A stretch of 64,000 nucleotides of DNA from Planctomycetota bacterium (lineage in GTDB: Bacteria; Planctomycetota; Planctomycetia; Gemmatales; HRBIN36), in the NCBI GenBank assembly GCA_014584395.1, contig JACTMY010000020.1:62001-126000 (forward strand), read 5' to 3'. The notes under the pieces are model-generated. The model had not been told where the DNA came from. It was given only the letters and a program-made list of their open reading frames with translations, and searched no databases. Shown here piece by piece: positions 1-64,000 of the stretch (the stretch's first letter is position 1; every line of letters begins with the position of its first letter). A program made the position numbers and the translations under genes.

Positions 1-502
1 CGTAGTGCAAATAGCCCAAATAGGCCTTGAGCGCCTTGACCTGGCCTTGTTGGAGCACCTCTTCGACCCGGGCCAGATGGTTGTCGTCAAAACGTTCCGG
101 ATGGGCCAACCCAATGGCATGCAGCTTGACGCCGGGCACCCGATCGGCCAATGAGAGCGTCTCCTTGATCCCCAGCGGATCCTGATCGCTGACCTCGAAG
201 CGCGGCATGCACAACAGATGAGCGACTTCGGCCTTGCGGGCTTCCGCTTCGATGTGCTTCGCCAACCGCTGCGGACCTTCGGCGTCCTCCTTGGGAAAAG
301 GGGCCAGGGCGGTGGTCTTGGCCAGGCCGCCGGGCAGCCTGGAGTGGACCACGTGGACGTGGGTGTCGATGATCCAGGGCGGGACGGGTTCCGCCGCCTC
401 GGCATGAACGGCGCGGCGGCCCCATGGCCCGATGGCGGCGGTCAAGGACAGACTCCCGAGCGTTTGCAAGGCTTGACGGCGGTCCATGGATCGATCGTTC
501 AT
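1..502 (-). CDS. Amidohydrolase-2-like protein, exported, 3' end cut by window
   Basis: Reading the minus strand from an ATG at 502 gives an open frame that runs off the left edge, about 167 residues. The N-terminus has a Tat-like signal (DRRQALQTLG followed by a hydrophobic stretch and an AxA-type site). It is followed by IDTHVHV, the HxH metal-binding signature on strand 1 of amidohydrolase-fold TIM barrels. The rest (LADRVPGVKLHAIG, then a VKALKAY strand) fits the amidohydrolase 2 (DUF4387/ACMSD-like) group. In contrast to most of the amidohydrolase array at 14-26 kb, HxH is intact here. The substrate is unknown. Confidence 0.75.
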   Translation of the reverse strand, partial: MNDRSMDRRQALQTLGSLSLTAAIGPWGRRAVHAEAAEPVPPWIIDTHVHVVHSRLPGGLAKTTALAPFPKEDAEGPQRLAKHIEAEARKAEVAHLLCMPRFEVSDQDPLGIKETLSLADRVPGVKLHAIGLAHPERFDDNHLARVEEVLQQGQVKALKAYLGYLHY

Positions 503-665
503 GCAGCGCCTCGGGTGATCGCTGGGCCATCTGGGCAGTGGCAGAACGCGGCAGCATGCTTCGCGGCTGCTTTCCTGGTCGAGTGTACCGCGAAACCGTT
601 ATCAACTCCATGGCGAACGCAGCCACACGAAGCCTTCAATAATGGAATGATCATGCAAGGTAAAT

Positions 666-1769
666 TCATATCCGGCCATGGAAGAGCCGATCGGCCACGA
701 TGGAAGCATTCTTCGGGCGATCCTTGGGCCGTTTGGCGAGCAATTGATTCACCAACTCATCGAGCCACAGCGGCAGGTCGGGTTGGAGGGAGCGTAAGCG
801 CGGCGGCGGTTCGTGCCGGACCCGTTTGATCTTGTCCTTGGTCGTGCCGCCGGGAAAGGGGGGTTGGCCGATGAGCACGAAAAAGAGCGTGCTGCCCAAG
901 GCATAGAGGTCGGCGGCGGGGCCGATGGCCTGGTTGGCGCGCGTCTGTTCGGGAGCGGCATAGGCAAAGGTGCCCGCAATGCGGCCCGGGCCGACGGCTT
1001 GCCGATTGGCGCTCGCATCCTCCAGATCGAGGGCCAAGCCAAAGTCGATCAGCTTGGCTTGATACCGCTCCACGGGCCAAGCGGTCGGCGCGGCATGATT
1101 CCCGGAGACGGCCGTGCCTTGGTCCAGGGGCGCGGTCAAAAGGATGTTCCCCGGCTTGACATCCGTGTGGACGATCCCCCGGCGATGAATGGCCTCCAAA
1201 GCCAGGGCGATCCCGGCCAGGCAACGGCACGCCAAGGCCGCCGGCATGGGACCCGTGCGGCGCACGTGCCGGCCCAGGTCCAGCCCCGGCACCAGTTCCA
1301 TGGCCAAACAGTGAACCTGGTCATGTTCGGTCAGGCTGAACACCTTGACGATGTGCGGATGCGTCAGCGACCGGGCGAATTTCATCTCGCGTTCCAGCCG
1401 GGCGTACAAGTTGGGATGGAGATGTTGCTGTTTCGTGGAGAGCAGCTTGAGGGCGACGAGGCGTTGATGCTCATGATCGCGAGCCAGAAAAACGATGCCC
1501 ATGCCGCCCTGGCCCAGCGGCGCGAGGACTTCGAACGGCCCCAGGATCAGGCTGTGGCTGCGCCCGGAGAGGAGGCGCTCCATTTGATAGCGGCTCAGTT
1601 TGCCGTGCCGGAGCAGATGAAATCCTAATTGCTGGGGCAGCAGGGATGGATCGGCCTGCGCCCACTGCTGGCAGGCTTCGAGGTCGATGGGAGCCAGCAA
1701 GCGGCTCCGGGCAAGGGATTGTAGAAAACCGGCAAGGTCCATCGGCATGCGTTTAACGGCTGTCGGCAT
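666..1769 (-). CDS. Serine/threonine protein kinase, non-RD type
   Basis: A 367-residue cytosolic kinase. An N-terminal helical region (about 1-75) precedes a Hanks-type domain with the glycine loop GQGGMG (86-91), the catalytic lysine in VALKLL (108), the catalytic loop HTDVKPGN (201-208), IDFG (241-244) and an APE-like YAAPEQ. The usual HRD arginine is a threonine, so this is a non-RD kinase, while the aspartate and asparagine needed for catalysis are present. The frame stays open to 2018, but that would overlap the upstream gene by about 150 nt and add an unconserved Arg-rich segment, so the ATG at 1769 was chosen. No membrane segment is seen. Confidence 0.85.
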   Translation of the reverse strand: MPTAVKRMPMDLAGFLQSLARSRLLAPIDLEACQQWAQADPSLLPQQLGFHLLRHGKLSRYQMERLLSGRSHSLILGPFEVLAPLGQGGMGIVFLARDHEHQRLVALKLLSTKQQHLHPNLYARLEREMKFARSLTHPHIVKVFSLTEHDQVHCLAMELVPGLDLGRHVRRTGPMPAALACRCLAGIALALEAIHRRGIVHTDVKPGNILLTAPLDQGTAVSGNHAAPTAWPVERYQAKLIDFGLALDLEDASANRQAVGPGRIAGTFAYAAPEQTRANQAIGPAADLYALGSTLFFVLIGQPPFPGGTTKDKIKRVRHEPPPRLRSLQPDLPLWLDELVNQLLAKRPKDRPKNASIVADRLFHGRI

Positions 1770-1861
1770 GAAGGGACGTCCTGTAAAAAGTCCCAACCAT
1801 CTTAGCATGCCGACGAGGCGAGGATAGTGAAAAAGGGGGGCTGGCCGGGGCCTTCCCCGGC

Positions 1862-3163
1862 TCAGCGATTGAAGGGCAGTTCTTGCACCCAATGGAAGCC
1901 GCGGTTCATCAAGGCGGAAGGCTTGGGTTCTTTCAGCTTGAGATGCACCTCGTAGGCGTGCTCTTCCCAGGTGATGTGCAAATGGAGCTCTCCGGGGGCG
2001 GGTTGTTCGTAGCGCCACTGGGCTGCAAAGTCCGGCTCATAGTATTTTTTCAACTCAATCGTCTTCCGCTCTTGATCGATGGCCGCAACGTACCGCATCA
2101 TCGGCGCGCCATGGCGGGTGTCGCCGAAGCGAACGAGGAAGGCATGGCCTCGTTCGATCATGACCTCTTCCCAGCGGTAAAACATGCGCTCCTTGGGCTG
2201 CTCGTCGTCCGGCTGTTCTTGGCCATCCTTCAAGAACTTGGCGACCGACCAGCACCCATGGAAGGCGGGGATGGTTTGCGAGCCTTGATAGCTGGTCCAA
2301 GCGTCCCAGAATTGCTGAGCGAAAAAAGCCAGCACCAACAGGGAGCGGAACGTGAGCAGCAGCGGATGCAGCCAGCGCGGCTGGGTGAAGCGAAAGTCCG
2401 GCCGCGGCGGCACGGGCTTCCCCAAGACCAAGAAGCGGCTGAGACGGCCGGCGTCGGGCAGCAGCAGCAGCAGCGCCATGCCCAGGTAATGCATCGAATA
2501 CAGCTTCACAGGCACGTCAAAGCACAAATTCATCATGACGACGTTGCCCATGAAGCCCGCGACCACGAGGGCGCCCAGCATCGTCGTCCGCCGCGTGGTC
2601 AGCAGCAATCCCCCCAGCGTTTCGGCCACCCCGGTGAAACAACAATAGACCTGGGAAAAGCCCATGAATGTCCAGAGCAACCCCATGGGGGAGAATTCAC
2701 CGAGCGGCTTTTCAAGCCGCATGATCGTCGGCGGGATGAACTGCAGCGGAAAGACCTTGTAGAGGCCGTACTGAATCATGACGACCGCCAGGAAGAAGCG
2801 GACATAGATGCGCAGGCTCACGGCGAGAAACCGGTCGGCCTTCCCCCGGCGATCAAGCAGCGACCAGGGCAAGCTAAGGACCAGGGCGCCGATCGCCAGG
2901 CATAAGCACCCGAGGTAGTTGCGCATCGTGTCGCCGCTGCCGGTCGCTTGAATGACGACGTCAACTTTGAGCCATTCCTGGCCGATGTATTGGATCGTTT
3001 GATTTTTGGCGTCGAAGAACCATTGAAAGAAGGGGATCAATCCATCATAAGGAATTTGATCCAATGGAAAAGGAAAGATGAACCCGACCAGATAGAGCCA
3101 AATGAACCGCCGGCCAAACCGCGCGAACCAGCCAGCGTGGGTTTCGTGCGGCATTGATTCCAT
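1862..3163 (-). CDS. DoxX-like integral membrane protein
   Basis: A protein of about 433 residues with several hydrophobic helices in the first 270 positions, including a GVAETLGGLLL stretch typical of the DoxX/thiosulfate-quinone oxidoreductase membrane family. A soluble C-terminal domain of about 150 residues carries mixed strands and a WEEHAYEV segment. No signal peptide is needed because the first helix can insert. A GGGGAGT Shine-Dalgarno-like run lies six bases before the ATG at 3163; an alternative ATG at 3214 with a weaker AGGA would add 17 residues. The kinase follows 92 nt downstream on the same strand. The function is not predictable beyond the family. Confidence 0.7.
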   Translation of the reverse strand: MESMPHETHAGWFARFGRRFIWLYLVGFIFPFPLDQIPYDGLIPFFQWFFDAKNQTIQYIGQEWLKVDVVIQATGSGDTMRNYLGCLCLAIGALVLSLPWSLLDRRGKADRFLAVSLRIYVRFFLAVVMIQYGLYKVFPLQFIPPTIMRLEKPLGEFSPMGLLWTFMGFSQVYCCFTGVAETLGGLLLTTRRTTMLGALVVAGFMGNVVMMNLCFDVPVKLYSMHYLGMALLLLLPDAGRLSRFLVLGKPVPPRPDFRFTQPRWLHPLLLTFRSLLVLAFFAQQFWDAWTSYQGSQTIPAFHGCWSVAKFLKDGQEQPDDEQPKERMFYRWEEVMIERGHAFLVRFGDTRHGAPMMRYVAAIDQERKTIELKKYYEPDFAAQWRYEQPAPGELHLHITWEEHAYEVHLKLKEPKPSALMNRGFHWVQELPFNR

Positions 3164-3335
3164 GCAGGACTCCCCATCGGCCAGGTGAAAGACGTGCACG
3201 CCAAACCGAAGCATCGTTTTCCTATGGGCGGCCAGGCACCATGCCTAGGGCCATTGGTCCCCGAAGCAAAAGGCGGTCCTTGGTAAAATCAGGATGGCTC
3301 AGCCGCCGAGCGGCACGACCTGGGACATGCTGATT

Positions 3336-4004
3336 TCAACTCCCCGTTTTGCTGCCCTTGGGCAGCTTCCCAAGGAGGTTCTTCAGTTCCTGCACAACCG
3401 CCTGGGCCAGCCGGTCATAGCCTGCCGGGGTGAAGTGGGTGCCGTCGCTGCCCAGGAGTTGCGCGGCGTCCCCTGCCACCACCGCCGCATGCAGATCAAG
3501 GATCGGCACATTCAATTCCTTCATGACCGTGATGGCTTTGTGATTGTACCGTTGCACGTCTGCTTCGAAGCGGTCGAAATCGAGTTTGCGGCCGGCGTGG
3601 CGGTCGTCCAGGATGGGCGTCGTCGTGGCGAAGACGACGTGGGGCGTCTGGGCTTTCAGCCTGGCCGCGATCTGGCGCAGTTGCGCCTCATATTCCGCCA
3701 GCGCAACCTGATGCGTGCCCCTGGCTTTGCTCTTTTTCAGATCGTGCAGGCCGCAGTTGAAAACGATGATCCGCGGCTCATGCTGCTGGAGCAGTTCATC
3801 GAGTTGGTTGAGGAGTTGCTTGGAGTCGCCGCCGTTGGCTTTGGGGCTGATGATTTCCGCTTGATCGGCCAACTGCTTCGCCACCACCGGGGCGTATCCG
3901 AGGCGGATGGAATCCCCCAAAAGCAACACCCTGGGCTTGGCGGATGATGCAGGCGCTTGGGCCGGTTGAGCAAGTCCAGCCAAGGTCAGAGCCAAGATCA
4001 TCAT
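3336..4004 (-). CDS. SGNH/GDSL-family hydrolase, secreted
   Basis: A 222-residue esterase/lipase-like protein. After a signal peptide (MMILALTLAGLAQPAQA) come the SGNH blocks: GDSIRLGY (nucleophile Ser), a conserved Gly region, FNCGLHD (block III) and SDGTHFTPAGY (Asp and His of block V). The family removes acyl or acetyl groups from carbohydrates or lipids; the substrate here is unknown. The start at 4004 has AGAGGA about eight bases upstream and yields a clean signal peptide. The longer frame to 4082 would add an Arg-rich extension and cover the repeat at 4073-4101. It is divergent from the lipid operon. Confidence 0.82.
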   Translation of the reverse strand: MMILALTLAGLAQPAQAPASSAKPRVLLLGDSIRLGYAPVVAKQLADQAEIISPKANGGDSKQLLNQLDELLQQHEPRIIVFNCGLHDLKKSKARGTHQVALAEYEAQLRQIAARLKAQTPHVVFATTTPILDDRHAGRKLDFDRFEADVQRYNHKAITVMKELNVPILDLHAAVVAGDAAQLLGSDGTHFTPAGYDRLAQAVVQELKNLLGKLPKGSKTGS

Positions 4005-4072
4005 GTTTAGATCCTCTTGCTGGTTAAGCAGCGCCGCATCAACCCAACGCCGCCGCGGCCGCGCCTTGATTA

Positions 4073-4101
4073 ATTTCATCAAACCTTCAGATCGCTTTCA
4101 A
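4073..4101 (+). promoter_or_regulatory. PHO-box-like tandem heptamer repeats
   Basis: Three heptamers, ATTTCAT, CCTTCAG and CTTTCAA, start at 4073, 4084 and 4095. Each is separated by exactly four bases, giving an 11-nt period. This is the architecture of PhoB boxes (consensus CTKTCAT plus a 4-nt spacer); the units match at 6, 5 and 6 of 7 positions. A TATATC at 4121-4126 could be the -10 element. The site lies upstream of plcP-like/btaA/btaB. That PhoB binds here is inference; the repeat itself is directly visible. Confidence 0.5.
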
Positions 4102-4194
4102 CGGCTCCACAAGCCTCCGTTATATCCTTGGCAGCATTGAAGCGCCCGCGAACGTCATGATGATTTTCGCCCCACTCCCAGGAAGGACGGGACC

Positions 4195-5076
4195 ATGTCG
4201 CAAATCCGCTCCCTTTTTATTAGTGACGTCCACCTCGGCTGTCGCTACGCCGCGGCCGACGACCTGCTGCAATTCCTTAAGGAACATCAGCCTGATTATC
4301 TCTATCTCGTCGGCGACATCGTCGACGGCTGGCGGCTGCGGCGCCGCTGGTATTGGCCCGAAACCTACAACAAAATCGTCAAGCGCCTCTTCAAGCTGCA
4401 GAAGAAGGGCACGCAAATCTTTTACACCCCCGGCAACCACGACGAATTTCTCCGTTCCTTGATCAACGACATCGGCGGCGTCACCATCCAGGACGAATTC
4501 ATTCACACCACCGCCGACCAGCGCCGCCTGCTCGTCATGCATGGCGATCAGTTCGACACCGCCGTCCGCCATGCCCGCTGGCTCTCCATGCTCGGCGACA
4601 TCGGCTATGATTTCCTCCTCGTCGTCAACCGCTATTTTAACATGCTTCGCCGCGGCCTGGGCCTGGGCTATTGGTCGCTCAGCGCCGCCATCAAGCGCAA
4701 GGTCAAACAGGCCACCAGTTTCATCAGCAATTTCGAAAGCATCATCACCCGCTATGCCGCCCGCCGCGACTGTCATGGCGTCATCTGCGGCCACATCCAC
4801 ACGCCGAAAATGACCAAGCTCGACGGCATCGACTATCTTAACACGGGCGATTGGGTGGAAAGCTGCACCGCTCTGGTGGAATACCGCAACGGCGAATTCG
4901 AAATCCTCTACTACCGCGACCCCAATCGCCAAGCGGCGAACGCTCCCATACCCCATGCCGACGAGGATGAAGAGCATTTGATCCTGCCCGCCCGGTCCGA
5001 GGTGGACCTGGTGCTGGCCGCGATGTCGCTGGAGGCCGCCGCGCCTCCCGAATTGCTGGCCGCCGCGAAATCGTGA
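4195..5076 (+). CDS. PlcP/LpxH-like metallophosphoesterase
   Basis: A 293-residue calcineurin-like phosphoesterase with all metal motifs: ISDVHLG, VGDIVDGW, PGNHDEF, HGDQFD and CGHIHTP. By similarity alone it would be called UDP-2,3-diacylglucosamine diphosphatase (LpxH). The same subfamily includes PlcP of Sinorhizobium and marine bacteria, a phospholipase C that turns phospholipids into diacylglycerol under phosphate starvation. The btaA gene starts 10 nt downstream and consumes diacylglycerol, so PlcP is the better guess from context. AGGAAGGA precedes the ATG. No signal peptide is seen, so it probably acts at the inner face of the membrane. The choice between LpxH and PlcP cannot be settled by motifs. 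Confidence 0.85.
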   Translation: MSQIRSLFISDVHLGCRYAAADDLLQFLKEHQPDYLYLVGDIVDGWRLRRRWYWPETYNKIVKRLFKLQKKGTQIFYTPGNHDEFLRSLINDIGGVTIQDEFIHTTADQRRLLVMHGDQFDTAVRHARWLSMLGDIGYDFLLVVNRYFNMLRRGLGLGYWSLSAAIKRKVKQATSFISNFESIITRYAARRDCHGVICGHIHTPKMTKLDGIDYLNTGDWVESCTALVEYRNGEFEILYYRDPNRQAANAPIPHADEDEEHLILPARSEVDLVLAAMSLEAAAPPELLAAAKS

Positions 5077-5086
5077 TCCGACCTTC

Positions 5087-6310
5087 ATGCCACCGTCGAG
5101 GATGAACGCCGTCATGCGACTACGCGATTGGCTCAGCCGGCAATGTTTTCAGGTCGTCCATCGCCATCATCTCGTTTACAACACCTGCTGGGAAGACCCG
5201 CGGCTCGATCACCAGGCCTTGCGGCTGGGGCCGAGCGACCGCGTCCTGGTCATCACCTCGGCGGGGTGTAACGCCCTCGATTATGCCCTCGCCGGACCGG
5301 CCCGCATTGACGCCGTCGACATGAATCCCCGCCAAAACGCGCTCCTGGAGCTGAAGATGGCGGGGATTCGTCGTTTAGACCATGGCACCTTCTTCGCCGT
5401 CTTTGGCCAGGGAGGCACGCCGCGCTTCCGAGAGATCTACCACGACGCCCTGCGCGATGAACTCGGCCCCTCCGCGCGCCGCTTCTGGGATCGCCACGGA
5501 GGCTTTTTCACCAAAGCCAGCGCCGGACGCTCCTTCTACTTCCGCGGCACCTCCGGCCGCTTTGCCTATGGCGTCAACCTGTACATCAATCATTACGTGC
5601 GGCTGCGGCCCGTGGTCGAAGCCATCCTCCATGCCTCCACCCTCGATGAGCAACGGCTGCTCTATGAACGTTATCTGCGCACCGGCTTTTGGACTCGGCT
5701 GCTCCGCTGGCTCCTCGACCGCGATACGACAATGGCACTCCTGGGCGTCCCCCAGGCGCAGCGGCAAACCTTGGAGCATTCCCATGGCCATGGCATCGTC
5801 GCCTTCATCCATGACTGCGTCGAAGCCGTCTTCGGCAGGCTGCCCCTGGCCGACAATTATTTCTGGCGCGTCTACCTTACGGGCGCCTATGCTCCCCACT
5901 GCTGTCCCGAATACCTGCGGCCTGAATCATTTGCCCGGCTCAAGGCGGGACTGGTCGACCGCATCCATCTGCACGACGCCTCCATCCTCGACTTCCTGCG
6001 GCGGCATCCGGGCCGGATCAACCGCTTCGTGCTGCTCGATCATATGGATTGGTTGAATCAGTTTCATCGTCCGCTGCTGGCCCAGGAGTGGCAAGCGATG
6101 CTCGATCACGCCGCGCCGGACAGCCGCTTCCTGTGGCGCAGCGGCGCCCGCCGGACGGATTTCATCAACACGCTCGACGTTCGGCATCAGGGTAAACCCT
6201 GCCGCGTCGGTGAACTGCTCCGCTATCAGCACGACCTGGCCGAGCGGCTCCATGCGGTCGACCGCGTGCACACCTATGGCAGTTTCGCCATTGCCGACCT
6301 GGCGGTGTAA
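5087..6310 (+). CDS. btaA: BtaA, SAM:diacylglycerol 3-amino-3-carboxypropyltransferase (DUF3419)
   Basis: A 407-residue DUF3419 protein. It has the N-terminal YNTCWEDPRLD motif, a SAM-binding strand VLVITSAGCNALDYAL, an acidic VDMNP strand end, a central segment with NYFWRVYLTG and a C-terminal LLDHMDWL, as in BtaA. The enzyme moves the 3-amino-3-carboxypropyl group of SAM to diacylglycerol, giving diacylglyceryl homoserine, the first step of DGTS betaine-lipid synthesis. It is 10 nt after the metallophosphoesterase and 21 nt before btaB. ATGs at 5102 and 5114 are alternative starts and none has a strong Shine-Dalgarno. Confidence 0.9.
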   Translation: MPPSRMNAVMRLRDWLSRQCFQVVHRHHLVYNTCWEDPRLDHQALRLGPSDRVLVITSAGCNALDYALAGPARIDAVDMNPRQNALLELKMAGIRRLDHGTFFAVFGQGGTPRFREIYHDALRDELGPSARRFWDRHGGFFTKASAGRSFYFRGTSGRFAYGVNLYINHYVRLRPVVEAILHASTLDEQRLLYERYLRTGFWTRLLRWLLDRDTTMALLGVPQAQRQTLEHSHGHGIVAFIHDCVEAVFGRLPLADNYFWRVYLTGAYAPHCCPEYLRPESFARLKAGLVDRIHLHDASILDFLRRHPGRINRFVLLDHMDWLNQFHRPLLAQEWQAMLDHAAPDSRFLWRSGARRTDFINTLDVRHQGKPCRVGELLRYQHDLAERLHAVDRVHTYGSFAIADLAV

Positions 6311-6331
6311 GACTTCCCCTTGGAGTTGCCC

Positions 6332-7063
6332 ATGTCCTTCCTGGCGGAATGGAAAACGTTCTATCACCTGGCGCTGGCGCCCATCCGCGGCACGACGCAC
6401 GCCGATCGGCTGCAAAGCTTTTACGCCCAGCAGGCCGCGGGCTACGATGCGTCGCGCTCAGGGATGCTCCATGGCCGGCGGGAAATGTATCAATCCATCC
6501 CGGTTCCCGATGGCGGCGTGTGGCTCGACCTGGGCGGCGGCACCGGCGCCAATCTCGAACATTTGGGAGAAGACCTGCACCGTCTCAAGCGCCTGGAAGT
6601 CGTCGACCTGACGCCCGCTCTGCTGGAGGTGGCGCGGCAACGTGTTTCCGAACGCGGCTGGCAGAACGTCCACCTCGTTCAGGCCGACGTGACGCGCTAT
6701 CAGCCCGCCGAGCCAATCGTGGACGTGGTCACTTTTTCCTATGCCCTTACCATGATTCCCGAATGGTTCGCCGCCATCGACCAGGCCCACCGGCTGCTGC
6801 GGCCGGGCGGGATGATCGGCGTGGTTGATTTTTTCGTGGGCCGCAAATATCCGGCCGAGGGCCAGGTCCGACATCCCTGGCTGACGCGCGCCTTTTGGCC
6901 GATCTGGTTTGGCCTGGACAACATCCAACTGACGCCCGATCACGTCGCCTATTTGCAGCGCCGCTTTGCGCAAGTGCATTTCTCGGAACACCGCGGCCGG
7001 ATGCGTTATCTGCCGCTGGCCCGCGTGCCCTACTACCGCTTCGTGGGCCGGAAGGTTGCCTGA
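6332..7063 (+). CDS. btaB: BtaB, SAM-dependent N-methyltransferase of betaine-lipid synthesis
   Basis: A class I methyltransferase of 243 residues with motif I WLDLGGGTGANLEHL, the acidic post-I strand LEVVDLTPALLEVA, motif II around VDVVTFSYALTMIP and motif III LLRPGGMIGVVDFF. Its position directly after btaA and the C-terminal PYYRFVGRK match BtaB, which trimethylates diacylglyceryl homoserine to DGTS. The ATG at 6332 has GGAG six bases upstream; the in-frame TTG at 6320 was rejected. No obvious terminator follows. Confidence 0.88.
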   Translation: MSFLAEWKTFYHLALAPIRGTTHADRLQSFYAQQAAGYDASRSGMLHGRREMYQSIPVPDGGVWLDLGGGTGANLEHLGEDLHRLKRLEVVDLTPALLEVARQRVSERGWQNVHLVQADVTRYQPAEPIVDVVTFSYALTMIPEWFAAIDQAHRLLRPGGMIGVVDFFVGRKYPAEGQVRHPWLTRAFWPIWFGLDNIQLTPDHVAYLQRRFAQVHFSEHRGRMRYLPLARVPYYRFVGRKVA

Positions 7064-7142
7064 CGGCGTTCAATGGTCGATCCGTTCATTCACCGCGGCT
7101 CCGTGGTCGGATCCGATACCAGCGAAAAGCGGTCAACCTCTT

Positions 7143-7169
7143 TTGCCAGGCGCGGGGGTCTGTTAAAAT
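7143..7169 (+). promoter_or_regulatory. Predicted extended -10 promoter
   Basis: TGTTAAAAT at 7161-7169 is an extended -10 element (TGn then TAAAAT). A TTGCCA at 7143-7148 (15-nt spacer), or the overlapping TTTTGC at 7141 (17-nt spacer), could be the -35. It would start transcription about 36 nt before the cytochrome-domain protein. Confidence 0.4.
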
Positions 7170-7211
7170 CAAGGACCTGCTTAAATGTGCCTGCCGGATG
7201 AGGGACCCGCC

Positions 7212-10200
7212 ATGCCCGCCCGCCGCTGGAGAGCCGCGACGCTGTTCGCTCTGTTGATCGCTGGCTGGATGTTTGCGCCGAAGCTGGTCGATTCGATGAC
7301 CTCCTGGCCGACGGTCCAAGAGCCGCCCGTCGATTTCGCCCAGCAGATTCAGCCGCTTCTGCGAAAGCATTGTTATGCCTGCCACGGCCCTGACAAGCAA
7401 AAGGGGGGGCTGCGTCTCGATGATCGCCAGACCGCCTTGCAAGGCGGCGACCGCGGACCCATCCTCGTGGCCAAGGAGAGCGGGAAAAGCTTGATCCTAA
7501 GGCTCATCACCGGGCAGGATGAAGAGATCGGCCCCATGCCGCCGACGGGAGAGCGGCTCAGCCAGGCGGAGATCGATCTCCTGCGGCGCTGGATCGATGA
7601 AGGCGCCGCTTGGCCGGACACGGGGCTTTCGGGCAAGCGGTCCAATCATTGGTCGTTCCAGCCGCTGAGCCAGGCCGCGCCGCCGAAGGTGAGCCGGGCA
7701 AGCTGGGTCCGTCAGCCGATCGATGCTTTTGTCTTGGCTCATTTGGAAAAACAGGGAGTGGCCCCTTCGCCGGAAGCGGACCCGGCGACGCTGCTGCGGC
7801 GCGTTCACCTCGACCTGACGGGACTGCCCCCGATGCCGGCCGCCGTCGATGCCTACCTGGCCGACCATCGCCCCGGCGCTTACGAACGGCTCATTGACCA
7901 ACTGCTCGCTTCGCCCCACTTCGGCGAGCAGTGGGGCCGCCATTGGCTCGACCTGGCCCGCTATGCCGACTCGGATGGTTACGAAAAGGACTTGGATCGA
8001 CCCCATGCCTGGCGCTGGCGGGATTGGGTCATCGACGCCTACAACGCCGACGTGCCCTTCGATCAGTTCACCCGCTGGCAATTGGCGGGGGATTTGATCG
8101 AACCCGGCGGTCCAGCTCATTGGGCCACCGGCTTTCTGCGGAACACGCTGCTCAACCGCGAAGGCGGCGTGGACGTCGAGGAAGATCGAGTCAAAATTGC
8201 CACCGACCGCGTCAACACCCTGGGCGCGGTTTGGCTGGGCATGACGCTCGGCTGCGCCGAGTGCCATTCCCATAAATACGACCCCATCAGCCAGCGGGAA
8301 TACTACGAGCTGTACGCTTTCTTCAACAGCCTCGACGAACGGGACATGATCGCTCCCGTCAAGGACCAGCAGGAGGAACTCGCTCGGCAACGGCTCAAGC
8401 TGGAGGCCGCTCGAAAGGCGTACGTCGATGAGCAACGCTGGTCCAAGGACAAGCCCCGCTTCGCCGAGTGGTTGGACCAGGTTCAGCGGCTGCCCGCGGT
8501 CTGGTTCGGCCCTGATTCGTATGAACTGCCCACCTTTGGCGCAAACAACGGCGCCAATCTCTATGAGCAGGAAGATGGCTCCTTCCTGGTGACCGGCACC
8601 GTCGGCGGCAACACGCACTATATCATGATGTCCAACCTCAAGCGGCCCCGGGTCGCCGCCATCCGCGTCGAGGCGATGACCGATGACATGCTCCCCCGGT
8701 TTGGGCCAGGCTGGGCGGCCAATGGCAACTTTGTCCTTTCGGAGCTGCGCGTCGAGGCCGCTTCCCTCGAGGACGTGACCCAGCTTCGCGCCGTGCCCGT
8801 GGCGGAGGCCATCGCCGATTTTTCCCAGGAAGGCTTTCCCATCGAGCACAGCCTCGACGGCAACGAGAAGACCGGCTGGGCGGTCGATCAGCCGAAGCTG
8901 GGTTTGCACGCCAACGACCGCTGCGCCGTCTTCCTGCTGAAGGAGCCGATTGAATTCGCGGCGGGCATCCGGCTCAAGGTGACCCTGGTGCAGCACAACG
9001 GCCACGCCCATACCCTCGGCCGTTTGCGCGTCACCTACACCGATGTTGATCCAAGCACTCTCAAGGACCAGGCCGTCCCGCAGCGCATCCGCGACCTGGC
9101 GCGGACCGTCCATACCCCTTTGAGCCTGGAGGATGAGGCGACGCTGAAGCGCTATTTCGATGCCACCCACGAAGCGGACGACCCCGCGTTTCAAACTTAC
9201 ACTCAGGCCTTGGCCGAATATCTTCAGGCCCGGGGGCAAGTGCGGACGCAGGTCGTGACCGAACGACAACGCAAGCGGCCGACGCACATCCACGTCCGCG
9301 GCGATTTCCTGCATCACGGCGATCTCGTTGCCTGGGGCACGCCCAAGGTCTTTCCGCCTCTTCGACCCAAGGTGAAGGAGCAGCCGACGCGGCTCGACCT
9401 GGCCGATTGGCTCATGGCCCCCGATCATCCCCTCACGGCCCGAGTCGCCGTCAATCGGATTTGGAAGCATCTGTTCGGTCAGGGGTTGGTCGCGACCTTG
9501 GCGGATTTCGGCGCTCAAGGGGACAAACCCAGCCATCCGGAGTTGCTCGATTGGCTGGCCCGGGAATTCATCGCTCAGGGATGGAGTCAGAAAAAGCTCA
9601 TCCGCACGATCCTGCTGTCGAGCACCTACCGCCAGGCATCCCTCCACCGGCCCGAGTTGCTCGAAAAGGATCCACAAAACCGCTGGCTGGCCCGGCAAAA
9701 CCGCTTCCGCCTGATCGCCGAAAATGTCCGCGACCAATATCTCGCCTCTAGCGGCTTGCTCGATGCCCGGATCGGCGGTCCCAGCGTGGCGGCCAACAGT
9801 CATCGCCGGGGGATGTATCTGAAGCTGAAGCGCTCCTTCCCCGAACCGCTGCTGATCACCTTCGATGCCCCGCAGGGGACGGTGACGTGCCCCTTGAGGG
9901 ATCGGTCCAATACGCCGCTGCAAGCCTTGTCGCTGCTGAATGACCCGCTCTATGTGGAATGCGCTCAGCGGCTGGCCCGGCGCATCGGCGAAGCCGCCGC
10001 GGCGGACGAGGCCGAACAACTGGCCCACCTGTACCGCTGCTGTGTCGCTCGGCGGCCGAACGCGGTGGAGCAGTCTGCCTTGCAGCGGCTGCTGCACAAA
10101 GCTCGGCAGACGTATCGGGAGCAGCCCGATCTGGCCAAGGCCCTGGCCAAGCACAAGCCGGAGCCACTTTCAGAGACGGAGTGGGCTTCCTGGGTCGTCG

Positions 10201-10247
10201 TTGCCCGAACGATCCTTAATCTAGACGAAGTGATCACCCGCGAGTGA
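7212..10247 (+). CDS. PSCyt1/DUF1549/DUF1553 planctomycete cytochrome-domain protein
   Basis: A protein of about 1011 residues with the architecture characteristic of planctomycetes. It has a signal or anchor (RAATLFALLIAGWMFAP), a PSCyt1 cytochrome c-like domain with a single CYACH haem site and GGLRLDD, a DUF1549 domain (LDLARYADSDG, GCAECHSHKYDPI), a middle carbohydrate-binding-like region, and DUF1553 (NRIWKHLFGQGLV, STYRQAS, CPLRDRSNTPLQALSLLND). Such proteins are exported and often paired with DUF1501 proteins; no partner is present here. GAGGGA lies before the ATG at 7212; the in-frame ATG at 7185 lacks one. The biochemical role is unknown. Confidence 0.9.
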   Translation: MPARRWRAATLFALLIAGWMFAPKLVDSMTSWPTVQEPPVDFAQQIQPLLRKHCYACHGPDKQKGGLRLDDRQTALQGGDRGPILVAKESGKSLILRLITGQDEEIGPMPPTGERLSQAEIDLLRRWIDEGAAWPDTGLSGKRSNHWSFQPLSQAAPPKVSRASWVRQPIDAFVLAHLEKQGVAPSPEADPATLLRRVHLDLTGLPPMPAAVDAYLADHRPGAYERLIDQLLASPHFGEQWGRHWLDLARYADSDGYEKDLDRPHAWRWRDWVIDAYNADVPFDQFTRWQLAGDLIEPGGPAHWATGFLRNTLLNREGGVDVEEDRVKIATDRVNTLGAVWLGMTLGCAECHSHKYDPISQREYYELYAFFNSLDERDMIAPVKDQQEELARQRLKLEAARKAYVDEQRWSKDKPRFAEWLDQVQRLPAVWFGPDSYELPTFGANNGANLYEQEDGSFLVTGTVGGNTHYIMMSNLKRPRVAAIRVEAMTDDMLPRFGPGWAANGNFVLSELRVEAASLEDVTQLRAVPVAEAIADFSQEGFPIEHSLDGNEKTGWAVDQPKLGLHANDRCAVFLLKEPIEFAAGIRLKVTLVQHNGHAHTLGRLRVTYTDVDPSTLKDQAVPQRIRDLARTVHTPLSLEDEATLKRYFDATHEADDPAFQTYTQALAEYLQARGQVRTQVVTERQRKRPTHIHVRGDFLHHGDLVAWGTPKVFPPLRPKVKEQPTRLDLADWLMAPDHPLTARVAVNRIWKHLFGQGLVATLADFGAQGDKPSHPELLDWLAREFIAQGWSQKKLIRTILLSSTYRQASLHRPELLEKDPQNRWLARQNRFRLIAENVRDQYLASSGLLDARIGGPSVAANSHRRGMYLKLKRSFPEPLLITFDAPQGTVTCPLRDRSNTPLQALSLLNDPLYVECAQRLARRIGEAAAADEAEQLAHLYRCCVARRPNAVEQSALQRLLHKARQTYREQPDLAKALAKHKPEPLSETEWASWVVVARTILNLDEVITRE

Positions 10248-10284
10248 ATCCTGGCAAGTTAACACCTGGCATCGGAGCAGCACC

Positions 10285-11055
10285 ATGCGGCGAACGTTCG
10301 TGGCCGGCAATTGGAAAATGAACACGACCCGAGAGGAGGCTCTGAAATTAACGGCGGCGCTCCTGGCCAAGCTGGGCGATCCGGGGTCCGTGCAGATCGC
10401 CGTCTGTCCGCCCTTTCCCTATCTGCAGACCGTGGGCGAATCCTTGCGCGGCAGCCCGATCGAGCTCGGCGGACAAAATCTGTACCCCGAAGCCAAGGGC
10501 GCTTTCACGGGTGAAGTCAGCCCGGCCATGCTCAAGGACTGCGGTTGCCGATGGGTCATCTTGGGCCACAGCGAGCGCCGGCACGTCATGGGGGAAACGA
10601 ATGCGTTCATCCGCAAGAAAGTCCTGGCAGCCCTGGCGGCGGGCTTGGGCGTCATTCTTTGCATCGGCGAACAGTTAGCCGAGCGGGAAGCCCAACGGAC
10701 CGAAGCCGTCCTGGCGGAGCAGTTGGCGGGCAGCCTCCCCGATCTCAGCCCCGAGCAGAGGCAGCAGATGGTTTTGGCTTATGAACCGGTGTGGGCCATT
10801 GGCACGGGGGTGAACGCGACCCCTGAGCAAGCGGAGTCGGCCCATCAGTTCATTCGCGGTGAGTTGGCGAAGCGGTTCGGCGCGGCCGCGGCCCAGGGTT
10901 GGCGGATTCAGTATGGCGGCAGCGTCACCGCCGCCAATGCCGCAACGCTGCTCGCTCAAGCCAATATCGACGGCGTCCTCGTGGGCGGAGCGAGCCTCAA
11001 GCCCGACGATTTTCTGGCGATCATCGCCGCCGGCCGGGCGGCCAAGCCGGGCTGA
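10285..11055 (+). CDS. tpiA: Triosephosphate isomerase
   Basis: 256 residues, the normal length. The active-site elements are all present: GNWKMN with the catalytic Lys near residue 13, ILGHSERR with the electrophilic His, and AYEPVWAIGTG with the catalytic Glu, followed by the phosphate loops YGGSV and GVLVGGASL. It interconverts dihydroxyacetone phosphate and glyceraldehyde 3-phosphate. GGAG precedes the ATG by about seven bases. It is 37 nt downstream of the cytochrome protein. Its stop abuts the convergent stop of the next gene in the palindrome TGATCA. Confidence 0.97.
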   Translation: MRRTFVAGNWKMNTTREEALKLTAALLAKLGDPGSVQIAVCPPFPYLQTVGESLRGSPIELGGQNLYPEAKGAFTGEVSPAMLKDCGCRWVILGHSERRHVMGETNAFIRKKVLAALAAGLGVILCIGEQLAEREAQRTEAVLAEQLAGSLPDLSPEQRQQMVLAYEPVWAIGTGVNATPEQAESAHQFIRGELAKRFGAAAAQGWRIQYGGSVTAANAATLLAQANIDGVLVGGASLKPDDFLAIIAAGRAAKPG

Positions 11056-11496
11056 TCATTTCAGCTTCTTGTCGAGGTTGTTGAGCAGATCGTTGATCGT
11101 CTTCTGCGCGGCGGCCTGAATCAAACCCTTGGGCACCGCCTTGAGCAGGCCGCCAAGCTGCATGACCGCGGCCCGCCAATGCAGGTCCGTCGCCGGGGAA
11201 GCGTCCTGCAAGGTGAACGTCGCCAGCACTTCGCTGGTCGTCCCTATGCCCTTGGTCTTGAGGAGCAGGGTCGACGACGAGGGCGGCACCTGTTCGGAGA
11301 CGTTGATCGAAAGCTGCAGTTCGCCCTTGACGAACCCGAGGCTGGGCCGCAAGACCAGCTCGGCGGATTGATCGCCCACGGCCTTGATCTGCCCCACGTC
11401 GGGGATGCAGTCCACCAGGAAACGCATGTCGCTGAGCTTGGCCCACAGGGTGGCGGCGGGCACGGCAAAGGTCTTGTGGCCTTCCAATTCGATCAT
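11056..11496 (-). CDS. CoxG/SRPBCC-family protein
   Basis: A 146-residue START/SRPBCC-fold protein (MIELEGHKTFAVPAATLWAKLSD, then a CIPDVGQIK strand) of the carbon-monoxide-dehydrogenase-subunit-G-like (CoxG/DUF1857) group. These small lipid- or cofactor-binding proteins occur widely without CO dehydrogenase, and none of the other cox genes is here, so the CoxG name says only fold. The longer frame to 11631 has no conserved sequence and the ATG at 11496 matches the family start. It converges on tpiA with no spacer. Confidence 0.8.
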   Translation of the reverse strand: MIELEGHKTFAVPAATLWAKLSDMRFLVDCIPDVGQIKAVGDQSAELVLRPSLGFVKGELQLSINVSEQVPPSSSTLLLKTKGIGTTSEVLATFTLQDASPATDLHWRAAVMQLGGLLKAVPKGLIQAAAQKTINDLLNNLDKKLK

Positions 11497-11690
11497 GACA
11501 AACTCGCTCTTTGTTGACAGCCGACTTGAAGAGAGGCTCAACGCAAGGCCAAGCGGCCCCGGGTCCACTAGGATTATTCTAGGGAATTCGCTATCGTGTC
11601 GTCGTTGAATGGGCCCCAGGCGAGGCCGCAACCGGCGAACGCGGACGAAGGCCTTCGCCCCTGGCCCCTGACTTTGCGATCGAGGTGTGC

Positions 11691-13268
11691 ATGCCCGACA
11701 AGCCCCGTTTTTATCTGACGACGGCCATCGACTACCCCAACAGCCGCCCGCACATAGGCACCGCTTTCGAAAAAATCGGCGCCGACGTCCAGGCCCGCTA
11801 CCGCCGCATGAACGGCTACGACGTCTTTTTCCTCATGGGCAATGACGAAAACACCGTCAAAGTCTCCAAACGGGCGGCGGAGCTGGGCCGCGATCCGCAG
11901 ACTTATTGCAACGAGATGGCCCAGCAGTTCAAGGACGTCTGGACCGCGCTGGACATCAGCTTCGACGATTTCATCCAGACGAGCGAGCCGCGCCATCACC
12001 AGGGCTGCCGGCTGTTCATCCAAAGGGTCTTCGACGCCGGCTGGATTTACAAAGGCTCGTATGAAGGCCTGTATTGCGAGGGCTGCGAGAGTTTCAAAAC
12101 CGAAAAGGAGATCGCCGAGGCGGGGGGCATCTGTCCGAACCACCGCACGCCGCCGACGCAGCGCACGGAGCCATGCTATTATTTCGCCCTGTCCAAGTTT
12201 CAGGATCGGCTGCTGCGGTTTTACGAAGAGAACCCCGACTTCATCCAGCCCGTCAGCCGCCGCAACGAAGTGGTGAGCCTGGTCCGCGAGGGGCTGCTTG
12301 ACGTCAACATCACCCGCGGCGATCAGGATTGGGGCATCCGCGTGCCCTTCGATGAGCAGTTCACCATTTACGTCTGGTTCGATGCGCTGCTCAACTACGT
12401 CACCGGCGTTGGCTTCGGCACCGACCAGGCCAACTTCGAGAAATGGTGGCCCGCGGACCTGCACTTCATCGGCAAGGACATCACCCGCTTTCACTGCGCC
12501 TTGTGGCCCGCGATGCTGATGGCCGCGGGGCTGCCCCTGCCGCAGCGGGTCTTCGGCCATGGCTTCGTTTACGTCAAAAACGAAGGCACGGGCGTCGTCG
12601 AGAAGATCAGCAAATCGCTGGGCAACGTCGTCGAGCCGATGGACATCATCAGCCAATTCAGCAGCGAAGCTTTCCGCTACTATTTCATGCGCGAATGCCC
12701 CTTTCCGGGGGATGGCGAGTTCAGCTTCAGTCGCTTCGCCGAAGTGTTCAACGCCGAATTGGCCAACAACCTGGGCAATCTCTACAGCCGCTGCGTGACC
12801 CTCATCACCAAGAACTACGGCGGCGAACTGCCCGCGGCGGCGGCGATTCCCAGCGAGTATGTCATGGAGGGACCGGCCCGAGCCGACGTGGTTCGCAAGG
12901 TAGCCGAGCACATCGAAGCGTGCGAATATCATCTCGCCCTGCAGACGCTGTGGCAGCAGATCCTCGATCCCGCCAATCGCTATGCCGACAAGCACGAGCC
13001 GTGGAAAAAGGTCAAGGTCGACCGCGAGGCGACGGCCCTCGTGCTGCGGCAGATGGTCGAGGCGCTGCGCGGAGCGGCGATCCTGCTCAAGCCTTTCCTG
13101 CCCCGCTCGGCGGAGAAAATCTATCGAGCGTTCAACTTCCCCGAGGCATGGGAGCAGGTCGCCTATCGCCACGCGGAAGCGCCCATGCCGCTGGATCAGC
13201 CCGTGCGCTTCATCGGCGCACTGGACGCCAACGGCAAGGTGCCGCCGATGTTTCCGCGCGTCCAATGA
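11691..13268 (+). CDS. metG: Methionyl-tRNA synthetase
   Basis: 525 residues. The class I signatures are PHIGTAFEKIGAD (HIGH) and KISKSLGN (KMSKS). One zinc knuckle is formed by CEGC and CPNH, as in the Thermus-type short enzyme, and the C-terminal EMAP/tRNA-binding domain is absent. It charges initiator and elongator tRNA-Met. GAGG lies five bases before the ATG at 11691; a GTG two codons upstream is also open. The stop overlaps the start of the LOG gene in ATGA, which suggests coupled translation. Confidence 0.97.
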   Translation: MPDKPRFYLTTAIDYPNSRPHIGTAFEKIGADVQARYRRMNGYDVFFLMGNDENTVKVSKRAAELGRDPQTYCNEMAQQFKDVWTALDISFDDFIQTSEPRHHQGCRLFIQRVFDAGWIYKGSYEGLYCEGCESFKTEKEIAEAGGICPNHRTPPTQRTEPCYYFALSKFQDRLLRFYEENPDFIQPVSRRNEVVSLVREGLLDVNITRGDQDWGIRVPFDEQFTIYVWFDALLNYVTGVGFGTDQANFEKWWPADLHFIGKDITRFHCALWPAMLMAAGLPLPQRVFGHGFVYVKNEGTGVVEKISKSLGNVVEPMDIISQFSSEAFRYYFMRECPFPGDGEFSFSRFAEVFNAELANNLGNLYSRCVTLITKNYGGELPAAAAIPSEYVMEGPARADVVRKVAEHIEACEYHLALQTLWQQILDPANRYADKHEPWKKVKVDREATALVLRQMVEALRGAAILLKPFLPRSAEKIYRAFNFPEAWEQVAYRHAEAPMPLDQPVRFIGALDANGKVPPMFPRVQ

Positions 13269-13864
13269 ACCGCATCGATCCCATGATGGAGTCGGCCTTG
13301 AATTCGCCGCGTCCGCATCTCACCGTCTTCTGTGGCTCTAAGCATGGCCAGGCGCCTGTTTTCACGGAAGCGGCGCGGTCGCTGGGCCGCTTTCTCGGCC
13401 AAGAGGGCATCGGACTGGTTTTTGGCGGAGGCCACATCGGCCTCATGGGCGTGATCGCTGACGCCGCCCTCGCCGCCGGCGGGGAAGTCATCGGCGTCAT
13501 CCCGCAATCGATGGTTGAAAGCGAACTGGCCCACACGCAACTGACCCGGCTCGAAATCGTCCAGACCATGCACGAACGCAAGGCCCGCATGGCGGAACTG
13601 GGCGATGCCTTCCTCGCTTTGCCCGGCGGCTACGGCACGCTGGATGAACTGTTCGAAATCCTCACCTGGGCGCAGCTTCGACTGCATCAAAAACCCATCG
13701 GCCTGGCCAACGTTGCCGGCTATTTCCAGCCCTTGCTGCAGTGGATCGACCAGGCCCTCGAAGCCGGCTTCCTCGCCGGCAAACATCAAAAGCTGTTGCA
13801 CGTTGAGGCCGAGCCCGTCCTCCTCGCTCGGAAACTGCTGAGCCTGGCGCCCGCGGTGAGATGA
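13265..13864 (+). CDS. LOG-family nucleoside 5'-monophosphate phosphoribohydrolase
   Basis: 199 residues with a Rossmann-like start TVFCGSKHG, a GIGLVFGGGHIGLMG loop and the signature PGGYGTLDELFE of the LOG/lysine-decarboxylase-like family. Members release the base from adenosine or cytokinin monophosphates. Bacterial homologues are usually annotated TIGR00730. It overlaps metG by 4 nt (ATGA). Convergent with the amidohydrolase array; no clear terminator is seen in the 166-nt gap. Confidence 0.9.
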   Translation: MNRIDPMMESALNSPRPHLTVFCGSKHGQAPVFTEAARSLGRFLGQEGIGLVFGGGHIGLMGVIADAALAAGGEVIGVIPQSMVESELAHTQLTRLEIVQTMHERKARMAELGDAFLALPGGYGTLDELFEILTWAQLRLHQKPIGLANVAGYFQPLLQWIDQALEAGFLAGKHQKLLHVEAEPVLLARKLLSLAPAVR

Positions 13865-14030
13865 AGCGAGTGGAAAGGCGCGATCCCCGGCGAGCGGGAT
13901 GCACTAGCCCCTTGACGATACCCGCGCGCGCGTTCGGGGCCGGTGCTCCGGGTGCCATGCAAATACCCCGGCGAAGGATGGCCTCGCCAGGGTCTTGTGG
14001 TAGGTTCAACGTATCGCAACGCAGGATGGA

Positions 14031-15515
14031 TCAGCGGGCGTCAACGTCGGGATAGAGGCGGTCTTCCGAGCGATCGTAAAAGACCTTGCCGCCGATCATG
14101 GCCTGTTCCACCCAGGTGCGGTAATCGAGGGGCGGGCCGTTGAGGATGAGCAGATCCGCGTCCTTGCCGACTTCGATGCTGCCGACGCGATCCGCCAATC
14201 CCAAGATGCGGGCGGGGACGATGGTCAAGGAGGCGAGGGCTGCGGCTTCGCTGGCGCCGCCGCGAACGGCAAAGGCGGCCTCGAGGCCGAGGCTCGTGAG
14301 GTCGCGCCCGGCAATACCGTCCAGGCTGACCGAATTACCCAGCGAGGCGACGGCAAAAGGAACGCCCGCTTTCTCCAGAATCCCCGACATTTCGATGGAA
14401 CTGCCGGTGTCGTCCTCGCGGCCCAGTTGCGGCCGCCGGCGGCTGCGCGGCGTGATGACGACGGGCACTTTGGCTTGGGCCAGGTCGTTGGCCACGAGCC
14501 AGCCTTCATGCACGTTGTCGAGCACGAGCGGATAGTCCAATTCCTTGGCCATCTCGATCATCTCGCGGATTTGCTGCGCCGAGGAGGCTTCGGTGCGCAG
14601 AGCGACTTTCTTTTCGACGAGCTTGATCACCTCGTCCGACACGGGCCGGCTGGGCGGCGCCCCCGGCATGCCGTCGGCGGTGTCGGCTTCATGAAGGGAT
14701 TGATCCTTCAGATATTGCTTGGCCCTGCGGATTTGCTCGCGCCACTGATGGCGATTGAGCGGCGAGGCAAAAGCGCCGGCGGGCAGATGATAGAAGGGGC
14801 TGTCCTTGACGAGCATCGCATCCAACTCGCCATAGGTCATCTTGAGCACGGCGTGGCGGCGCGGGGTTCGCTCCGTCGGCACCGGGGGCGTGATCGGCTC
14901 CGTTGAGAGGATCGTCAAGCCGCAGCACGGGCACAGGCTCGTTTCGTCTTCCACGTCGCGGCCAAAACGGCCCATCGGACCGGCGGCCACTTCCACGCAG
15001 GTCATGGTGATGCCGATGCCCAGGCAATATTTGAGATTGCGATCATAGGGATTGAGCGCGTCGGCGAAGCGGCCTTGCCGGCCGCCCGCGCCGGGACCGG
15101 GAGGGCCGCCGCCGCCCTGGCCGCCGCCCAAGGTGCGCACGCCCACGTTGGCGGCGGTCATGGCGATGAAACCGGGCGTGATGCATTTGCCCTTGGCGTC
15201 GATGACAACGGCCCCTTCAGGCACGGCCACATCCTGACCCACTTGGAGAATTTTGCCATCCTTGATCAGGATGGTGCCGCGACGGATGACCTCGCGCGTG
15301 ACGGTGTAAATGTCGCCGCCGACGATGGCCGTGATCCCGGCTCCGGGAGGAGCGGGTTTGGGCGGCGCCGGCTTGGTCGCCTCGGGCTTGGCCGGCACGG
15401 TGGCCGTGGGTGGAGGGGCGGGTTTGGTGGATAAGCCATCCTGAGCCGCCGATGACCAGCTCCAGGTGATCAGGCCCAAACAGGCCAAGGTCAAGTAGGG
15501 GAGTTTACCGCGCAT
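14031..15515 (-). CDS. Exported amidohydrolase-fold protein, metal ligands lost (array member 7)
   Basis: 494 residues; last gene of the array. It has a signal peptide, a Pro/Lys-rich linker (about 30-60) and the N-terminal beta-sandwich strand pattern (GTILIKDGKILQVGQ). The strand-1 motif is TPGFIAMTAANVG where an active enzyme has PGxxDxHxH, so both histidines are absent. The barrel has a cysteine cluster CPCCG and a Gly-rich loop. The C-terminus keeps LADRVGSIEVGKDADLLILNG. The family His on strand 5 and the terminal Asp are also not evident. The ATG at 15515 overlaps the previous stop by 11 nt; a TTG at 15533 was rejected. Probably non-catalytic or with a different chemistry. Confidence 0.8.
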   Translation of the reverse strand: MRGKLPYLTLACLGLITWSWSSAAQDGLSTKPAPPPTATVPAKPEATKPAPPKPAPPGAGITAIVGGDIYTVTREVIRRGTILIKDGKILQVGQDVAVPEGAVVIDAKGKCITPGFIAMTAANVGVRTLGGGQGGGGPPGPGAGGRQGRFADALNPYDRNLKYCLGIGITMTCVEVAAGPMGRFGRDVEDETSLCPCCGLTILSTEPITPPVPTERTPRRHAVLKMTYGELDAMLVKDSPFYHLPAGAFASPLNRHQWREQIRRAKQYLKDQSLHEADTADGMPGAPPSRPVSDEVIKLVEKKVALRTEASSAQQIREMIEMAKELDYPLVLDNVHEGWLVANDLAQAKVPVVITPRSRRRPQLGREDDTGSSIEMSGILEKAGVPFAVASLGNSVSLDGIAGRDLTSLGLEAAFAVRGGASEAAALASLTIVPARILGLADRVGSIEVGKDADLLILNGPPLDYRTWVEQAMIGGKVFYDRSEDRLYPDVDAR

Positions 15516-16812
15516 AGACTGTTTTCCCTTCAATCATGGTCGCACGCAAGCGGCTGCGGGGATCGAGCGGGTCGCCATCGATGATCAACAGGTTGGCCAG
15601 CTTGCCAGGTTCGAGTGTACCAAGTTCCTTGTCCAAACCCAAGAGGGAGGCGGGTCGTTGAGTTAAAGCGGCCAGGGCGGCCTGGCGCGGCAGCCCGGTC
15701 TTCACGGCATAAGCAACGGGAAAGAGCGGGAAGTCCTGGCTTAAAAATTGATCCGTGGGGCTGCTTCCCCCTCCGCCCATGGGGCCGGGCGAAGAGGACG
15801 CCAGCAGGCTGAAGCTGAATTCGTGGCCGTCTTCATGGAGCAGGCGGGCCACGTTCATGCGATCGCGGCTGTTGGGCCGCATGTCCAGCCCGGGTTGGAG
15901 GACGATTTTCACGGGTCGGCCCTTCAAGGCCTCGCGGGCTTCGTACAGGCTGTCGCCGCTGGCGAAGATGACGAGCTTGAGGTTCTTGTGCGTCTCGACC
16001 AGCTTGAGCACGTAGAGGATCGTGGCTGAGTTGTTCGCGGAGACGACCAGGGGCGTCTTGCCCTCGACCAGGTCGCGCCACACTTGCAGGTTCGCCGCCG
16101 CTGCGGCGGCCGCGGCGCCGCCCATCCCGCCGCCGGCTCCCGGGCCAGGCCGCGTGGGCGTCGGCCCGCCGGCGCCGGAGGCACCACCCGTCGTGCGGCC
16201 GCGCCCGGCCAGGTCCAGCCGCGTCCGCAATTGGTCGAGGCTTTCCGTATTATTCGTCACACTGGCAAAGACCACGCCGTCCGCTTTCCAGAGCATCTGG
16301 TCGGGCTGTTGGGGCGTCAATTGCACCATGGCCGACTGTCCCATGCCATTGGTGATCAGATTCAGCGTGGTCAAGCCCATGCGATTGAGCGGCTTCAGCC
16401 CCGGATCGTAGGGATAAAAGCTATCGGCGACGCGGGTGAAACCGCGGCCCGTCGTCGGCAGGCTGGGGATTTGCACCACGCGCCCGCGAATCACCATCGT
16501 GCGGGGGGCTGCGTCGGCCGCGGGGCCGGCGATGGCCACTTCATAGAGCGGCTCAATGAGGCCGGGCATGATCGTTTGGCCCGCCGCGTCGATGATCTGG
16601 GCGTTGTCGGGAATTTTCACGTCGGCGCCCACGGCTTCGATCTTGTTGCCGCGTATCACCAGCGTGGCGTTTTCCAGACGGCCGGCCTTGGCCATCGTCT
16701 CGAGCGCGGCTCGGCGATAAACCACCACGGCTTCGGGGTCCGCCGCTTCGAGGCGGACGTGGCCGATTTGGACGAGGCCAACGAGGGCTAAAGCAATCGC
16801 GAATCGCATCAT
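15505..16812 (-). CDS. Exported amidohydrolase-fold protein, metal ligands lost (array member 6)
   Basis: 435 residues with a signal peptide (MMRFAIALALVGLVQIGH). The strand-1 motif reads MPGLIEPLYEVA, so HxH is lost. In place of the strand-5 histidine is VVSANNSATI, and the next strand reads LKLVIFASGD where the intact member has IDHG. The C-terminal LGTLEPGKLANLLIIDGDPLDP is well kept. An Ala/Gly-rich insert (GGGMGG and a run of alanines) sits in mid-barrel. It starts 36 nt after array member 5 and overlaps member 7. Predicted periplasmic pseudoenzyme; role unknown. Confidence 0.8.
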   Translation of the reverse strand: MMRFAIALALVGLVQIGHVRLEAADPEAVVVYRRAALETMAKAGRLENATLVIRGNKIEAVGADVKIPDNAQIIDAAGQTIMPGLIEPLYEVAIAGPAADAAPRTMVIRGRVVQIPSLPTTGRGFTRVADSFYPYDPGLKPLNRMGLTTLNLITNGMGQSAMVQLTPQQPDQMLWKADGVVFASVTNNTESLDQLRTRLDLAGRGRTTGGASGAGGPTPTRPGPGAGGGMGGAAAAAAAANLQVWRDLVEGKTPLVVSANNSATILYVLKLVETHKNLKLVIFASGDSLYEAREALKGRPVKIVLQPGLDMRPNSRDRMNVARLLHEDGHEFSFSLLASSSPGPMGGGGSSPTDQFLSQDFPLFPVAYAVKTGLPRQAALAALTQRPASLLGLDKELGTLEPGKLANLLIIDGDPLDPRSRLRATMIEGKTVYAR

Positions 16813-16848
16813 GGCATGGCCTTGGCAGAAAAGTGAAAAGCTCCCAGA

Positions 16849-18129
16849 TTAAAAACGGCGCCGATCCTTCTTGACGTCATAGATGATGGCGCCATCGATG
16901 AGCACCATGGTCACGTAATGCCGTGGATCGAGGATGGAGCCGGTGCTGATGACGATGTCGGCGTCCTTGCCCACTTCCAATGAGCCCACGCGGTGCGCCA
17001 CCATGAGCGCTTTGGCCGGCTCGATGGTCAGTCCGCGAAAGGCCGCTTCTTCCGTCCATCCCATGCGCACGGCCATGGTGGCCTGGAAGGCCAACTCTTC
17101 CTGCGGCACCACGGGGGCGTCCGTGTTCACGCCGAGCGGCATCGTGAAGTTGCGGCGGCGATACTCGGCCACGATCCCCTTGATCTGGCCTTCCGCCGGG
17201 TCGTAACGGAAGCCGCGCGGCCCGACCATGACCGGAATGTTGCGCTTCTTGATTTCATCCGACAACAGGTAGCTGTCGAACGTGCCATGGTCGATGACGA
17301 CCTTGAGGTTCATCTCGTCATGGAGGATGCGCAAGGTGGACATGACAATGGGATAACCTTGCGTGTGCACGACGACGGGGACTTCCTGGCGGAACAGGGG
17401 CTTGTAGTATTCGAGCCGAGGGTTGAGGTCGGGTTTGGTCGTGCGCCGCCCCGATTCGAAATCATCCCAATCCTTGACGTAGCCCATGCCCTCGCGGAGG
17501 GATTCGCGGATGACGTGGTTCATGCCCATGTAGCCGGAGCCGACTTCGCCGCCGCGGCGTTCAGGGTTGCCGGCTTGGGCGATCTTGAGCACGCCGGGAA
17601 AGCGGATGAGCACGTCCTCCAATTTGCCGGGGCCGGTTTTCATCATCGCCCCCCAGCCGCCCATGTTGGTGCCGCTGCCGGGAATGAAGCAGATCGTGGT
17701 GACGCCGCCGGCGACGGCGACTTTCAACTGTTCGTTGTTGGGTCGGATTTGATCCAGGACCCGCAGCTCCGGATTGGTTTGAAAGACCATTTCATTCAGA
17801 TCGCCCGTGCCGCCCACGTGGCTGTGGGCTTCGACGAGGCCCGGCATGGCAAAGCGGTCGCTGAGATCGATTTCTGTGTAGTCGGCGGGCACCTTGATCT
17901 CGCGGCGCGGGCCAATCGCTTCGATCTTGCCCTTGGCGATCAGGATGGTTCCCTGGTCGATGGGGTCGCCCGCGCAAGTGATGATTTTGCCCAGGTGCAA
18001 GGCCAGGTTGGGCTTGTCGGCGCGGGCGGACAGGCTAGCCGGTCCCGATGGGGTGGCCGAGCGCGGCAGATCCTGAGCGGGCAGGAGCGTGCAGAGACTC
18101 AGACAACTCAATAAGAGCAGGGAACGCAT
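16849..18129 (-). CDS. Exported imidazolonepropionase-like amidohydrolase, ligands intact (array member 5)
   Basis: 426 residues. This is the only array member with a plausible active site: MPGLVEAHSHVGG (HxH), VVVHTQG (strand-5 His), VIDHG (strand-6 His) and VNTDAPV (strand-8 Asp). The signal peptide is MRSLLLLSCLSLCTLLPAQ, with a possible lipobox at LLSC. The N- and C-terminal beta-sandwich halves are standard (GTILIAKGKIEAIG; VGSLEVGKDADIVI). Related enzymes hydrolyse cyclic amides, dipeptides or N-acyl compounds, so the substrate is open. Its ATG overlaps the stop of member 4 by one base (TAATG), which implies translational coupling to a pseudoenzyme. Confidence 0.88.
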   Translation of the reverse strand: MRSLLLLSCLSLCTLLPAQDLPRSATPSGPASLSARADKPNLALHLGKIITCAGDPIDQGTILIAKGKIEAIGPRREIKVPADYTEIDLSDRFAMPGLVEAHSHVGGTGDLNEMVFQTNPELRVLDQIRPNNEQLKVAVAGGVTTICFIPGSGTNMGGWGAMMKTGPGKLEDVLIRFPGVLKIAQAGNPERRGGEVGSGYMGMNHVIRESLREGMGYVKDWDDFESGRRTTKPDLNPRLEYYKPLFRQEVPVVVHTQGYPIVMSTLRILHDEMNLKVVIDHGTFDSYLLSDEIKKRNIPVMVGPRGFRYDPAEGQIKGIVAEYRRRNFTMPLGVNTDAPVVPQEELAFQATMAVRMGWTEEAAFRGLTIEPAKALMVAHRVGSLEVGKDADIVISTGSILDPRHYVTMVLIDGAIIYDVKKDRRRF

Positions 18130-20777
18130 TAGCGATCATCCTCCATTGAATGGACCCATTGTCCATCGATCATGACGGCGATAACCCGGGTGGCGGCGTC
18201 GAAGGGCGGACCGCTGAGCACGACCAGGTCCGCGTCCTTGCCCGCGGCCAAGACGCCGATCCGTTGGTCAAGCCCCAGCAGTTGCGCGGGGGTCGTGGTT
18301 AAGCCCGACAAGGCGTCGTCGGCGCCCAGCCCTTGCCGCACCGCGTAACGCAAGGCGCTAGGCAGTTGCTGCACGCCCGTGGCCGCTTGCGACTGGAAGG
18401 CGAAGGGGATGCCCGCGTTGGCCAGGCGCAAGGGCAGGTGAATCGTCTCGCGGTCCACGGTGCGTATAAACTCCGGCCCCGCGATCACGCTGACGTCCTT
18501 TTCGGCGAGCGCCGTTTCCATGCGATGGGCATCGTCCGCGCCGACGAGCACGGTGCGCACGTTGAATTCATCGCGAAAGATCGTAACCGCCAATTGGATT
18601 TGATCCAGGCGGCGGGCTTCGACGAGTGCCGGCATCTTGCCGGCGAAGAGGGAGCGATAGGGTTCGAGCACTTCGACGAGTTGCGGCTTCTGCGGCGCCT
18701 TCGGCTCCGGCGGCAGACTCTCGCTCGGCCCCTTGGCGGGAGCTGTCGAGCCTTCCGCGGGTTTCTTCTCTTCCGGCTTTTTCTCTTCCGGTTTCTTTTC
18801 CTCCGTGGCTTTCTCGTCGGGCTTCTTTTCCTCGGTTTTATTCTCTTCGGGTTTCTTTTCTTCGGGTTTGCTGGCTGGGAGCTTGGCTTTCAGGGCGTTG
18901 TATTCCGCCAACTTTTTCTGATATTCCTCGTTATCCCGTTCATACTGGGTCCAGGCATCGGCATAGGCTTTGCCGGAGCGAAGGGCGTCGCGCAGGGTTT
19001 GCCCGGTCATGGTGAGATTGCCCGAAACCTGGAAGCGAATGGCCGCCGGGTCCTTGAGCACCTGGGGACGATCGCTGAGCTTGAAGGCGACGACGGGACT
19101 GGGGCCGGCCTGTTCGATGCTCAACAGCACGCTGGTCACGCCGCCTTGCCGGGCCAGGCGCACCTGGGGATCGCTGGTGAGCAGGTATTCGCCCAGTTTG
19201 GTGCCGAGGGTGGCGTTGCCTTGCGGAGCGCCGCCCAGACCCAACTTGGCGCCCATGTCAAAGAAGCCCGGGACGATGACGGCTTGGCCAAAATCATGCA
19301 CGGGGCAATCGAGCGAAGCGGAAACGCTGCGGCCCACGCCGCGGATGGTGGAGCCATGAATCAACATTTGCCCTTGCTCGATCCGTTGGCCGTCTCCCGT
19401 GTAAATCTGGCGGGCCTTGAGCAGCATCGGCAAGGGTTTTGACTTGACCGCTTTGGGCAGGTTGGCGTTCGCGGCGGAGTAAACGTTTTCTCCAGCGATG
19501 AAGACCTGATCGATGCGGGAACGAGCGGCAAAGGGCGGGCCAGAAAGGACGACGAAATCCGCTTGTTGACCGGGTTCAAGGGTGCCCACGCGGTCGCCCA
19601 GACCCAGCAAATGAGCCGCATGGCGGGTGACGAGGCTCAAGGATTCATCCACACTGAGGGAAGTGCGATAAGAGCTGGCCAGATAGAGCAGGTCCTTCAG
19701 GTCGGCGTCTTGTTGGGGCCGCAGGGCGACGGGGATGCCCGCGTCCAGGAGCCAGCGGGCCTTTTCCTGCGAGGTCATGGGTTTCGGGGCATCCTCCTCC
19801 GGCACGGGCACTTCCTGAATGGCCCCGGCGCGCGCGTCGGGTTGCAGGATGACGCCGATCACAACGTCCTTCCACTGTTCCAAGGAGGTTCGAAACGGCC
19901 GCAGGTCGCCGGGATCGACCAGGATGAGCTTCAGGTTGAACTCGCGGGCCAAGGCCAGGGCGGCGCGCATGTCCGCCACCGTGGGGGTCGTGATCCGAAT
20001 GGTTTTGCCCGGCTTCATGTACTCGGCGATCACGTCCAGGGCCGACTCGGAGAGGTCGCCCGGAAGCGGACCACCGGGTTGACCCGCCGCCTGGAAAGCG
20101 GCTCGCAGTCCCGCGACGACGCTGGCCAGGCTGCTGCCCAATTGGGGTTTGGTCGGGTCCAAGGGTTTGTCAAAGGAGACCGCGCCGATGGGGGGCTCAT
20201 AAATGCGCGGGGCATTGCGATAGGCGCTCCCCAAGAGAATCCGCAGACTCTCGCGGTCTTTGAGGGTGCGGCGTTCGGGATCGCTTCCCGCGGTTTGCAC
20301 GACCGCGCCTTGGCCCGGCATCAAGCGGCGCGTGCCTGGCGCGACTTGGACCGTGGTGACGCCGCCGGCGAGCAGGGGTTGATAGTCCTCATAAAAATTG
20401 AAACCGTCCAAGGCGCGGACCTCGGGGGTCAAGGTTTGCACGTCGTCGCGGCCCCGCTCGGCCAGGCTCGTTTCCGCCGCGATCAAACCGGGCATGAGAA
20501 ACGCCTTGCCCAAGGGATGGACCTTGGCATGGGCCGGGTAGGCGGGCTGGTGATTGCGCATTTCCCCCACTTCCTTGACCTTGCCGCCTTCCACGATCAG
20601 GTAGCCATGGTTGATGGTTTTCTTGCCGGTCCAGATCGTTTGCGCGACATAGACGTCCGTGGCCGCCGTCGATGGGGGCGAAAGCGTGCCTTGACTGGCC
20701 GCCCAGAGCCATCCTGGCAATAAAGCCGCCAGCCAAACCCAGCGCAGCGACTTGCCGTGGAAAAGCGATCGTTTCAT
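18129..20777 (-). CDS. Exported tandem amidohydrolase-fold protein, both domains without metal ligands (array member 4)
   Basis: 882 residues, two amidohydrolase-like domains in one chain after a signal peptide (LRWVWLAALLPGWLWAASQ). Domain 1 has MPGLIAAETSL and domain 2 VPGFFDMGAKLG where HxH should be, so neither can bind metals in the usual way. Strand-5 His is Thr or Ala. Each domain keeps its GVTTVxxxP/GVTSVLL loop and C-terminal sandwich (VGTLEPGQQADFVVL; IGVLAAGKDADLVVL). A low-complexity Glu/Lys/Pro segment lies inside domain 2. The ATG at 20777 begins a good signal peptide; the frame is open to 21104 but overlaps the upstream gene. Confidence 0.8.
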   Translation of the reverse strand: MKRSLFHGKSLRWVWLAALLPGWLWAASQGTLSPPSTAATDVYVAQTIWTGKKTINHGYLIVEGGKVKEVGEMRNHQPAYPAHAKVHPLGKAFLMPGLIAAETSLAERGRDDVQTLTPEVRALDGFNFYEDYQPLLAGGVTTVQVAPGTRRLMPGQGAVVQTAGSDPERRTLKDRESLRILLGSAYRNAPRIYEPPIGAVSFDKPLDPTKPQLGSSLASVVAGLRAAFQAAGQPGGPLPGDLSESALDVIAEYMKPGKTIRITTPTVADMRAALALAREFNLKLILVDPGDLRPFRTSLEQWKDVVIGVILQPDARAGAIQEVPVPEEDAPKPMTSQEKARWLLDAGIPVALRPQQDADLKDLLYLASSYRTSLSVDESLSLVTRHAAHLLGLGDRVGTLEPGQQADFVVLSGPPFAARSRIDQVFIAGENVYSAANANLPKAVKSKPLPMLLKARQIYTGDGQRIEQGQMLIHGSTIRGVGRSVSASLDCPVHDFGQAVIVPGFFDMGAKLGLGGAPQGNATLGTKLGEYLLTSDPQVRLARQGGVTSVLLSIEQAGPSPVVAFKLSDRPQVLKDPAAIRFQVSGNLTMTGQTLRDALRSGKAYADAWTQYERDNEEYQKKLAEYNALKAKLPASKPEEKKPEENKTEEKKPDEKATEEKKPEEKKPEEKKPAEGSTAPAKGPSESLPPEPKAPQKPQLVEVLEPYRSLFAGKMPALVEARRLDQIQLAVTIFRDEFNVRTVLVGADDAHRMETALAEKDVSVIAGPEFIRTVDRETIHLPLRLANAGIPFAFQSQAATGVQQLPSALRYAVRQGLGADDALSGLTTTPAQLLGLDQRIGVLAAGKDADLVVLSGPPFDAATRVIAVMIDGQWVHSMEDDR
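18759..18870 (-). repeat. 15-nt minisatellite encoding EEKKP repeats
   Basis: About seven imperfect copies of a 15-nt unit code for PEEKK/TEEKK/PDEKA-type pentapeptides within array member 4. The tract is highly charged and likely disordered, and it splits the second amidohydrolase-like domain. Such tracts change length by slippage. Confidence 0.8.
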
Positions 20778-20833
20778 CGTGTGGTTCAACCTTGTTCGTT
20801 GCGATGCTTGTGAGCCGATGTTCTTAACCTTCT

Positions 20834-22228
20834 TTATTTTTTGGCATCCGATTGCAGCAGCCCCTTGAGCTTGCGATCTTGTTCGCGATCGTAAACCACT
20901 TGGCCGTTGACGATGGTTTTTTCCACCCAGGTATCGATCTTGAGCGGATCGCCGGAGAGGATGATCAGGTCCGCATCCTTGCCCGCTTCCAAGGTGCCGA
21001 CGAGCTTGTCCGCGCCGACGGCCTGGGCGGCGCGCCGCGTGATGGTGTCCAGGGCTTCCTCCTCGGAAGCGCCGTATTTCACGAGCGTCGCGGCCTGATA
21101 CCAAAGGAAGTTGGTGCCCAGGGTGGGGGGCAGGTTCGGCTGCCGGAACAAATTCCCGCTGCCGATGCCGGTCACTTGCAAGGCGACGGGGATTTTATGT
21201 TCGCGGTAGACTTCGGGCAGAATGATCTGCTGATCTTCGCCGGTTTGCGGCTGCGTTTCCCAAAAGACGAGCGTCGGCTCCAAGATCACGGGCAAACCGC
21301 TGGCCGCGACCAGCTTGGCGGCTTTGTAGCAATCCCGGTCCAGCACCAGAACGGATTTAAGGCCATACTCCTTGGTCAATCGCAAGGCCTGCGGCACGTC
21401 CATGGCCAATTCACAATAGATGAAGGCCAGGAGTTCGCCTTTCAGCAGACTGGCCAAGGCGGCCCGCACCTGCGCGGCATCCACATTGCCGGCATCGGGT
21501 CGCGGCGCGGTGCCGCGCTGGCCGCGCGGCGGCCGCTGAAACCCGTTCGTGGTCGAGCCGTCGTCGTCCTTGGGTTCGCGGCTGGCGTCCGAACTGGCGG
21601 CGGTGGGTTTGGGGGAGGATTTGGCCTTTTCCTCCTCGAGGAAGATTCGGGCCGCGTCCAATTCCTTCCGGAGCGCCGCCATATGGCTCATGCGGCTGCG
21701 TTCGGCCGTGGGCTTCAGGGAGATTTTGATCCCGGCGCCGCGCTTGAGGATCATGTCGTTGACCGTCACGCCCGCCGTTTTGACAATCGCACCCTGGCCG
21801 CCGAACATCGTGTTGTTCCCGGGGAAGATGGCCACGGTGGTCACGCCATTGCGGCGGCATTCATCGAAATACTCCTGGCTCGGATCGATGCCGTCGATCA
21901 CGGAGAGGAAGGGCGTGTTGGGGTTCGTCTCATTGGTCTGATCCATGCCGCGCGAGCTGTGCGCCTCGATGAATCCGGGCATGATCACCTTGCCCTTGGC
22001 GTCGATGACCTTGACGTCCGGGGGAATGGCCACGTCCTTGCCGATGGCCTCGATTTTGCCATTGCGAATCAGGATCACCCCCTCTTCCAGGGCGGGACCA
22101 CTCATGGGAATGATTTTCCCGCCGCGCAGGGCCAGACTTTCCTGGGCCGCGACGGGAGCGGAGGTCATCCCCCAGCCCGCGAGCAGGACCCATCCCAAGA
22201 CGTGCACGTGGATTCGCCGACGCATCAT
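20834..22228 (-). CDS. Exported amidohydrolase-fold protein, one metal histidine kept (array member 3)
   Basis: 464 residues with a signal peptide. The strand-1 motif MPGFIEAHSSRG keeps the first histidine of HxH but has Ser in place of the second, an intermediate state between member 5 and the others. The strand-5 position reads AFIYCELAMD, strand 6 VLVLDRD, and no TDAP-like strand 8 is present (LQVTGIGSGN). The N-terminal GVILIRNGKIEAIG and C-terminal VGTLEAGKDADLIIL are canonical. A charged linker around KSSPKPTAASSD interrupts the barrel. The next gene follows after 56 nt. Catalysis with two metals looks unlikely. Confidence 0.82.
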   Translation of the reverse strand: MMRRRIHVHVLGWVLLAGWGMTSAPVAAQESLALRGGKIIPMSGPALEEGVILIRNGKIEAIGKDVAIPPDVKVIDAKGKVIMPGFIEAHSSRGMDQTNETNPNTPFLSVIDGIDPSQEYFDECRRNGVTTVAIFPGNNTMFGGQGAIVKTAGVTVNDMILKRGAGIKISLKPTAERSRMSHMAALRKELDAARIFLEEEKAKSSPKPTAASSDASREPKDDDGSTTNGFQRPPRGQRGTAPRPDAGNVDAAQVRAALASLLKGELLAFIYCELAMDVPQALRLTKEYGLKSVLVLDRDCYKAAKLVAASGLPVILEPTLVFWETQPQTGEDQQIILPEVYREHKIPVALQVTGIGSGNLFRQPNLPPTLGTNFLWYQAATLVKYGASEEEALDTITRRAAQAVGADKLVGTLEAGKDADLIILSGDPLKIDTWVEKTIVNGQVVYDREQDRKLKGLLQSDAKK

Positions 22229-22265
22229 GACCGATCACCTTCCCCTTGAAGATGGATAAACGAAG

Positions 22266-23438
22266 CTATTTTTTGCCGTGCCATTGTCCTTGAGTCATCA
22301 CCCAAGCGACACCCGTGGTTAATTCAAATGGATCGCCGGTCAAAGCCAGCAGGTCGGCGTCTTGACCGACGGCGATGGTGCCCACGCGGGATTCCACGCC
22401 GAGCAGCCGGGCGGGCGTCTTGGTGATGGCTTCTAAAGCCACGCCCTTGGGGCAGCCGAAACGAATGGCGAAGCGCGCCTGATCCAGCAAATGGCCGCCC
22501 GTGAACGCGAAGGTCACTCCCGCGTCGTGCAATTCGCCGCCCTGATTCCAAAAGACTTCGCTGCCTTCCGTGGCCGTGCCGGCTTGCGTGGTCACTTTCG
22601 TCAGCAGGACCGGCACTTTGGCGGAGGCCAACGTCTCCTTGACCTTGTAGGCTTCGTTGCCCTCGACCAGGACGGGCGTGAATTGATAATCCTTGCCCAA
22701 ACGCAAGAGGCTGAGAATGTCCGAGTCGATGCGGCTGACGCCGTAGATGGTGCGCTTGCCCGTCAGCGCTTCGTGAATGACGCTCGGCGTTCCGTTCGTC
22801 GACGCCTGGGCGGAGGCGAAGGTTTGCCGGAGCATCCAGACCACGCCCATGCGATTGGTGGGTTGCCGAACGTAGATGCTGTCCGGCCGCTGCCGCGACG
22901 AGTTGCGATTGGCGGGATCGGAAGCCACCGTGATGACCAGGCCGCCCGCTTCGACCAGGGTGCGCTGCGCCAGCGGCCCAGCCGTTTTGACCACGGCCAG
23001 TTGCCCGGAGATGACGTTTTCCGTGCCGGGCATCAGGCCCAACGTGGTCACGCCTTCGGCAAGGGCTTCCCGGAAGCTGCGCGACTGCCAGTTGATCGCT
23101 GTGTGGACCTTGTAGTTAGGCGTGAGTTCCTGGGTGATTTCATTGACGCTCGATTCGATGCCGACTTGACTGCGGGCATCGACCAGGCCGGGGATGAGCA
23201 CGCCCTGAGACAAATCGATGACCTTGACGCCCTCCGGGGCAGCAATCTCCGCGGCCACCTCAACGATTTTCCCATTCTTGACGTGGACCATGCCGGGAGC
23301 CAGGGGAGCGCCGGTGAGCGTGTACACCTTGCCCGCGCGAATGAGCCACTCTTCCGCCAAGAGGGAACGGGGGCCGGCGAGGAATCCCGCCAGACCGAGG
23401 ATCAAGAGAAACCGAGGAAAACCTGGTAGCCGCATCAT
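22266..23438 (-). CDS. Exported amidohydrolase-fold protein, metal ligands lost (array member 2)
   Basis: 390 residues, the shortest member, with signal peptide FLLILGLAGFLAGPRSLLA. The strand-1 motif is IPGLVDARSQVG: the spacing of DxHxH is kept but the histidines are Arg and Gln. The strand-5 and strand-6 positions read YGVSRIDSD and TPVLVEGNE, and strand 8 is FAFTGGH, without the Asp. The C-terminal VGTIAVGQDADLLALTGDPF is intact. It starts 66 nt after member 1 and precedes member 3 by 37 nt. Confidence 0.82.
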   Translation of the reverse strand: MMRLPGFPRFLLILGLAGFLAGPRSLLAEEWLIRAGKVYTLTGAPLAPGMVHVKNGKIVEVAAEIAAPEGVKVIDLSQGVLIPGLVDARSQVGIESSVNEITQELTPNYKVHTAINWQSRSFREALAEGVTTLGLMPGTENVISGQLAVVKTAGPLAQRTLVEAGGLVITVASDPANRNSSRQRPDSIYVRQPTNRMGVVWMLRQTFASAQASTNGTPSVIHEALTGKRTIYGVSRIDSDILSLLRLGKDYQFTPVLVEGNEAYKVKETLASAKVPVLLTKVTTQAGTATEGSEVFWNQGGELHDAGVTFAFTGGHLLDQARFAIRFGCPKGVALEAITKTPARLLGVESRVGTIAVGQDADLLALTGDPFELTTGVAWVMTQGQWHGKK

Positions 23439-23504
23439 GTATCACAACCCATGGAGTAAGTTGAAGCGATCGGTATTAAGCCACCGCGTCTTCGCCGCAC
23501 CGGC

Positions 23505-25850
23505 TCAAGGCTTTTCGACCAGCCGACCCTGCACGATCACGTATTGGGGCTTGGACTGCAAATCCAAGGGCGATCCCGTCCAGATCACGCAGTCGGCGTC
23601 GCCGTCGGGCCGCCATTGGCCAAAACCCTCGGGCAGGCCCAGCAAGCCGTCGGGTCCGCGCGTCAGGCCAAGCAGCGCTTTTTCCGGAGTCAGCCCCATC
23701 TGCACGGACAGGCCGGCCATCAAACGCAGCTCTTGCCCCGTCCCCATGCCATAACCGATGGGCCATTGGCAGCGGGCCAGCCAGGCGCGCCATTCGTGGG
23801 CGGCCTGCAGCCATTGCTTGGGACCCAGAATCACTCCCAGCGAGCCCGGCTCGGCATCCCATTCCGCGTGGCGGATCTCGAGCGGTTCGATCAGCAGGCT
23901 GCGCAGTCGAAACGCGCGGCTCAATCGCAGCGCCGCATCCGACTCCGCTTGCGAATCCACCACCCAAAAGGCCGTTTGTTTTCGCTCCAGCAGGGCTTGG
24001 ATCGATTGTTTCTGCTGCTCATTGAGCTTGGTTCGCATGGATTCGGGCACATACAACTGCCAATCCATGGTGCGGCCGAGCAGGGACTCCGACGCCAAAT
24101 CAATCTGCCCCGCCAGGCTCGATGGAAAGCGATTGGCATCGCGGGAGGCTCCCGTGAAGACGAACTGCTGACCTAGCGCCGCCTGGACCACGTGCGGCGC
24201 GGCGGACAAGCGGATCAGCCCGGCTTGCCCGCTCAAGACTTGCTTATGCGGCGGCGTCAAGACGACGTGGGTGAAGCCTTGTTTGCGGAAGGCTCGCACC
24301 CATTCGGCCTCCGGATCAAACTCATCCACGGCGCGCAGATGGCTGGCATGAGCATCCGCTTCTTCGGTGGCCAGGTTCGGGGCAAAAGCCGCCGCGAATA
24401 AGCCGGGCGTGATCGGACCGTCGCCGCAGTCGTAGATCGGGTAGCCCGCGGTCTCGGCGGGGCGCGCGGTCAGTGAAACGATTTTGCCATTCTCGATGAC
24501 CAGAGCGCCGGGTTGAAATTGGCCCTGCTCGTTCAGGATGCGGTTCGACTTGAGGACGAACTTGGCCGGCAGCGGATCGGGCAGGGAGACCGTCGCCGTT
24601 GTTGAGCTGGACTTCGCCTTGGGGGCGGCGAGAGGGTTCGCGGGTTGATACGTGATCTTGCCTTGCGCCATGGTCAAGCGCACAGGCACGGACGGATCGA
24701 GCGGATCGCCGGCAAACACCGCCAAGTCGGCGGAACGGCCGGGAGCCAGGCTGCCCAAACGGTCGGCGACGCCGAGCAGTTCCGCGGGATAGAGGGTGAT
24801 CGCCTTGAGCACCTGGTCGGCGGGCAGGCCTTGAGCCACCGCGACCGCGGCTTGGGCGCGGAGCAGGGTCGTGGCTTGGGAGCGCTCTCCAAAAGAGCCA
24901 AGCATCCATTTCGATGAGTCGGTGAGCAGGGATTTGGGCCAGTCGCGTTCTTTTTTCCGCTGCGACGCCCCCCAAATGGAACCCGTGCCAAAAGGCCCGA
25001 GCACCATGGGCAGGCGGCGGTCGCGGAGGGTTTCCGCCGTCAGCCGCGGCTCGCTCACGCCTTCCAGGATGAGGCGAATTTTGAAATCTTCCTGCAGCTT
25101 CATCGCTCGGCGCAGGTCGTCCTCAAAGTGAGCTTCGACGCGGAGCGGAATCTCCCCTTTCAGCACCCGCACAAGCTGTTCCTTGACGGGATCTTTCTGA
25201 GAGGGTTTGCTTGTGCTATACGTCTTGGCGGCGTCGAGTTGGCCGCGGAGTTGCTGGAATTGAGCCTGCCGCTGCAAGGAATTGGCCGTTCCTTGGCCGA
25301 CGCCGAGGCTCGCTTGCAGCCAGGCGGCTTTTTTGATGATCCATTCGGCCGTGTCGTGTCCAGGGGAGACCGCGAGCACGGCCCCCAACCCGCCAAACGT
25401 GCCCGAGGCGGCGGGCTGCACGCCCACGGCCGTGATCCCCTGGGCGGCGGCATCACTCCAATCGTCGCTAAAAGGGTCGACCGCATCGAGGATATCGAGC
25501 GTGCCATCCCGGCCGCCTTCCCGGGCCGAAGCGGGATGGAGCCGCACGACGCTGCGGGCATCGAACAAGCCGGGCGTCACGACGCAGCCGGTGATGTCGA
25601 TGACTTCGTAATCCCCGGTCCATTTCTTGGCGCGGCTGATTTCCTTGATCTTGCCGTTTTGAATCAGAATGATGCCTTCAAACGTGCCCTCATCCGTTTG
25701 CGTGATGATGGTTCCCCCCACCAGCACGATCGGTTTTGTACCTTGCGGCGGAGCGGATTCATGAAGGGCGTTGGCTGTGTGGTTGAAGTGAATCCCATAA
25801 AGCGTGAGTGCGCCACAACACACTACCCAAAACCAACTTCGGCGAGTCAT
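23505..25850 (-). CDS. Exported tandem amidohydrolase-fold protein, both domains without metal ligands (array member 1)
   Basis: 781 residues; first gene of the array and the one next to the likely promoter. It has an N-terminal hydrophobic signal (WFWVVCCGALTLYG) and two amidohydrolase-like domains. Domain 1 has TPGLFDARSVV, close to member 2, and domain 2 TPGLFAAAFAPN; both lack HxH. Domain 1 keeps the C-terminal LGSLAPGRSADLAVFAGDPLDP. Domain 2 ends in GDADCVIWTGSPLDL. The shared DAR motif suggests members 1 and 2 descend from one already degenerate ancestor. Whether it folds as a covalent pseudo-dimer is inference. Confidence 0.8.
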   Translation of the reverse strand: MTRRSWFWVVCCGALTLYGIHFNHTANALHESAPPQGTKPIVLVGGTIITQTDEGTFEGIILIQNGKIKEISRAKKWTGDYEVIDITGCVVTPGLFDARSVVRLHPASAREGGRDGTLDILDAVDPFSDDWSDAAAQGITAVGVQPAASGTFGGLGAVLAVSPGHDTAEWIIKKAAWLQASLGVGQGTANSLQRQAQFQQLRGQLDAAKTYSTSKPSQKDPVKEQLVRVLKGEIPLRVEAHFEDDLRRAMKLQEDFKIRLILEGVSEPRLTAETLRDRRLPMVLGPFGTGSIWGASQRKKERDWPKSLLTDSSKWMLGSFGERSQATTLLRAQAAVAVAQGLPADQVLKAITLYPAELLGVADRLGSLAPGRSADLAVFAGDPLDPSVPVRLTMAQGKITYQPANPLAAPKAKSSSTTATVSLPDPLPAKFVLKSNRILNEQGQFQPGALVIENGKIVSLTARPAETAGYPIYDCGDGPITPGLFAAAFAPNLATEEADAHASHLRAVDEFDPEAEWVRAFRKQGFTHVVLTPPHKQVLSGQAGLIRLSAAPHVVQAALGQQFVFTGASRDANRFPSSLAGQIDLASESLLGRTMDWQLYVPESMRTKLNEQQKQSIQALLERKQTAFWVVDSQAESDAALRLSRAFRLRSLLIEPLEIRHAEWDAEPGSLGVILGPKQWLQAAHEWRAWLARCQWPIGYGMGTGQELRLMAGLSVQMGLTPEKALLGLTRGPDGLLGLPEGFGQWRPDGDADCVIWTGSPLDLQSKPQYVIVQGRLVEKP

Positions 25851-26352
25851 GATGCAGTCTCGAGGATGGTCATTACAGCGGAAGGATCAATTCTGATAGA
25901 GTAAACTCTCCGGCCTGCCCAGGACAAGCAAAATGATTTGGGATTAAGTACATTTAATCGATTTGGGAGCAATTATAACCACTAAGGTCGCACCGGAGGC
26001 AGTCCATCGGTGCACGGCCAAGCCCGAGGTTCAAACAAGTTGCAAAGCCGCAAGGGATCGGGAGAGGGGGATTGTAGCCCAAGGCTGGCAGATTCGATGG
26101 TGGCGAAGTGCGCGCCTTTTGGGGTAAAATAGGGTTCGCGCCTAAAGAAGCCCTCGACTGCAACGAATGAAAAATAACGAAGCACCGGCCAACGCAGCGG
26201 CTTCAGTTTAATGCCTCATCTGAAACCGCACGCCTTGGCCGTGGTAGCTTCATTGATCGATGAAGCGAAACAGGTGAAACACAGGATGGCACAGACGATG
26301 AGCCGTTTGGCTGAAGTTGGCAGCGCCTCGGGTCGTTGTTCCTGGATGTGAT
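25851..26352. other. 502-nt divergent intergenic region
   Basis: No gene is supported here. The region separates the amidohydrolase array (minus) from the FHA protein (plus). An AT-rich island at about 25930-25985 contains TATAAT on the minus strand (plus coordinates 25972-25977) without a convincing -35. On the plus strand TAAAAT occurs at 26125-26130. A 14-codon open frame at 26167-26211 has no support. Confidence 0.5.
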
Positions 26353-27738
26353 ATGTTCAATACGTGGCTCACGATGCGGCAAATCGACGAGGCCTTGCAG
26401 GAAGGCCGCTTGGACGATGCCTTCCAATTGGCCAACCATTCCAAGGTGCGCGGCTACCATCACGCGGGAGACTTGCTGCGCACGCTGGGTTTGGCCTTTC
26501 TGGAACGTGCTCGCTTTCGGATCAAGCAGAAAGAGATGGTCGAAGCCTGGCAGGATTGGCAGCACGCCCAGGAACTGAGCATCGATCCCCCCCTGCTGGC
26601 CAAGGTCAAGGGAGAATGGCAGGCCGCTGTCCATGCGGAATTACGGCAAGGCATGGAGGCGCGTCAGCTTAAAAATGTCCTCGAACAACTGCAGCGTTAC
26701 CGCTCCCTGGGTCTGCATGACCCGGATTTGCCGCGCTGGGAAGAGCTGTGCAAGGCATGGTTGGCCGCGGATGAATTGGTGCAAAAGGGCGAGTTGGCTT
26801 TGGCTTTGAAAAAGCTGGACGCCGTGGACGTGAAGGACGTCAAGGCGTGTGCTGCTTTTCGCGAGGAACTCTTGCGGCAGCAGATGCGCTTCTCCGAAAT
26901 GAAGATGTCTCTGCAGGATGCGTTGGCCCAGGAGCAGTGGCGCGAAGTGATCCGCTTGGCGGATCAGTTGCTGGTGATCGCACCGCAAAATACGGAGCTG
27001 CGCCGCGTTCGCACGGCTGCCTGGCGGGAATTGGAACCGGCCACCTTGATTCATTCGCCGCCGCCCAAGCGAAAAGAACCGCCGGTGGAGCCTGCGCCGC
27101 TCCCTGAGCCTGCCCTGCCGCGGAGGTTTATCCTGTGGGTGGATGGCAGCGGCGGCTATCTGGTCTGCCTGGATCGCCGCGTGAGTCTCGGCCAGGGGGC
27201 CGAGGGCAACGTCGACGTGCCCATCATGGCCGACATCTCTCGCTTGCATGCTTACATTTGCCGGGATGGTGAAGGTTATCTGTTGGAAGCCGTTCGTCCC
27301 GTCACGCTGAACAAAAAGGCCATAGAAAAAACTTTGCTCAAGGATGGGGACGTCTTCTGCCTGGGGGCCCATTGCCATTTGCGGTTTAACCAGCCGGTAT
27401 CCGTCAGCAACACAGCGACGTTGAAGATACTCAGCCCGCATCGTTTGCCGTTGGCGCTGGATGGCATCATTCTCATGGACGAAACGTGCCTGCTCGGCGA
27501 TCAGGGGGAAGTTCACGTCAAGGTGCCGGGGATGCTGAAACCCTTGGCGATTCTCAAGAAAAGGGACGAGTTGTGGGTGCAGTCGGCGCGGCTATTTCAG
27601 ATTGATGGGCAAGAAGTCAAAAACCGCGGCGCCCTGCAATTGGATTCCACGATCACGGGGGATGATTTTCGCATCAGCCTCGAACCTGTGAAAGGGCAAC
27701 CGATCGCGATCAAGGCCCCGTCTCGGCCGCGCAGCTAA
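26353..27738 (+). CDS. FHA-domain protein with helical N-terminus
   Basis: 461 residues, cytosolic. Residues 1-220 are helical and repeat-like (TPR-type pairs such as RLDDAFQLANHSKV and EQWREVIRLADQLL). A Pro-rich linker follows, then a forkhead-associated domain with LGQGAEGNVDV, the ISRLHAYI phosphothreonine-recognition segment near 296 and the LKDGDVFCLG turn. A second, beta-rich module closes the protein. FHA domains bind phosphothreonine, so it may be a substrate or adaptor of the kinase encoded next. The ATG at 26353 was preferred over a TTG at 26317. Confidence 0.8.
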   Translation: MFNTWLTMRQIDEALQEGRLDDAFQLANHSKVRGYHHAGDLLRTLGLAFLERARFRIKQKEMVEAWQDWQHAQELSIDPPLLAKVKGEWQAAVHAELRQGMEARQLKNVLEQLQRYRSLGLHDPDLPRWEELCKAWLAADELVQKGELALALKKLDAVDVKDVKACAAFREELLRQQMRFSEMKMSLQDALAQEQWREVIRLADQLLVIAPQNTELRRVRTAAWRELEPATLIHSPPPKRKEPPVEPAPLPEPALPRRFILWVDGSGGYLVCLDRRVSLGQGAEGNVDVPIMADISRLHAYICRDGEGYLLEAVRPVTLNKKAIEKTLLKDGDVFCLGAHCHLRFNQPVSVSNTATLKILSPHRLPLALDGIILMDETCLLGDQGEVHVKVPGMLKPLAILKKRDELWVQSARLFQIDGQEVKNRGALQLDSTITGDDFRISLEPVKGQPIAIKAPSRPRS

Positions 27739-27880
27739 CGGATAAGGCAAGACCAGCCTGAATCAAGGGAAAACAGGGGTTGGATCAGGAAAAAACGCCG
27801 CGGCATGGGGCAGCGGCAGCGGTGAAGGAAAACGCCAAGATTTAGGCCAATGAAGGCGCCTTTGCGGCGAATAATCAATG

Positions 27881-27923
27881 CCGCGCGGGTTCGGCGGGAC
27901 GAAGAACTCCCGCCGGCGCGCGG
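27881..27923 (+). promoter_or_regulatory. Strong hairpin in the leader of the Ser/Thr kinase gene
   Basis: Two nested arms pair: CCGCGCG (27881-27887) with CGCGCGG (27917-27923), and CGGCGGG (27892-27898) with CCCGCCG (27909-27915), around a 10-nt loop. It ends five bases before the AGAAGGGA ribosome-binding site of the kinase, so it could limit translation or stabilise the message. There is no T-tract, so it is not a terminator. Confidence 0.5.
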
Positions 27924-27940
27924 TCAGAAGGGAACCAGCC

Positions 27941-29536
27941 ATGGCGAAATTCACCTACAGCTCGGGAGCGCGTCCGCTGGATGGCTACGTCATCAAACGC
28001 GGAATTGGTCAGGGTGGTTTCGGCGAAGTCTATTATGCCGTCAGCGAAGGGGGCAAAGAAGTCGCCTTGAAGCTCGTGCGCGGCAACCAGGAAGTCGAAA
28101 TTCGCGGCATGGCCCAGTGCCTCAATCTGAAGCATGCCAACCTGGTCACACTCTTCGACATCAAGTCGGACGCCGAGGGCGACGCCTGGGTCATCATGGA
28201 ATACGTCACGGGCGAGAGCCTGGCCGACGTCATTCATCAGCATGGCCAAGGCATGCCGGTGGAGATGGCCCGGCACATCATGCTCGACCTGTGCAAGGCC
28301 ATCGGCTACTTGCACGATCACGGCATCGTTCACCGCGATCTCAAGCCCGCCAACATCTTCCTGGAAAACGGCCAGGTCAAGGTGGGCGACTACGGGCTTT
28401 CGAAGTCCATGAGCGGCACCCGCAAAAGCCCCCAGACCCAAAGCGTCGGCACCGTGCATTACATGGCGCCGGAGATTTCGACCGGCAACTATGGCAAACA
28501 GATCGACGTCTACGCCGCGGGGGTGATTTTTTACGAAATGATCACCGGCCGCCCTCCCTTCGACGGCGACACGGCGGGTGAAATCTTGATGAAGCACTTA
28601 ACGGCCACCCCGGACGTCTCCGTGCTGCCTCCCGGGTACAGGCACATCGTGGCCAAGGCGCTCACGAAAAACCCCGCCCATCGCCATGCGTCGATGCACG
28701 AACTGGCCCAGGAAATCGAAGGGTTGGGCAGCGCAGCGGCGCCTTTGCCGGAAACCGCGCCGTATCAGCCCGCCCATGGGGAGAAGCCGGTGCTGCCGGC
28801 GAAGCCGGTTCTCCAGGCACAGCCCGTATTGCCGGCGGGCAAGCCGTGCTGCTGGCGGACGTCGGCCCGCGATCTAGGCTACAGCCTCTTCATGGCCGCG
28901 ATCTGGTCCTTTTTGATCTCCCTGCTCTGGCTGGTCATCGATTCGCCGCAGCGCAAGGCGAGTCCGCTGGCCTTGCACTTGGGCATGTTCAATTTGCTGG
29001 TGATGACCAGTTGGGCGGTGATTGCGCCGGTGCGCTTGGCGCAATCCAGGCTCGCCGATCCCTGGCTGCAGCGAAGCTTGATGCTCTGCGTGGGCGTGGC
29101 GGTCGGGCTGGTCTCGGCCTGGCTCTTCCCCGCGGCCAGCACGGTCAGCTTGGACACGCTGGCGGCCGAGGGCATGGTTATATCGGCTGAGAATTTCCCG
29201 TTCGCCCAGACGCATCACTGGGATAACATGCAGCGGATCATCACGTACTACGGCTTGCATGCGGGATACTTCGGCATCTGTTTCTTTGCCGTGGGCTGGT
29301 TCGGCATGGCGGCGCGGCAGCGCGAGAAACGCTTCAGCCTCCTGTCGATCCTCTGGGTGGGCCTGGTGACCTGGCTCATCTCCCTGTTGTGGTCCGACTT
29401 CCGAGGGCATGAATTCTCCCTCAGCTACCACGGAGTGATTTTGATGATGTTGACGTCGGGCGTCGTGCAATTGGTCAGTCCCTGGCAGCCTTCGCCGCAA
29501 AAACTGATGACGCCGCGCCGCATTCGCTACGCCTAG
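27941..29536 (+). CDS. Membrane serine/threonine protein kinase
   Basis: 531 residues. The kinase domain has GQGGFG (23-28), VALKLV with Lys 44, HRDLKPAN (131-138), GDYG (149-152, Tyr for the usual Phe of DFG) and MAPEIS. A Pro/Ala-rich linker with repeated KPVLPA-type units (about 268-300) leads to six hydrophobic helices (about 315-520), so the catalytic domain is cytoplasmic and tethered N-terminally to a multi-pass membrane domain, unlike single-span PknB. AAGGGAA precedes the ATG at 27941. The upstream FHA gene and the downstream ECF sigma and PP2C genes point to a phospho-signalling locus. Confidence 0.9.
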   Translation: MAKFTYSSGARPLDGYVIKRGIGQGGFGEVYYAVSEGGKEVALKLVRGNQEVEIRGMAQCLNLKHANLVTLFDIKSDAEGDAWVIMEYVTGESLADVIHQHGQGMPVEMARHIMLDLCKAIGYLHDHGIVHRDLKPANIFLENGQVKVGDYGLSKSMSGTRKSPQTQSVGTVHYMAPEISTGNYGKQIDVYAAGVIFYEMITGRPPFDGDTAGEILMKHLTATPDVSVLPPGYRHIVAKALTKNPAHRHASMHELAQEIEGLGSAAAPLPETAPYQPAHGEKPVLPAKPVLQAQPVLPAGKPCCWRTSARDLGYSLFMAAIWSFLISLLWLVIDSPQRKASPLALHLGMFNLLVMTSWAVIAPVRLAQSRLADPWLQRSLMLCVGVAVGLVSAWLFPAASTVSLDTLAAEGMVISAENFPFAQTHHWDNMQRIITYYGLHAGYFGICFFAVGWFGMAARQREKRFSLLSILWVGLVTWLISLLWSDFRGHEFSLSYHGVILMMLTSGVVQLVSPWQPSPQKLMTPRRIRYA

Positions 29537-29613
29537 TCAGGGCAGGTGCCGTCGAGGCCGCCAAGGCCATACCGCTTCCTTTGCGGCTGGACGCATGGAT
29601 CGTGAGGTTTGGC

Positions 29614-30480
29614 ATGTTCATGAATGGCTTACTATCGATCATCCTGGCTGGCGCGGCGTGGTTTCACCCCGTTCCTCAGGATCCCGGTCATCAGATCCCC
29701 GATCTGCCCTCGACCCCCATCATCCCTTCATTCCCTAATTTGGCCGAGGCCGCCAAGGAGCTGATCGCCCTCAAGCTCAAGCTGCAGGACTATCGCCAGG
29801 CGGTCAGGCGCGGGGAACTCTCCTCGGCCGTCGTTCAGGCCTTGGAAGCCCAAATCCAACAGCTCGAGAGCCGGATTTTGCAACAGGAACGCTCCCGCAC
29901 CGCCCAACCGACGCGCTCCTCGCGCTCCACGGTCGTGATCCAGGATGGGCCGATCAAGAGGACCGTTCCTAAGTGGACCATTCGACTCAGCAAGGACGAG
30001 GAATATTCCGCCGACGCCAATCGCGTGAAGGAAAAAATTCTCGAGAAGGCTTGCGTGGAAGTGGCGAATTGGATCCGCGAGCGGTATCCCTTGTCCCGGT
30101 ACCAACCCACGCCCGAGTATCTGCGCCAGGAAAACATCATCAAGAACGGTCCGCAGGTCGAGGAGCATCCCTCCTTGCTCACCGAATATGGCGGCAAAAT
30201 CTACACCGCATCGATGGACGTCGAATTGATGCCCGAAGTCCAGCGCGAGCTGCTGGCGCATGGGCAGGCGTCGCAAAACGATGCGCTCAACTGGCTCACG
30301 TTTGATCGTGGATGGCGCTTAACCTGCATTTTGCTCGTGGCCTTGTCGGGACTGGTCATCATGCTCGGCTACTTCTTCGTCGATGAGCGGACCCAGGGCT
30401 ATTTCTCCAAGCCGCTCCTGGCCGGCGCCATCGGCGGCTTCATCGCCGTCAGCCTCCTGGTGGCGCGATCGTTGATTTAA
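29614..30480 (+). CDS. Membrane protein with coiled coil, function unknown
   Basis: 288 residues. It has an N-terminal signal or anchor (MNGLLSIILAGAAWFHP), a charged coiled coil (about 55-110, AAKELIALKLKLQDYRQAV through LEAQIQQLESRIL), a mixed domain of about 100 residues and two C-terminal hydrophobic helices. The central domain is therefore probably periplasmic. GAGG lies six bases before the ATG at 29614; the longer TTG frame from 29581 was rejected. It starts 78 nt after the membrane kinase and may be its sensor or partner, which is inference. Confidence 0.7.
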   Translation: MFMNGLLSIILAGAAWFHPVPQDPGHQIPDLPSTPIIPSFPNLAEAAKELIALKLKLQDYRQAVRRGELSSAVVQALEAQIQQLESRILQQERSRTAQPTRSSRSTVVIQDGPIKRTVPKWTIRLSKDEEYSADANRVKEKILEKACVEVANWIRERYPLSRYQPTPEYLRQENIIKNGPQVEEHPSLLTEYGGKIYTASMDVELMPEVQRELLAHGQASQNDALNWLTFDRGWRLTCILLVALSGLVIMLGYFFVDERTQGYFSKPLLAGAIGGFIAVSLLVARSLI

Positions 30481-30562
30481 TGCGCATGCCGCGCTGGCGG
30501 CATCCAGAGGCGCTCAGGAAGCCCGCATGGGTTGCTTGTCGCCCGGCCCGGCATGACTTAAC

Positions 30563-31213
30563 ATGGATAGCATGAGTTCCGAGACTGATCGACTGCTCGT
30601 ACAACAGATTCGCTCGGGCGATGAAACGGCCTGGCAGCGGCTGATCGAGCGCTATGAGGGCCGGCTGCTCGCGTTCGTGCAGCGGCGCCTGCGCGATCCG
30701 GCTTCCGCCGAGGACGTGGTCCAAGAGGCGTTCATCGGCTTTGCCAACAGCCTGCCGAATTACGACGAAAACCGCGACTTGCAAACCTATCTCTTCACGA
30801 TTACCTCCTATAAGCTGACGGACCATCTGCGGCGCACAGGCCGCCATCCCTTGCAAAACCTGCCCGAGGGTCAAGAGTATTTCGATCAGCAGGCGGCGAG
30901 TTACATCGGCGTGTCGAGCCAGGCCCGTTCCCACGAACGCAAACATCTCGAGGCGGCGGCCTTGACGAAGGCCGTTCAGGCCGTGATCGATCGCTGGCGT
31001 AACCAGGGGGAATACCAGCGCATCAAGGTCCTGGAGCTGTTGTTTGTGCGCGGGAAAAGCAACAAAGACGTGGCCGCGCTGCTGGACATCAAGGAACAGC
31101 AAGTCGCCAACATCCGCTTTGCCGCCGTCAAGAAGATCAGCGAGCACATCCAGGCCGAAGGCCTGTCCCCGGACGTTTTCCCCGGCCTCTACGCGGAAGG
31201 GTCGCTGGAATAG
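30563..31213 (+). CDS. ECF-type RNA polymerase sigma factor
   Basis: 216 residues. Region 2 has the typical LLAFVQRRLRDPASAEDVVQEAFI and YLFTITSYKLTDHLRR. Region 4 is unusual, with LFVRGKSNKDVAALLDIKEQQVANIRFAAVKKI as the helix-turn-helix. It recruits RNA polymerase to a small regulon. No anti-sigma gene is adjacent, but it lies between Ser/Thr kinase and PP2C genes, as in planctomycete ECF groups thought to be controlled by kinases. An alternative ATG lies three codons in. A strong terminator follows. Confidence 0.88.
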   Translation: MDSMSSETDRLLVQQIRSGDETAWQRLIERYEGRLLAFVQRRLRDPASAEDVVQEAFIGFANSLPNYDENRDLQTYLFTITSYKLTDHLRRTGRHPLQNLPEGQEYFDQQAASYIGVSSQARSHERKHLEAAALTKAVQAVIDRWRNQGEYQRIKVLELLFVRGKSNKDVAALLDIKEQQVANIRFAAVKKISEHIQAEGLSPDVFPGLYAEGSLE

Positions 31214-31248
31214 TCCGTATAACGCTGCCTGAGATCGGAGATCGAAGA

Positions 31249-31277
31249 CCCGCGCCGACCCAACGGCGCGGGTTTTA
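31249..31277 (+). terminator. Rho-independent terminator after the ECF sigma gene
   Basis: A perfect 9-bp stem CCCGCGCCG / CGGCGCGGG (31249-31257 and 31264-31272) with a six-base loop is followed by TTTTAT. The T-tract overlaps the stop codon of the convergent PP2C gene. Confidence 0.9.
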
Positions 31278-32915
31278 TGCATCCTTGGCAGCGTGCAGCC
31301 GCTTGAGCAAGAGGAGCGTGATGTCGTCGTGCATGGCGGCGGGACCGCTGAACTGATCGATCCGCTCCTTGATGCCGTTGCCCGTCGCTTCGAGGTCGAG
31401 GTTCGGGGGCATGTCGCGCAGCGTGGTCAACAGTTGATCCAGGCCAAACAGTTGTCCCGCGGGAGAGCGCGCTTCGATGACGCCGTCGGTGTAGAGAATG
31501 ATGGCGTCGCCCGGTTCGAGCCGCAGGGGGCTGTCGGCCAGGGGCAGGTGGCCGCGCGTGGCCCCGAGCAAACGCCCCGGCTTGGCGGCGAGTTGCTCGA
31601 CCTGCCCCGCGGCGCGGCGCACCAGGACGGGGGGATGGCCCGCGCTCGCCAGGAGGACGTCGCCGGTGTGATAATCGAGAAAGCCCATGATCATGGTGAC
31701 GAACATGGCGCGGGGGTTGTCGATGGCCAGGGTGTCGTTGATGCGCTGTAAAATTTCGGCCGGCGAGGACAGGCCCGCTTCCGTCAAATGCCGGCACAGC
31801 GAACGGATGCCGCTCATCATGAGGGCCGCGGGAATGCCTTTGCCGGAAATGTCCGCCACGCTGAAGGCCAGCCGCTGGTCGTCCACGGCGAAGAAATCAT
31901 AATAATCCCCCGCCACTTCGCGGGCCGGGAAGACGCGGGCGAAATAATCCACCTTGTTCACGGCCTCCAGGGGCAGTTCCTTGGGCAAAAAATCTTCCTG
32001 AATTTTGCGGGCCAGGGCCACGTCGCGCTCCAGCTTGGCCTTCTGCATCAGTTCCACGTGCAGCCGCGCGTTTTCCAGAACGACCGACGCTTGCAGACAG
32101 ACCGCCGTCAAAAGCTGCAAGTCGTCTTGCGTGAATGGCAGCCCCACGCCGAAGCGATCCAGGATCACCATGGCCGGAGCCTTGTCCGTCCGCGTCTTGA
32201 AAGGCACGCACAGGAACGAGCGGATGCCCAGGTTGCTGAGCGTTTGCGTCATGTCGAAGCGGCTGTCCATGGTCGCGTCCTCGGCCACGATCCCCACGCC
32301 TTCCTCGCGCACCATGCGGACCACGGAGCGGCTGAATTGCGGCGTCGCTTCCGAATGGGGGATCTTCGACTTGATGGCCTTGACCCGCGGCTGATCGCCA
32401 TTCACGGTCACGATCATGCCGCGATCCGCTTGCATGAACAGATGCATCAGTTGATCGAGCAGCTTGGGGAACAGCTCGTCCGGGTCCAAAGTCAGGCTGA
32501 GCTGCTGGGCGATCTCGAGCACGATTTGCAGCTTGCGCGGTGCATCGAGGCGGAAGAGATTGGTGTTCGAGATTTGCACCTGTTCTGTGCCGCGAATCAC
32601 GAAGCGCTGCGGCTCTTCCACGGCTTCCTGATGGAACTCGAGATGGAAGGGGCCGATCTCGATGTCGTCATGCGCCTGCAGCGGCGCGCGTCCCGTCAAG
32701 CGCTCGCGGTTGAGATAGGTGCCGTTGCTGCTGCCCAGATCTTCGATGAAATAGCGCTCCTGCTCCTCGGCGATGATCCGGGCGTGCCGCCGGCTCACCT
32801 CGCGCGCATTAAGCTGCAGGTCGGAGTCGGCCTGCCGACCGATGATGAACTCGCGACCGTCAATGGGATAGACTTTGGGGCTGACGGAATCCGTCAGGAG
32901 CAGATACGCCGCCAT
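31275..32915 (-). CDS. FHA-GAF-PP2C (SpoIIE/RsbU-type) protein phosphatase
   Basis: 546 residues in three modules. An FHA domain (about 5-95) has IIGRQADSDLQL, EVSRRHARI and LGSSNGTYLN. A GAF domain (about 135-295) follows. The SpoIIE-type PP2C domain (about 320-540) has VAGDYYDFF, VADISGKGIPAALMMS, SAGHPP, LYTDGVIEA and HDDITLLLL. These phosphatases dephosphorylate serine or threonine on anti-anti-sigma or related proteins in response to a ligand or phosphoprotein. It faces the ECF gene tail to tail. A GGGGAG-like site precedes the ATG. Confidence 0.92.
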   Translation of the reverse strand: MAAYLLLTDSVSPKVYPIDGREFIIGRQADSDLQLNAREVSRRHARIIAEEQERYFIEDLGSSNGTYLNRERLTGRAPLQAHDDIEIGPFHLEFHQEAVEEPQRFVIRGTEQVQISNTNLFRLDAPRKLQIVLEIAQQLSLTLDPDELFPKLLDQLMHLFMQADRGMIVTVNGDQPRVKAIKSKIPHSEATPQFSRSVVRMVREEGVGIVAEDATMDSRFDMTQTLSNLGIRSFLCVPFKTRTDKAPAMVILDRFGVGLPFTQDDLQLLTAVCLQASVVLENARLHVELMQKAKLERDVALARKIQEDFLPKELPLEAVNKVDYFARVFPAREVAGDYYDFFAVDDQRLAFSVADISGKGIPAALMMSGIRSLCRHLTEAGLSSPAEILQRINDTLAIDNPRAMFVTMIMGFLDYHTGDVLLASAGHPPVLVRRAAGQVEQLAAKPGRLLGATRGHLPLADSPLRLEPGDAIILYTDGVIEARSPAGQLFGLDQLLTTLRDMPPNLDLEATGNGIKERIDQFSGPAAMHDDITLLLLKRLHAAKDA

Positions 32916-32982
32916 GCTCCCCTTGTACCTGAACGGGGCCGGAATTTCCAGTAAATGTTGGCGGCCGCGCTCCGTGGCGCGG

Positions 32983-33294
32983 TTATTCGACGGGTTCGAT
33001 CGTCACGGTCAGCTTCTTGCTCTTGAATTGCTCTTGGAGCAGTTCCGCTCTTTCCTTGTGGGTGACGAGCAGCAAGGCCACGCCATGGTGATGCGCTTCG
33101 AGCATTTTTTGAATGGACTCTTCCACGGGCAGGCGAACCAGTTCCATGATGGTTTCCACGACGTAACCCATTTCGTTGACGTCGTCGTTGTGCAGCAAGA
33201 CCTTGTAGGGCGGCAGCTTTTTCGGCTTGGGGGGAGCGGAACGCGCGCGTTTTTTGGTTTTGGCACGTGGCGAAGAAGGCTGGGCTTTACTCAT
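32983..33294 (-). CDS. clpS: ClpS adaptor protein
   Basis: 103 residues. A basic, Pro-rich N-terminal tail (about 1-30) precedes the ClpS core with YKVLLHNDDVNEMGYVVETI and EAHHHGVALLLVTHKERAEL. ClpS delivers N-end-rule substrates to ClpAP. A perfect GGAGGG site lies six bases before the ATG at 33294; the frame to 33312 was rejected. Upstream is an extended -10 promoter. No clpA gene is in the window. Confidence 0.93.
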   Translation of the reverse strand: MSKAQPSSPRAKTKKRARSAPPKPKKLPPYKVLLHNDDVNEMGYVVETIMELVRLPVEESIQKMLEAHHHGVALLLVTHKERAELLQEQFKSKKLTVTIEPVE

Positions 33295-33347
33295 GACTAG
33301 CCCTCCTGACAACGGACGTGCGGAGAAAATGGCGACGATTAACTTGT

Positions 33348-33356
33348 ATTATAACA
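33348..33356 (-). promoter_or_regulatory. Extended -10 element of clpS
   Basis: On the minus strand TGTTATAAT gives a perfect TATAAT with TGn before it, followed by an untranslated leader of about 45 nt to the clpS ATG. No matching -35 at 17 nt, as expected for extended -10 promoters. Confidence 0.6.
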
Positions 33357-33532
33357 CATGCCGCGGGGTTTGAATGCAAGCGGCAAATTGTGATCGGCGG
33401 TTGATTTTTGCGAATGGATCGATGCGGGGGCGTTGGCTGAATGGATGAGATTTATCTGTAAACGAATAAGTCACAATAGGTTGCGTCAAAAATCCCAGGC
33501 TTGTCCCGGTCGCGGCGGCCCTGCGCAGCCGA

Positions 33533-34291
33533 TCATTCCTCAGCCTGCAGCGGCAGCTTGATGGTGAAGGCGGAACCTTTGCCCACCAGGCTTTCCACGC
33601 GAATGCGGCCATGATGCTGTTCGATGATCTGCCGGCAAACGCTGAGTCCCAGTCCGGTGCCGCCGTGGCCCTGTTCGTCGGGCTTTTTCGTCGTGTAAAA
33701 CGGTTCGAAGATGAGGCGGAGTTTTTCGGGAGGAATGCCGCAGCCATGGTCGACGATGCGGATTTCCGCCATGCGGGTCTCATGATTGCTGCGCACGTCG
33801 ATTCGCAGTTTGCCGCCGCGCGGCATGGCTTGGCGGGCGTTGATGATCAGATTCAGCAGCACTTGTTCGATCTGGCCCGAAATGACAGAGGCGACCGGCC
33901 GGTCCAGGAAATTGGTCTCGACGGTGACGCGGTGCTTTTCGAGGTCCTTGCGGGTGAGGATGAGGACTTCCTCGATCAAGCTGACCAAATCCGTCTGGGA
34001 GGGTGATTGGCTGTTCTTGCGGGCGAACCCCAGCATGCTGCCCGTGATGGTCGCGGCGCGCTGGCCGGCTTTGAAAATCTTTTCGAGCGCGGCCTGGCGG
34101 TCCTCTTCGCGATGCGCCTTCAGGCCGATTTTGGCATAGTTGATGATCGTCGTCAGAATGTTGTTGAATTCATGGGCCACGCTTGACGCCAACGCTCCCA
34201 CGCTGCTCATCTTTTGTGCTTGCAGCAGTTGTTGCCGCAAGGATTCCATCTCGGAGCTGCTCACGGAGACGAAGGGGTCGGTGGTCGTCAC
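33533..34291 (-). CDS. Soluble sensor histidine kinase
   Basis: 252 residues with no membrane segment and almost no sensor region. A HisKA dimerisation helix carries the phosphoacceptor in SSVAHEFNN (His 40). The ATPase domain has NLIINARQAM (N box), DHGCGIPPEKL (G1), FEPFYTTK (F box) and GTGLGLSV (G2). It must receive its signal from a partner protein; no response regulator is adjacent, so it is an orphan. A GTG start at 34291 is supported by GGAGGA six bases upstream. Confidence 0.9.
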   Translation of the reverse strand: MTTTDPFVSVSSSEMESLRQQLLQAQKMSSVGALASSVAHEFNNILTTIINYAKIGLKAHREEDRQAALEKIFKAGQRAATITGSMLGFARKNSQSPSQTDLVSLIEEVLILTRKDLEKHRVTVETNFLDRPVASVISGQIEQVLLNLIINARQAMPRGGKLRIDVRSNHETRMAEIRIVDHGCGIPPEKLRLIFEPFYTTKKPDEQGHGGTGLGLSVCRQIIEQHHGRIRVESLVGKGSAFTIKLPLQAEE

Positions 34292-34552
34292 TGAGCTTCC
34301 TCCAGGTCTCGGGGCCGTCTACCGGTCGACGAACGCTTTCCTGAATCATGCTGGGCGTACTATGGTATCGGATGAGGCGGAAGCGGCTCTTCATCGGAAG
34401 TCGACAGGCTGGATGGGCTTCGTCGAAAAAGGACGAGGCAGAGTTCCGGTCAGGAGAAACAGACGAAACAGCGATGACGCTCAATTCGCGCAGGATGGAA
34501 AGACGCGGGAAGATGCGGCAAAGGCCCCGTCGACCCGCGGCTCAGGGCGGGC

Positions 34553-35131
34553 TTACGGCGTCGCATAGAGATGGTGCGTTTGAATGTAACATTCCACGGC
34601 ACGGGGGGTCAGATAGCGAATGCTGCGCTTTTGTGCAAGACGAGTTCGCAAATCCGTGCTGGAAATTTCCAGCAGCGGCATCGTCACCGCTTGCCAACGA
34701 AAATAGGCAGGCGGGGTGGAGGCCTCGCTGCCCGGACGCGACACGATGATCAGCGAAGCCAGTTGGGCGATCGCTTCCGGTTGATGCCAAGTAGGCAGAT
34801 CGGCCACGCTGTCGCTGCCCAGGATGAGATGGAAGTCCACGTCCGGCTGCGCCGTTTTCAATTCCCGCAGCGTCTCCACCGTGTAGCTCGGGCCGGGACG
34901 GTCTTTTTCCACGGTGCTCACCTGAAAGGCCGGATAGCCCGCGATCGCCAGCTCCAGCATCTCCTGGCGATGATGGTAGGGGGTTAAAGGCCGATCCAGC
35001 TTATGCGGCGGCCTGGGGGCCAGCACGAACAGCACCTGGTCGAGCCGAGCTTGCTCGCGGCACTGCTCGGCCATGACCAGATGGGCCAGGTGCACCGGAT
35101 CGAATGTTCCGCCCAAGACCCCCACGCGCAT
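34553..35131 (-). CDS. nadD: Nicotinate-nucleotide adenylyltransferase
   Basis: 192 residues. It has GGTFDPVHLAHL, the HxGH-type nucleotidyltransferase motif of the family, PPHK, a central LILGSDSVADLPTWH and the C-terminal ISSTDLRTRL. The enzyme adenylates nicotinate mononucleotide in NAD synthesis. It starts 21 nt after the GH57 gene on the same strand, with AAGGA upstream, so the two are likely co-transcribed. Confidence 0.95.
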   Translation of the reverse strand: MRVGVLGGTFDPVHLAHLVMAEQCREQARLDQVLFVLAPRPPHKLDRPLTPYHHRQEMLELAIAGYPAFQVSTVEKDRPGPSYTVETLRELKTAQPDVDFHLILGSDSVADLPTWHQPEAIAQLASLIIVSRPGSEASTPPAYFRWQAVTMPLLEISSTDLRTRLAQKRSIRYLTPRAVECYIQTHHLYATP

Positions 35132-35152
35132 GGATGTTTCCTTTGCCGACGC

Positions 35153-37285
35153 TCAATGCAAAAACTGAAACTGCCAATGAAGCTCGTTCGACCAGCTTCC
35201 GCCCTGGCGGAGGTCGATGAGCCAATGGAAAAAGACCCGGCTGCCTTGATGCACCATCTCGTAACCGCCTTCGGATTGGCTGACCGTTTGCAGCGGCAGG
35301 GTCCAGACCCCGGCCGGCTGAGCGCTGCGCAGCTTCGTGTGCAGTTTCAGCCATTCATCGGTCAAGCCGAACTCCGTTAAATCGGTCAGTTGCAGCATCG
35401 CTTCCAGGGGGCCTGCCTTGGCTTGCCCCGACCAGGAGAAGTAGCGGTCCGGTTGTCCCGCCGCCATGCCCGCGAAGAGAAACTCCACCGCCAGGCGAAA
35501 CCGCGGCGTTTTCGGCGAACCCTCGATGTGATAGTGCAGCGCCAGGTCGTCCTGCTTGCCCGAAAGACGCAGCGTCTTGGTCAGCGTCAAGGGCTGACCA
35601 AACACGTCGGCGGAGCGCGTCAGCGCCGCCTCGGCTTCATGAGGCGAACAGGTCAGCTTCGCCTCGTAGGGCTGACCCAGAAACGACCCCGCTTCGCCGA
35701 ACGCGCCTTGCTGCACCTGTTCCAGGCTGACCGCTTCGTGCAAGAAATGATCGAGCCAGCTTTTCCGCGGACTGAAATCATACTGCAAGCGCTTCTCCAA
35801 ACCCTCTTGCTTAAACCTTGGCCCTTCGGCGATCAGGCTGACCTGATGCGCGTCCTGCTTGCCCCGGGCCGCCTCCTGAATGGCCGCATGATAGGGTTCC
35901 GGGCGCCGGGCCAGGCCCGCTTGCAGGTTGTGGCGAATGGGGAACAGGTCCAGCTCGTAGATCATGCCGCCTTCATGGGGCGAAAGGTAAACCGCGAGAT
36001 GGTGATTCCGAACGCAGATTTCCTTGCGGCCATCGAGGTTGAAGTCCCGCTCCTGGCACTCCACGTGGTTCCGGGCCACCGAGCGGACCAGCCGATCGGC
36101 TTGCAATAAATGGTGATACACGGCGTGGCGCAAATGGGGCAGGTACAACCCGCCGAACGCCCCATGCCAATAGCTGCAGTTGCATTGGCCGCGATACAGT
36201 TCCCGCTCCGCTTCCTCGAAGTGCGGGTCCTGGCGCTGACGGGCCGCCTCGACGGCCTCGCTGACCTCCAGCATTCGGGCATACATCTCCCGCACTTCCG
36301 GGTACTTCATGCGGAAGTTGCGCCACACCCCGCCCCGGAGAAAGCGCTTCAAAACGGCTTTCTCCTCCGGCGACCATTTAGCCGCGTGGTCGATTTCCTG
36401 TTGCAGCCGCTGATAGGTCCGCTGCCTGGGCGCGGGCAGCGCCCACTCCGTCATCTCCCGGTAGCTGCCGTCGGGGAAATAGACGATCTTGTTGGCGGGG
36501 GTCGCGCGGAGCACCTCGCTCAGGTGGCACATTTGGATCGTCCCGGCCGCCAACTCCTCTTGCAGCCCGTCGAAAAACTGCTTCAGCCAGCCGTTCGTGT
36601 AGCAGTGGCGATGCGTCTCCGGCCAGGCGCCGAACTTCTCGCCGTCATCCGCGCAGACGACCACCGCGTTCGGATGGGCTTGCCCCAACTCCTTCAAATA
36701 GCGGATGGCCGCCGCCGGCTCCTTCCAAGGCACGAGATAACGCATCGGCTCGCTGATCGGAAAAACGGTCAACAGCCGCCCCTCATCCTCCGTCCAATAG
36801 GGTTCATGCAGTTCCGCGTCCTCCAGCCCGGCCTGCACGAATTGATGATCGTCGAGCAGGGTGAACTTGATCCCCGCTTCGGCCAGGTCGCTGGCCAGGC
36901 TCGCTTCCCAGACCCGCTCCGCCAACCACATCCCCTCGACTGTAACGCCAAAGAGGTCGTTCAGCTTTTCCGAATAACGGCGAATCTGGCCGATGCGATC
37001 CCGCCGCGGCAGCATGGTCAGGATGGGTTCGTAAAACGCGCCGCCGAGAATCTCCAATTGGCCGCGTTCGACCAGATGGTTCAGTTCGCGCAGATAAGCG
37101 GGTCGATGCCGTTCCTGCCACTCGAGCAGCGGGCCGGAGATGTGCAGGGCAAAGCGCAGCGTCGGATACTGGGCGATGAGATGCACGAAGGGTTGATAGC
37201 TGTCGTGATGCGCCTGGGCGAAGACGTCCTCGAAGTTGCCAACGGGCTGATGATTGTGCAGTCCCAGAACCAAACGCACCGGCAT
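35153..37285 (-). CDS. GH57 4-alpha-glucanotransferase / alpha-amylase
   Basis: 710 residues. The GH57 barrel opens with LVLGLHNHQPVGNF, has the nucleophile region GMWLAERVWE and the acid/base segment VVVCADDGEKFGAWP. DUF1925/DUF1926-type beta domains follow (RGQCNCSYWHGAFGGLYLPHLR, LDLFPIRHNLQ). The layout matches Thermococcus 4-alpha-glucanotransferase (about 660 residues). There is no signal peptide, so it acts on intracellular glycogen or maltodextrin. AAGGAG lies six bases before the ATG. Amylase versus transferase activity cannot be told from motifs. Confidence 0.92.
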   Translation of the reverse strand: MPVRLVLGLHNHQPVGNFEDVFAQAHHDSYQPFVHLIAQYPTLRFALHISGPLLEWQERHRPAYLRELNHLVERGQLEILGGAFYEPILTMLPRRDRIGQIRRYSEKLNDLFGVTVEGMWLAERVWEASLASDLAEAGIKFTLLDDHQFVQAGLEDAELHEPYWTEDEGRLLTVFPISEPMRYLVPWKEPAAAIRYLKELGQAHPNAVVVCADDGEKFGAWPETHRHCYTNGWLKQFFDGLQEELAAGTIQMCHLSEVLRATPANKIVYFPDGSYREMTEWALPAPRQRTYQRLQQEIDHAAKWSPEEKAVLKRFLRGGVWRNFRMKYPEVREMYARMLEVSEAVEAARQRQDPHFEEAERELYRGQCNCSYWHGAFGGLYLPHLRHAVYHHLLQADRLVRSVARNHVECQERDFNLDGRKEICVRNHHLAVYLSPHEGGMIYELDLFPIRHNLQAGLARRPEPYHAAIQEAARGKQDAHQVSLIAEGPRFKQEGLEKRLQYDFSPRKSWLDHFLHEAVSLEQVQQGAFGEAGSFLGQPYEAKLTCSPHEAEAALTRSADVFGQPLTLTKTLRLSGKQDDLALHYHIEGSPKTPRFRLAVEFLFAGMAAGQPDRYFSWSGQAKAGPLEAMLQLTDLTEFGLTDEWLKLHTKLRSAQPAGVWTLPLQTVSQSEGGYEMVHQGSRVFFHWLIDLRQGGSWSNELHWQFQFLH

Positions 37286-37395
37286 GCCCTGCTCCTTGGA
37301 AAAAGGGAGGTGGCGATGCTACTCATTGTCGGGACCATGCGGGGAGGTTCAAGGGGAAGGCTTCATCGCGGTCCGCCGATAGTGCTTCAATGTCG

Positions 37396-37442
37396 GTCAC
37401 AACCCCTCGTGCCCCCAATTCAGTTTGGGCACGAGATGTGAC
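37396..37442. repeat. Imperfect inverted repeat
   Basis: GTCACA-N4-CTCGTGCCC (37396-37414) pairs with GGGCACGAG-N1-TGTGAC (37427-37442) around a 12-nt loop. It lies just beyond the stop of the minus-strand membrane gene, so it may act as a weak terminator or a protein site; no T-tract is present on either side. Confidence 0.5.
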
Positions 37443-37468
37443 CGTTTGGCAGGATCACTCAACCTGGA

Positions 37469-37981
37469 CTAATGCGGTCCGCCGCGGAACCGCTGCAGCA
37501 TGGCATCAACGCCATCGGCTCCGGCCTGCCAGCCAAAGTAGCCTGCGATGAGCACGGCCAGCACGAGTTCGATGTACCAGAGTCCGTGCAATCCCATGCG
37601 CAAGGGTTGAGAGGAGAAAAAGAGCAGCGACCCGATGAGAAACATGGGCAGCGCAAGGCACAGGGAAACCAAAGCCGCTTGGTGAATGGCAAAGCCCCAT
37701 TCACGCTGGTGGTTGGCCGCGATCATGAGCACGACGATCAGGGCCAGGCTGCACAGGAGGATGCCGCCCCATTGCGGTCTTCTGATTTCGTAGAGGGTGC
37801 ACGGGAGGATCGCACAGGGGCCTAAAAGCAGCACCAGGGCCAAGGTGATGTTGGCATAGGCATCCCCCTGAAAGGGGGAACCATCGATGCCCGCGCCGCC
37901 GAGCGCGAACAGGCCCGCGCCCATCAGCCCCAAGACGCCGATCAGCCCGCTGGCGATGAGGATCAGTTTGCGCTGGAGCAT
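37469..37981 (-). CDS. Small multi-pass membrane protein, function unknown
   Basis: 170 residues with five hydrophobic helices (for example LILIASGLIGVLGLMGAG, ITLALVLLLGPCAIL, LLCSLALIVVLMIAA) and short loops. No family was recognised. The ATG at 37981 starts directly before helix 1. The frame is open to 38281, but that would run through the terminator of the upstream TonB-receptor gene, so the longer start is unlikely. No clear ribosome-binding site is seen. Confidence 0.6.
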   Translation of the reverse strand: MLQRKLILIASGLIGVLGLMGAGLFALGGAGIDGSPFQGDAYANITLALVLLLGPCAILPCTLYEIRRPQWGGILLCSLALIVVLMIAANHQREWGFAIHQAALVSLCLALPMFLIGSLLFFSSQPLRMGLHGLWYIELVLAVLIAGYFGWQAGADGVDAMLQRFRGGPH

Positions 37982-38122
37982 GTTGGCGGGCCGCTCTTGC
38001 AAGTGAAGCTGCGTTTCCAAAGCCCGGCAGATTAAACCCAGGATACCTGAACGCCGCCGCGAATGCCAATGCGAAACAATTCCCTCTTTTCCAAACAGTG
38101 CGTGGGAACGAGGCATGCCGAT

Positions 38123-38151
38123 AAAAAAACGGGGAGCGTGATGCTCCCCGT
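38123..38151 (-). terminator. Rho-independent terminator after the TonB-receptor gene
   Basis: On the minus strand a perfect 9-bp stem ACGGGGAGC / GCTCCCCGT with a 5-nt loop is followed by TTTTTTT. It ends transcription 27 nt after the receptor stop codon. Confidence 0.92.
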
Positions 38152-38177
38152 GCGAAGGTCGATGATGGCGAACCGGC

Positions 38178-40577
38178 TTAATAGCGCAGTTCGAGACCAG
38201 CGTAGAACGTGCGGCCTGGCTGATACACGCCCAAGCCCGTTCGCAGGTCGAGGTGTTCGCGGTAGAACTTGTTAAATGCATTCTCCAAGCCCGCGGTCAA
38301 GAGGACGCCTTCGCGGGGCCGCCAGAAGCCGCGGAGATCATAGACCACGAAGCCGGGCGTGGGCTGTTCGAGCAAGCTCGAGGCCACGCGATTCTGCTGG
38401 GCCACGATTCGGCTGGAGAAGTCGATGCCGATGGTCGAGTTCGGACCTTCATCGTGCAGCTTCAGACCGATGCGGGCTTCCAGAGGCGAGATGTTGGGCA
38501 GCGGCTCGCGATTGGGGCCGGAGAGAATGCTGCCATCGGCCAGGAAAATCTGCCCGCGGTTGCCGCGCGTCTGATCCTGTCCTTCGACGTAGGTTAAGGT
38601 GGCATAGGGGGTGATGTATTCGTTGTAGTCGATTTCGGTGTAGGCTTCGCCGCCCCAGAGAGTCGCCAGAGAGGTGTTGACGAAGCGGACGTTCAAGGCA
38701 TTGTCGAAGCCGCTGAGCGGAATCTTGCCCTGTGCGCCGCCGATGGCTTCGAAGGTGACGTAATCGTTGATCCAGGAGAAGAAGCCGCTCATGCCCAGGC
38801 GCATGAAGCCGTAGTCGGCTCGCATGCCGATGTCCATTTGATGGAGTTTTTCCGGTTCGAGGTCCGGGTTGCCCTGAACGGTGGTGAAGCCCTGCTGCAA
38901 AGTCGCAAGGAAGGGATTGAGGGCAAACAGTTCGGTCGGGGTCGGCGGCCGCATGGCGAAGCCGAAGCCGCCTAACAGCGTGATATTGCGGGTCAACTGG
39001 AACTCCGCCGTGCTGTAGCCCATCCAGAGGGTGTATTCGCGATCGAGGCTCTCGACGCCAAGAATCGGCCTGGGGTCGAGTTCGCAGCTGCAGTCGCATT
39101 GATCGTCGCTGAATTCCTTGGGGAAGCGGCGGACGTCGGCCGTTTGCAGATCGACGCGGCCTCCGGAGCGAATCGTCAAATAGCTCGAGATCGGCAGCGT
39201 GTTCTCGACGAACAGGCCGACGTTCATGACTTCCGTGCGCGGAATCGGGAAATTCAAGTCGCAGGGCAGGAAGAAGAGTTGATCAAACTCGTTGAGGGCC
39301 TGATTCAAGATGCGGAAGTCGGTGCCGACGGTCCATTGAATTTCATCGCGGCGGCCCCAGGTAAAGGCCATCTGCGTGCCGGTGTTCATGATGTCGGCGT
39401 CGGTCCGGCCGGTGTAGCCGCTGACGTCGAGGCTGGGGATCTGCCGCCGCTTGCCCGGTTGTTGGGCGTCCCCGGCGAAGCTGGTGCGGTTGTAGTAACC
39501 GGTGACGTTCATCTCATCGAAGTAATAACTATCGGTGACGCGGTAGCCGACGCGGAAGCCGTCGGTGACGAGGAACTTGGTGTCGAAGACTTGCCCCGGA
39601 AATTCCAGGTCGGTCTGATCGAGCCGCAAGTAGCCGACTTCGAAAGTCTGATTGGGGGCCAAGTTAAAGCCGTAGACGAAGTCGATGTCGCGGGCGTTGT
39701 AGCTGGAGGGAATTTCAAAGGCCGGTCCATTGCCGGTCATGTAATCGTTGCCGATGCGCTGGCCGTAACTGAGCCGGACGCCCCAATCGGTGGAGCCGCC
39801 GATGAACATTTGCCGGCCGTAGAGTTGCTGGCCGTTGTCCTTGTAGGTCGTGGTGGTTCGGCCATGCCATTCCATGCCGTTGGCGAAGCGGGGAGCGTCG
39901 TCGGTTTCGATGTCGATGAAGGCGAAGCCCGGACCGTACTTCGCGCTGTAAGGACCTTTGACGATGACGGCGTCGCGGATGAGTCCGGAGTCGATCTTGC
40001 TGAGGAAAGTATCCAAGTCATTTCGAGCGGGGAACCAATACTGCCCGTCGGCGAAGGTGTAGATTTGTCCCAAACGATAACCGCGAATGCGGGCTTCGTT
40101 GGCGATCGGCGAGCGGCGCTGGGTGTCGACGCCGAGACCCGAGGTGGATCGCGACAACAGATCGCCGGCGTCGGAGGTGGCGAGCATTTGGGTCTGCTGA
40201 CCACCGAGCACGGCGGTGCCGCCGGGCGCCTGCGAAGCCTCGGCGCGAGCGGCGGGCAAAGCGTCCAGATTGGGAAGTCCGACGCCGCCGCTGCCGAGGA
40301 GGCCGCCCGAGGCGGCGCCCCCTGTGGTCGGCTCGACGGGCAAGGTCGGCTGCTGCGGCACAATGACCTGCGTCGGCGTCACTTCCGGATCGAAGAAAAT
40401 ATAACTGGGCGTGGCCCCCGAAGGCGGTGAAGCGGCAGGGCCGCTCTTGGCCGCGGGCACGATGGCCGGGGCCGCGTTCGGCTCATCCGCCATGAGTATT
40501 GAGGTCATGCTCAGGCTCGCGCACACCGAGCCGACGGAAAGCCATTTCAGCCAACGCTTGCTGCGACGTCGTCCCAC
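38178..40577 (-). CDS. TonB-dependent receptor-like outer membrane protein
   Basis: About 799 residues. A GTG start at 40577 has GGAGG eight bases upstream and yields a signal peptide (WLKWLSVGSVCASLSMTSILMA). A Pro/Gly/Ala-rich N-terminal segment of about 110 residues precedes the plug (EARIRGYRLGQIYTFADGQYWFPARNDLDT, VIVKGPYSAKYGPGFAFIDIE). A beta-barrel follows, with many aromatic strand ends and the family C-terminus YAGLELRY. A CDCSC cluster lies in a predicted extracellular loop. Such receptors import siderophores, cobalamin or glycans; the ligand is unknown. Start codons up to 40739 are possible but unsupported. Confidence 0.88.
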   Translation of the reverse strand: MGRRRSKRWLKWLSVGSVCASLSMTSILMADEPNAAPAIVPAAKSGPAASPPSGATPSYIFFDPEVTPTQVIVPQQPTLPVEPTTGGAASGGLLGSGGVGLPNLDALPAARAEASQAPGGTAVLGGQQTQMLATSDAGDLLSRSTSGLGVDTQRRSPIANEARIRGYRLGQIYTFADGQYWFPARNDLDTFLSKIDSGLIRDAVIVKGPYSAKYGPGFAFIDIETDDAPRFANGMEWHGRTTTTYKDNGQQLYGRQMFIGGSTDWGVRLSYGQRIGNDYMTGNGPAFEIPSSYNARDIDFVYGFNLAPNQTFEVGYLRLDQTDLEFPGQVFDTKFLVTDGFRVGYRVTDSYYFDEMNVTGYYNRTSFAGDAQQPGKRRQIPSLDVSGYTGRTDADIMNTGTQMAFTWGRRDEIQWTVGTDFRILNQALNEFDQLFFLPCDLNFPIPRTEVMNVGLFVENTLPISSYLTIRSGGRVDLQTADVRRFPKEFSDDQCDCSCELDPRPILGVESLDREYTLWMGYSTAEFQLTRNITLLGGFGFAMRPPTPTELFALNPFLATLQQGFTTVQGNPDLEPEKLHQMDIGMRADYGFMRLGMSGFFSWINDYVTFEAIGGAQGKIPLSGFDNALNVRFVNTSLATLWGGEAYTEIDYNEYITPYATLTYVEGQDQTRGNRGQIFLADGSILSGPNREPLPNISPLEARIGLKLHDEGPNSTIGIDFSSRIVAQQNRVASSLLEQPTPGFVVYDLRGFWRPREGVLLTAGLENAFNKFYREHLDLRTGLGVYQPGRTFYAGLELRY

Positions 40578-40601
40578 GATCAAGTCCTCCCCCCTCGAGG
40601 T

Positions 40602-40622
40602 CTGTTCCTGAGGAAGGAACAG
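40602..40622 (-). promoter_or_regulatory. Hairpin in the leader of the TonB-receptor gene
   Basis: CTGTTCCT (40602-40609) and AGGAACAG (40615-40622) form an 8-bp stem with a 5-nt loop just upstream of the GGAGG site of the receptor. It could modulate translation. It does not match the cobalamin riboswitch. Confidence 0.4.
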
Positions 40623-40741
40623 AACCTGACGATTTTTTCGGATGATAGACGGCGCGGACTTGAATCGAACGGAGAATTTAGACCGGATGAGATGGGGTGT
40701 GTTAATCTGGGGACGTTGGCAAATGGTGCAACGCGTCACTC

Positions 40742-40778
40742 AAAAAAAAACACTGGCGCGGACGAAACCGCGCCAGTG
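40742..40778 (-). terminator. Rho-independent terminator after the DUF1579 gene
   Basis: On the minus strand an 11-bp perfect stem CACTGGCGCGG / CCGCGCCAGTG with a 6-nt loop is followed by nine T. It lies 80 nt after the stop codon of the DUF1579 gene. Confidence 0.93.
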
Positions 40779-40858
40779 CGTTAAAGAAGCGCGGGGAAGG
40801 TGATGGCGCCGGATGGACAAGAGCCCCAGGTCGGCCGCTGATCCCTTCGCCGCGGGGG

Positions 40859-41395
40859 TTACTTTTTCCGCTTGTAATCGATCGTGAACATTTCGTTTTC
40901 CTGGCCGTTCACGACTTCGTACATGGTGAAATGCATCGTGTCGGCGTCCTTGAGCTGCGTGACGCTCTTGAACTTCGACATCTTGCCCTCGTGGTTGGGC
41001 CCTTCGCCGATTTCCGTGAACGTCTTGCCATCGTTGCTGACCTTGCCTTCCATGATCATCATGGACGGGCTCATCGAATCGATCCAGGTGCTCATGTATT
41101 TCTTGCGCACAGGACAATAGCTGACGGTGTTGCGGCCGGTAAACTTCATGCCGCCGATGTCGCCCTCGAAGGTCGAGCAGAGATAGAAACCGTTGAGTTC
41201 GATCTTGGAGCTGCACTTGGCGGGATGCTCGCTGCCCATCATGTGCATGGTGCAGGTCCATTCGCCTTCGAACTTCTTGAGCCATTCATGTTCGGGTCCG
41301 GGCTGGGCCATCGGACCTTGGGCCGAAGCCGGCGCCGACGCGATCAGCAAGCCAGCGAAGGTCAGCAACGCCAGGGAAAACCACTTCATCTTCAT
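40859..41395 (-). CDS. DUF1579-family exported protein
   Basis: 178 residues with a signal peptide (FSLALLTFAGLLIASAPASAQ) and a single DUF1579 domain: PGPEHEWLKKFEGEWTC, MSTWIDSMSPSMMIMEGK and a C-terminal MFTIDYKR. The domain is lipocalin-like and its role is unknown. GGAG precedes the ATG at 41395 by eight bases. It is a monocistronic unit with a strong promoter, a palindrome at the start site and a strong terminator, which suggests an abundant, regulated product. Confidence 0.85.
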   Translation of the reverse strand: MKMKWFSLALLTFAGLLIASAPASAQGPMAQPGPEHEWLKKFEGEWTCTMHMMGSEHPAKCSSKIELNGFYLCSTFEGDIGGMKFTGRNTVSYCPVRKKYMSTWIDSMSPSMMIMEGKVSNDGKTFTEIGEGPNHEGKMSKFKSVTQLKDADTMHFTMYEVVNGQENEMFTIDYKRKK

Positions 41396-41493
41396 GCAAG
41401 CCACTCCTTCTTTGGACGAGGTGCCGCGACGGGGCAGGCTCGACGGGAACCTGCCAGGGGACCGTCCGCAAGAAACTGATCGTCCGTTCAGAT

Positions 41494-41505
41494 ATGTGTA
41501 CACAT
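41494..41505. promoter_or_regulatory. 12-bp perfect palindrome, candidate operator
   Basis: ATGTGTACACAT is fully palindromic and covers the predicted transcription start of the DUF1579 gene, sharing one base with its -10 element. The position suits a repressor site. The regulator is unknown. Confidence 0.55.
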
Positions 41506-41533
41506 GTATAATCAGTTGGCCTGCCGGTGTCAA
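41505..41533 (-). promoter_or_regulatory. Near-consensus housekeeping promoter of the DUF1579 gene
   Basis: On the minus strand TTGACA (41528-41533) and TATACA (41505-41510) are separated by exactly 17 nt. This leaves a leader of about 100 nt before the ATG at 41395. It is the best sigma-70-type promoter in the window. Confidence 0.75.
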
Positions 41534-41873
41534 GCCGGCCGCGCGAGATTTTTCACTTCGACCGGCCCTTGCAACGAAGGAGGCGCCGCCTCCGGTCAGC
41601 CTGAAGCATGGACCGATCCTGTCCGCGAACGTCAAACCTTGGCGTCTCGCGCATTGCGTCAACCGCATCGATGCGGCTTATCGAGCGCCGCGAGAGCGGA
41701 TCCAATGACCATCATGGATCCTAACGTTGGCTTACCTGCGCCGACAGAAATGACACGCTCAAACATACTTGCCCGCCAACCGCCTATCAAGGGGCCAGGG
41801 TCCGATTCGCCAACGCCCCTTCCAGCCTGCCGGCAACTTGATCAAGCTTTATGACGCCGTGCGAAATTGCTGC

Positions 41874-41903
41874 TTGTTCCGAGGCGGGTTGGCCCTTTAT
41901 GCT
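41874..41903 (+). promoter_or_regulatory. Weak promoter candidate
   Basis: TTGTTC (41874-41879), an 18-nt spacer and TATGCT (41898-41903) precede the small secreted protein by about 55 nt. Confidence 0.3.
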
Positions 41904-41958
41904 AGGAGGCGTGCCTGGACACGTTCCCAACCCTTGCCAACATAAGGAATCCCCGCGC

Positions 41959-42402
41959 ATGTTCGCCATGATCATCGCCGCCTGTTTGTCTGGTCCCGCA
42001 CTTGCCACTTGGATGCCGATCACGCCGATGCCGTTTCAGGACAAGGACAAGCATGGGTTGGCCGAACCGGACCGCTCCACGATGAACCCGCGGGAGGCGC
42101 TGCGCGCCCATTGGATAACCCGCAGCGGCCGCACCCATTATTACATCGTCAAGGACAAGCTCATCATGGTGGATGAGGGCGAGAAGAAGCATCAAACCTA
42201 TCAGGTGGTCGAGGAGGACAACGACGTCGGCGTCCTGACCATCCGCATTCGCACGCCCGAGGGCGGCGGCCACGAGAAGACCTTGCGCTTCGACAACAAA
42301 CGCACGGGCCTGCTCGAAACCATCTGGATTGAACTGGGCGGCAAGAAATACTACGTCAGCACCATCTGGTTCTATGTGGATGACAAAACCGAACCCAACT
42401 AA
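41959..42402 (+). CDS. Small secreted protein, function unknown
   Basis: 147 residues with a short signal peptide (MFAMIIAACLSGPALA). The mature part is charged and beta-rich (THYYIVKDKLIMVDEG, TYQVVEEDNDVGVLTIRI, KYYVSTIWFYVDD). No family was recognised. AAGGA lies about ten bases before the ATG at 41959; the frame is open further upstream without support. The metallopeptidase gene follows 65 nt later and could be co-transcribed. Confidence 0.65.
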   Translation: MFAMIIAACLSGPALATWMPITPMPFQDKDKHGLAEPDRSTMNPREALRAHWITRSGRTHYYIVKDKLIMVDEGEKKHQTYQVVEEDNDVGVLTIRIRTPEGGGHEKTLRFDNKRTGLLETIWIELGGKKYYVSTIWFYVDDKTEPN

Positions 42403-42467
42403 CATAACTAGAGATCGAGCAGCGGGATCAAGACAACCGGTTGTCATCGGAACAAAGGAAGAGACGG

Positions 42468-44708
42468 ATGCGTGGAACGTGGGTGATCGGTTGCATCGTG
42501 GCGGGGATCGCATGGCAAGCAGCGAGCGTTGGCCCGGCGGCAGCCTCCCTTCAAGCGTCCCATCAACAGACGCTGCTCAATGGGGTCTCGGCCATCGCGG
42601 CGCCTGGCGTGCCCGGCTGCCTGGTCCCCATGGGCGACAAGGCCTTCGCCTTGGTCGTGGGCAATCGCGGGCCGCAGGACGCCGTGGCGGTTGGCTGCGA
42701 GTGGAAATCGGGCCGCGTCGTCGCCCTGGGGCATGGCGGCTATCTCTCCGCCGAGACCTGGAAGCAAGCCGACACGCAGATTTTTCTGATGAACGCCATT
42801 CAATGGACCGCTCGTTCTAGCAAGAAACCACCCCGCATCGGCATCGTGCAGCACGAAGATCTGCAAAACCATTTGCGCTCCTTGGGGCAAACGGTCGTGG
42901 CCCTGTCCGGTCCGCAATGGCCCCGGCAACTCGGCCAGATCGACGTGCTCATCGCTGCCACCTCGCACATGGCCCAACCGGAACAGCGCAAAGCTGTGGC
43001 ACAGTTCATCACCGCGGGCGGCGGCTTGATCACGGCCGACACCCCTTGGGGATGGGCCCAGCTTAATCCCAAGAAAACCCTCGTCGCCGACCATCCGGGC
43101 AACCTGCTGCTCTACCCGGCGGGAATCCTTTTCACCGGCAGCTACAACGGCCGAACCACCGCCTCGGGGTTCAAGGCGGGGACGCCGCCCTCGGCGATGC
43201 ACAATGCCACTGCGGCCCTGGCGGCCCTCATCGAGCATCATCACCAGCGCGTCAAGCTGAGCCAGGACGATTTGACCCAGGCCGTGCACACGCTTTCCGG
43301 GGCCATCAGCGTGCTGCCGCTGAATGACCGCGTGATCCTGGGCCGGCTCCGCGACCATCGCGTCAGCCAAGCTGACAAGATGAGCTGGCCCAGCACGAAG
43401 AAGCCGATCAAGGCGGCGGATGGCTTGCTCAGGGCCTTGGTGGCCCTGGACGTGCGCGAGATGAAGGAAACCCCGCCGCGCGACGTCAAGCCGCATCCGG
43501 CCGCGGAACATTTTCCCGGTTCCGTGCCCTCCTCGGCCAAGGCCGCCGACAAACCTTTGACCATCGATACCGCCATCCCTGGTTGGCATAGCACGGGGCT
43601 GTACGCCAGGCCGGGGCAAGCGATCACCGTGTCGCTGCCAGCGAGCGCCGTGCAGCAGGGATTGGAGGTCCGCATCGGCTGCCACAACGACTCGCTGTGG
43701 CATTTGAAATCATGGCAGCGCATGCCCGAAGTGTGCATCACGGCGCCGCTCCAGCAAACGCAAACCCTCGCCGCCAATGCCATGGGAGGGTTGGTTTACA
43801 TCGTCGTGCCGGAACGCTCGAAGCTGGGCAAAGTATCCATGCGCGTCAGCGGCGCGGTGCCGGCGCCGTTGTTCGTGCTGGGGCAAACGACCAACCAGGA
43901 GTGGATCGCCGAGATCAGCCAACAACCCGCGCCCTGGGCCGAACTCGCCGGGAAAAACCTCATCATCACCCTGCCCTCCAAAGCCATTCGCGAGCTGCGC
44001 AACCCCGAGGAACTGATGCGGAAATGGGATGAGGTCCTCGACGCCCAGGCCGATCTGGCGCAGATTCCCAAGGAGCGTAAGCGCCCCGAACGCATCGTCA
44101 TGGATGAGCAGATCAGCGCCGGCTACATGCACGCCGGCTATCCCATCATGACCCACCTCGACGTCCAGAACAACGCCGTCAAGCTGGACCTGGTCGCCAA
44201 GGGGGGTGAGATGTGGGGCTTCTTCCACGAACTGGGCCACAATCACCAGGAGAGCGACTGGACCTTCGAAGGCACCGGCGAAGTGACCGTCAACCTGTTC
44301 ACGATGTACGTCATGGAGACGGTGTGCGGCCGCACGGACAAAGGGAGGGCCGAGCTGATCACGCAGCGGCCTCAGATGATCAAGAAGTACATGGACCGGG
44401 GGGCCAAGTTCGAGGATTGGAAGGCGGACCCGTTCCTGGCCCTGATCATGTACATTCAACTCCAAGAGGCGTTTGGCTGGCAGCCCTACAAGGACGTCTT
44501 CGCGGAGTACCGCCAATTGCCGCGGCAGGAGCGGCCCCGGACCGAAGAGGATAAACGGGATCAATGGATGGTGCGCTTCTCGCGCCGCGTGGGGAAGAAC
44601 CTGGGACCCTTCTTCCAGAAATGGGGCGTGCCCACTTCGGAAGCGGCCCGCAAGTCCATTCAGGATCTGCCCGAGTGGATGCCCCCCGAATTCGCTTCGG
44701 GCCGATGA
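42468..44708 (+). CDS. M60-like zinc metallopeptidase, exported
   Basis: 746 residues. A signal peptide (TWVIGCIVAGIAWQAASVGPAAA) is followed by a glutamine-amidotransferase-like region (about 115-330), a beta-sandwich (about 370-490) and a peptidase M60/enhancin-like domain. The zinc site is FFHELGHNHQ, with the third ligand in FEGTGEVTVN. M60-like enzymes cleave glycoproteins or mucins in host-associated bacteria; in a free-living planctomycete the target may be a surface glycoprotein. GGAAGAG precedes the ATG at 42468. The rhomboid gene follows after 88 nt. Confidence 0.85.
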   Translation: MRGTWVIGCIVAGIAWQAASVGPAAASLQASHQQTLLNGVSAIAAPGVPGCLVPMGDKAFALVVGNRGPQDAVAVGCEWKSGRVVALGHGGYLSAETWKQADTQIFLMNAIQWTARSSKKPPRIGIVQHEDLQNHLRSLGQTVVALSGPQWPRQLGQIDVLIAATSHMAQPEQRKAVAQFITAGGGLITADTPWGWAQLNPKKTLVADHPGNLLLYPAGILFTGSYNGRTTASGFKAGTPPSAMHNATAALAALIEHHHQRVKLSQDDLTQAVHTLSGAISVLPLNDRVILGRLRDHRVSQADKMSWPSTKKPIKAADGLLRALVALDVREMKETPPRDVKPHPAAEHFPGSVPSSAKAADKPLTIDTAIPGWHSTGLYARPGQAITVSLPASAVQQGLEVRIGCHNDSLWHLKSWQRMPEVCITAPLQQTQTLAANAMGGLVYIVVPERSKLGKVSMRVSGAVPAPLFVLGQTTNQEWIAEISQQPAPWAELAGKNLIITLPSKAIRELRNPEELMRKWDEVLDAQADLAQIPKERKRPERIVMDEQISAGYMHAGYPIMTHLDVQNNAVKLDLVAKGGEMWGFFHELGHNHQESDWTFEGTGEVTVNLFTMYVMETVCGRTDKGRAELITQRPQMIKKYMDRGAKFEDWKADPFLALIMYIQLQEAFGWQPYKDVFAEYRQLPRQERPRTEEDKRDQWMVRFSRRVGKNLGPFFQKWGVPTSEAARKSIQDLPEWMPPEFASGR

Positions 44709-44796
44709 TGCCTTCGATGGCCCAAACCTGCGATCCTTCCCGCCGTGACGGCGTCATGGCCGGCAGCCAGCGTGCGCGGCGCGACGGAGACTCGAC

Positions 44797-45654
44797 ATGA
44801 TCTTTCCCTACAGCGTCGACGTGCCCATGGAGCGGCTGCCCATCACCAATTGGGTCCTCATCGCCGCCACCTTAATCGTCAGTCTCATCATGTTTCGTTA
44901 TGATCCGGGGAACGCTCTCGAGCAACTCTTCAACGACATGAACCCGGAGGTCGTCGCGGAATTGGAACGCATCGAGAAGCTGCCGGAGAAGGAAGCCGAA
45001 AGGGCGATGATTCAATTCGTCGCCAAGCGCATTTCCATTCCAGGTTCGCTCAATCCTCAGGCCTTTCAGCCGCTGCAACTCGTGACCTATACATTCCTGC
45101 ACGGCGACATTTGGCACCTCTTGGGCAACATGCTCTTTCTGTTTTGTTTCGGCAACGCCATCAACGCCAAACTCGGGCACGCCTGGTTCCTCGGTCTGTA
45201 CATTCTTTTCGGCATCCTCTCGGGATTGGCCTGGCTGCTCTTGGGGTCTGGCGTGCCGCTGGTCGGGGCATCGGGCGCGATCATGGGCATGCTGGGGATG
45301 TTCCTGATCTACTATCCCGAAAATGAAGTCGATGTGTTTTATTGGCTCTTCTATGTGGTCGGGACGTTTAGCGTGCCTGCCGTCATGGTCATTTTCGCTT
45401 ACCTGAGCTTGGACCTGCTGGGCGTGCTCATCAGCCGGCAAGCGGCGGGTGGTGTGGCTTACATTTCCCATTTGGTCGGAGCCTTTTCCGGCATCGTCGC
45501 GGGCGTCTTCCTGCTCAAAGCAGGCGTGACCGGGATCGTCCACGGTGAACGCAATCTGCTCCAGGTCATGGGTTATCAAGAAAGTTGGGAAGATCGTCCC
45601 ATCAAGCAGCGCCGCCGCAAACGATTTAAACCGCCCGAAGACGACGTGGCTTAA
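44797..45654 (+). CDS. Rhomboid-family intramembrane serine protease
   Basis: 285 residues. It has an N-terminal helix, a hydrophilic insert (about 40-95), then HGDIWHLLGNMLFLF, the catalytic GASGAIMG and the catalytic histidine in AYISHLVGAFSG, all in membrane helices. A basic C-terminal tail (QRRRKRFKPPEDD) is cytoplasmic. The family cleaves single-pass membrane proteins. GGAG lies seven bases before the ATG. It may process a secreted or anchored neighbour, which is not shown by the sequence. Confidence 0.92.
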   Translation: MIFPYSVDVPMERLPITNWVLIAATLIVSLIMFRYDPGNALEQLFNDMNPEVVAELERIEKLPEKEAERAMIQFVAKRISIPGSLNPQAFQPLQLVTYTFLHGDIWHLLGNMLFLFCFGNAINAKLGHAWFLGLYILFGILSGLAWLLLGSGVPLVGASGAIMGMLGMFLIYYPENEVDVFYWLFYVVGTFSVPAVMVIFAYLSLDLLGVLISRQAAGGVAYISHLVGAFSGIVAGVFLLKAGVTGIVHGERNLLQVMGYQESWEDRPIKQRRRKRFKPPEDDVA

Positions 45655-45833
45655 TTTCAGATCGAACCACTGCGAGTCGATGTATCCCAAAATGACCTAT
45701 TGGAATTCATCCGGTTCTGAAAATTATGATCAGAGCGTGAAGGAAGGTCATTTTTCTTGCATTAAATCAAATTTTCTTCGTTCAGATCTGGCCAAAATCC
45801 AAGAATAGATATTAGACTAAGTCATACGATTGG

Positions 45834-48800
45834 ATGGATTTCCGTGACCAATTAAATGCGAGGCGATCCCCTTTGCCCCATCGGCCAGACGATCCCCGCT
45901 ATCAGCGAACGTCTACGGGTCACGAGGACTGGATGCAGTTCTCGGGGACCTTTGCTGCGCCGTTGCCCTCTTCGAAAGAGGAAGGACGAACGAGGGACAC
46001 GGTTTCGACCGAGCTTCTACCACCGCCTAGTTCGGATCATGTGCCACCCTATCCGACGCGCGTGGACTCGATGCGCGATGAAAACGCCTTGCAGAAGTCT
46101 GGTCCGCTGGGGTCAGCGGAGTTGTTTGACTGGTCCGCCGCAAAGGACAGCATGCCGCGGGCGCTGCCGGACCTGCCGAACTATATCGTGGAAAGTCAGA
46201 TCGGCCGCGGCGGCATGGGTGTGGTCTACCGTGCCAAGCACCGCGAATTGAAACGCACGGTGGCGATCAAGATGATTCTCTCTGGTGCGCAAGCCGCTCC
46301 GGAGACGCTGGCCCGCTTTCGTGCCGAAGCCGAGGCCGTCGCCCAGATTCAGCATCCCCACATCGTGCAGATTCATGAGATTGGCCTGCATGAGGGGCAT
46401 CCCTTCCTGGTCCTGGAATACGTGGACAGCGGCAGCTTGGACGTGGCCCTGCGCGGTCAGCCAATGCTGCCTCCCTCGGCGGCCGCCTGGGTGGAAATTC
46501 TGGCTCGAGCCGTCCACGTCGCCCACCTCAAGGGCATCATCCACCGCGATTTGAAACCCGCCAACATTTTGCTCCAGCGCCGGCCCGACGCGCCCGCGCA
46601 GAAGCTCCCGCGCTCCTCAAAACGCTCCCTTTCCGTGTCCTTGATGCTCGATCGCATTTATGTGCCGAAGATCACCGACTTCGGCCTGGCCAAGCGTTAT
46701 GACAGCGATCATCAGCATACCCACACGGGGGAAATCGTCGGCACGCCCAACTATATGGCGCCCGAACAGGCCTCGGGAAAGAGGGAGCAACTCAGCCCGG
46801 CCGTGGACATCTACGCGCTGGGCGCGATCCTCTACGAAATGTTGACCGGACGGCCGCCGTTTCATGGCCTGACGCCGATGGACACGCTCATGCAAGTGAT
46901 GGCCGAGGATCCGGTCCCGCCGTCGCGGTTGCAGCCTCGGCTCCCAAAGGATTTGGAAACGATTTGCCTCAAGTGCCTGGCCAAGGAACCGCAGCGGCGC
47001 TACGCCACGGCTCTGGAGCTGGCGGAGGATTTGAAGCGGTTCCTTAAATTTCTCCCGATCCACGCTCGGCCCATCGGCCGCTTCGAGCGCGTCCTGAAAT
47101 GGGCGCGGCGGCGCCCGGCAATCGCGGGTCTCAGCGCCCTGTCGTGCACGCTGCTCATCGCGGGGAGCACGATCTCGACGTATTTCGGACTCAAGGCCCA
47201 GCAGCGCGCCGAGCAGTACCATCGGGCCATGCAACTGGCCGAGCAACATTTGGCCTTTGCCCTGAAGGAGCAGCGCCGCGCCGATCGGCAGAGCGAGGAA
47301 GCTCGGCGGCAGGCGGAACAGGCCGAGGCCAGCTACCAGATCGCTCGGGAGGCCTTGGCGCATTGTCTGGCCTTGCAAAAGGAGCCGCTGTTTCAGCAAG
47401 GTCCGCTGGAAGGCGTGCGGCGGCACTTGCAGGAGGCCGAGGCGGACTTCTATGCCCGCTTTCTCGAACTGCGCGGCGACGATCCCCTCTTTCAGGAAGA
47501 GCGGGCCATTTCGCTGTTTCGCCTGGGACAATTGAAGCAATGCCTCAACAGCCAGGATCGGACCAGCCTGCAAAAGGCCAAGGACTGTTATCAGCAAGCG
47601 CTGGCCATCTTGGCGGAACTCGCTGCGACGATCCCGGACAAAATCGATCTGCCCATGAGGGCGATGGAGATTCAGGTGCAGCTCGTTCTGCTCGATGAGC
47701 TGACGGGACAATCGGCGGCCGCGCTGGCGAGTTGCCTTGCCGGGGAAACCCTGGCCGAGCGGACCTTGACGCAATTTCCGCGGGCCGCGGAGGCGGTTTA
47801 CTACTGGAGCCGCTTCAACCAATTGAAAAGCATTCTGCAGCGCCGCGCGGGTCAACTCGATGACGCCATGCATTCCCTGGCCAGGGCGGAGCAGCGCTTG
47901 CAGCAGGTTTTGGCCGAGGCGCCCGATCAGACCCGCTGCCAGGAACTGTTGGCAGGCGTGTATCAAACCCAGGCGGGCATCCTGCGGTCGCGCAGCCGCT
48001 TTCAGGAAGCCCTGGACCGCCATGCCCAATCGCAACGGATTCGCGAACGGCTCGTCGCTTTGCATCCTGAGGAAGTGGAATATCGCCGCGACTTGGCGAC
48101 GACGTTCAACAATCTGGGCAACGTTTATGAACAGATGCGGCAGCGACGCGATGCCCTGCGCTGCTATCAGCAAGCCTACGCCATTCGCTCCGAACTGGCC
48201 GAGAAACATCCCCTGGTCAACGCCATCCAGAGACAATTGGCCAGTTCCTCCGAGAAGCTGGCGAACCATTTTCAGCAGCGCGGCCTGGTCGAGGAGGCCC
48301 GCGCCTGGCACGGCAAAACCCTGATCGTCCGCGAACGGCTGGCTCAATCCTATCCCAGCGTGGTTCAATATCGCTCGGACCTGGCTGCCACCTTGTTCGA
48401 TTTGGGCGTGCTGCTCTGCCAACGGCAAGAGGATCACGACGGGCAAAAGCACCTGCTCCGGGCCATCTCGATCATGGAGGAACTGGTCCGCGAAATGCCC
48501 GGCGACATTCGCTACCGCCGGCAGTTGACCTCCCTCTATCAGCGACAGGCGCAGTGTTTGGCCGAGTTGGGCCGGCCCGTCGAGGCCTTGAACTGGATCG
48601 AAATGGCCAAGCGCTTTCATGCCAAGAGCCGATCCGATCATCCGGAACTGTTGAAAGATGAATGGATTGAGATCAGCTCCACCGAAGCCGGCGTGCTTAT
48701 GGCCATGGGCCAGGCTCAGGAAGCGCTTCAGCTCTTGCAAGCGCTGCCCCAGATTGACAACCCGGCCCGGCAGCAGTCCCTCAAGCTGCAAGCCATGCGT

Positions 48801-49136
48801 TACCTGGCCCAATCGGGGCAACTTCGCGCAGCCCTGGCGCAGTTCGCGGACTGGCAACGAAGCTTGCAATACGATGCGCTTCATCCCGCGACCCATTTTT
48901 ACCTTGCCCGCACCCATGCTCAATTCGCCAAAGCCGCCTGGGGCGAACCGGCCTGGTCGCTCGAAGAGCAGGTGCTGCATGGCGAATGGCATTGGCAAGC
49001 GGCCCGCCATCATCTCCGGGAAGCCTTGGACCTGGGGCAAATCAGTCCTTGGCAGGTTGACCGCGAGCCTGACTTCGCCGGGTTTGTGGACACGCAGGGC
49101 ATTCGTGAATTACTGCTGCTCTATTCGAAGGATTGA
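45834..49136 (+). CDS. Membrane Ser/Thr kinase with coiled coil and TPR repeats
   Basis: 1100 residues. A disordered head (1-115) precedes the kinase domain: GRGGMG (124-129), VAIKMI with Lys 146, HRDLKPAN (237-244), a basic insert of about 30 residues before TDFGLAK (281-287), and MAPEQAS. One transmembrane helix near 430-455 (LSALSCTLLIAGSTISTYFG) is followed by a coiled coil (about 460-520) and a long series of helical, TPR-like repeats. This is the PknB-TPR layout common in planctomycetes; the repeats probably sit outside the cytoplasm and sense or scaffold. No ribosome-binding site is obvious at the ATG. Confidence 0.92.
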   Translation: MDFRDQLNARRSPLPHRPDDPRYQRTSTGHEDWMQFSGTFAAPLPSSKEEGRTRDTVSTELLPPPSSDHVPPYPTRVDSMRDENALQKSGPLGSAELFDWSAAKDSMPRALPDLPNYIVESQIGRGGMGVVYRAKHRELKRTVAIKMILSGAQAAPETLARFRAEAEAVAQIQHPHIVQIHEIGLHEGHPFLVLEYVDSGSLDVALRGQPMLPPSAAAWVEILARAVHVAHLKGIIHRDLKPANILLQRRPDAPAQKLPRSSKRSLSVSLMLDRIYVPKITDFGLAKRYDSDHQHTHTGEIVGTPNYMAPEQASGKREQLSPAVDIYALGAILYEMLTGRPPFHGLTPMDTLMQVMAEDPVPPSRLQPRLPKDLETICLKCLAKEPQRRYATALELAEDLKRFLKFLPIHARPIGRFERVLKWARRRPAIAGLSALSCTLLIAGSTISTYFGLKAQQRAEQYHRAMQLAEQHLAFALKEQRRADRQSEEARRQAEQAEASYQIAREALAHCLALQKEPLFQQGPLEGVRRHLQEAEADFYARFLELRGDDPLFQEERAISLFRLGQLKQCLNSQDRTSLQKAKDCYQQALAILAELAATIPDKIDLPMRAMEIQVQLVLLDELTGQSAAALASCLAGETLAERTLTQFPRAAEAVYYWSRFNQLKSILQRRAGQLDDAMHSLARAEQRLQQVLAEAPDQTRCQELLAGVYQTQAGILRSRSRFQEALDRHAQSQRIRERLVALHPEEVEYRRDLATTFNNLGNVYEQMRQRRDALRCYQQAYAIRSELAEKHPLVNAIQRQLASSSEKLANHFQQRGLVEEARAWHGKTLIVRERLAQSYPSVVQYRSDLAATLFDLGVLLCQRQEDHDGQKHLLRAISIMEELVREMPGDIRYRRQLTSLYQRQAQCLAELGRPVEALNWIEMAKRFHAKSRSDHPELLKDEWIEISSTEAGVLMAMGQAQEALQLLQALPQIDNPARQQSLKLQAMRYLAQSGQLRAALAQFADWQRSLQYDALHPATHFYLARTHAQFAKAAWGEPAWSLEEQVLHGEWHWQAARHHLREALDLGQISPWQVDREPDFAGFVDTQGIRELLLLYSKD

Positions 49137-49329
49137 TCCGCGCACGCTCCCACCCTGATCATCCAAGGCCTCTCGAACTGCTTCACTCCATTCGGCCCAA
49201 TCACGCCGCGGCTTCGTCCCGTGGGCTGGGAGAAGTCCGGGGCCACCTTGTAGGATATCAAGGACGGCTCGCCGTGATCGCGTCGCCCCCCGATCCTTCC
49301 CCCTGCGGTTCCATCTGAGGAGCTTCTTG

Positions 49330-50769
49330 ATGTCCCGTTTGACCCGCTGCTTGAAATGGTGTTCGTTGATGTGTCTGTTGATCGGCCCCATGGCGGCGTT
49401 GTGCCGGGCCGATGAGTGGCCCCAATGGTTTGGCCCGCAACGGGACGGCATCTGGCGCGAGACGGGACTGCTCGATCAATTCCCCGAAGGCGGCCCCAAA
49501 GTGCTCTGGCGGGCGCCGACGGATTATGGCTACAGCGGCCCCGCGGTCGCCAACGGCAAGGTCTATGTGACGGATTGGGTCCGCGACAAGGACGAACAGG
49601 GCAAGGAACTGAAACCCACCCAGGAGAAGGGCATCCTGGGCACCGAGCGCGTCCGCTGCTTAGAAGCGGCCACGGGCAAGGTCTTGTGGGAACACGCCTA
49701 CCCGTGCCCCTATCGCATCTCCTATCCCTTCGGCCCGCGCACCACGCCCACGATCGTCGATGGCCGGCTCTATACCCTCGGAGCGATGGGCGACATGGTG
49801 TGTCTCGACGCGGACAAGGGGACGCTGATCTGGAACAAAAACATCGTCGCCGCCTATGGCCTGACGGATCGCCTGCCGACCAAGCCCGAAGAGCTTGAGA
49901 AGGCCTACAGCAAGATGTTTCCCGTCTGGGGTTACGCCGCGTCGCTGCTCGTGGACGGCGATTTGGTGTACAGTCTCGTGGGCGGCCCCGGTTCAGCGAT
50001 CGTGGCTTTCAACAAAAACACGGGCGCGGAAGTGTGGAAGGCCCTTGAAACCCAGGAAGTCGGTTACGCCCCGCCGGTGATCTACCAACTGGGCGGCCCC
50101 GACGCCCCGCGGCAACTCATCATCTGGCTCTCGGAAAGTTTGAACGCCCTCGATCCTGCTTCGGGCCAGGTTCTCTGGACAGTCAAATTCCCCAGCAGCG
50201 GCAAGCTGCAGCGGCCCTACATCAACATCGTCACCCCCCGCCAGATCGGTCCGGACCATCTGCTCGTCACCACGTTTTACAACGGCGCCTTGCTGGTCAA
50301 AGTGAGCGGCCACCCGCCCAAGGCCCATGTGGTATGGGAAGGCAAGAGCGACAATCCCCAACGGCCTGACACGCTGCACAGCTCCATGGCCACGCCCATC
50401 ATCGTCGGCGAGCACATCTACGGCTGTTGCGCCTGGGGGGAGCTGCGCTGCCTGGAATTGAAGACCGGCAAAAGCCTGTGGACGCAGTTCAACGTCGTCG
50501 AGAAGAAGAAGGCCTTTTGCGGCACCGCTTTTCTCATCCCCAACGGCAACCGCTGCTTCATCTGGAATGATCAGGGCGAGCTGATCCTGGCCGAGCTGAG
50601 TCCCGCAGGTTACAAGGAAATCTCCCGTGCCAAGCTGATCGAACCCGTGCATGAAACGCGGGGCCGCACCGTCGTTTGGACGCATCCAGCCTTTGCCAAC
50701 AAGTGCATGTACGTTCGCAATTTCAAGGAGATCATCTGCGTGAGCCTGGCAGCGGATCAAGGGGGTTAA
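49330..50769 (+). CDS. PQQ-type beta-propeller protein, secreted
   Basis: 479 residues with signal peptide (CSLMCLLIGPMAALCRA), then WPQWFGPQRDGIW and repeated PQQ-like blades (GKVLWEHAYP, GTLIWNKN, TGAEVWKALE, GQVLWTVKF, GKSLWTQFN). Such outer-membrane or periplasmic propellers are very frequent in planctomycetes; PQQ binding is not implied. GAGGAG lies seven bases before the ATG at 49330 (a TTG one codon earlier was rejected). It is 193 nt after the kinase. Confidence 0.88.
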   Translation: MSRLTRCLKWCSLMCLLIGPMAALCRADEWPQWFGPQRDGIWRETGLLDQFPEGGPKVLWRAPTDYGYSGPAVANGKVYVTDWVRDKDEQGKELKPTQEKGILGTERVRCLEAATGKVLWEHAYPCPYRISYPFGPRTTPTIVDGRLYTLGAMGDMVCLDADKGTLIWNKNIVAAYGLTDRLPTKPEELEKAYSKMFPVWGYAASLLVDGDLVYSLVGGPGSAIVAFNKNTGAEVWKALETQEVGYAPPVIYQLGGPDAPRQLIIWLSESLNALDPASGQVLWTVKFPSSGKLQRPYINIVTPRQIGPDHLLVTTFYNGALLVKVSGHPPKAHVVWEGKSDNPQRPDTLHSSMATPIIVGEHIYGCCAWGELRCLELKTGKSLWTQFNVVEKKKAFCGTAFLIPNGNRCFIWNDQGELILAELSPAGYKEISRAKLIEPVHETRGRTVVWTHPAFANKCMYVRNFKEIICVSLAADQGG

Positions 50770-50814
50770 CCCGGCCTCACGCCCCAGGCCGCAGGTCGCG
50801 GAGCAACTGAGTCA

Positions 50815-50853
50815 ACCTTGAAATCTCGATGATGAACACCGAATTTTCAAGGT
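50815..50853. repeat. Inverted repeat between the propeller and Fur genes
   Basis: ACCTTGAAAT (50815-50824) and ATTTTCAAGGT (50843-50853) are inverted, differing by one extra T, with an 18-nt spacer. They sit 106 nt before the Fur-family gene. An operator or a weak terminator are both possible. Confidence 0.4.
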
Positions 50854-50958
50854 AGCCGATCGGCCGAAAAAGGGCCGCGGCGGCGGGGGGCCGGTCGTTC
50901 ACCCAGGAAGGACCCTGCCAGGCTTGCAAAAACCGGCCCGCTGGCTAACCATAAGAGT

Positions 50959-51486
50959 ATGAGCGATGCTCACGATGCCTCCACGCTGGCCATGCTCTCG
51001 GCCGAGGAAGAGTTGTGCTTGCGCCACGCCCTCGACCAGGCGGGTTGCCGCTTCACGCGACAGCGGGCCGCCGTCTTTGCTTACCTGAAATCGGTGGCCT
51101 CTCATCCCACGGCGGAGGAAGTCTACCGGGCCGTGCAAACCCGCATCCCGCACATCAGCCTGGCCACCGTCTACAACTGCCTTGAAGCGCTCGTCTCCAG
51201 TTCCCTTGCTCAAAAGCTCACCTTGGGCGATGGCCGCACCCGCTACGATGGCCGCACCGATCGGCATCTGCATCTGCGCGACCATGCCACCGGGCAGGTC
51301 CGCGATCTGCCGGTGGCGGTCGATCTCAATGCACTTCATCAGCTCATCCCCGAACTGGGGCCGATGCTGCGCTCCATGGGCTTTGAAATCACGGATTATC
51401 GCCTGGAGCTGTTGGGCCGCTTCCAACCTTTTGCCAGCCCTTTGAGCGAACCACCGTTGCTCAGGCAGATTGACGAAGTCAAATAA
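50959..51486 (+). CDS. Fur/PerR-family regulator lacking CxxC zinc motifs
   Basis: 175 residues. The winged-helix part has RFTRQRAAVFAYLKS, HPTAEEVYRAV and ISLATVYNCLEALVSSSL. The dimerisation part has RHLHLRDHATGQVRDL (102-117) where the usual HxHxxCxxCG occurs, so the structural-zinc cysteines are missing, and there is no second CxxC. It keeps the histidines that could bind the regulatory metal. It could be a PerR-like peroxide sensor or an altered Fur. No ferritin, catalase or uptake gene is adjacent, so the regulon is unclear. Confidence 0.85.
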   Translation: MSDAHDASTLAMLSAEEELCLRHALDQAGCRFTRQRAAVFAYLKSVASHPTAEEVYRAVQTRIPHISLATVYNCLEALVSSSLAQKLTLGDGRTRYDGRTDRHLHLRDHATGQVRDLPVAVDLNALHQLIPELGPMLRSMGFEITDYRLELLGRFQPFASPLSEPPLLRQIDEVK

Positions 51487-51522
51487 AACGTCGAGCAACG
51501 GCAACTTGGACAGCCGAACGCT

Positions 51523-52797
51523 TCACGAGAGCTGCACGGGTTCGTCCAGGTCGTCCAGCCAGTGGCCCATCTTTTCCTTCTTGGCTCGCAAGTAGCGGCG
51601 ATTGCTCGGCGTGGGCGGTGTTTGCAGGGCCACCCGCTCGACGATCTTCAGACCAAAACCATCCAGGCCGACGACCTTCTTGGGATTGTTGGTGAGCAGG
51701 CGGATTTGCCGAATGCCCAGGTCGGCGAGGATCTGGGCGCCGATGCCGTAATGGCGGAGGTCCGCGGCGAAGCCAAGCCGCTGGTTGGCCTCCACGGTGT
51801 CCAAGCCCTGTTGCTGCTGCAGTTGATACGCCTTCAGTTTGGCGAGCAAGCCGATGCCGCGCCCTTCCTGCCGCATGTAAAGGAGCGCCCCTCGCCCCGC
51901 GGCGGCGACGTGCTCCATGGCGCGGTGAAGCTGCGTGCCGCAATCGCAAAGCTGGCTGCCGAAGATGTCGCCGGTCAAACATTCGCTGTGCATCCGAACG
52001 AGGACCGGCTCCTTTTGTTCGATGACCGAGCCGTCGGGGCCGCGTTGACCGATGCCGCCCAGGCACAGGGCCAGGTGCGGTTCCGGATCGACCACAGAGG
52101 AATAGACGAAGAGATCGAAAACGCCATAATCCGTCGGCAGTTTGACGCTGAGTTCAAGATGGATCAGTTTCTCGCGGTGGCGGCGGTAGTCGATGAGGTC
52201 CTGGATGGTGCACATTTTCAGTTGATGGGTTTGGCAAAACTGCCGCAGATCGGGGACGCGAGCCATCCGGCCGTCGGGGGTGAGGATTTCGCAAATGACC
52301 GCCGCCTCGGCCAGCCCGGCGAGCCGGGCCAGGTCGGTGCTGCCCTCGGTGTGCCCCGCGCGGACGAGGACGCCGCCGGGATGGGCGCGCAGACCATCCA
52401 CGTGGCCGGGCCGGACCAGGTCGCTGGGCTGCGTCCGCGGATCGATGGCCACCTGGATCGACCGCGCCCGATCATAGGCGGAGGTGCCCGTCGTGATGCC
52501 GGTGCGGGCGTCGAATTTCACGGTGAAGGCCGTGCCCGTGCGGGTGGTGTTGATCGTCGTCTGCGGGTCGAGATGCAAGCGGTCCGCCATCGCCTGGGAC
52601 ATGGCCAGGCAGAGAATCCCTCGGCCATGGACCAGCATGAAGTTGATGGCTTCGGGGGTGACTTTCTCAGCGGGCAGCACCAGGTCGCCTTCGTTTTCCC
52701 GATTTTCATCGTCCACCAGGACGATCATGCGACCGGCCTGCAACTCGGCGATGGCTTCCTCGATCGTGCAAAATGCCGTCAGGCTCAGTTCCGACAT
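51523..52797 (-). CDS. ribBA: Bifunctional DHBP synthase / GTP cyclohydrolase II
   Basis: 424 residues. The N-terminal 3,4-dihydroxy-2-butanone-4-phosphate synthase has DDENRENEGDLV, GTAFTVKFDA and RAGHTEGSTDLARLAGL. The C-terminal GTP cyclohydrolase II has RMHSECLTGDIFGSQLCDCG (zinc cysteines), MRQEGRGIGL and LLTNNPKKV. Both halves look functional and feed riboflavin synthesis. The ATG at 52797 gives the family N-terminus; a GTG at 52848 and an ATG at 52836 are alternatives. It is convergent with the Fur gene. I see no FMN riboswitch upstream. Confidence 0.95.
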   Translation of the reverse strand: MSELSLTAFCTIEEAIAELQAGRMIVLVDDENRENEGDLVLPAEKVTPEAINFMLVHGRGILCLAMSQAMADRLHLDPQTTINTTRTGTAFTVKFDARTGITTGTSAYDRARSIQVAIDPRTQPSDLVRPGHVDGLRAHPGGVLVRAGHTEGSTDLARLAGLAEAAVICEILTPDGRMARVPDLRQFCQTHQLKMCTIQDLIDYRRHREKLIHLELSVKLPTDYGVFDLFVYSSVVDPEPHLALCLGGIGQRGPDGSVIEQKEPVLVRMHSECLTGDIFGSQLCDCGTQLHRAMEHVAAAGRGALLYMRQEGRGIGLLAKLKAYQLQQQQGLDTVEANQRLGFAADLRHYGIGAQILADLGIRQIRLLTNNPKKVVGLDGFGLKIVERVALQTPPTPSNRRYLRAKKEKMGHWLDDLDEPVQLS

Positions 52798-53035
52798 GCT
52801 GCTCTTGGCTCCGTCTTGTTGCTGCTGGAAGGCCATGAAGGTCCACACTTCCTTATGCTATCCGAAGCGCTGCCAAACGACAGCCAGCTTCAGGTGCGGT
52901 GGCGGATGGCGCACTGCATAGCATACCGTAGATCAAGCACCATCCTCACTCAGCGAACGGAAAAAAGCACCCGAGGATGGACGAACCAGCCTCGGGTTGC
53001 GTGCGAATCGGGCCTGCGACCTGTGATCGACAGGG

Positions 53036-55306
53036 TTACTTGTCTTCCTTCTTGTCCTCTTTCTTTTCGTCCTTGCCCTCGACCTTGGGCGGCGCGGGAG
53101 GGTCTTCCCCCAAACGCACCGGCGTGGCGAAGATCGGCCCCTTCATCGGCGGCGGGGCGGGCGGCTGGCCGATGGCGGGGTTGCCGCCGGGCATGCCCAT
53201 GTTCGGACCCAGGGGGAATTGATTTTGCGGACTGCCGAACAGCGCCGCCAGTTGCCGATCGAGCAGCATGTCCACGAGTCGCTGGTTGTAAACCTTCACC
53301 GGGAAAGGATACAGGGTCACGATCAGATGGTTGGTCTGACGGGAAGCGCCGACAACCAGCCAATCGTTCGCCTCTTGGGGGCCGCGGTCCGGCGCGGGCG
53401 GCTTGGCAGGCGGAGGCGCGTCGGAGCCTTCGCCGCCGGGGCCTGCTGCTCCAGCGGGTGGAGGCGCGGATGCGCCGCCAGGCGGCGGAACTGAAGGAGG
53501 ATCGATGGGAGGCAGCCCTTGCTGCGCCCGGCGCCGCATCTCGGCATCGGGAATGACGACGGTCATGCCGGCGCCCGGATTCGCTCCTGGCATGCCGGGT
53601 TTGCCTGCGGCTGGAGGATTGGGTGGATTGACCGGTGCTCCTCCTCCTTGCCCCACCACGCTCGGTCCGCCAGGAGGGGGAGGATTCGCCACGCCGGCAT
53701 CACCGCCGGCGAGCGGAGGCGCGGGAGGCCGGTTGAACGAATGCGCCATGCCGCCTTGCCACCATCCCCAAACACTCGGATGAGGCCGCATGGCCACGAT
53801 CAAGCCGTTGGCATCCGTCTCGGACAACGCTTTCTGAAAGACCGGGAGCGAGGCTAAGTTCCTCAATGCAGCGCCAGGCCACAGCGAGACGATGACCGTA
53901 TCGACGTCGGTGCCGATCAAGAGGATGCGGTCCTTACAGCCGATGTACCAGGTGGTCCCGTTCTCCAGGTCGGCGCGATGGAACGTGATGCCGCGATGCT
54001 CCATGGGAGTGAGCTTGGTCGGATGGCCCACCCAAGCGCTGACGAGCCTCGGGAACCAATCGGTCTGCCATTTTTCCGCCGTGGCGGGTTCGTCGGCTTC
54101 GAGGAGGATCAGCGGGGCGAGGGGGCGGGATCGACCATGCACTAAAGCTACGGCCCATTGCCGCAGATGCGGGGCGAATTCCTTGGCGAACTTGACTTGC
54201 ATGATGTCTTCCAGGCGGTCGATGGTGCGGCTGGGCATGCGCATCTCCACCTGGCTCAGGCGCGCGAGACTATCCATCGACTCCAGCAGCCGTTCCCAGC
54301 GGCGTTCGCCATCGGGGCAGGCCATCGCGACCAGGGCCACGGTGTCGCCGGGCACGCGGTTCAGCAGCGATTCCTTGACCGCCGCCGGCGGCACCGCGTC
54401 CAGCAGCGGCGCGCGGTCCACTTCGGCGAGCGCCACCTCGGCCCGCAGCGACACGTGCCCTTTTTCCCAATGGACTTGCCCGGCGATTTGCTGCAGCGCC
54501 TTGGCATGGACGTGGGAAGACAGGGATTGCACGAGCGGATGACTCACGGCCAGGAGCCGATGCCAATGGACGTGGAAAAACGCACTCGCCTTCCCGCCGT
54601 GGGCTTGGCGGGCTTGCTGAAACGCGGCCTGTTCGAACAGGCTCGGCCCCACGGCATTGCCCTGGCTGCGGTGGATGACTTCGGCCAGGGCCTTCGGCGA
54701 ACCGGCGAGGATCGCGCCCTGCACCACGGCCACGACGCAGTCATACGTCGGCTTTTGCTGAGTCTCATCCACGTAAACCAGGCCAGGCACGGAGGCCCGT
54801 GGATTATAAAAGAGCTTGACGCCCGCCACTTCCTCGACCATTCGCCATTGGCCCTCGGTCATGGCCCGGCGCAGGCTGGTCGTGGGGGCGATGGTGTCGC
54901 CCAGATGCAAAAGGGCCACCCATTGCATGTCGCCGCGGGAATCCGTGTCGATCACGGCCCAGGCGGCGCTGCCGAGCTTTTGCGTTTCAGGCAGCATGTC
55001 GGGGGTCAGCCAGACCGCCAATTCGGCTAACCAGCCCGGCACAACCGTCGGTCCGCGCCGCAGGTTGAAGGGATAATTGTCCAGCGGCGTGCCCGAGAAG
55101 AGGTCGGCCATTTCCTTGGCGAGTTGGGAAAGATTGCGAGCCTCGACGTAACAAGCCGTCCGCGAGGGCAGCCAGCGGGCCGGATCGCCATCGCTCTTCG
55201 GCGGGCCGGCGTCGAGGGTCGGTCGGCCATGCACCGCCGCCGCGACGCAGCAGCCAAGGGCCAGACCGAGCCACAACATTCGGCGATGGAGGGGAATTAG
55301 CGGCAT
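53036..55306 (-). CDS. Large secreted protein with Pro/Gly-rich insert, function unknown
   Basis: 756 residues with a signal peptide (MLWLGLALGCCVAAAVHG). Residues 20-500 look globular and DUF3352-like (LPSRTACYVEARNLSQLA, GVKLFYNP, AFFHVHWHRL). A Pro/Gly/Ala-rich region of about 150 residues (about 500-640) contains many PPP and GG runs. The end is charged (EGKDEKKEDKKEDK). AGAGGT lies before the ATG at 55306. A 15-nt palindrome sits in the leader. No clear family or partner was recognised. Confidence 0.7.
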   Translation of the reverse strand: MPLIPLHRRMLWLGLALGCCVAAAVHGRPTLDAGPPKSDGDPARWLPSRTACYVEARNLSQLAKEMADLFSGTPLDNYPFNLRRGPTVVPGWLAELAVWLTPDMLPETQKLGSAAWAVIDTDSRGDMQWVALLHLGDTIAPTTSLRRAMTEGQWRMVEEVAGVKLFYNPRASVPGLVYVDETQQKPTYDCVVAVVQGAILAGSPKALAEVIHRSQGNAVGPSLFEQAAFQQARQAHGGKASAFFHVHWHRLLAVSHPLVQSLSSHVHAKALQQIAGQVHWEKGHVSLRAEVALAEVDRAPLLDAVPPAAVKESLLNRVPGDTVALVAMACPDGERRWERLLESMDSLARLSQVEMRMPSRTIDRLEDIMQVKFAKEFAPHLRQWAVALVHGRSRPLAPLILLEADEPATAEKWQTDWFPRLVSAWVGHPTKLTPMEHRGITFHRADLENGTTWYIGCKDRILLIGTDVDTVIVSLWPGAALRNLASLPVFQKALSETDANGLIVAMRPHPSVWGWWQGGMAHSFNRPPAPPLAGGDAGVANPPPPGGPSVVGQGGGAPVNPPNPPAAGKPGMPGANPGAGMTVVIPDAEMRRRAQQGLPPIDPPSVPPPGGASAPPPAGAAGPGGEGSDAPPPAKPPAPDRGPQEANDWLVVGASRQTNHLIVTLYPFPVKVYNQRLVDMLLDRQLAALFGSPQNQFPLGPNMGMPGGNPAIGQPPAPPPMKGPIFATPVRLGEDPPAPPKVEGKDEKKEDKKEDK

Positions 55307-55330
55307 GCATGCACCTCTACAGATTGAAGA

Positions 55331-55345
55331 ATGACCCTGGGTCAT
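55331..55345. promoter_or_regulatory. 15-nt palindrome, candidate operator
   Basis: ATGACCC-T-GGGTCAT is a perfect inverted repeat with a one-base centre, 25 nt before the start codon of the Pro-rich secreted protein. It could be an operator or a leader hairpin. Confidence 0.4.
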
Positions 55346-55501
55346 GACGGGATAGGATTCACGCCCCTCGCTCTCCGCCGATGGGATGCTGACGCGATGA
55401 GGGGGTTCGCCAACTTATTCGCTATCGTAACGTTCCCATTGGGCATTGAATAGAGAAAGTCGCAGAAAGTCGTCGTCATATGGCCTTGACATGGAACGGC
55501 G

Positions 55502-56506
55502 TCAAGCGGCTTGGGGCAGGTGGCAAATGAGGGCTTCGGTGATCGTCTTGGTGGTGCCCGTTCCGCCCAGGTCGCGGGTCAGCCCTGCCTTGCTCTCCAA
55601 CGTCAGGGCCACGGCTTGCTCGATGCGCCGGGCCGCGGACCGCTGCCCCACGTGGTCGAGCATGAGGGCCGCCGAACGGATCAGGGCGAGCGGATTGGCC
55701 AGGCCGCGACCGGCGATGTCCGGGGCGCTGCCGTGGACGGCCTCGAAGACGGCGGCGCGGGTGCCGATGTTGGCCCCGGGGACAACGCCCAGCCCGCCGA
55801 CCAGCCCGGCGCACAGGTCGCTGATGACGTCGCCGAAGAGGTTCTCCATGACGAGCACGTCGTAGCGTTCGGGGTAGAGCACGAGTTCCATGCAGACGTT
55901 GTCGATGCGCCGCTCCTCAAACTCGATAAAGGGAAATTCGTCGGCGACGGTCCGGGCCGCTTCGAGAAACATGCCGTCGCTGAGCCGCAGGACTTCGATT
56001 TTGTGGCAAAAGGTGACCTTGCGGCGCCCCTCGTGCCGGGCCAATTCGAAAGCATAGCGGACAATCCGCTCGCAAGCCGCGCGGGTGAGCACGCGCAGGC
56101 TTTCCACCACGCCGGGCACGACGACGTGTTCCCGCCCCGCATAGAGGCCCTCGGTGTTTTCGCGGACGACGATGAGGTTGACGCGCTCAAACGGCGTGGT
56201 CACGCCGGGCAGGGTCTTCACGGGGCGAACGCTGGCGTATAGGTCCAGCCCCTGCCGCAGGCGGACGTTGATCGAGCGGAAGCCCTTGCCGACCGGCGTT
56301 GTGCAGGGGCCTTTGAGGGCGACGCGATGTTGGTGGATCAGGTCGAGGGTCGCCTCGGGCAAAGGCTCGCCAAATTGTTCCATGCAGCCCAGCCCCGCCT
56401 GGGCCGGGATCCATTGAATGTCCACGCCCGCCGCGGCGATGACCTCCTGCGTTGCCGCCATCACTTCGGGGCCAATGCCGTCGCCGGGAATGCACACCAC
56501 GTTCAT
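55502..56506 (-). CDS. NAD-type isocitrate dehydrogenase (isocitrate/isopropylmalate DH family)
   Basis: 334 residues, the length of the short NAD-dependent IDH class. It has VVCIPGDGIGPEV, the substrate segment RSINVRLRQGLDLYASVRPVK (Ser/Asn/Arg as in isocitrate enzymes rather than LeuB), VVRENTEGLY, the metal-site aspartates in MENLFGDVISDL and the nucleotide region VHGSAPDIAGRGLANP. It oxidises isocitrate to 2-oxoglutarate. The ATG at 56506 starts the family N-terminus; the frame to 56575 was rejected. Homoisocitrate or tartrate dehydrogenase activity cannot be fully excluded. Confidence 0.88.
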   Translation of the reverse strand: MNVVCIPGDGIGPEVMAATQEVIAAAGVDIQWIPAQAGLGCMEQFGEPLPEATLDLIHQHRVALKGPCTTPVGKGFRSINVRLRQGLDLYASVRPVKTLPGVTTPFERVNLIVVRENTEGLYAGREHVVVPGVVESLRVLTRAACERIVRYAFELARHEGRRKVTFCHKIEVLRLSDGMFLEAARTVADEFPFIEFEERRIDNVCMELVLYPERYDVLVMENLFGDVISDLCAGLVGGLGVVPGANIGTRAAVFEAVHGSAPDIAGRGLANPLALIRSAALMLDHVGQRSAARRIEQAVALTLESKAGLTRDLGGTGTTKTITEALICHLPQAA

Positions 56507-56646
56507 GATCGTCAAGCTCCATGCCGAAAGGGATCGACGGGGACATGGTAACACAGCGGACGCCGGGTCGGCCACGAGAAAGGTGCATCCTCGAAAGCCG
56601 CGGTCCCGTGATCGGCCCGCCGCGGAGGATGGCGGTCTATCAAGAA

Positions 56647-56669
56647 AGCCCGGCAGGGCATGCCGGGCT
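56647..56669 (-). terminator. Probable Rho-independent terminator after the YTV-type gene
   Basis: On the minus strand AGCCCGGCA / TGCCGGGCT form a 9-bp stem with a 5-nt loop followed by TTCTTG. It lies about 40 nt after the stop codon. Confidence 0.75.
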
Positions 56670-56707
56670 TGGCGGGTGGATATGGATGTCTTGAGCGAAC
56701 GGCTGGA

Positions 56708-57877
56708 TTAGCGGCAGCAGGAGCTGCAGCCGCACACCTGCACCTTGACGGTCCGGGTCGTCTTTTCCCATTCGCAATAGGCTTCCTTCACGGTCACCTC
56801 TTCGGGCTTCCATTCGCAGACGACCCGGGTGCGCGTGCCCTTCTTTTCCACGGGCTTGCAGGTCGCGACGTTGATGGTGACTTCCTTTTCCACCGGCACC
56901 CATTCGCAGACGCGGCGCGTCTCGGTCTTGGGTTCGACCTTCATCTTGCAGACGTTGACCATGACCTTCTCCCGCACGGGAACGCTTTCGTAAACGGTGC
57001 GCATTTCGGTTCGCGGTTCCCAGCGGTATTTGCAAACGTTGACCATGCATTCTTCGGTGTAGGGAACGGGGTTGCACACGGTCCGCATTTCCGTCCGCGG
57101 TTCATAGCGATACTTGGTCACGCAGCGGGTCACGTCGCGGGTTTCCGTCACCGGCTTCATCACGCAGTGCGGCACGGTGCAGGTTTGTTGCACGGTCGTC
57201 CAGCACGTTCGGCTGCAGCCCGTGCACGGGTCCACCGTCACCACGGGAACTTTGCATGCCCGGGTCACTTCCCGCGTCGTCATCTCCGGCACCCAGCGGC
57301 AGAACGTTTGCTTTTCCGTCACCATCTCGGTGTAAGGGATGCAGACGTTGTAGGTGTATGGCACTTGCTTGGTTTCAATCCGATAGCGCGTGACCGTCCG
57401 CTTTTCCTGTTCGGTGTAGGGGATGCAGACGTTGTAGGTGTAAGGCACCTGCTTGGTGCGGCATTCATAGCGAACGCGCTCTTGTTCTTCCTGAACCGTA
57501 TAGGGCGTGCACACGTTGTAGGTGACCTGCACGTCTTTTTCCTTCATCACCCAATCGATGCACTTTTGCTTTTGCGGCGTGGTTTCGGTTTGCATTTCCA
57601 CCCAGGTGTAATCTTCCTTAATCTCGCGCTGCACGGGCTTGTAGATCGTGCGCTTGACTTCGCGTTCCTTGTGGACCGGCTTGTATTCCACGATCGTCCG
57701 CTCTTCGAACTTCGGCTCGGTCTTGGCCGAAGCGTCCGAGCAGGCGCCGCAGGTGACGCAAGCGGGGCGCGTTTCACAACAAGTGACTCGGCAACGACGG
57801 CCGAAACTGGCATCGGCCGACGCCGCCAGCCAGGCCAGCCCACCCATCACCATGACCAGGCGAATGGACCATTTCAT
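56708..57877 (-). CDS. Cysteine-rich YTV-type repeat surface protein
   Basis: 389 residues with a signal peptide (SIRLVMVMGGLAWLAASADA). The mature protein has about 31 cysteines and is built of short repeats. Two 28-residue copies of YNVCxPYT...TKQVPYT lie at 120-175 with a partial third, and three units of YRxEPRTEMRTV...VNVCK lie at 256-341. This matches the planctomycete YTV family, implicated in the protein cell wall or envelope and cross-linked by disulfides. GGAG lies nine bases before the ATG at 57877. Monocistronic with its own terminator. Confidence 0.85.
   Translation of the reverse strand: MKWSIRLVMVMGGLAWLAASADASFGRRCRVTCCETRPACVTCGACSDASAKTEPKFEERTIVEYKPVHKEREVKRTIYKPVQREIKEDYTWVEMQTETTPQKQKCIDWVMKEKDVQVTYNVCTPYTVQEEQERVRYECRTKQVPYTYNVCIPYTEQEKRTVTRYRIETKQVPYTYNVCIPYTEMVTEKQTFCRWVPEMTTREVTRACKVPVVTVDPCTGCSRTCWTTVQQTCTVPHCVMKPVTETRDVTRCVTKYRYEPRTEMRTVCNPVPYTEECMVNVCKYRWEPRTEMRTVYESVPVREKVMVNVCKMKVEPKTETRRVCEWVPVEKEVTINVATCKPVEKKGTRTRVVCEWKPEEVTVKEAYCEWEKTTRTVKVQVCGCSSCCR
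56855..57112 (-). repeat. Tandem 84-90 nt repeats, second family of the YTV-type gene
   Basis: Three in-frame units (28, 28 and 30 residues) share an EPRTEMRTV-like core and end in a cysteine-lysine pair. They are diverged at the DNA level. Confidence 0.75.
57329..57520 (-). repeat. Tandem 84-nt repeats, first family of the YTV-type gene
   Basis: Two full units and one partial unit of 28 residues (YNVCxPYT to KQVPYT) lie in tandem. A stretch of about 40 nt is nearly identical between the second and third copies, which suggests recent duplication or conversion. Confidence 0.8.
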
Positions 57878-58255
57878 TTTCCAACACTCCATGAAATTGA
57901 ATGGGATCTTGGTTTCAAGTTTACGCCCACCGGCAAAAGGCCGAAGAGCAGTATCTTGTCTTATCAAAGTCAGCGTAAATTGTCCATAATTTCCATTCTT
58001 CCCATCTTGTCATGCTCATTGGAGCAGAAGTGGCAAGCCGTCATGGAAACCATGAAGGGCCGCGGAGCGCTGATCCCGCAAGGGGCCGTCGCTGAGCGCC
58101 ATTTCCATATGAGGTTCATTTCCAAATTCTGCTGGAAAGTTATTTGCAACCCGGCAGAGGGATCGCTTATCATGAATCGCCAAACCGGGACCTGGGCCGA
58201 TGGGGAGGCTCCGGCCAAGGCATGCGGAGCGTTCACCGAAGAATGTGAGTCGTTC
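57878..58255. other. 378-nt divergent intergenic region
   Basis: It separates the YTV-type gene (minus) from the DUF7691-like gene (plus). It is AT-richer than its surroundings at 57950-58020. No convincing promoter pair was found on either strand. An upstream ATG at 58171 with AGAGGGA before it would extend the plus-strand gene by 28 residues. Confidence 0.5.
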
Positions 58256-58846
58256 ATGGCGATCGAGTGGCACTTTGTTTCTTACAATCTAGGTCGATTT
58301 CAACAGGTCTTTGGCAAAGCGAGCGAGCTGGAGGAAGCAGCCCTTTTGAAGGTGCTCGAATATGAGTTGGGCGCGGAGCCGGAAGATGAGCTAGGCGTCT
58401 TGGCTCGAAAGATTGCCCATGAAGGGATTCAGTACAAGGGGATGAATCCCCGGGACGCGGAAGCGTTGGATCAGATCATCGGCGTTTGCCTTAGCCAGGA
58501 AGGCCTCTGGAACGAATTGGAACTCGAACAAGAAATGCAAGAGGGCTTTCCCCATCCCATCGTCTTGGAAATGCTGCGCAAGGCCCAACAGGCTAACCTC
58601 AAGCTGGAATGGCTTCCCATCCTAAAGGGAGGACGCCGGTTTCGCAGCGACCTTGGCCCCGAGTGCCGCTACTTCATGATCGAGCGCGTAGAGGTCCCCA
58701 AACTCGCCCAGGAGGCCCGGCAAATCCTCGCCCTGCCCGGTCCATGGAGTTCGGAGCAAGTCCCAATCCAAATTATGGATCAGCTCATCATGGTGTGCGA
58801 GTTCATCGCCCGCAAGCAACGCCCCATGGCTGGCGTGTTGAGTTAA
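58256..58846 (+). CDS. DUF7691-like cytosolic protein
   Basis: 196 residues starting MAIEWHFVSYNLGRF. It is helical and acidic with a WLPILKGGRRFRSDLGPECRYF core. I recall similar 190-210-residue proteins as DUF7691, but the match is from memory and tentative. No signal peptide or membrane segment is seen. The start at 58256 fits the family; an ATG at 58171 is possible. It precedes the lipoprotein gene by 45 nt on the same strand. Confidence 0.65.
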   Translation: MAIEWHFVSYNLGRFQQVFGKASELEEAALLKVLEYELGAEPEDELGVLARKIAHEGIQYKGMNPRDAEALDQIIGVCLSQEGLWNELELEQEMQEGFPHPIVLEMLRKAQQANLKLEWLPILKGGRRFRSDLGPECRYFMIERVEVPKLAQEARQILALPGPWSSEQVPIQIMDQLIMVCEFIARKQRPMAGVLS

Positions 58847-58891
58847 ACGCGGCTTGAGCCCAACTTTCCCTCGTTCAATGGGATACCCTTC

Positions 58892-59299
58892 ATGCACGCT
58901 CGGACCGCTCGCTGGGCTTGTGTCTCCCTTGGCATTGTGTTTGGCTTCGGCGGCTGTTCCATGCCGGGACAGCGTTATCTGGATGCTGAAAGCCAACTCG
59001 ATGGGCGAGTGGTGATGCAAACGGGTTTCGGCGTTCCCGATGGTTGGAGCCGGCAGCAAGCATGGAACCGCTTGAAAAATTACAGCTTGGCCAGCACGTC
59101 CAACCCGCCGCCACGCCCGGAAAAATCATCGGAGAACCTGCTCGAAGGCCAGGTGCGGATGGCCTTGAATCATGTCGGCCGGGCCTTTGCCGTGGTGGAA
59201 ACCGAGTCGCTCCGCTGCGTGATCGATCCCAGCGACCCGATGCGGTGGATTATTTCATCCGAAGACGTCATGCGCTTGGCGAAGTCCATCCCACCTTGA
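58892..59299 (+). CDS. Small lipoprotein, function unknown
   Basis: 135 residues with a signal peptide ending in the lipobox FGFGGC, so it is likely a membrane-anchored lipoprotein. The mature region contains a Pro-rich stretch and a C-terminal beta-rich part (HVGRAFAVVETESLRCVIDP). No family was recognised. Its stop converges on the ubiquitin-like gene with a 26-nt gap. Confidence 0.65.
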   Translation: MHARTARWACVSLGIVFGFGGCSMPGQRYLDAESQLDGRVVMQTGFGVPDGWSRQQAWNRLKNYSLASTSNPPPRPEKSSENLLEGQVRMALNHVGRAFAVVETESLRCVIDPSDPMRWIISSEDVMRLAKSIPP

Positions 59300-59325
59300 T
59301 GGAAGTCCTCCGCGTCCTGCGCCCT

Positions 59326-59628
59326 TCACTCCTGGCCGCCGGACACGGCCCCGACGATGAAGAATGGCTCTTCCCCTCTGGCGACGGCGTCGGGCAAGGG
59401 CGCGTCGGGATCGTCGAAGGAAACATCCTCCGCGCAAGCGAAAAAGCGCAGCAAGGGTCGGCGCTGGAGCGAGCCATGTTCGCGGATGGCGCCGCGCAGG
59501 ACAGGGAAGCGGGCTTCGAGCGCCTCCAGGAGCGACCGCTGCGTTGCCGTTCCCGCCACGTCGAGATGGACTTCGCCTTCAACCTTGGCCAGGGTCCGCA
59601 AGTGAAAAGGCAGGACGACGCGGATCAT
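59326..59628 (-). CDS. MoaD/ThiS-like ubiquitin-fold protein
   Basis: 100 residues with the beta-grasp pattern of MoaD/Thi[47 protein letters not shown] and a C-terminal [12 protein letters not shown]. The double glycine is followed by two extra residues, so adenylylation would need trimming first. No moeB/thiF partner is adjacent. It overlaps the propeller gene by ATGA and is surely co-translated with it. The pairing with a BNR-propeller protein recurs in many bacteria but its role is unknown to me. Confidence 0.8.
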
Positions 59629-60737
59629 GGCAGCGTCTGCACTTCCACGGCGACGACGGCGGGCAGGTGCTCGGCGATGGCTTCCCAATGGTCGCCGCCG
59701 TCGGCCGAGGCGTAGACCTGCCCTCCGGTGGTGCCGAAGTAGACGCCGCATTCATCGAGCTGATCCACCGCCATGGCGTCGCGGAGCACATTGACGTAGC
59801 AATGCGCCTGCGGCAATCCCGCGGTGAGTGCTTCCCAATCATTCCCTCCCGTCCGGCTGCGATAGACGCGGAGCTTGCCGTCAGGGGGATAGTGCTCGGC
59901 GTCGCTTTTGATGGGCACGACGTAAATCGTCTCCGGCTCATGAGCGTGCACTTCGATGGGAAAGCCGAAGTCGGTGGGCAAGTTGCCGCTGACTTCGCGC
60001 CAGGAATCGCCGGCGTCGTCGCTGCGCATGACGTCCCAATGTTTTTGCATGAACAAAGTGTTCGGCCTAGAGGGATGCATGGCGATGCGGTGGACGCAGT
60101 GGCCGACCTCGGCGGTGGGATCGGGGATATATTCCGAGTGCAGCCCCTTATTGATGGGCTTCCAGGATTGGCCGCCGTCGTCGGTGCGAAACGCCCCGGC
60201 TGACGAGATGGCGATGAAGAGCCGCTGGGGTTTGGCGGAGTCGAGCAGAATGGTGTGCAAACCCATGCCGCCCGCCCCGGGGGCCCATTTCTCGCCTTGG
60301 ACGCTGCGCAAAGCGGGCAGTTCCTGCCAGGACTTGCCGCCGTCGCTGGAGCGGAACAGGGCCGCGTCTTCCGCACCGGCATAAACCGTGTCGGCATCGG
60401 TCAGGGAGGGTTCAAGGTGCCAAATGCGTTTGAACTCCCAGGGGTGGGGCGTGCCATCGTACCACAGGTGCGCGCCTGGGGTGCCTTCGTAGGTGAATTG
60501 ATTATCGACCGGGTTCCAGGTTTGGCCGCCGTCGTCGCTGCGCTGGATCATCTGGCCGAACCAGCCGCTGGATTGCGAGGCATAGAGTCGATTCGGGTCG
60601 GCGGGCGAACCCTTGAGGTGATAGATTTCCCAGCCGCCGAAGAACGGCCCATCGATCCGCCATTGTTTCCGCTGGCCATCCGCGGTCAGGATGAATGCGC
60701 CCTTGCGCGTCCCGACCAAAACTCTCACGCCGCTCAT
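59625..60737 (-). CDS. BNR/Asp-box beta-propeller (sialidase-like) protein
   Basis: 370 residues. Six Asp-box-like repeats are visible ([60 protein letters not shown]), giving a probable six-bladed propeller of the VPS10/WD40-like exo-alpha-sialidase group. Despite the name, catalytic sialidase residues are not evident. There is no signal peptide, so it is cytosolic. GGGAG lies before the ATG at 60737; the frame to 60833 was rejected. Co-translated with the ubiquitin-like protein. Confidence 0.85.
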
Positions 60738-61021
60738 GTCAAGCTCCCGATAGATGCATCTTGGATAGGCCAGGTTGATCCTAGACAAATGTACCCTTCC
60801 ATGCAAGCCTCTTTGTTCCGCCATCCATCCCACTCACCCAACAGGCAAGCCGCCGCGATTGGCCAGGTCCATGGCAGGCCACAGACTTGACCGTGCCGAG
60901 CGAAGCCGGTGACGAATCGCTGTAATTTTTACTTGCTTCGCCTCGGCCGCCGTGTTGCAATGGTTTGGTTCCGCTGATTCCCTCACCAGAAGTTCCATCC
61001 TTTTCCCTTGGAGTGTCTGAT

Positions 61022-61651
61022 ATGTTATGGCGACGTGGATTGATCACGATGGCGTTGGCCGCGGGTCTCTTGGCCCTGGGTCTGAATCACTCGCAAGCGC
61101 AACAACCGCAAGGACAAGGCCCCGACGTGCACAAGGAGTTGATCGGTCAGCCGGCGCCGGATTTTCCCAAGGCGTTCACGCTCAATGGCAAGGAAGTGAG
61201 CTTGGAAGACCTCAAGGGCAAGGTCGTCCTCTTGGACTTCTGGGCCGTCTGGTGCGGACCGTGCATCGCCACCTTCCCCCATCTGAAGGAATGGCAAACC
61301 CGTTACAACAAACAAGGTCTTGAGATCATCGGCCTAACGTCCTACTACGAACAGATCGGCTTCGACAAGAAGACGGGCAAAACCAAGAAAATGGACGCGC
61401 CGATGAGCTCCGATCAAGAGCAGTCGATGATGAAGGAGTTCGCCGCGCATCACAAGCTGAAGCATCGCCTGGTCATGCTCAAGAAGGAAAACCAGGCGGA
61501 AGTGTACAAGGCCTACGGCGTCCGCGGGATTCCGCAAATGGTGCTCATCGACCGTGAAGGCATAGTGCGCATGATCAAGGTCGGTTCGGGTGCGGGCCCA
61601 GCTAAGGAACTGGAAGCGGAGATCAAGAAACTCCTTGGCTCGCGCAGCTAA
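61022..61651 (+). CDS. TlpA-like thioredoxin-family protein, exported
   Basis: 209 residues with a signal peptide (ITMALAAGLLALGLNHSQAQ). The redoxin domain has APDFPKAFTLNGKEVSLEDLKGKVVLLDFWAVWCGPC with the redox pair WCGPC, followed by GIPQMVLIDREG (cis-Pro). It likely reduces or isomerises thiols in the periplasm, where the Cys-rich envelope protein nearby could be a client (inference). GGAG lies eight bases before the ATG at 61022. Confidence 0.9.
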   Translation: MLWRRGLITMALAAGLLALGLNHSQAQQPQGQGPDVHKELIGQPAPDFPKAFTLNGKEVSLEDLKGKVVLLDFWAVWCGPCIATFPHLKEWQTRYNKQGLEIIGLTSYYEQIGFDKKTGKTKKMDAPMSSDQEQSMMKEFAAHHKLKHRLVMLKKENQAEVYKAYGVRGIPQMVLIDREGIVRMIKVGSGAGPAKELEAEIKKLLGSRS

Positions 61652-61670
61652 GGTCAGCCTTGATTGAACA

Positions 61671-61814
61671 TGAAACCCCCTGGCCCTCTCCTGGGGCGCC
61701 GATCGGTGAAGCAACTTGGCGATGTCACGCCGCATCTTCGCCGATCAGCGATCCAAGAGAAGACCAGGGGGTGAATGTTTCACCGGAGGCCGTGCCCCGC
61801 GGCACGACCTCCGG
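61671..61814 (+). ncRNA. Candidate structured RNA
   Basis: Nested pairings: P1, TGAAA-CCCCCTGG (61671-61683) with CCAGGGGG-N6-TTTCA (61764-61782); inside it P2, an 11-bp stem of GATCGGTGAAG with CTTCGCCGATC (one G-U pair), enclosing a short GGCG/CGCC hairpin; then P3, CCGGAGG-c-CGTGCC with GGCACG-a-CCTCCGG (61783-61814), directly adjacent to P1. No T-tract follows. It matches no RNA family that I can name (not SRP, RNase P, tmRNA). Confidence 0.35.
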
Positions 61815-62229
61815 CCCAAACCAAGCTCCACCGCGAAGCTCGTGCCGGCGTGGTCCGACCCTAGCACCACACTCCGACCCGGAAATCGCTTCAGCCCAGG
61901 AGGGCAGGACTGTGAACCACGTTTCCCGCTGCGTCGTTCACACAGTGAAGCTCGTCACTTGCTGTGCCGGGCCAATGGCTGCGGTCAGTCATTGTCCCTT
62001 GAGGATGCGCTGCCCATAACCTTGACCCCCGCGCCTGTCAAGCCATTTCGCAACATATTCCCAAACTTCAGAACGAGCTGGTTTGCCTGGCTTGCGCCGC
62101 TTGTCGTCGTCGAGCCTTTGTGCGCCGCGCGGTTCATGCCCCGCGAGACGCGCCCGCTCCGAATCTCCGCCGACACAAGTTTGGGGATGAGTTGCCGATT
62201 TCCCGCACAATCTCGCCCAGACCAGAATG

Positions 62230-62235
62230 TATAAT
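62230..62235 (+). promoter_or_regulatory. Predicted -10 element of the DUF1559 gene
   Basis: A consensus TATAAT lies 31 nt before the ATG at 62267. No good -35 is seen at 16-18 nt. Confidence 0.4.
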
Positions 62236-62266
62236 GGAAAGTCCATCATGTCTGAGGTCGCGCATC

Positions 62267-63166
62267 ATGTCGCAGCAACTTCGATCCCGTTCAGGAGTGT
62301 CGCTGATCGAACTGCTGGTCGTCATAGCGATCATCGTCTTGCTCATCGCACTTTTGATGCCCGCCATTCAGCGCGTCCGCGCCGCGGTGGATCGCATGAT
62401 CTGCGGCAGCAACTTGCGGCAGATGGCCATCGCCGCCCACCACTATCATCTGGACTACGGCCGCTTCCCCGCCGCCGCGGTCGTCGTCCCCAGCCCGCGC
62501 ATGTGGGTGGTCGATCTGCTGCCTTACATTGAAGAGAACAACCTCTACCATCGCTACCGCTATGATCTGTCCTGGGACGATCCGGGCAATCAGCCGATGG
62601 TGGCCAAGCATATTCCCCTCATGGTCTGCCCCTCGGCGACGGGAGTGAACTCGCGGGGCAATCGCATCAACGGCGTGGAGTATGGCCTGTGCGATTATTC
62701 GCCGATCGCCGACGTGGATCACCGCCTCATCGCCACCGGGCTGCTCGCGCCCTGGAATGGCAATCCGCTGGGCGTGATGTCGGCGGAACAAGGGGCGCGG
62801 ATCGCCGAGGTGTGCGACGGCGTCTCCAATACGATCCTGATCGCCGAAGTGGCGGGTCGGCCGGAAAGCTGGATCAAGGGGCGCTTTGCTGGCTTCACGG
62901 AAGTGGCGGGCTGGGCGACGTACAACGGCGTCACGCCGATCAACCTGGATGGCACGTCGGAGGATGGGACGACGCTCTATGGCCCCTGCGCCATCAACTG
63001 CAACAACATCCACGAAGTCTACGGCTTCCACGTCGTCGGCGCCAACGTCGTCTTTGCCGACGGCAGCGTGCATTTCCTCAAGCAAACGATCAACATCAAG
63101 GTCATGGCGGCGCTGGTCACCCGCGATGGCGGCGAGGTGGTGCAGAGCGCGGATTTCGAGGATTGA
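62267..63166 (+). CDS. DUF1559-family prepilin-like protein
   Basis: 299 residues with a type IV prepilin-like N-terminus (SRSGVSLIELLVVIAIIVLLIALLMPAI; cleavage expected after the Gly before VSLIE) and the DUF1559 domain: CGSNLRQMAIAAHHYH, CDGVSNTILIAEVAG, VVFADGSVHFLK and the C-terminal ALVTRDGGEVV. This family is expanded in planctomycetes, with dozens of copies per genome, and acts outside the cytoplasm in an unknown way. TGAGG precedes the ATG at 62267; upstream in-frame codons are not used. Confidence 0.93.
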   Translation: MSQQLRSRSGVSLIELLVVIAIIVLLIALLMPAIQRVRAAVDRMICGSNLRQMAIAAHHYHLDYGRFPAAAVVVPSPRMWVVDLLPYIEENNLYHRYRYDLSWDDPGNQPMVAKHIPLMVCPSATGVNSRGNRINGVEYGLCDYSPIADVDHRLIATGLLAPWNGNPLGVMSAEQGARIAEVCDGVSNTILIAEVAGRPESWIKGRFAGFTEVAGWATYNGVTPINLDGTSEDGTTLYGPCAINCNNIHEVYGFHVVGANVVFADGSVHFLKQTINIKVMAALVTRDGGEVVQSADFED

Positions 63167-63195
63167 ACGAAGGGAACGCTGACGGCGATCGTCGA

Positions 63196-64000
63196 TCAAG
63201 CGGCTTCGGGCGACTCCATCTCCTTCCGTTTCATCGCTTCCCACTCTTCGGGGGTGATCAACACCTCCCGGGCGTTGGAACCGTTGTAAGCGCCAACGAT
63301 GCCGTCCTCGGCCATGAAGTCCACCAGGCGCGCCGCCCGGCCATAGCCGATCCCCAGCGCCCGCTGCAACAGCGACACGCTGCCCCGCTGTTCGCGGATG
63401 ATCACGTCGATGGCGGCTTCATAAAGCTCATCCCGGCTGCGCATCCCTTCCAGGCCGCCCTTGCCGTCCTTCGTGCCGTTTTGCAGTTGGATCAATTCTC
63501 GGGCGTAGGTCGGTTCGCATTCGAGGAACGACACGACCTGGCCGATGTCGTGGTCGCCGGCAAAGGTGCCCTGGGCCCGGACGATGCTGCTCGTGCCCGG
63601 CTGCAGGAACAGCATGTCGCCGCGGCCCAGCAGTTTTTCCGCGCCCATCTCGTCCAGAACGACGCGGCTGTCGGTGCGGCTCGACACCTGGAAGCAAATC
63701 CGCGCGGGCAGGTTGGATTTGATGAGGCCGGTGATGACGTCCACCGTCGGCTTCTGCGTGGCCACGACCAGATGGATGCCCGCCGCCCGGGATTTCTGGG
63801 CCAGGCGGATGATGTGCGTCTCCACTTCCTTGCGCATCATCATCATGAGGTCGTTCATCTCATCGACGAAGATGACGATGTAGGGCATGCGCTCGGGGAT
63901 GCGGGCCTTTTCCTCGTCGTCCACGGGCTTGACTCGGCGGTAAATCTCCTCGGGCGACAGTTCGTTGTAAGAGGCGATGCCGCGGACGCGGGCCCGGCTC
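63196..64000 (-). CDS. ftsK: DNA translocase FtsK/SpoIIIE, C-terminal part (cut by window)
   Basis: At least 268 residues; the 5' part lies beyond the right edge. Visible are the Walker B segment YIVIFVDEMNDLMM, HLVVATQKPTVDVITGLIKSNLPARI, LLGRGDMLF and the C-terminal gamma winged-helix domain (SVSLLQRALGIGYGRAARLVDFMAEDGIVG) that reads KOPS-like DNA sequences. It pumps DNA during chromosome segregation. The Walker A segment is not in the window. It is convergent with the DUF1559 gene. Confidence 0.93.
   Translation of the reverse strand, partial: SRARVRGIASYNELSPEEIYRRVKPVDDEEKARIPERMPYIVIFVDEMNDLMMMMRKEVETHIIRLAQKSRAAGIHLVVATQKPTVDVITGLIKSNLPARICFQVSSRTDSRVVLDEMGAEKLLGRGDMLFLQPGTSSIVRAQGTFAGDHDIGQVVSFLECEPTYARELIQLQNGTKDGKGGLEGMRSRDELYEAAIDVIIREQRGSVSLLQRALGIGYGRAARLVDFMAEDGIVGAYNGSNAREVLITPEEWEAMKRKEMESPEAA

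Follow-up and report, generated by a model that had tools for sequence, protein, structure and literature searches.

An old, co-inherited gene array in Planctomycetota with one intact metal site among nine amidohydrolase-fold domains

Pairs of an enzyme and a pseudoenzyme are already known. The ATCase hetero-oligomer of Pseudomonas aeruginosa needs an inactive pseudo-dihydroorotase chain of the amidohydrolase fold for its activity (PMC7053772), and the CRMPs, or dihydropyrimidinase-related proteins, have the same fold, have lost most of the metal ligands and form heterotetramers of several paralogues (PMC4051505). In Helicobacter pylori, Csd1:Csd2 is a heterodimer of an active metallopeptidase and a paralogue with incomplete metal ligands (PMC5053510), and in Trypanosoma a catalytically dead AdoMetDC paralogue, the prozyme, activates its active sister by heterodimerisation (PMC5201418). 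By analogy, the first three appear to be the closest precedents for the planctomycete array described here, although each differs from it. The active partner in P. aeruginosa is a transcarbamoylase rather than an amidohydrolase paralogue, there is one inactive type, and the assembly is cytoplasmic. The CRMPs are animal cytosolic proteins, whereas the array combines a single active paralogue with eight inactive ones in a putative bacterial operon; Csd1:Csd2 has an M23B/LytM fold and one inactive partner instead of eight, and AdoMetDC with its prozyme is a eukaryotic system of a different fold, again with one partner. The best structural match, both for the intact member of the array and for profiles of two of its neighbours, is a Thermotoga maritima amidohydrolase (PDB 3ooq) with the same ligands as the intact member (H, H, K, H, H, D), but it is matched as a single intact-site protein alone. 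No published description of the array was found in the literature searched, nor of any eight-to-one set in fixed order across a phylum.

The window is a stretch of 64,000 nucleotides from a Planctomycetota bacterium. Seven adjacent minus-strand genes within it (g1-g7, positions 14031-25850), all with open reading frames and separated by gaps of -11 to 66 nt, encode nine amidohydrolase-fold domains (Table 1). All seven products match Amidohydro_1 or Amidohydro_3 above the Pfam cut-offs, whereas NCBIfam gives only partial matches far under its cut-offs and no usable function name for the array proteins. The eight domains other than g5 are homologous to the amidohydrolase fold by Pfam and, for g3 and g4, by profile matches to 3ooq (E 1e-55 and 2e-45); since these matches are full-length, and since identical slots with identical losses turn up again in ten named planctomycete loci and across the phylum, chance similarity can be dismissed. 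AlphaFold models of g3 and g4 from 8-9 sequences are of low confidence (pLDDT 51.6 and 65.7), such that pockets and domain packing are unreadable in them, and 3ooq is again their best Foldseek match. The N-terminus is hydrophobic in each of the seven window proteins and, as measured on stop-to-stop ORFs, in most relatives, from which the products are predicted to be exported. The g4 start is probably ATG 20777 and not TTG 21104, the part upstream of ATG 20777 overlapping g3, and that of g7 is probably ATG 15515.

Table 1. Domains of the array and metal-ligand positions of g5, in window coordinates.
Feature	Coordinates	Strand	Strand-1 motif	Predicted role	Remarks
g1 domain a (g1a)	24576..25850	-	DARSVV	non-catalytic	Pfam, ligand table; slot clade support 0.93
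g1 domain b (g1b)	23505..24575	-	AAAFAP	non-catalytic in the window	ligand table, tree
g2	22266..23438	-	DARSQV	non-catalytic	conserved stretch RPDSIYVRQPTNRMGVVW
g3	20834..22228	-	EAHSSR	non-catalytic	only ligands left: first His of strand 1, Lys of strand 4
g4 domain a (g4a)	19431..20777	-	AAETSL	non-catalytic	
g4 domain b (g4b)	18129..19430	-	DMGAKL	non-catalytic	inserted Lys/Glu/Pro-rich linker
g5	16849..18129	-	EAHSHV	two-metal amidohydrolase	sole intact metal site
g6	15505..16812	-	EPLYEV	non-catalytic	
g7	14031..15515	-	AMTAAN	non-catalytic	CPCCG motif, kept in near relatives but not in distant g7 proteins
g5 strand-1 HxH (H102, H104)	17818..17826	-			invariant in relatives
g5 strand-4 Lys K182 (GVLKIAQ)	17584..17586	-			invariant; aligned with the 3ooq Lys
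g5 strand-5 His H255	17365..17367	-			invariant in relatives
g5 strand-6 His H281	17287..17289	-			invariant in relatives
g5 strand-8 Asp D337	17119..17121	-			invariant in relatives

A complete set of metal ligands is found only in g5 and is missing from the other eight of the nine domains (g1a, g1b, g2, g3, g4a, g4b, g6 and g7). Like metal-dependent amidohydrolases, g5 has the HxH of strand 1, the Lys of strand 4, the His of strands 5 and 6 and the Asp of strand 8; these are invariant in 11/11 sequences phylum-wide and in 11/11 near relatives, and the set is absent from every sequence of the other eight slots in the same comparison sets. K182 is the probable carboxylated bridging ligand of a two-metal site, judging from the alignment. 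Pfam (E 6e-12 and 1e-11) recognises the amidohydrolase homology of g5 together with the flanking beta-sandwich segments, and the match to 3ooq is full-length (phmmer E 4e-49, profile E 4e-63). Residues near the g5 ligands are more conserved (0.78) than its mean (0.65), and no internal stop occurs in any g5 match among the matches listed from the phylum-wide search. An earlier note on this DNA had recognised nine domains in seven consecutive genes, with HxH solely in EAHSHV and the His of strands 5 and 6 and the Asp of strand 8 intact solely in the same protein; open frames and Pfam bear out the first statement, and the ligand table agrees with the others, strand-1 motifs included. The ligands that it named are right but the invariant Lys was overlooked, and its six proteins without metal ligands reflect real losses that are better counted by domain, as eight of nine. 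The GVTT loop that it ascribed to all is generally present but loose in g1b, g6 and g7.

That the array is confined to the genus of the window is ruled out by its presence in ten named planctomycete loci and in contexts across the phylum. A strong g5 match is present in 101/392 sampled Planctomycetota genomes, 97 of which also have g3; in 86 the two genes share a contig and lie within 12 kb. The nine slots follow an identical order in the ten loci as far as the contigs reach (some being limited by contig ends) and in 25/25 phylum-wide contexts uncut by contig ends, from 30 contexts in all, with slots in distant loci assigned partly by position from gene order and hand-picked ORFs. Each slot forms its own clade in a tree of 113 domains (support 0.82-1.00), and the array is therefore older than the families sampled. 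The slot distance matrices are correlated (mean r 0.81), which fits the expectation for inheritance as a unit, active and inactive paralogues together. The g5 slot occurs in 2-5 copies in seven contexts, and the inactive slots are not obviously multiplied. We note that fixed order and co-inheritance are also compatible with a pathway or with a set of separate binding proteins. No conserved flanking gene was found within the flanks examined, those upstream being short; the shared flank clusters that were recovered consist largely of frames antisense to the array.

The explanation that we favour, and to which we assign a probability of about 0.55, is that these genes form an ancient operon, inherited as a unit, whose products make up an exported hetero-oligomeric amidohydrolase with one catalytic and eight non-catalytic paralogue subunits. 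With two metals bound by its HxH, Lys, His, His and Asp, the g5 product would be the catalyst, and its substrate is probably an extracytoplasmic small molecule or peptide in which it hydrolyses an amide or a related bond. The g1a, g1b, g2, g3, g4a, g4b, g6 and g7 domains would have lost catalysis and be retained as non-redundant partners, wrapping around the catalytic subunit, stabilising it, holding it in position or gating it. Also in favour of this reading, related single polypeptides fuse one active domain with one or two inactive domains. The hetero-oligomer was one of three functions suggested in the earlier note, and fits best because of the fixed order, the co-inheritance, the single-copy inactive slots and the duplication of the catalytic slot only; another, general binding in the pocket, is weakened since residues around the former ligands show no preferential conservation. 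The pattern suggests that the products of the neighbouring genes work jointly, as parts of one protein machine. More tentatively, at somewhat less than even odds, it would be a phylum-wide exported complex of one catalytic amidohydrolase among eight distinct, position-fixed inactive paralogues, in which new activities arise by duplicating the catalytic subunit alone.

The eight inactive domains could instead be decaying duplicates carried beside an active gene, a reading to which the divergence of g1b and g6 (mean identity 0.26, the lowest of all slots) lends itself, as does the loss of g1b ligands, which is piecemeal, partial and different by lineage, such that some relatives retain part of the metal site. 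However, dN/dS between the relatives G001 and G005 is 0.17, 0.18, 0.14, 0.14, 0.054, 0.13 and 0.094 in g1 to g7, and values of 0.05-0.18 in all seven genes (0.09-0.18 in the six other than g5, for these two relatives) reflect purifying selection and not decay. Frames are open in near and distant relatives with no systematic stops or frameshifts found in the array ORFs, and each slot is an old clade. Decay is thus refuted for the present state by selection and distribution, and the proposal that a conserved fold with a lost site is retained for function, which the earlier note had made from one genome, is supported well beyond it, in ten loci and phylum-wide. We also regard it as highly improbable that the eight are active hydrolases whose metal site has moved away from its standard location. 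Near relatives of g3 do retain H90, K168 and C272, and one g1b (L069) retains H, K, H, H and D with only the second His of HxH missing, but in the alignments of relatives neither a His nor a Cys is invariant in g1, g2, g4 or g6, and phylum-wide g3 keeps its His in 9/11 while the residue at the strand-5 position varies; by sequence, then, no displaced complete site is apparent.

A new metal-free active site for other reactions, in some or all of the eight, would account for invariants specific to single slots (g2 RPDSIYVRQPTNRMGVVW, g4a YEPPVGAVS and, in near relatives, g7 C.CC). In the inactive slots, though, conservation does not peak at the barrel mouth, and the want of invariant His and Cys residues in g1, g2, g4 and g6 also counts against such chemistry, which we consider improbable. 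The Cys motif is missing from distant g7 proteins, C.CC being restricted to near relatives, and CPCCG was rejected as a metal site. A further reading, which seems unlikely to us, takes the eight domains to be exported proteins that bind or sense ligands independently, holding them in the old barrel pocket, in a pathway with g5 but in no single complex. The hydrophobic N-termini accord with it, as do the invariant Gly at the strand-6 position of g1a and g4b and the conserved pocket-side residues of g2 (S235, R236, G260, E262 and the RQPTNRMG stretch, which is RPTTRMG-like phylum-wide). In the eight slots, conservation near the former ligands is 0.42-0.56 against means of 0.45-0.57, values that depend on the alignment in divergent slots, and is not clearly above the rest; a small excess phylum-wide is seen in g1a and g4b only. 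Fixed order with no slot loss over the phylum also exceeds what such proteins need. With conserved SR, GGxE and RPTxRMG around its former pocket, g2 may be an exception that binds a ligand there.

The array would offer a ready-made series in which to study why inactive paralogues persist, with nine lineages from one ancestor, g1b at varied stages of ligand loss and families in which the active slot alone is multiplied. It also provides a setting for the many proteins that will be annotated as amidohydrolases despite their having no metal site.

The seven neighbouring genes g1 to g7 encode nine amidohydrolase-fold domains, here called slots (g1a, g1b, g2, g3, g4a, g4b, g5, g6 and g7), and all seven products match Amidohydro_1/3 above the curated Pfam cut-offs. 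The intergenic gaps from g1 to g7 are 66, 37, 56, -1, 36 and -11 nt, and because they are so short the genes very likely form a single operon. ATG 20777 is a better start for g4 than TTG 21104, and ATG 15515 is preferred for g7. Within g4 (18129-20777), domain b contains a repetitive Glu/Lys/Pro-rich linker at residues ~640-700 of g4, whose length differs among relatives.

Coordinates of the array and of related proteins with joined active and inactive domains (activity state from ligands)
Feature	Coordinates	Strand	Description
g1-g7 array	25850 to 14031	minus	seven genes; g1 and g4 two-domain, g2, g3, g5, g6 and g7 single-domain
Three-domain protein, contig C19 of the window's own genome (G000)	L025:4173-8330	minus	1385 residues; inactive-active-inactive
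Two-domain proteins	L096:8668-11304		870-888 residues; HxH domain and domain without HxH
	L097:9233-11896		as above
	L100:9164-11773		as above

The earlier note read the strand-1 motifs correctly throughout, with HxH in g5 only, and the strand-5 His, strand-6 His and strand-8 Asp are, as it claimed, confined to g5; the strand-4 Lys (K182), missing from its ligand list, is also present in g5. The six g5 ligands are invariant in every sequence of both the near-relative and the phylum-wide set, and no sequence of either set has a complete ligand set in any other slot. The invariant-residue lists of g1, g2, g4 and g6 contain no invariant His or Cys. In near relatives g3 retains H90, K168 and C272; phylum-wide, the Lys is found in 11/11 and the His in 9/11, and the strand-5 position is variable. 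Slot g1b retains HxH and the Lys in four loci (L070-L073), with the remaining ligands gone, and His, Lys, His, His and Asp in L069, where the second His of HxH is absent and the domain is presumably inactive. These differing remnants indicate piecemeal, lineage-specific loss from a more complete ancestral site. A CPCCG motif is present in g7 (14031-15515), of which C.CC is invariant in ten near g7 proteins and missing in distant ones.

G001 and G005 are genomes of the same family, and both carry all seven genes in unchanged order, at 37-77% identity. Comparison of this one genome pair, at dS 0.55-0.95, gives dN/dS values of 0.17, 0.18, 0.14, 0.14, 0.054, 0.13 and 0.094 for g1 to g7, so that in this per-gene check, proposed in the earlier note, all seven lie below 0.2 and are under purifying selection, greatest on g5. 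Scanning genome contigs with the g5 alignment yielded ten named loci (two being the G005 and G001 contigs again) from Gemmatales, Pirellulaceae, Planctomycetaceae, Pirellula, Planctomyces and MAGs, and the order is identical in all ten to the extent of the contigs. Among 392 sampled Planctomycetota genomes, g5 is matched at E <= 1e-100 in 101, and the g3 profile at E <= 1e-50 in 115, a count that includes weaker matches to other slots. Of the g5 genomes, 97/101 also contain g3, which lies on the same contig within 12 kb of g5 in 86/101; contig breaks explain some of the others. We read 30 contexts, five of them cut by a contig end, and the remaining 25/25 are ordered g1a, g1b, g2, g3, g4a, g4b, g5, g6, g7, with distant-locus slots assigned partly by position (g6, g4b and g1b often receive the label of the adjoining slot's model). 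The shared gene order that the earlier note proposed to look for is thus present, and the conserved array with its active site lost outside g5 is real and wider than a single sequence could reveal. One genome (G098) has two g5/g3 pairs on separate contigs (C63 and C339), and so probably two arrays. Three weaker g3-profile matches each contain one in-frame stop (G107:C126, TAG; G320:C401, TAG; G345:C208, TGA).

A tree built from 113 domains, taken from eleven arrays and from related proteins, places each of the nine slots in a single clade of its own (support 0.82-1.00), and the pairwise identity matrices of the slots correlate (mean r 0.81). The simplest reading of these patterns is that nine separate lineages predate the divergence of the sampled families and would since have been co-inherited, although the array could also have passed as a whole from one lineage to another.

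The earlier note offered binding proteins, a hetero-oligomer or a new chemistry, and of these the hetero-oligomer, with g5 as catalytic subunit, is the best-supported reading, at a little better than even (about 0.55). Active and inactive domains are repeatedly joined in one chain: in the 1385-residue protein, which represents a second, related system on another contig of the window's own genome, only the middle domain of the three keeps its site intact, and this three-domain form occurs in other genomes beside a two-domain active-inactive form. These fusions support the proposed physical association of the array products. The g5 slot is present in two to five tandem copies, each with HxH, in seven contexts (L077, L085, L086, L087, L091, L092 and L095) that show no obvious multiplication of the remaining slots, as expected if several g5-type catalytic subunits may draw on one set of non-catalytic partners. 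If instead the inactive slots were binding proteins using the old barrel pocket, higher conservation would be expected near the former ligands than elsewhere. Conservation near the ligands is 0.78 in g5 against 0.65 for the rest, whereas the other eight slots show no clear rise (0.42-0.56 against 0.45-0.57), with a slight excess in g1a and g4b. This is an argument of moderate weight against pocket binding, because alignment error depresses values in divergent slots. The likeliest exception is g2, where residues at the strand-5 and strand-6 positions are conserved, as is a long RPTxRMG stretch, of which RMG is a family feature as it is also found in g5 and 3ooq.

Inactive amidohydrolase-fold chains in hetero-oligomers have precedents in the pseudo-dihydroorotase with ATCase (PMC7053772) and in the heterotetramers of CRMPs (PMC4051505), and active/inactive paralogue pairs of other folds in Csd1:Csd2 (PMC5053510) and AdoMetDC/prozyme (PMC5201418), but none has eight inactive partners. 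No description of the g1-g7 array was found in the literature searched, where most subscription journals are missing. Its anatomy is close to certain; its mechanism we infer.

The Thermotoga maritima amidohydrolase PDB 3ooq matches g5 at E 4e-49 (4e-63 as a profile) and is also the top match for the g3 (1e-55) and g4 (2e-45) profiles. It is likewise the top Foldseek match for the low-confidence AlphaFold models of g3 and g4, whose mean pLDDT (51.6 and 65.7) makes pockets and domain packing unreliable. After 3ooq, most of the next g5 matches come from dipeptidases, carboxypeptidases and further hydrolases in this superfamily, no more than a hint at the substrate class on which g5 might act. Beside the array, a Pfam search with the ORF at 26317-27738 gave no match; the other neighbours (7185-13864 and 26317-32915) are, by their Pfam matches, a PSCyt1/PSCyt2/PSD1 protein, triosephosphate isomerase, a possible lysine decarboxylase family protein, a protein kinase and a SpoIIE/FHA/GAF protein.
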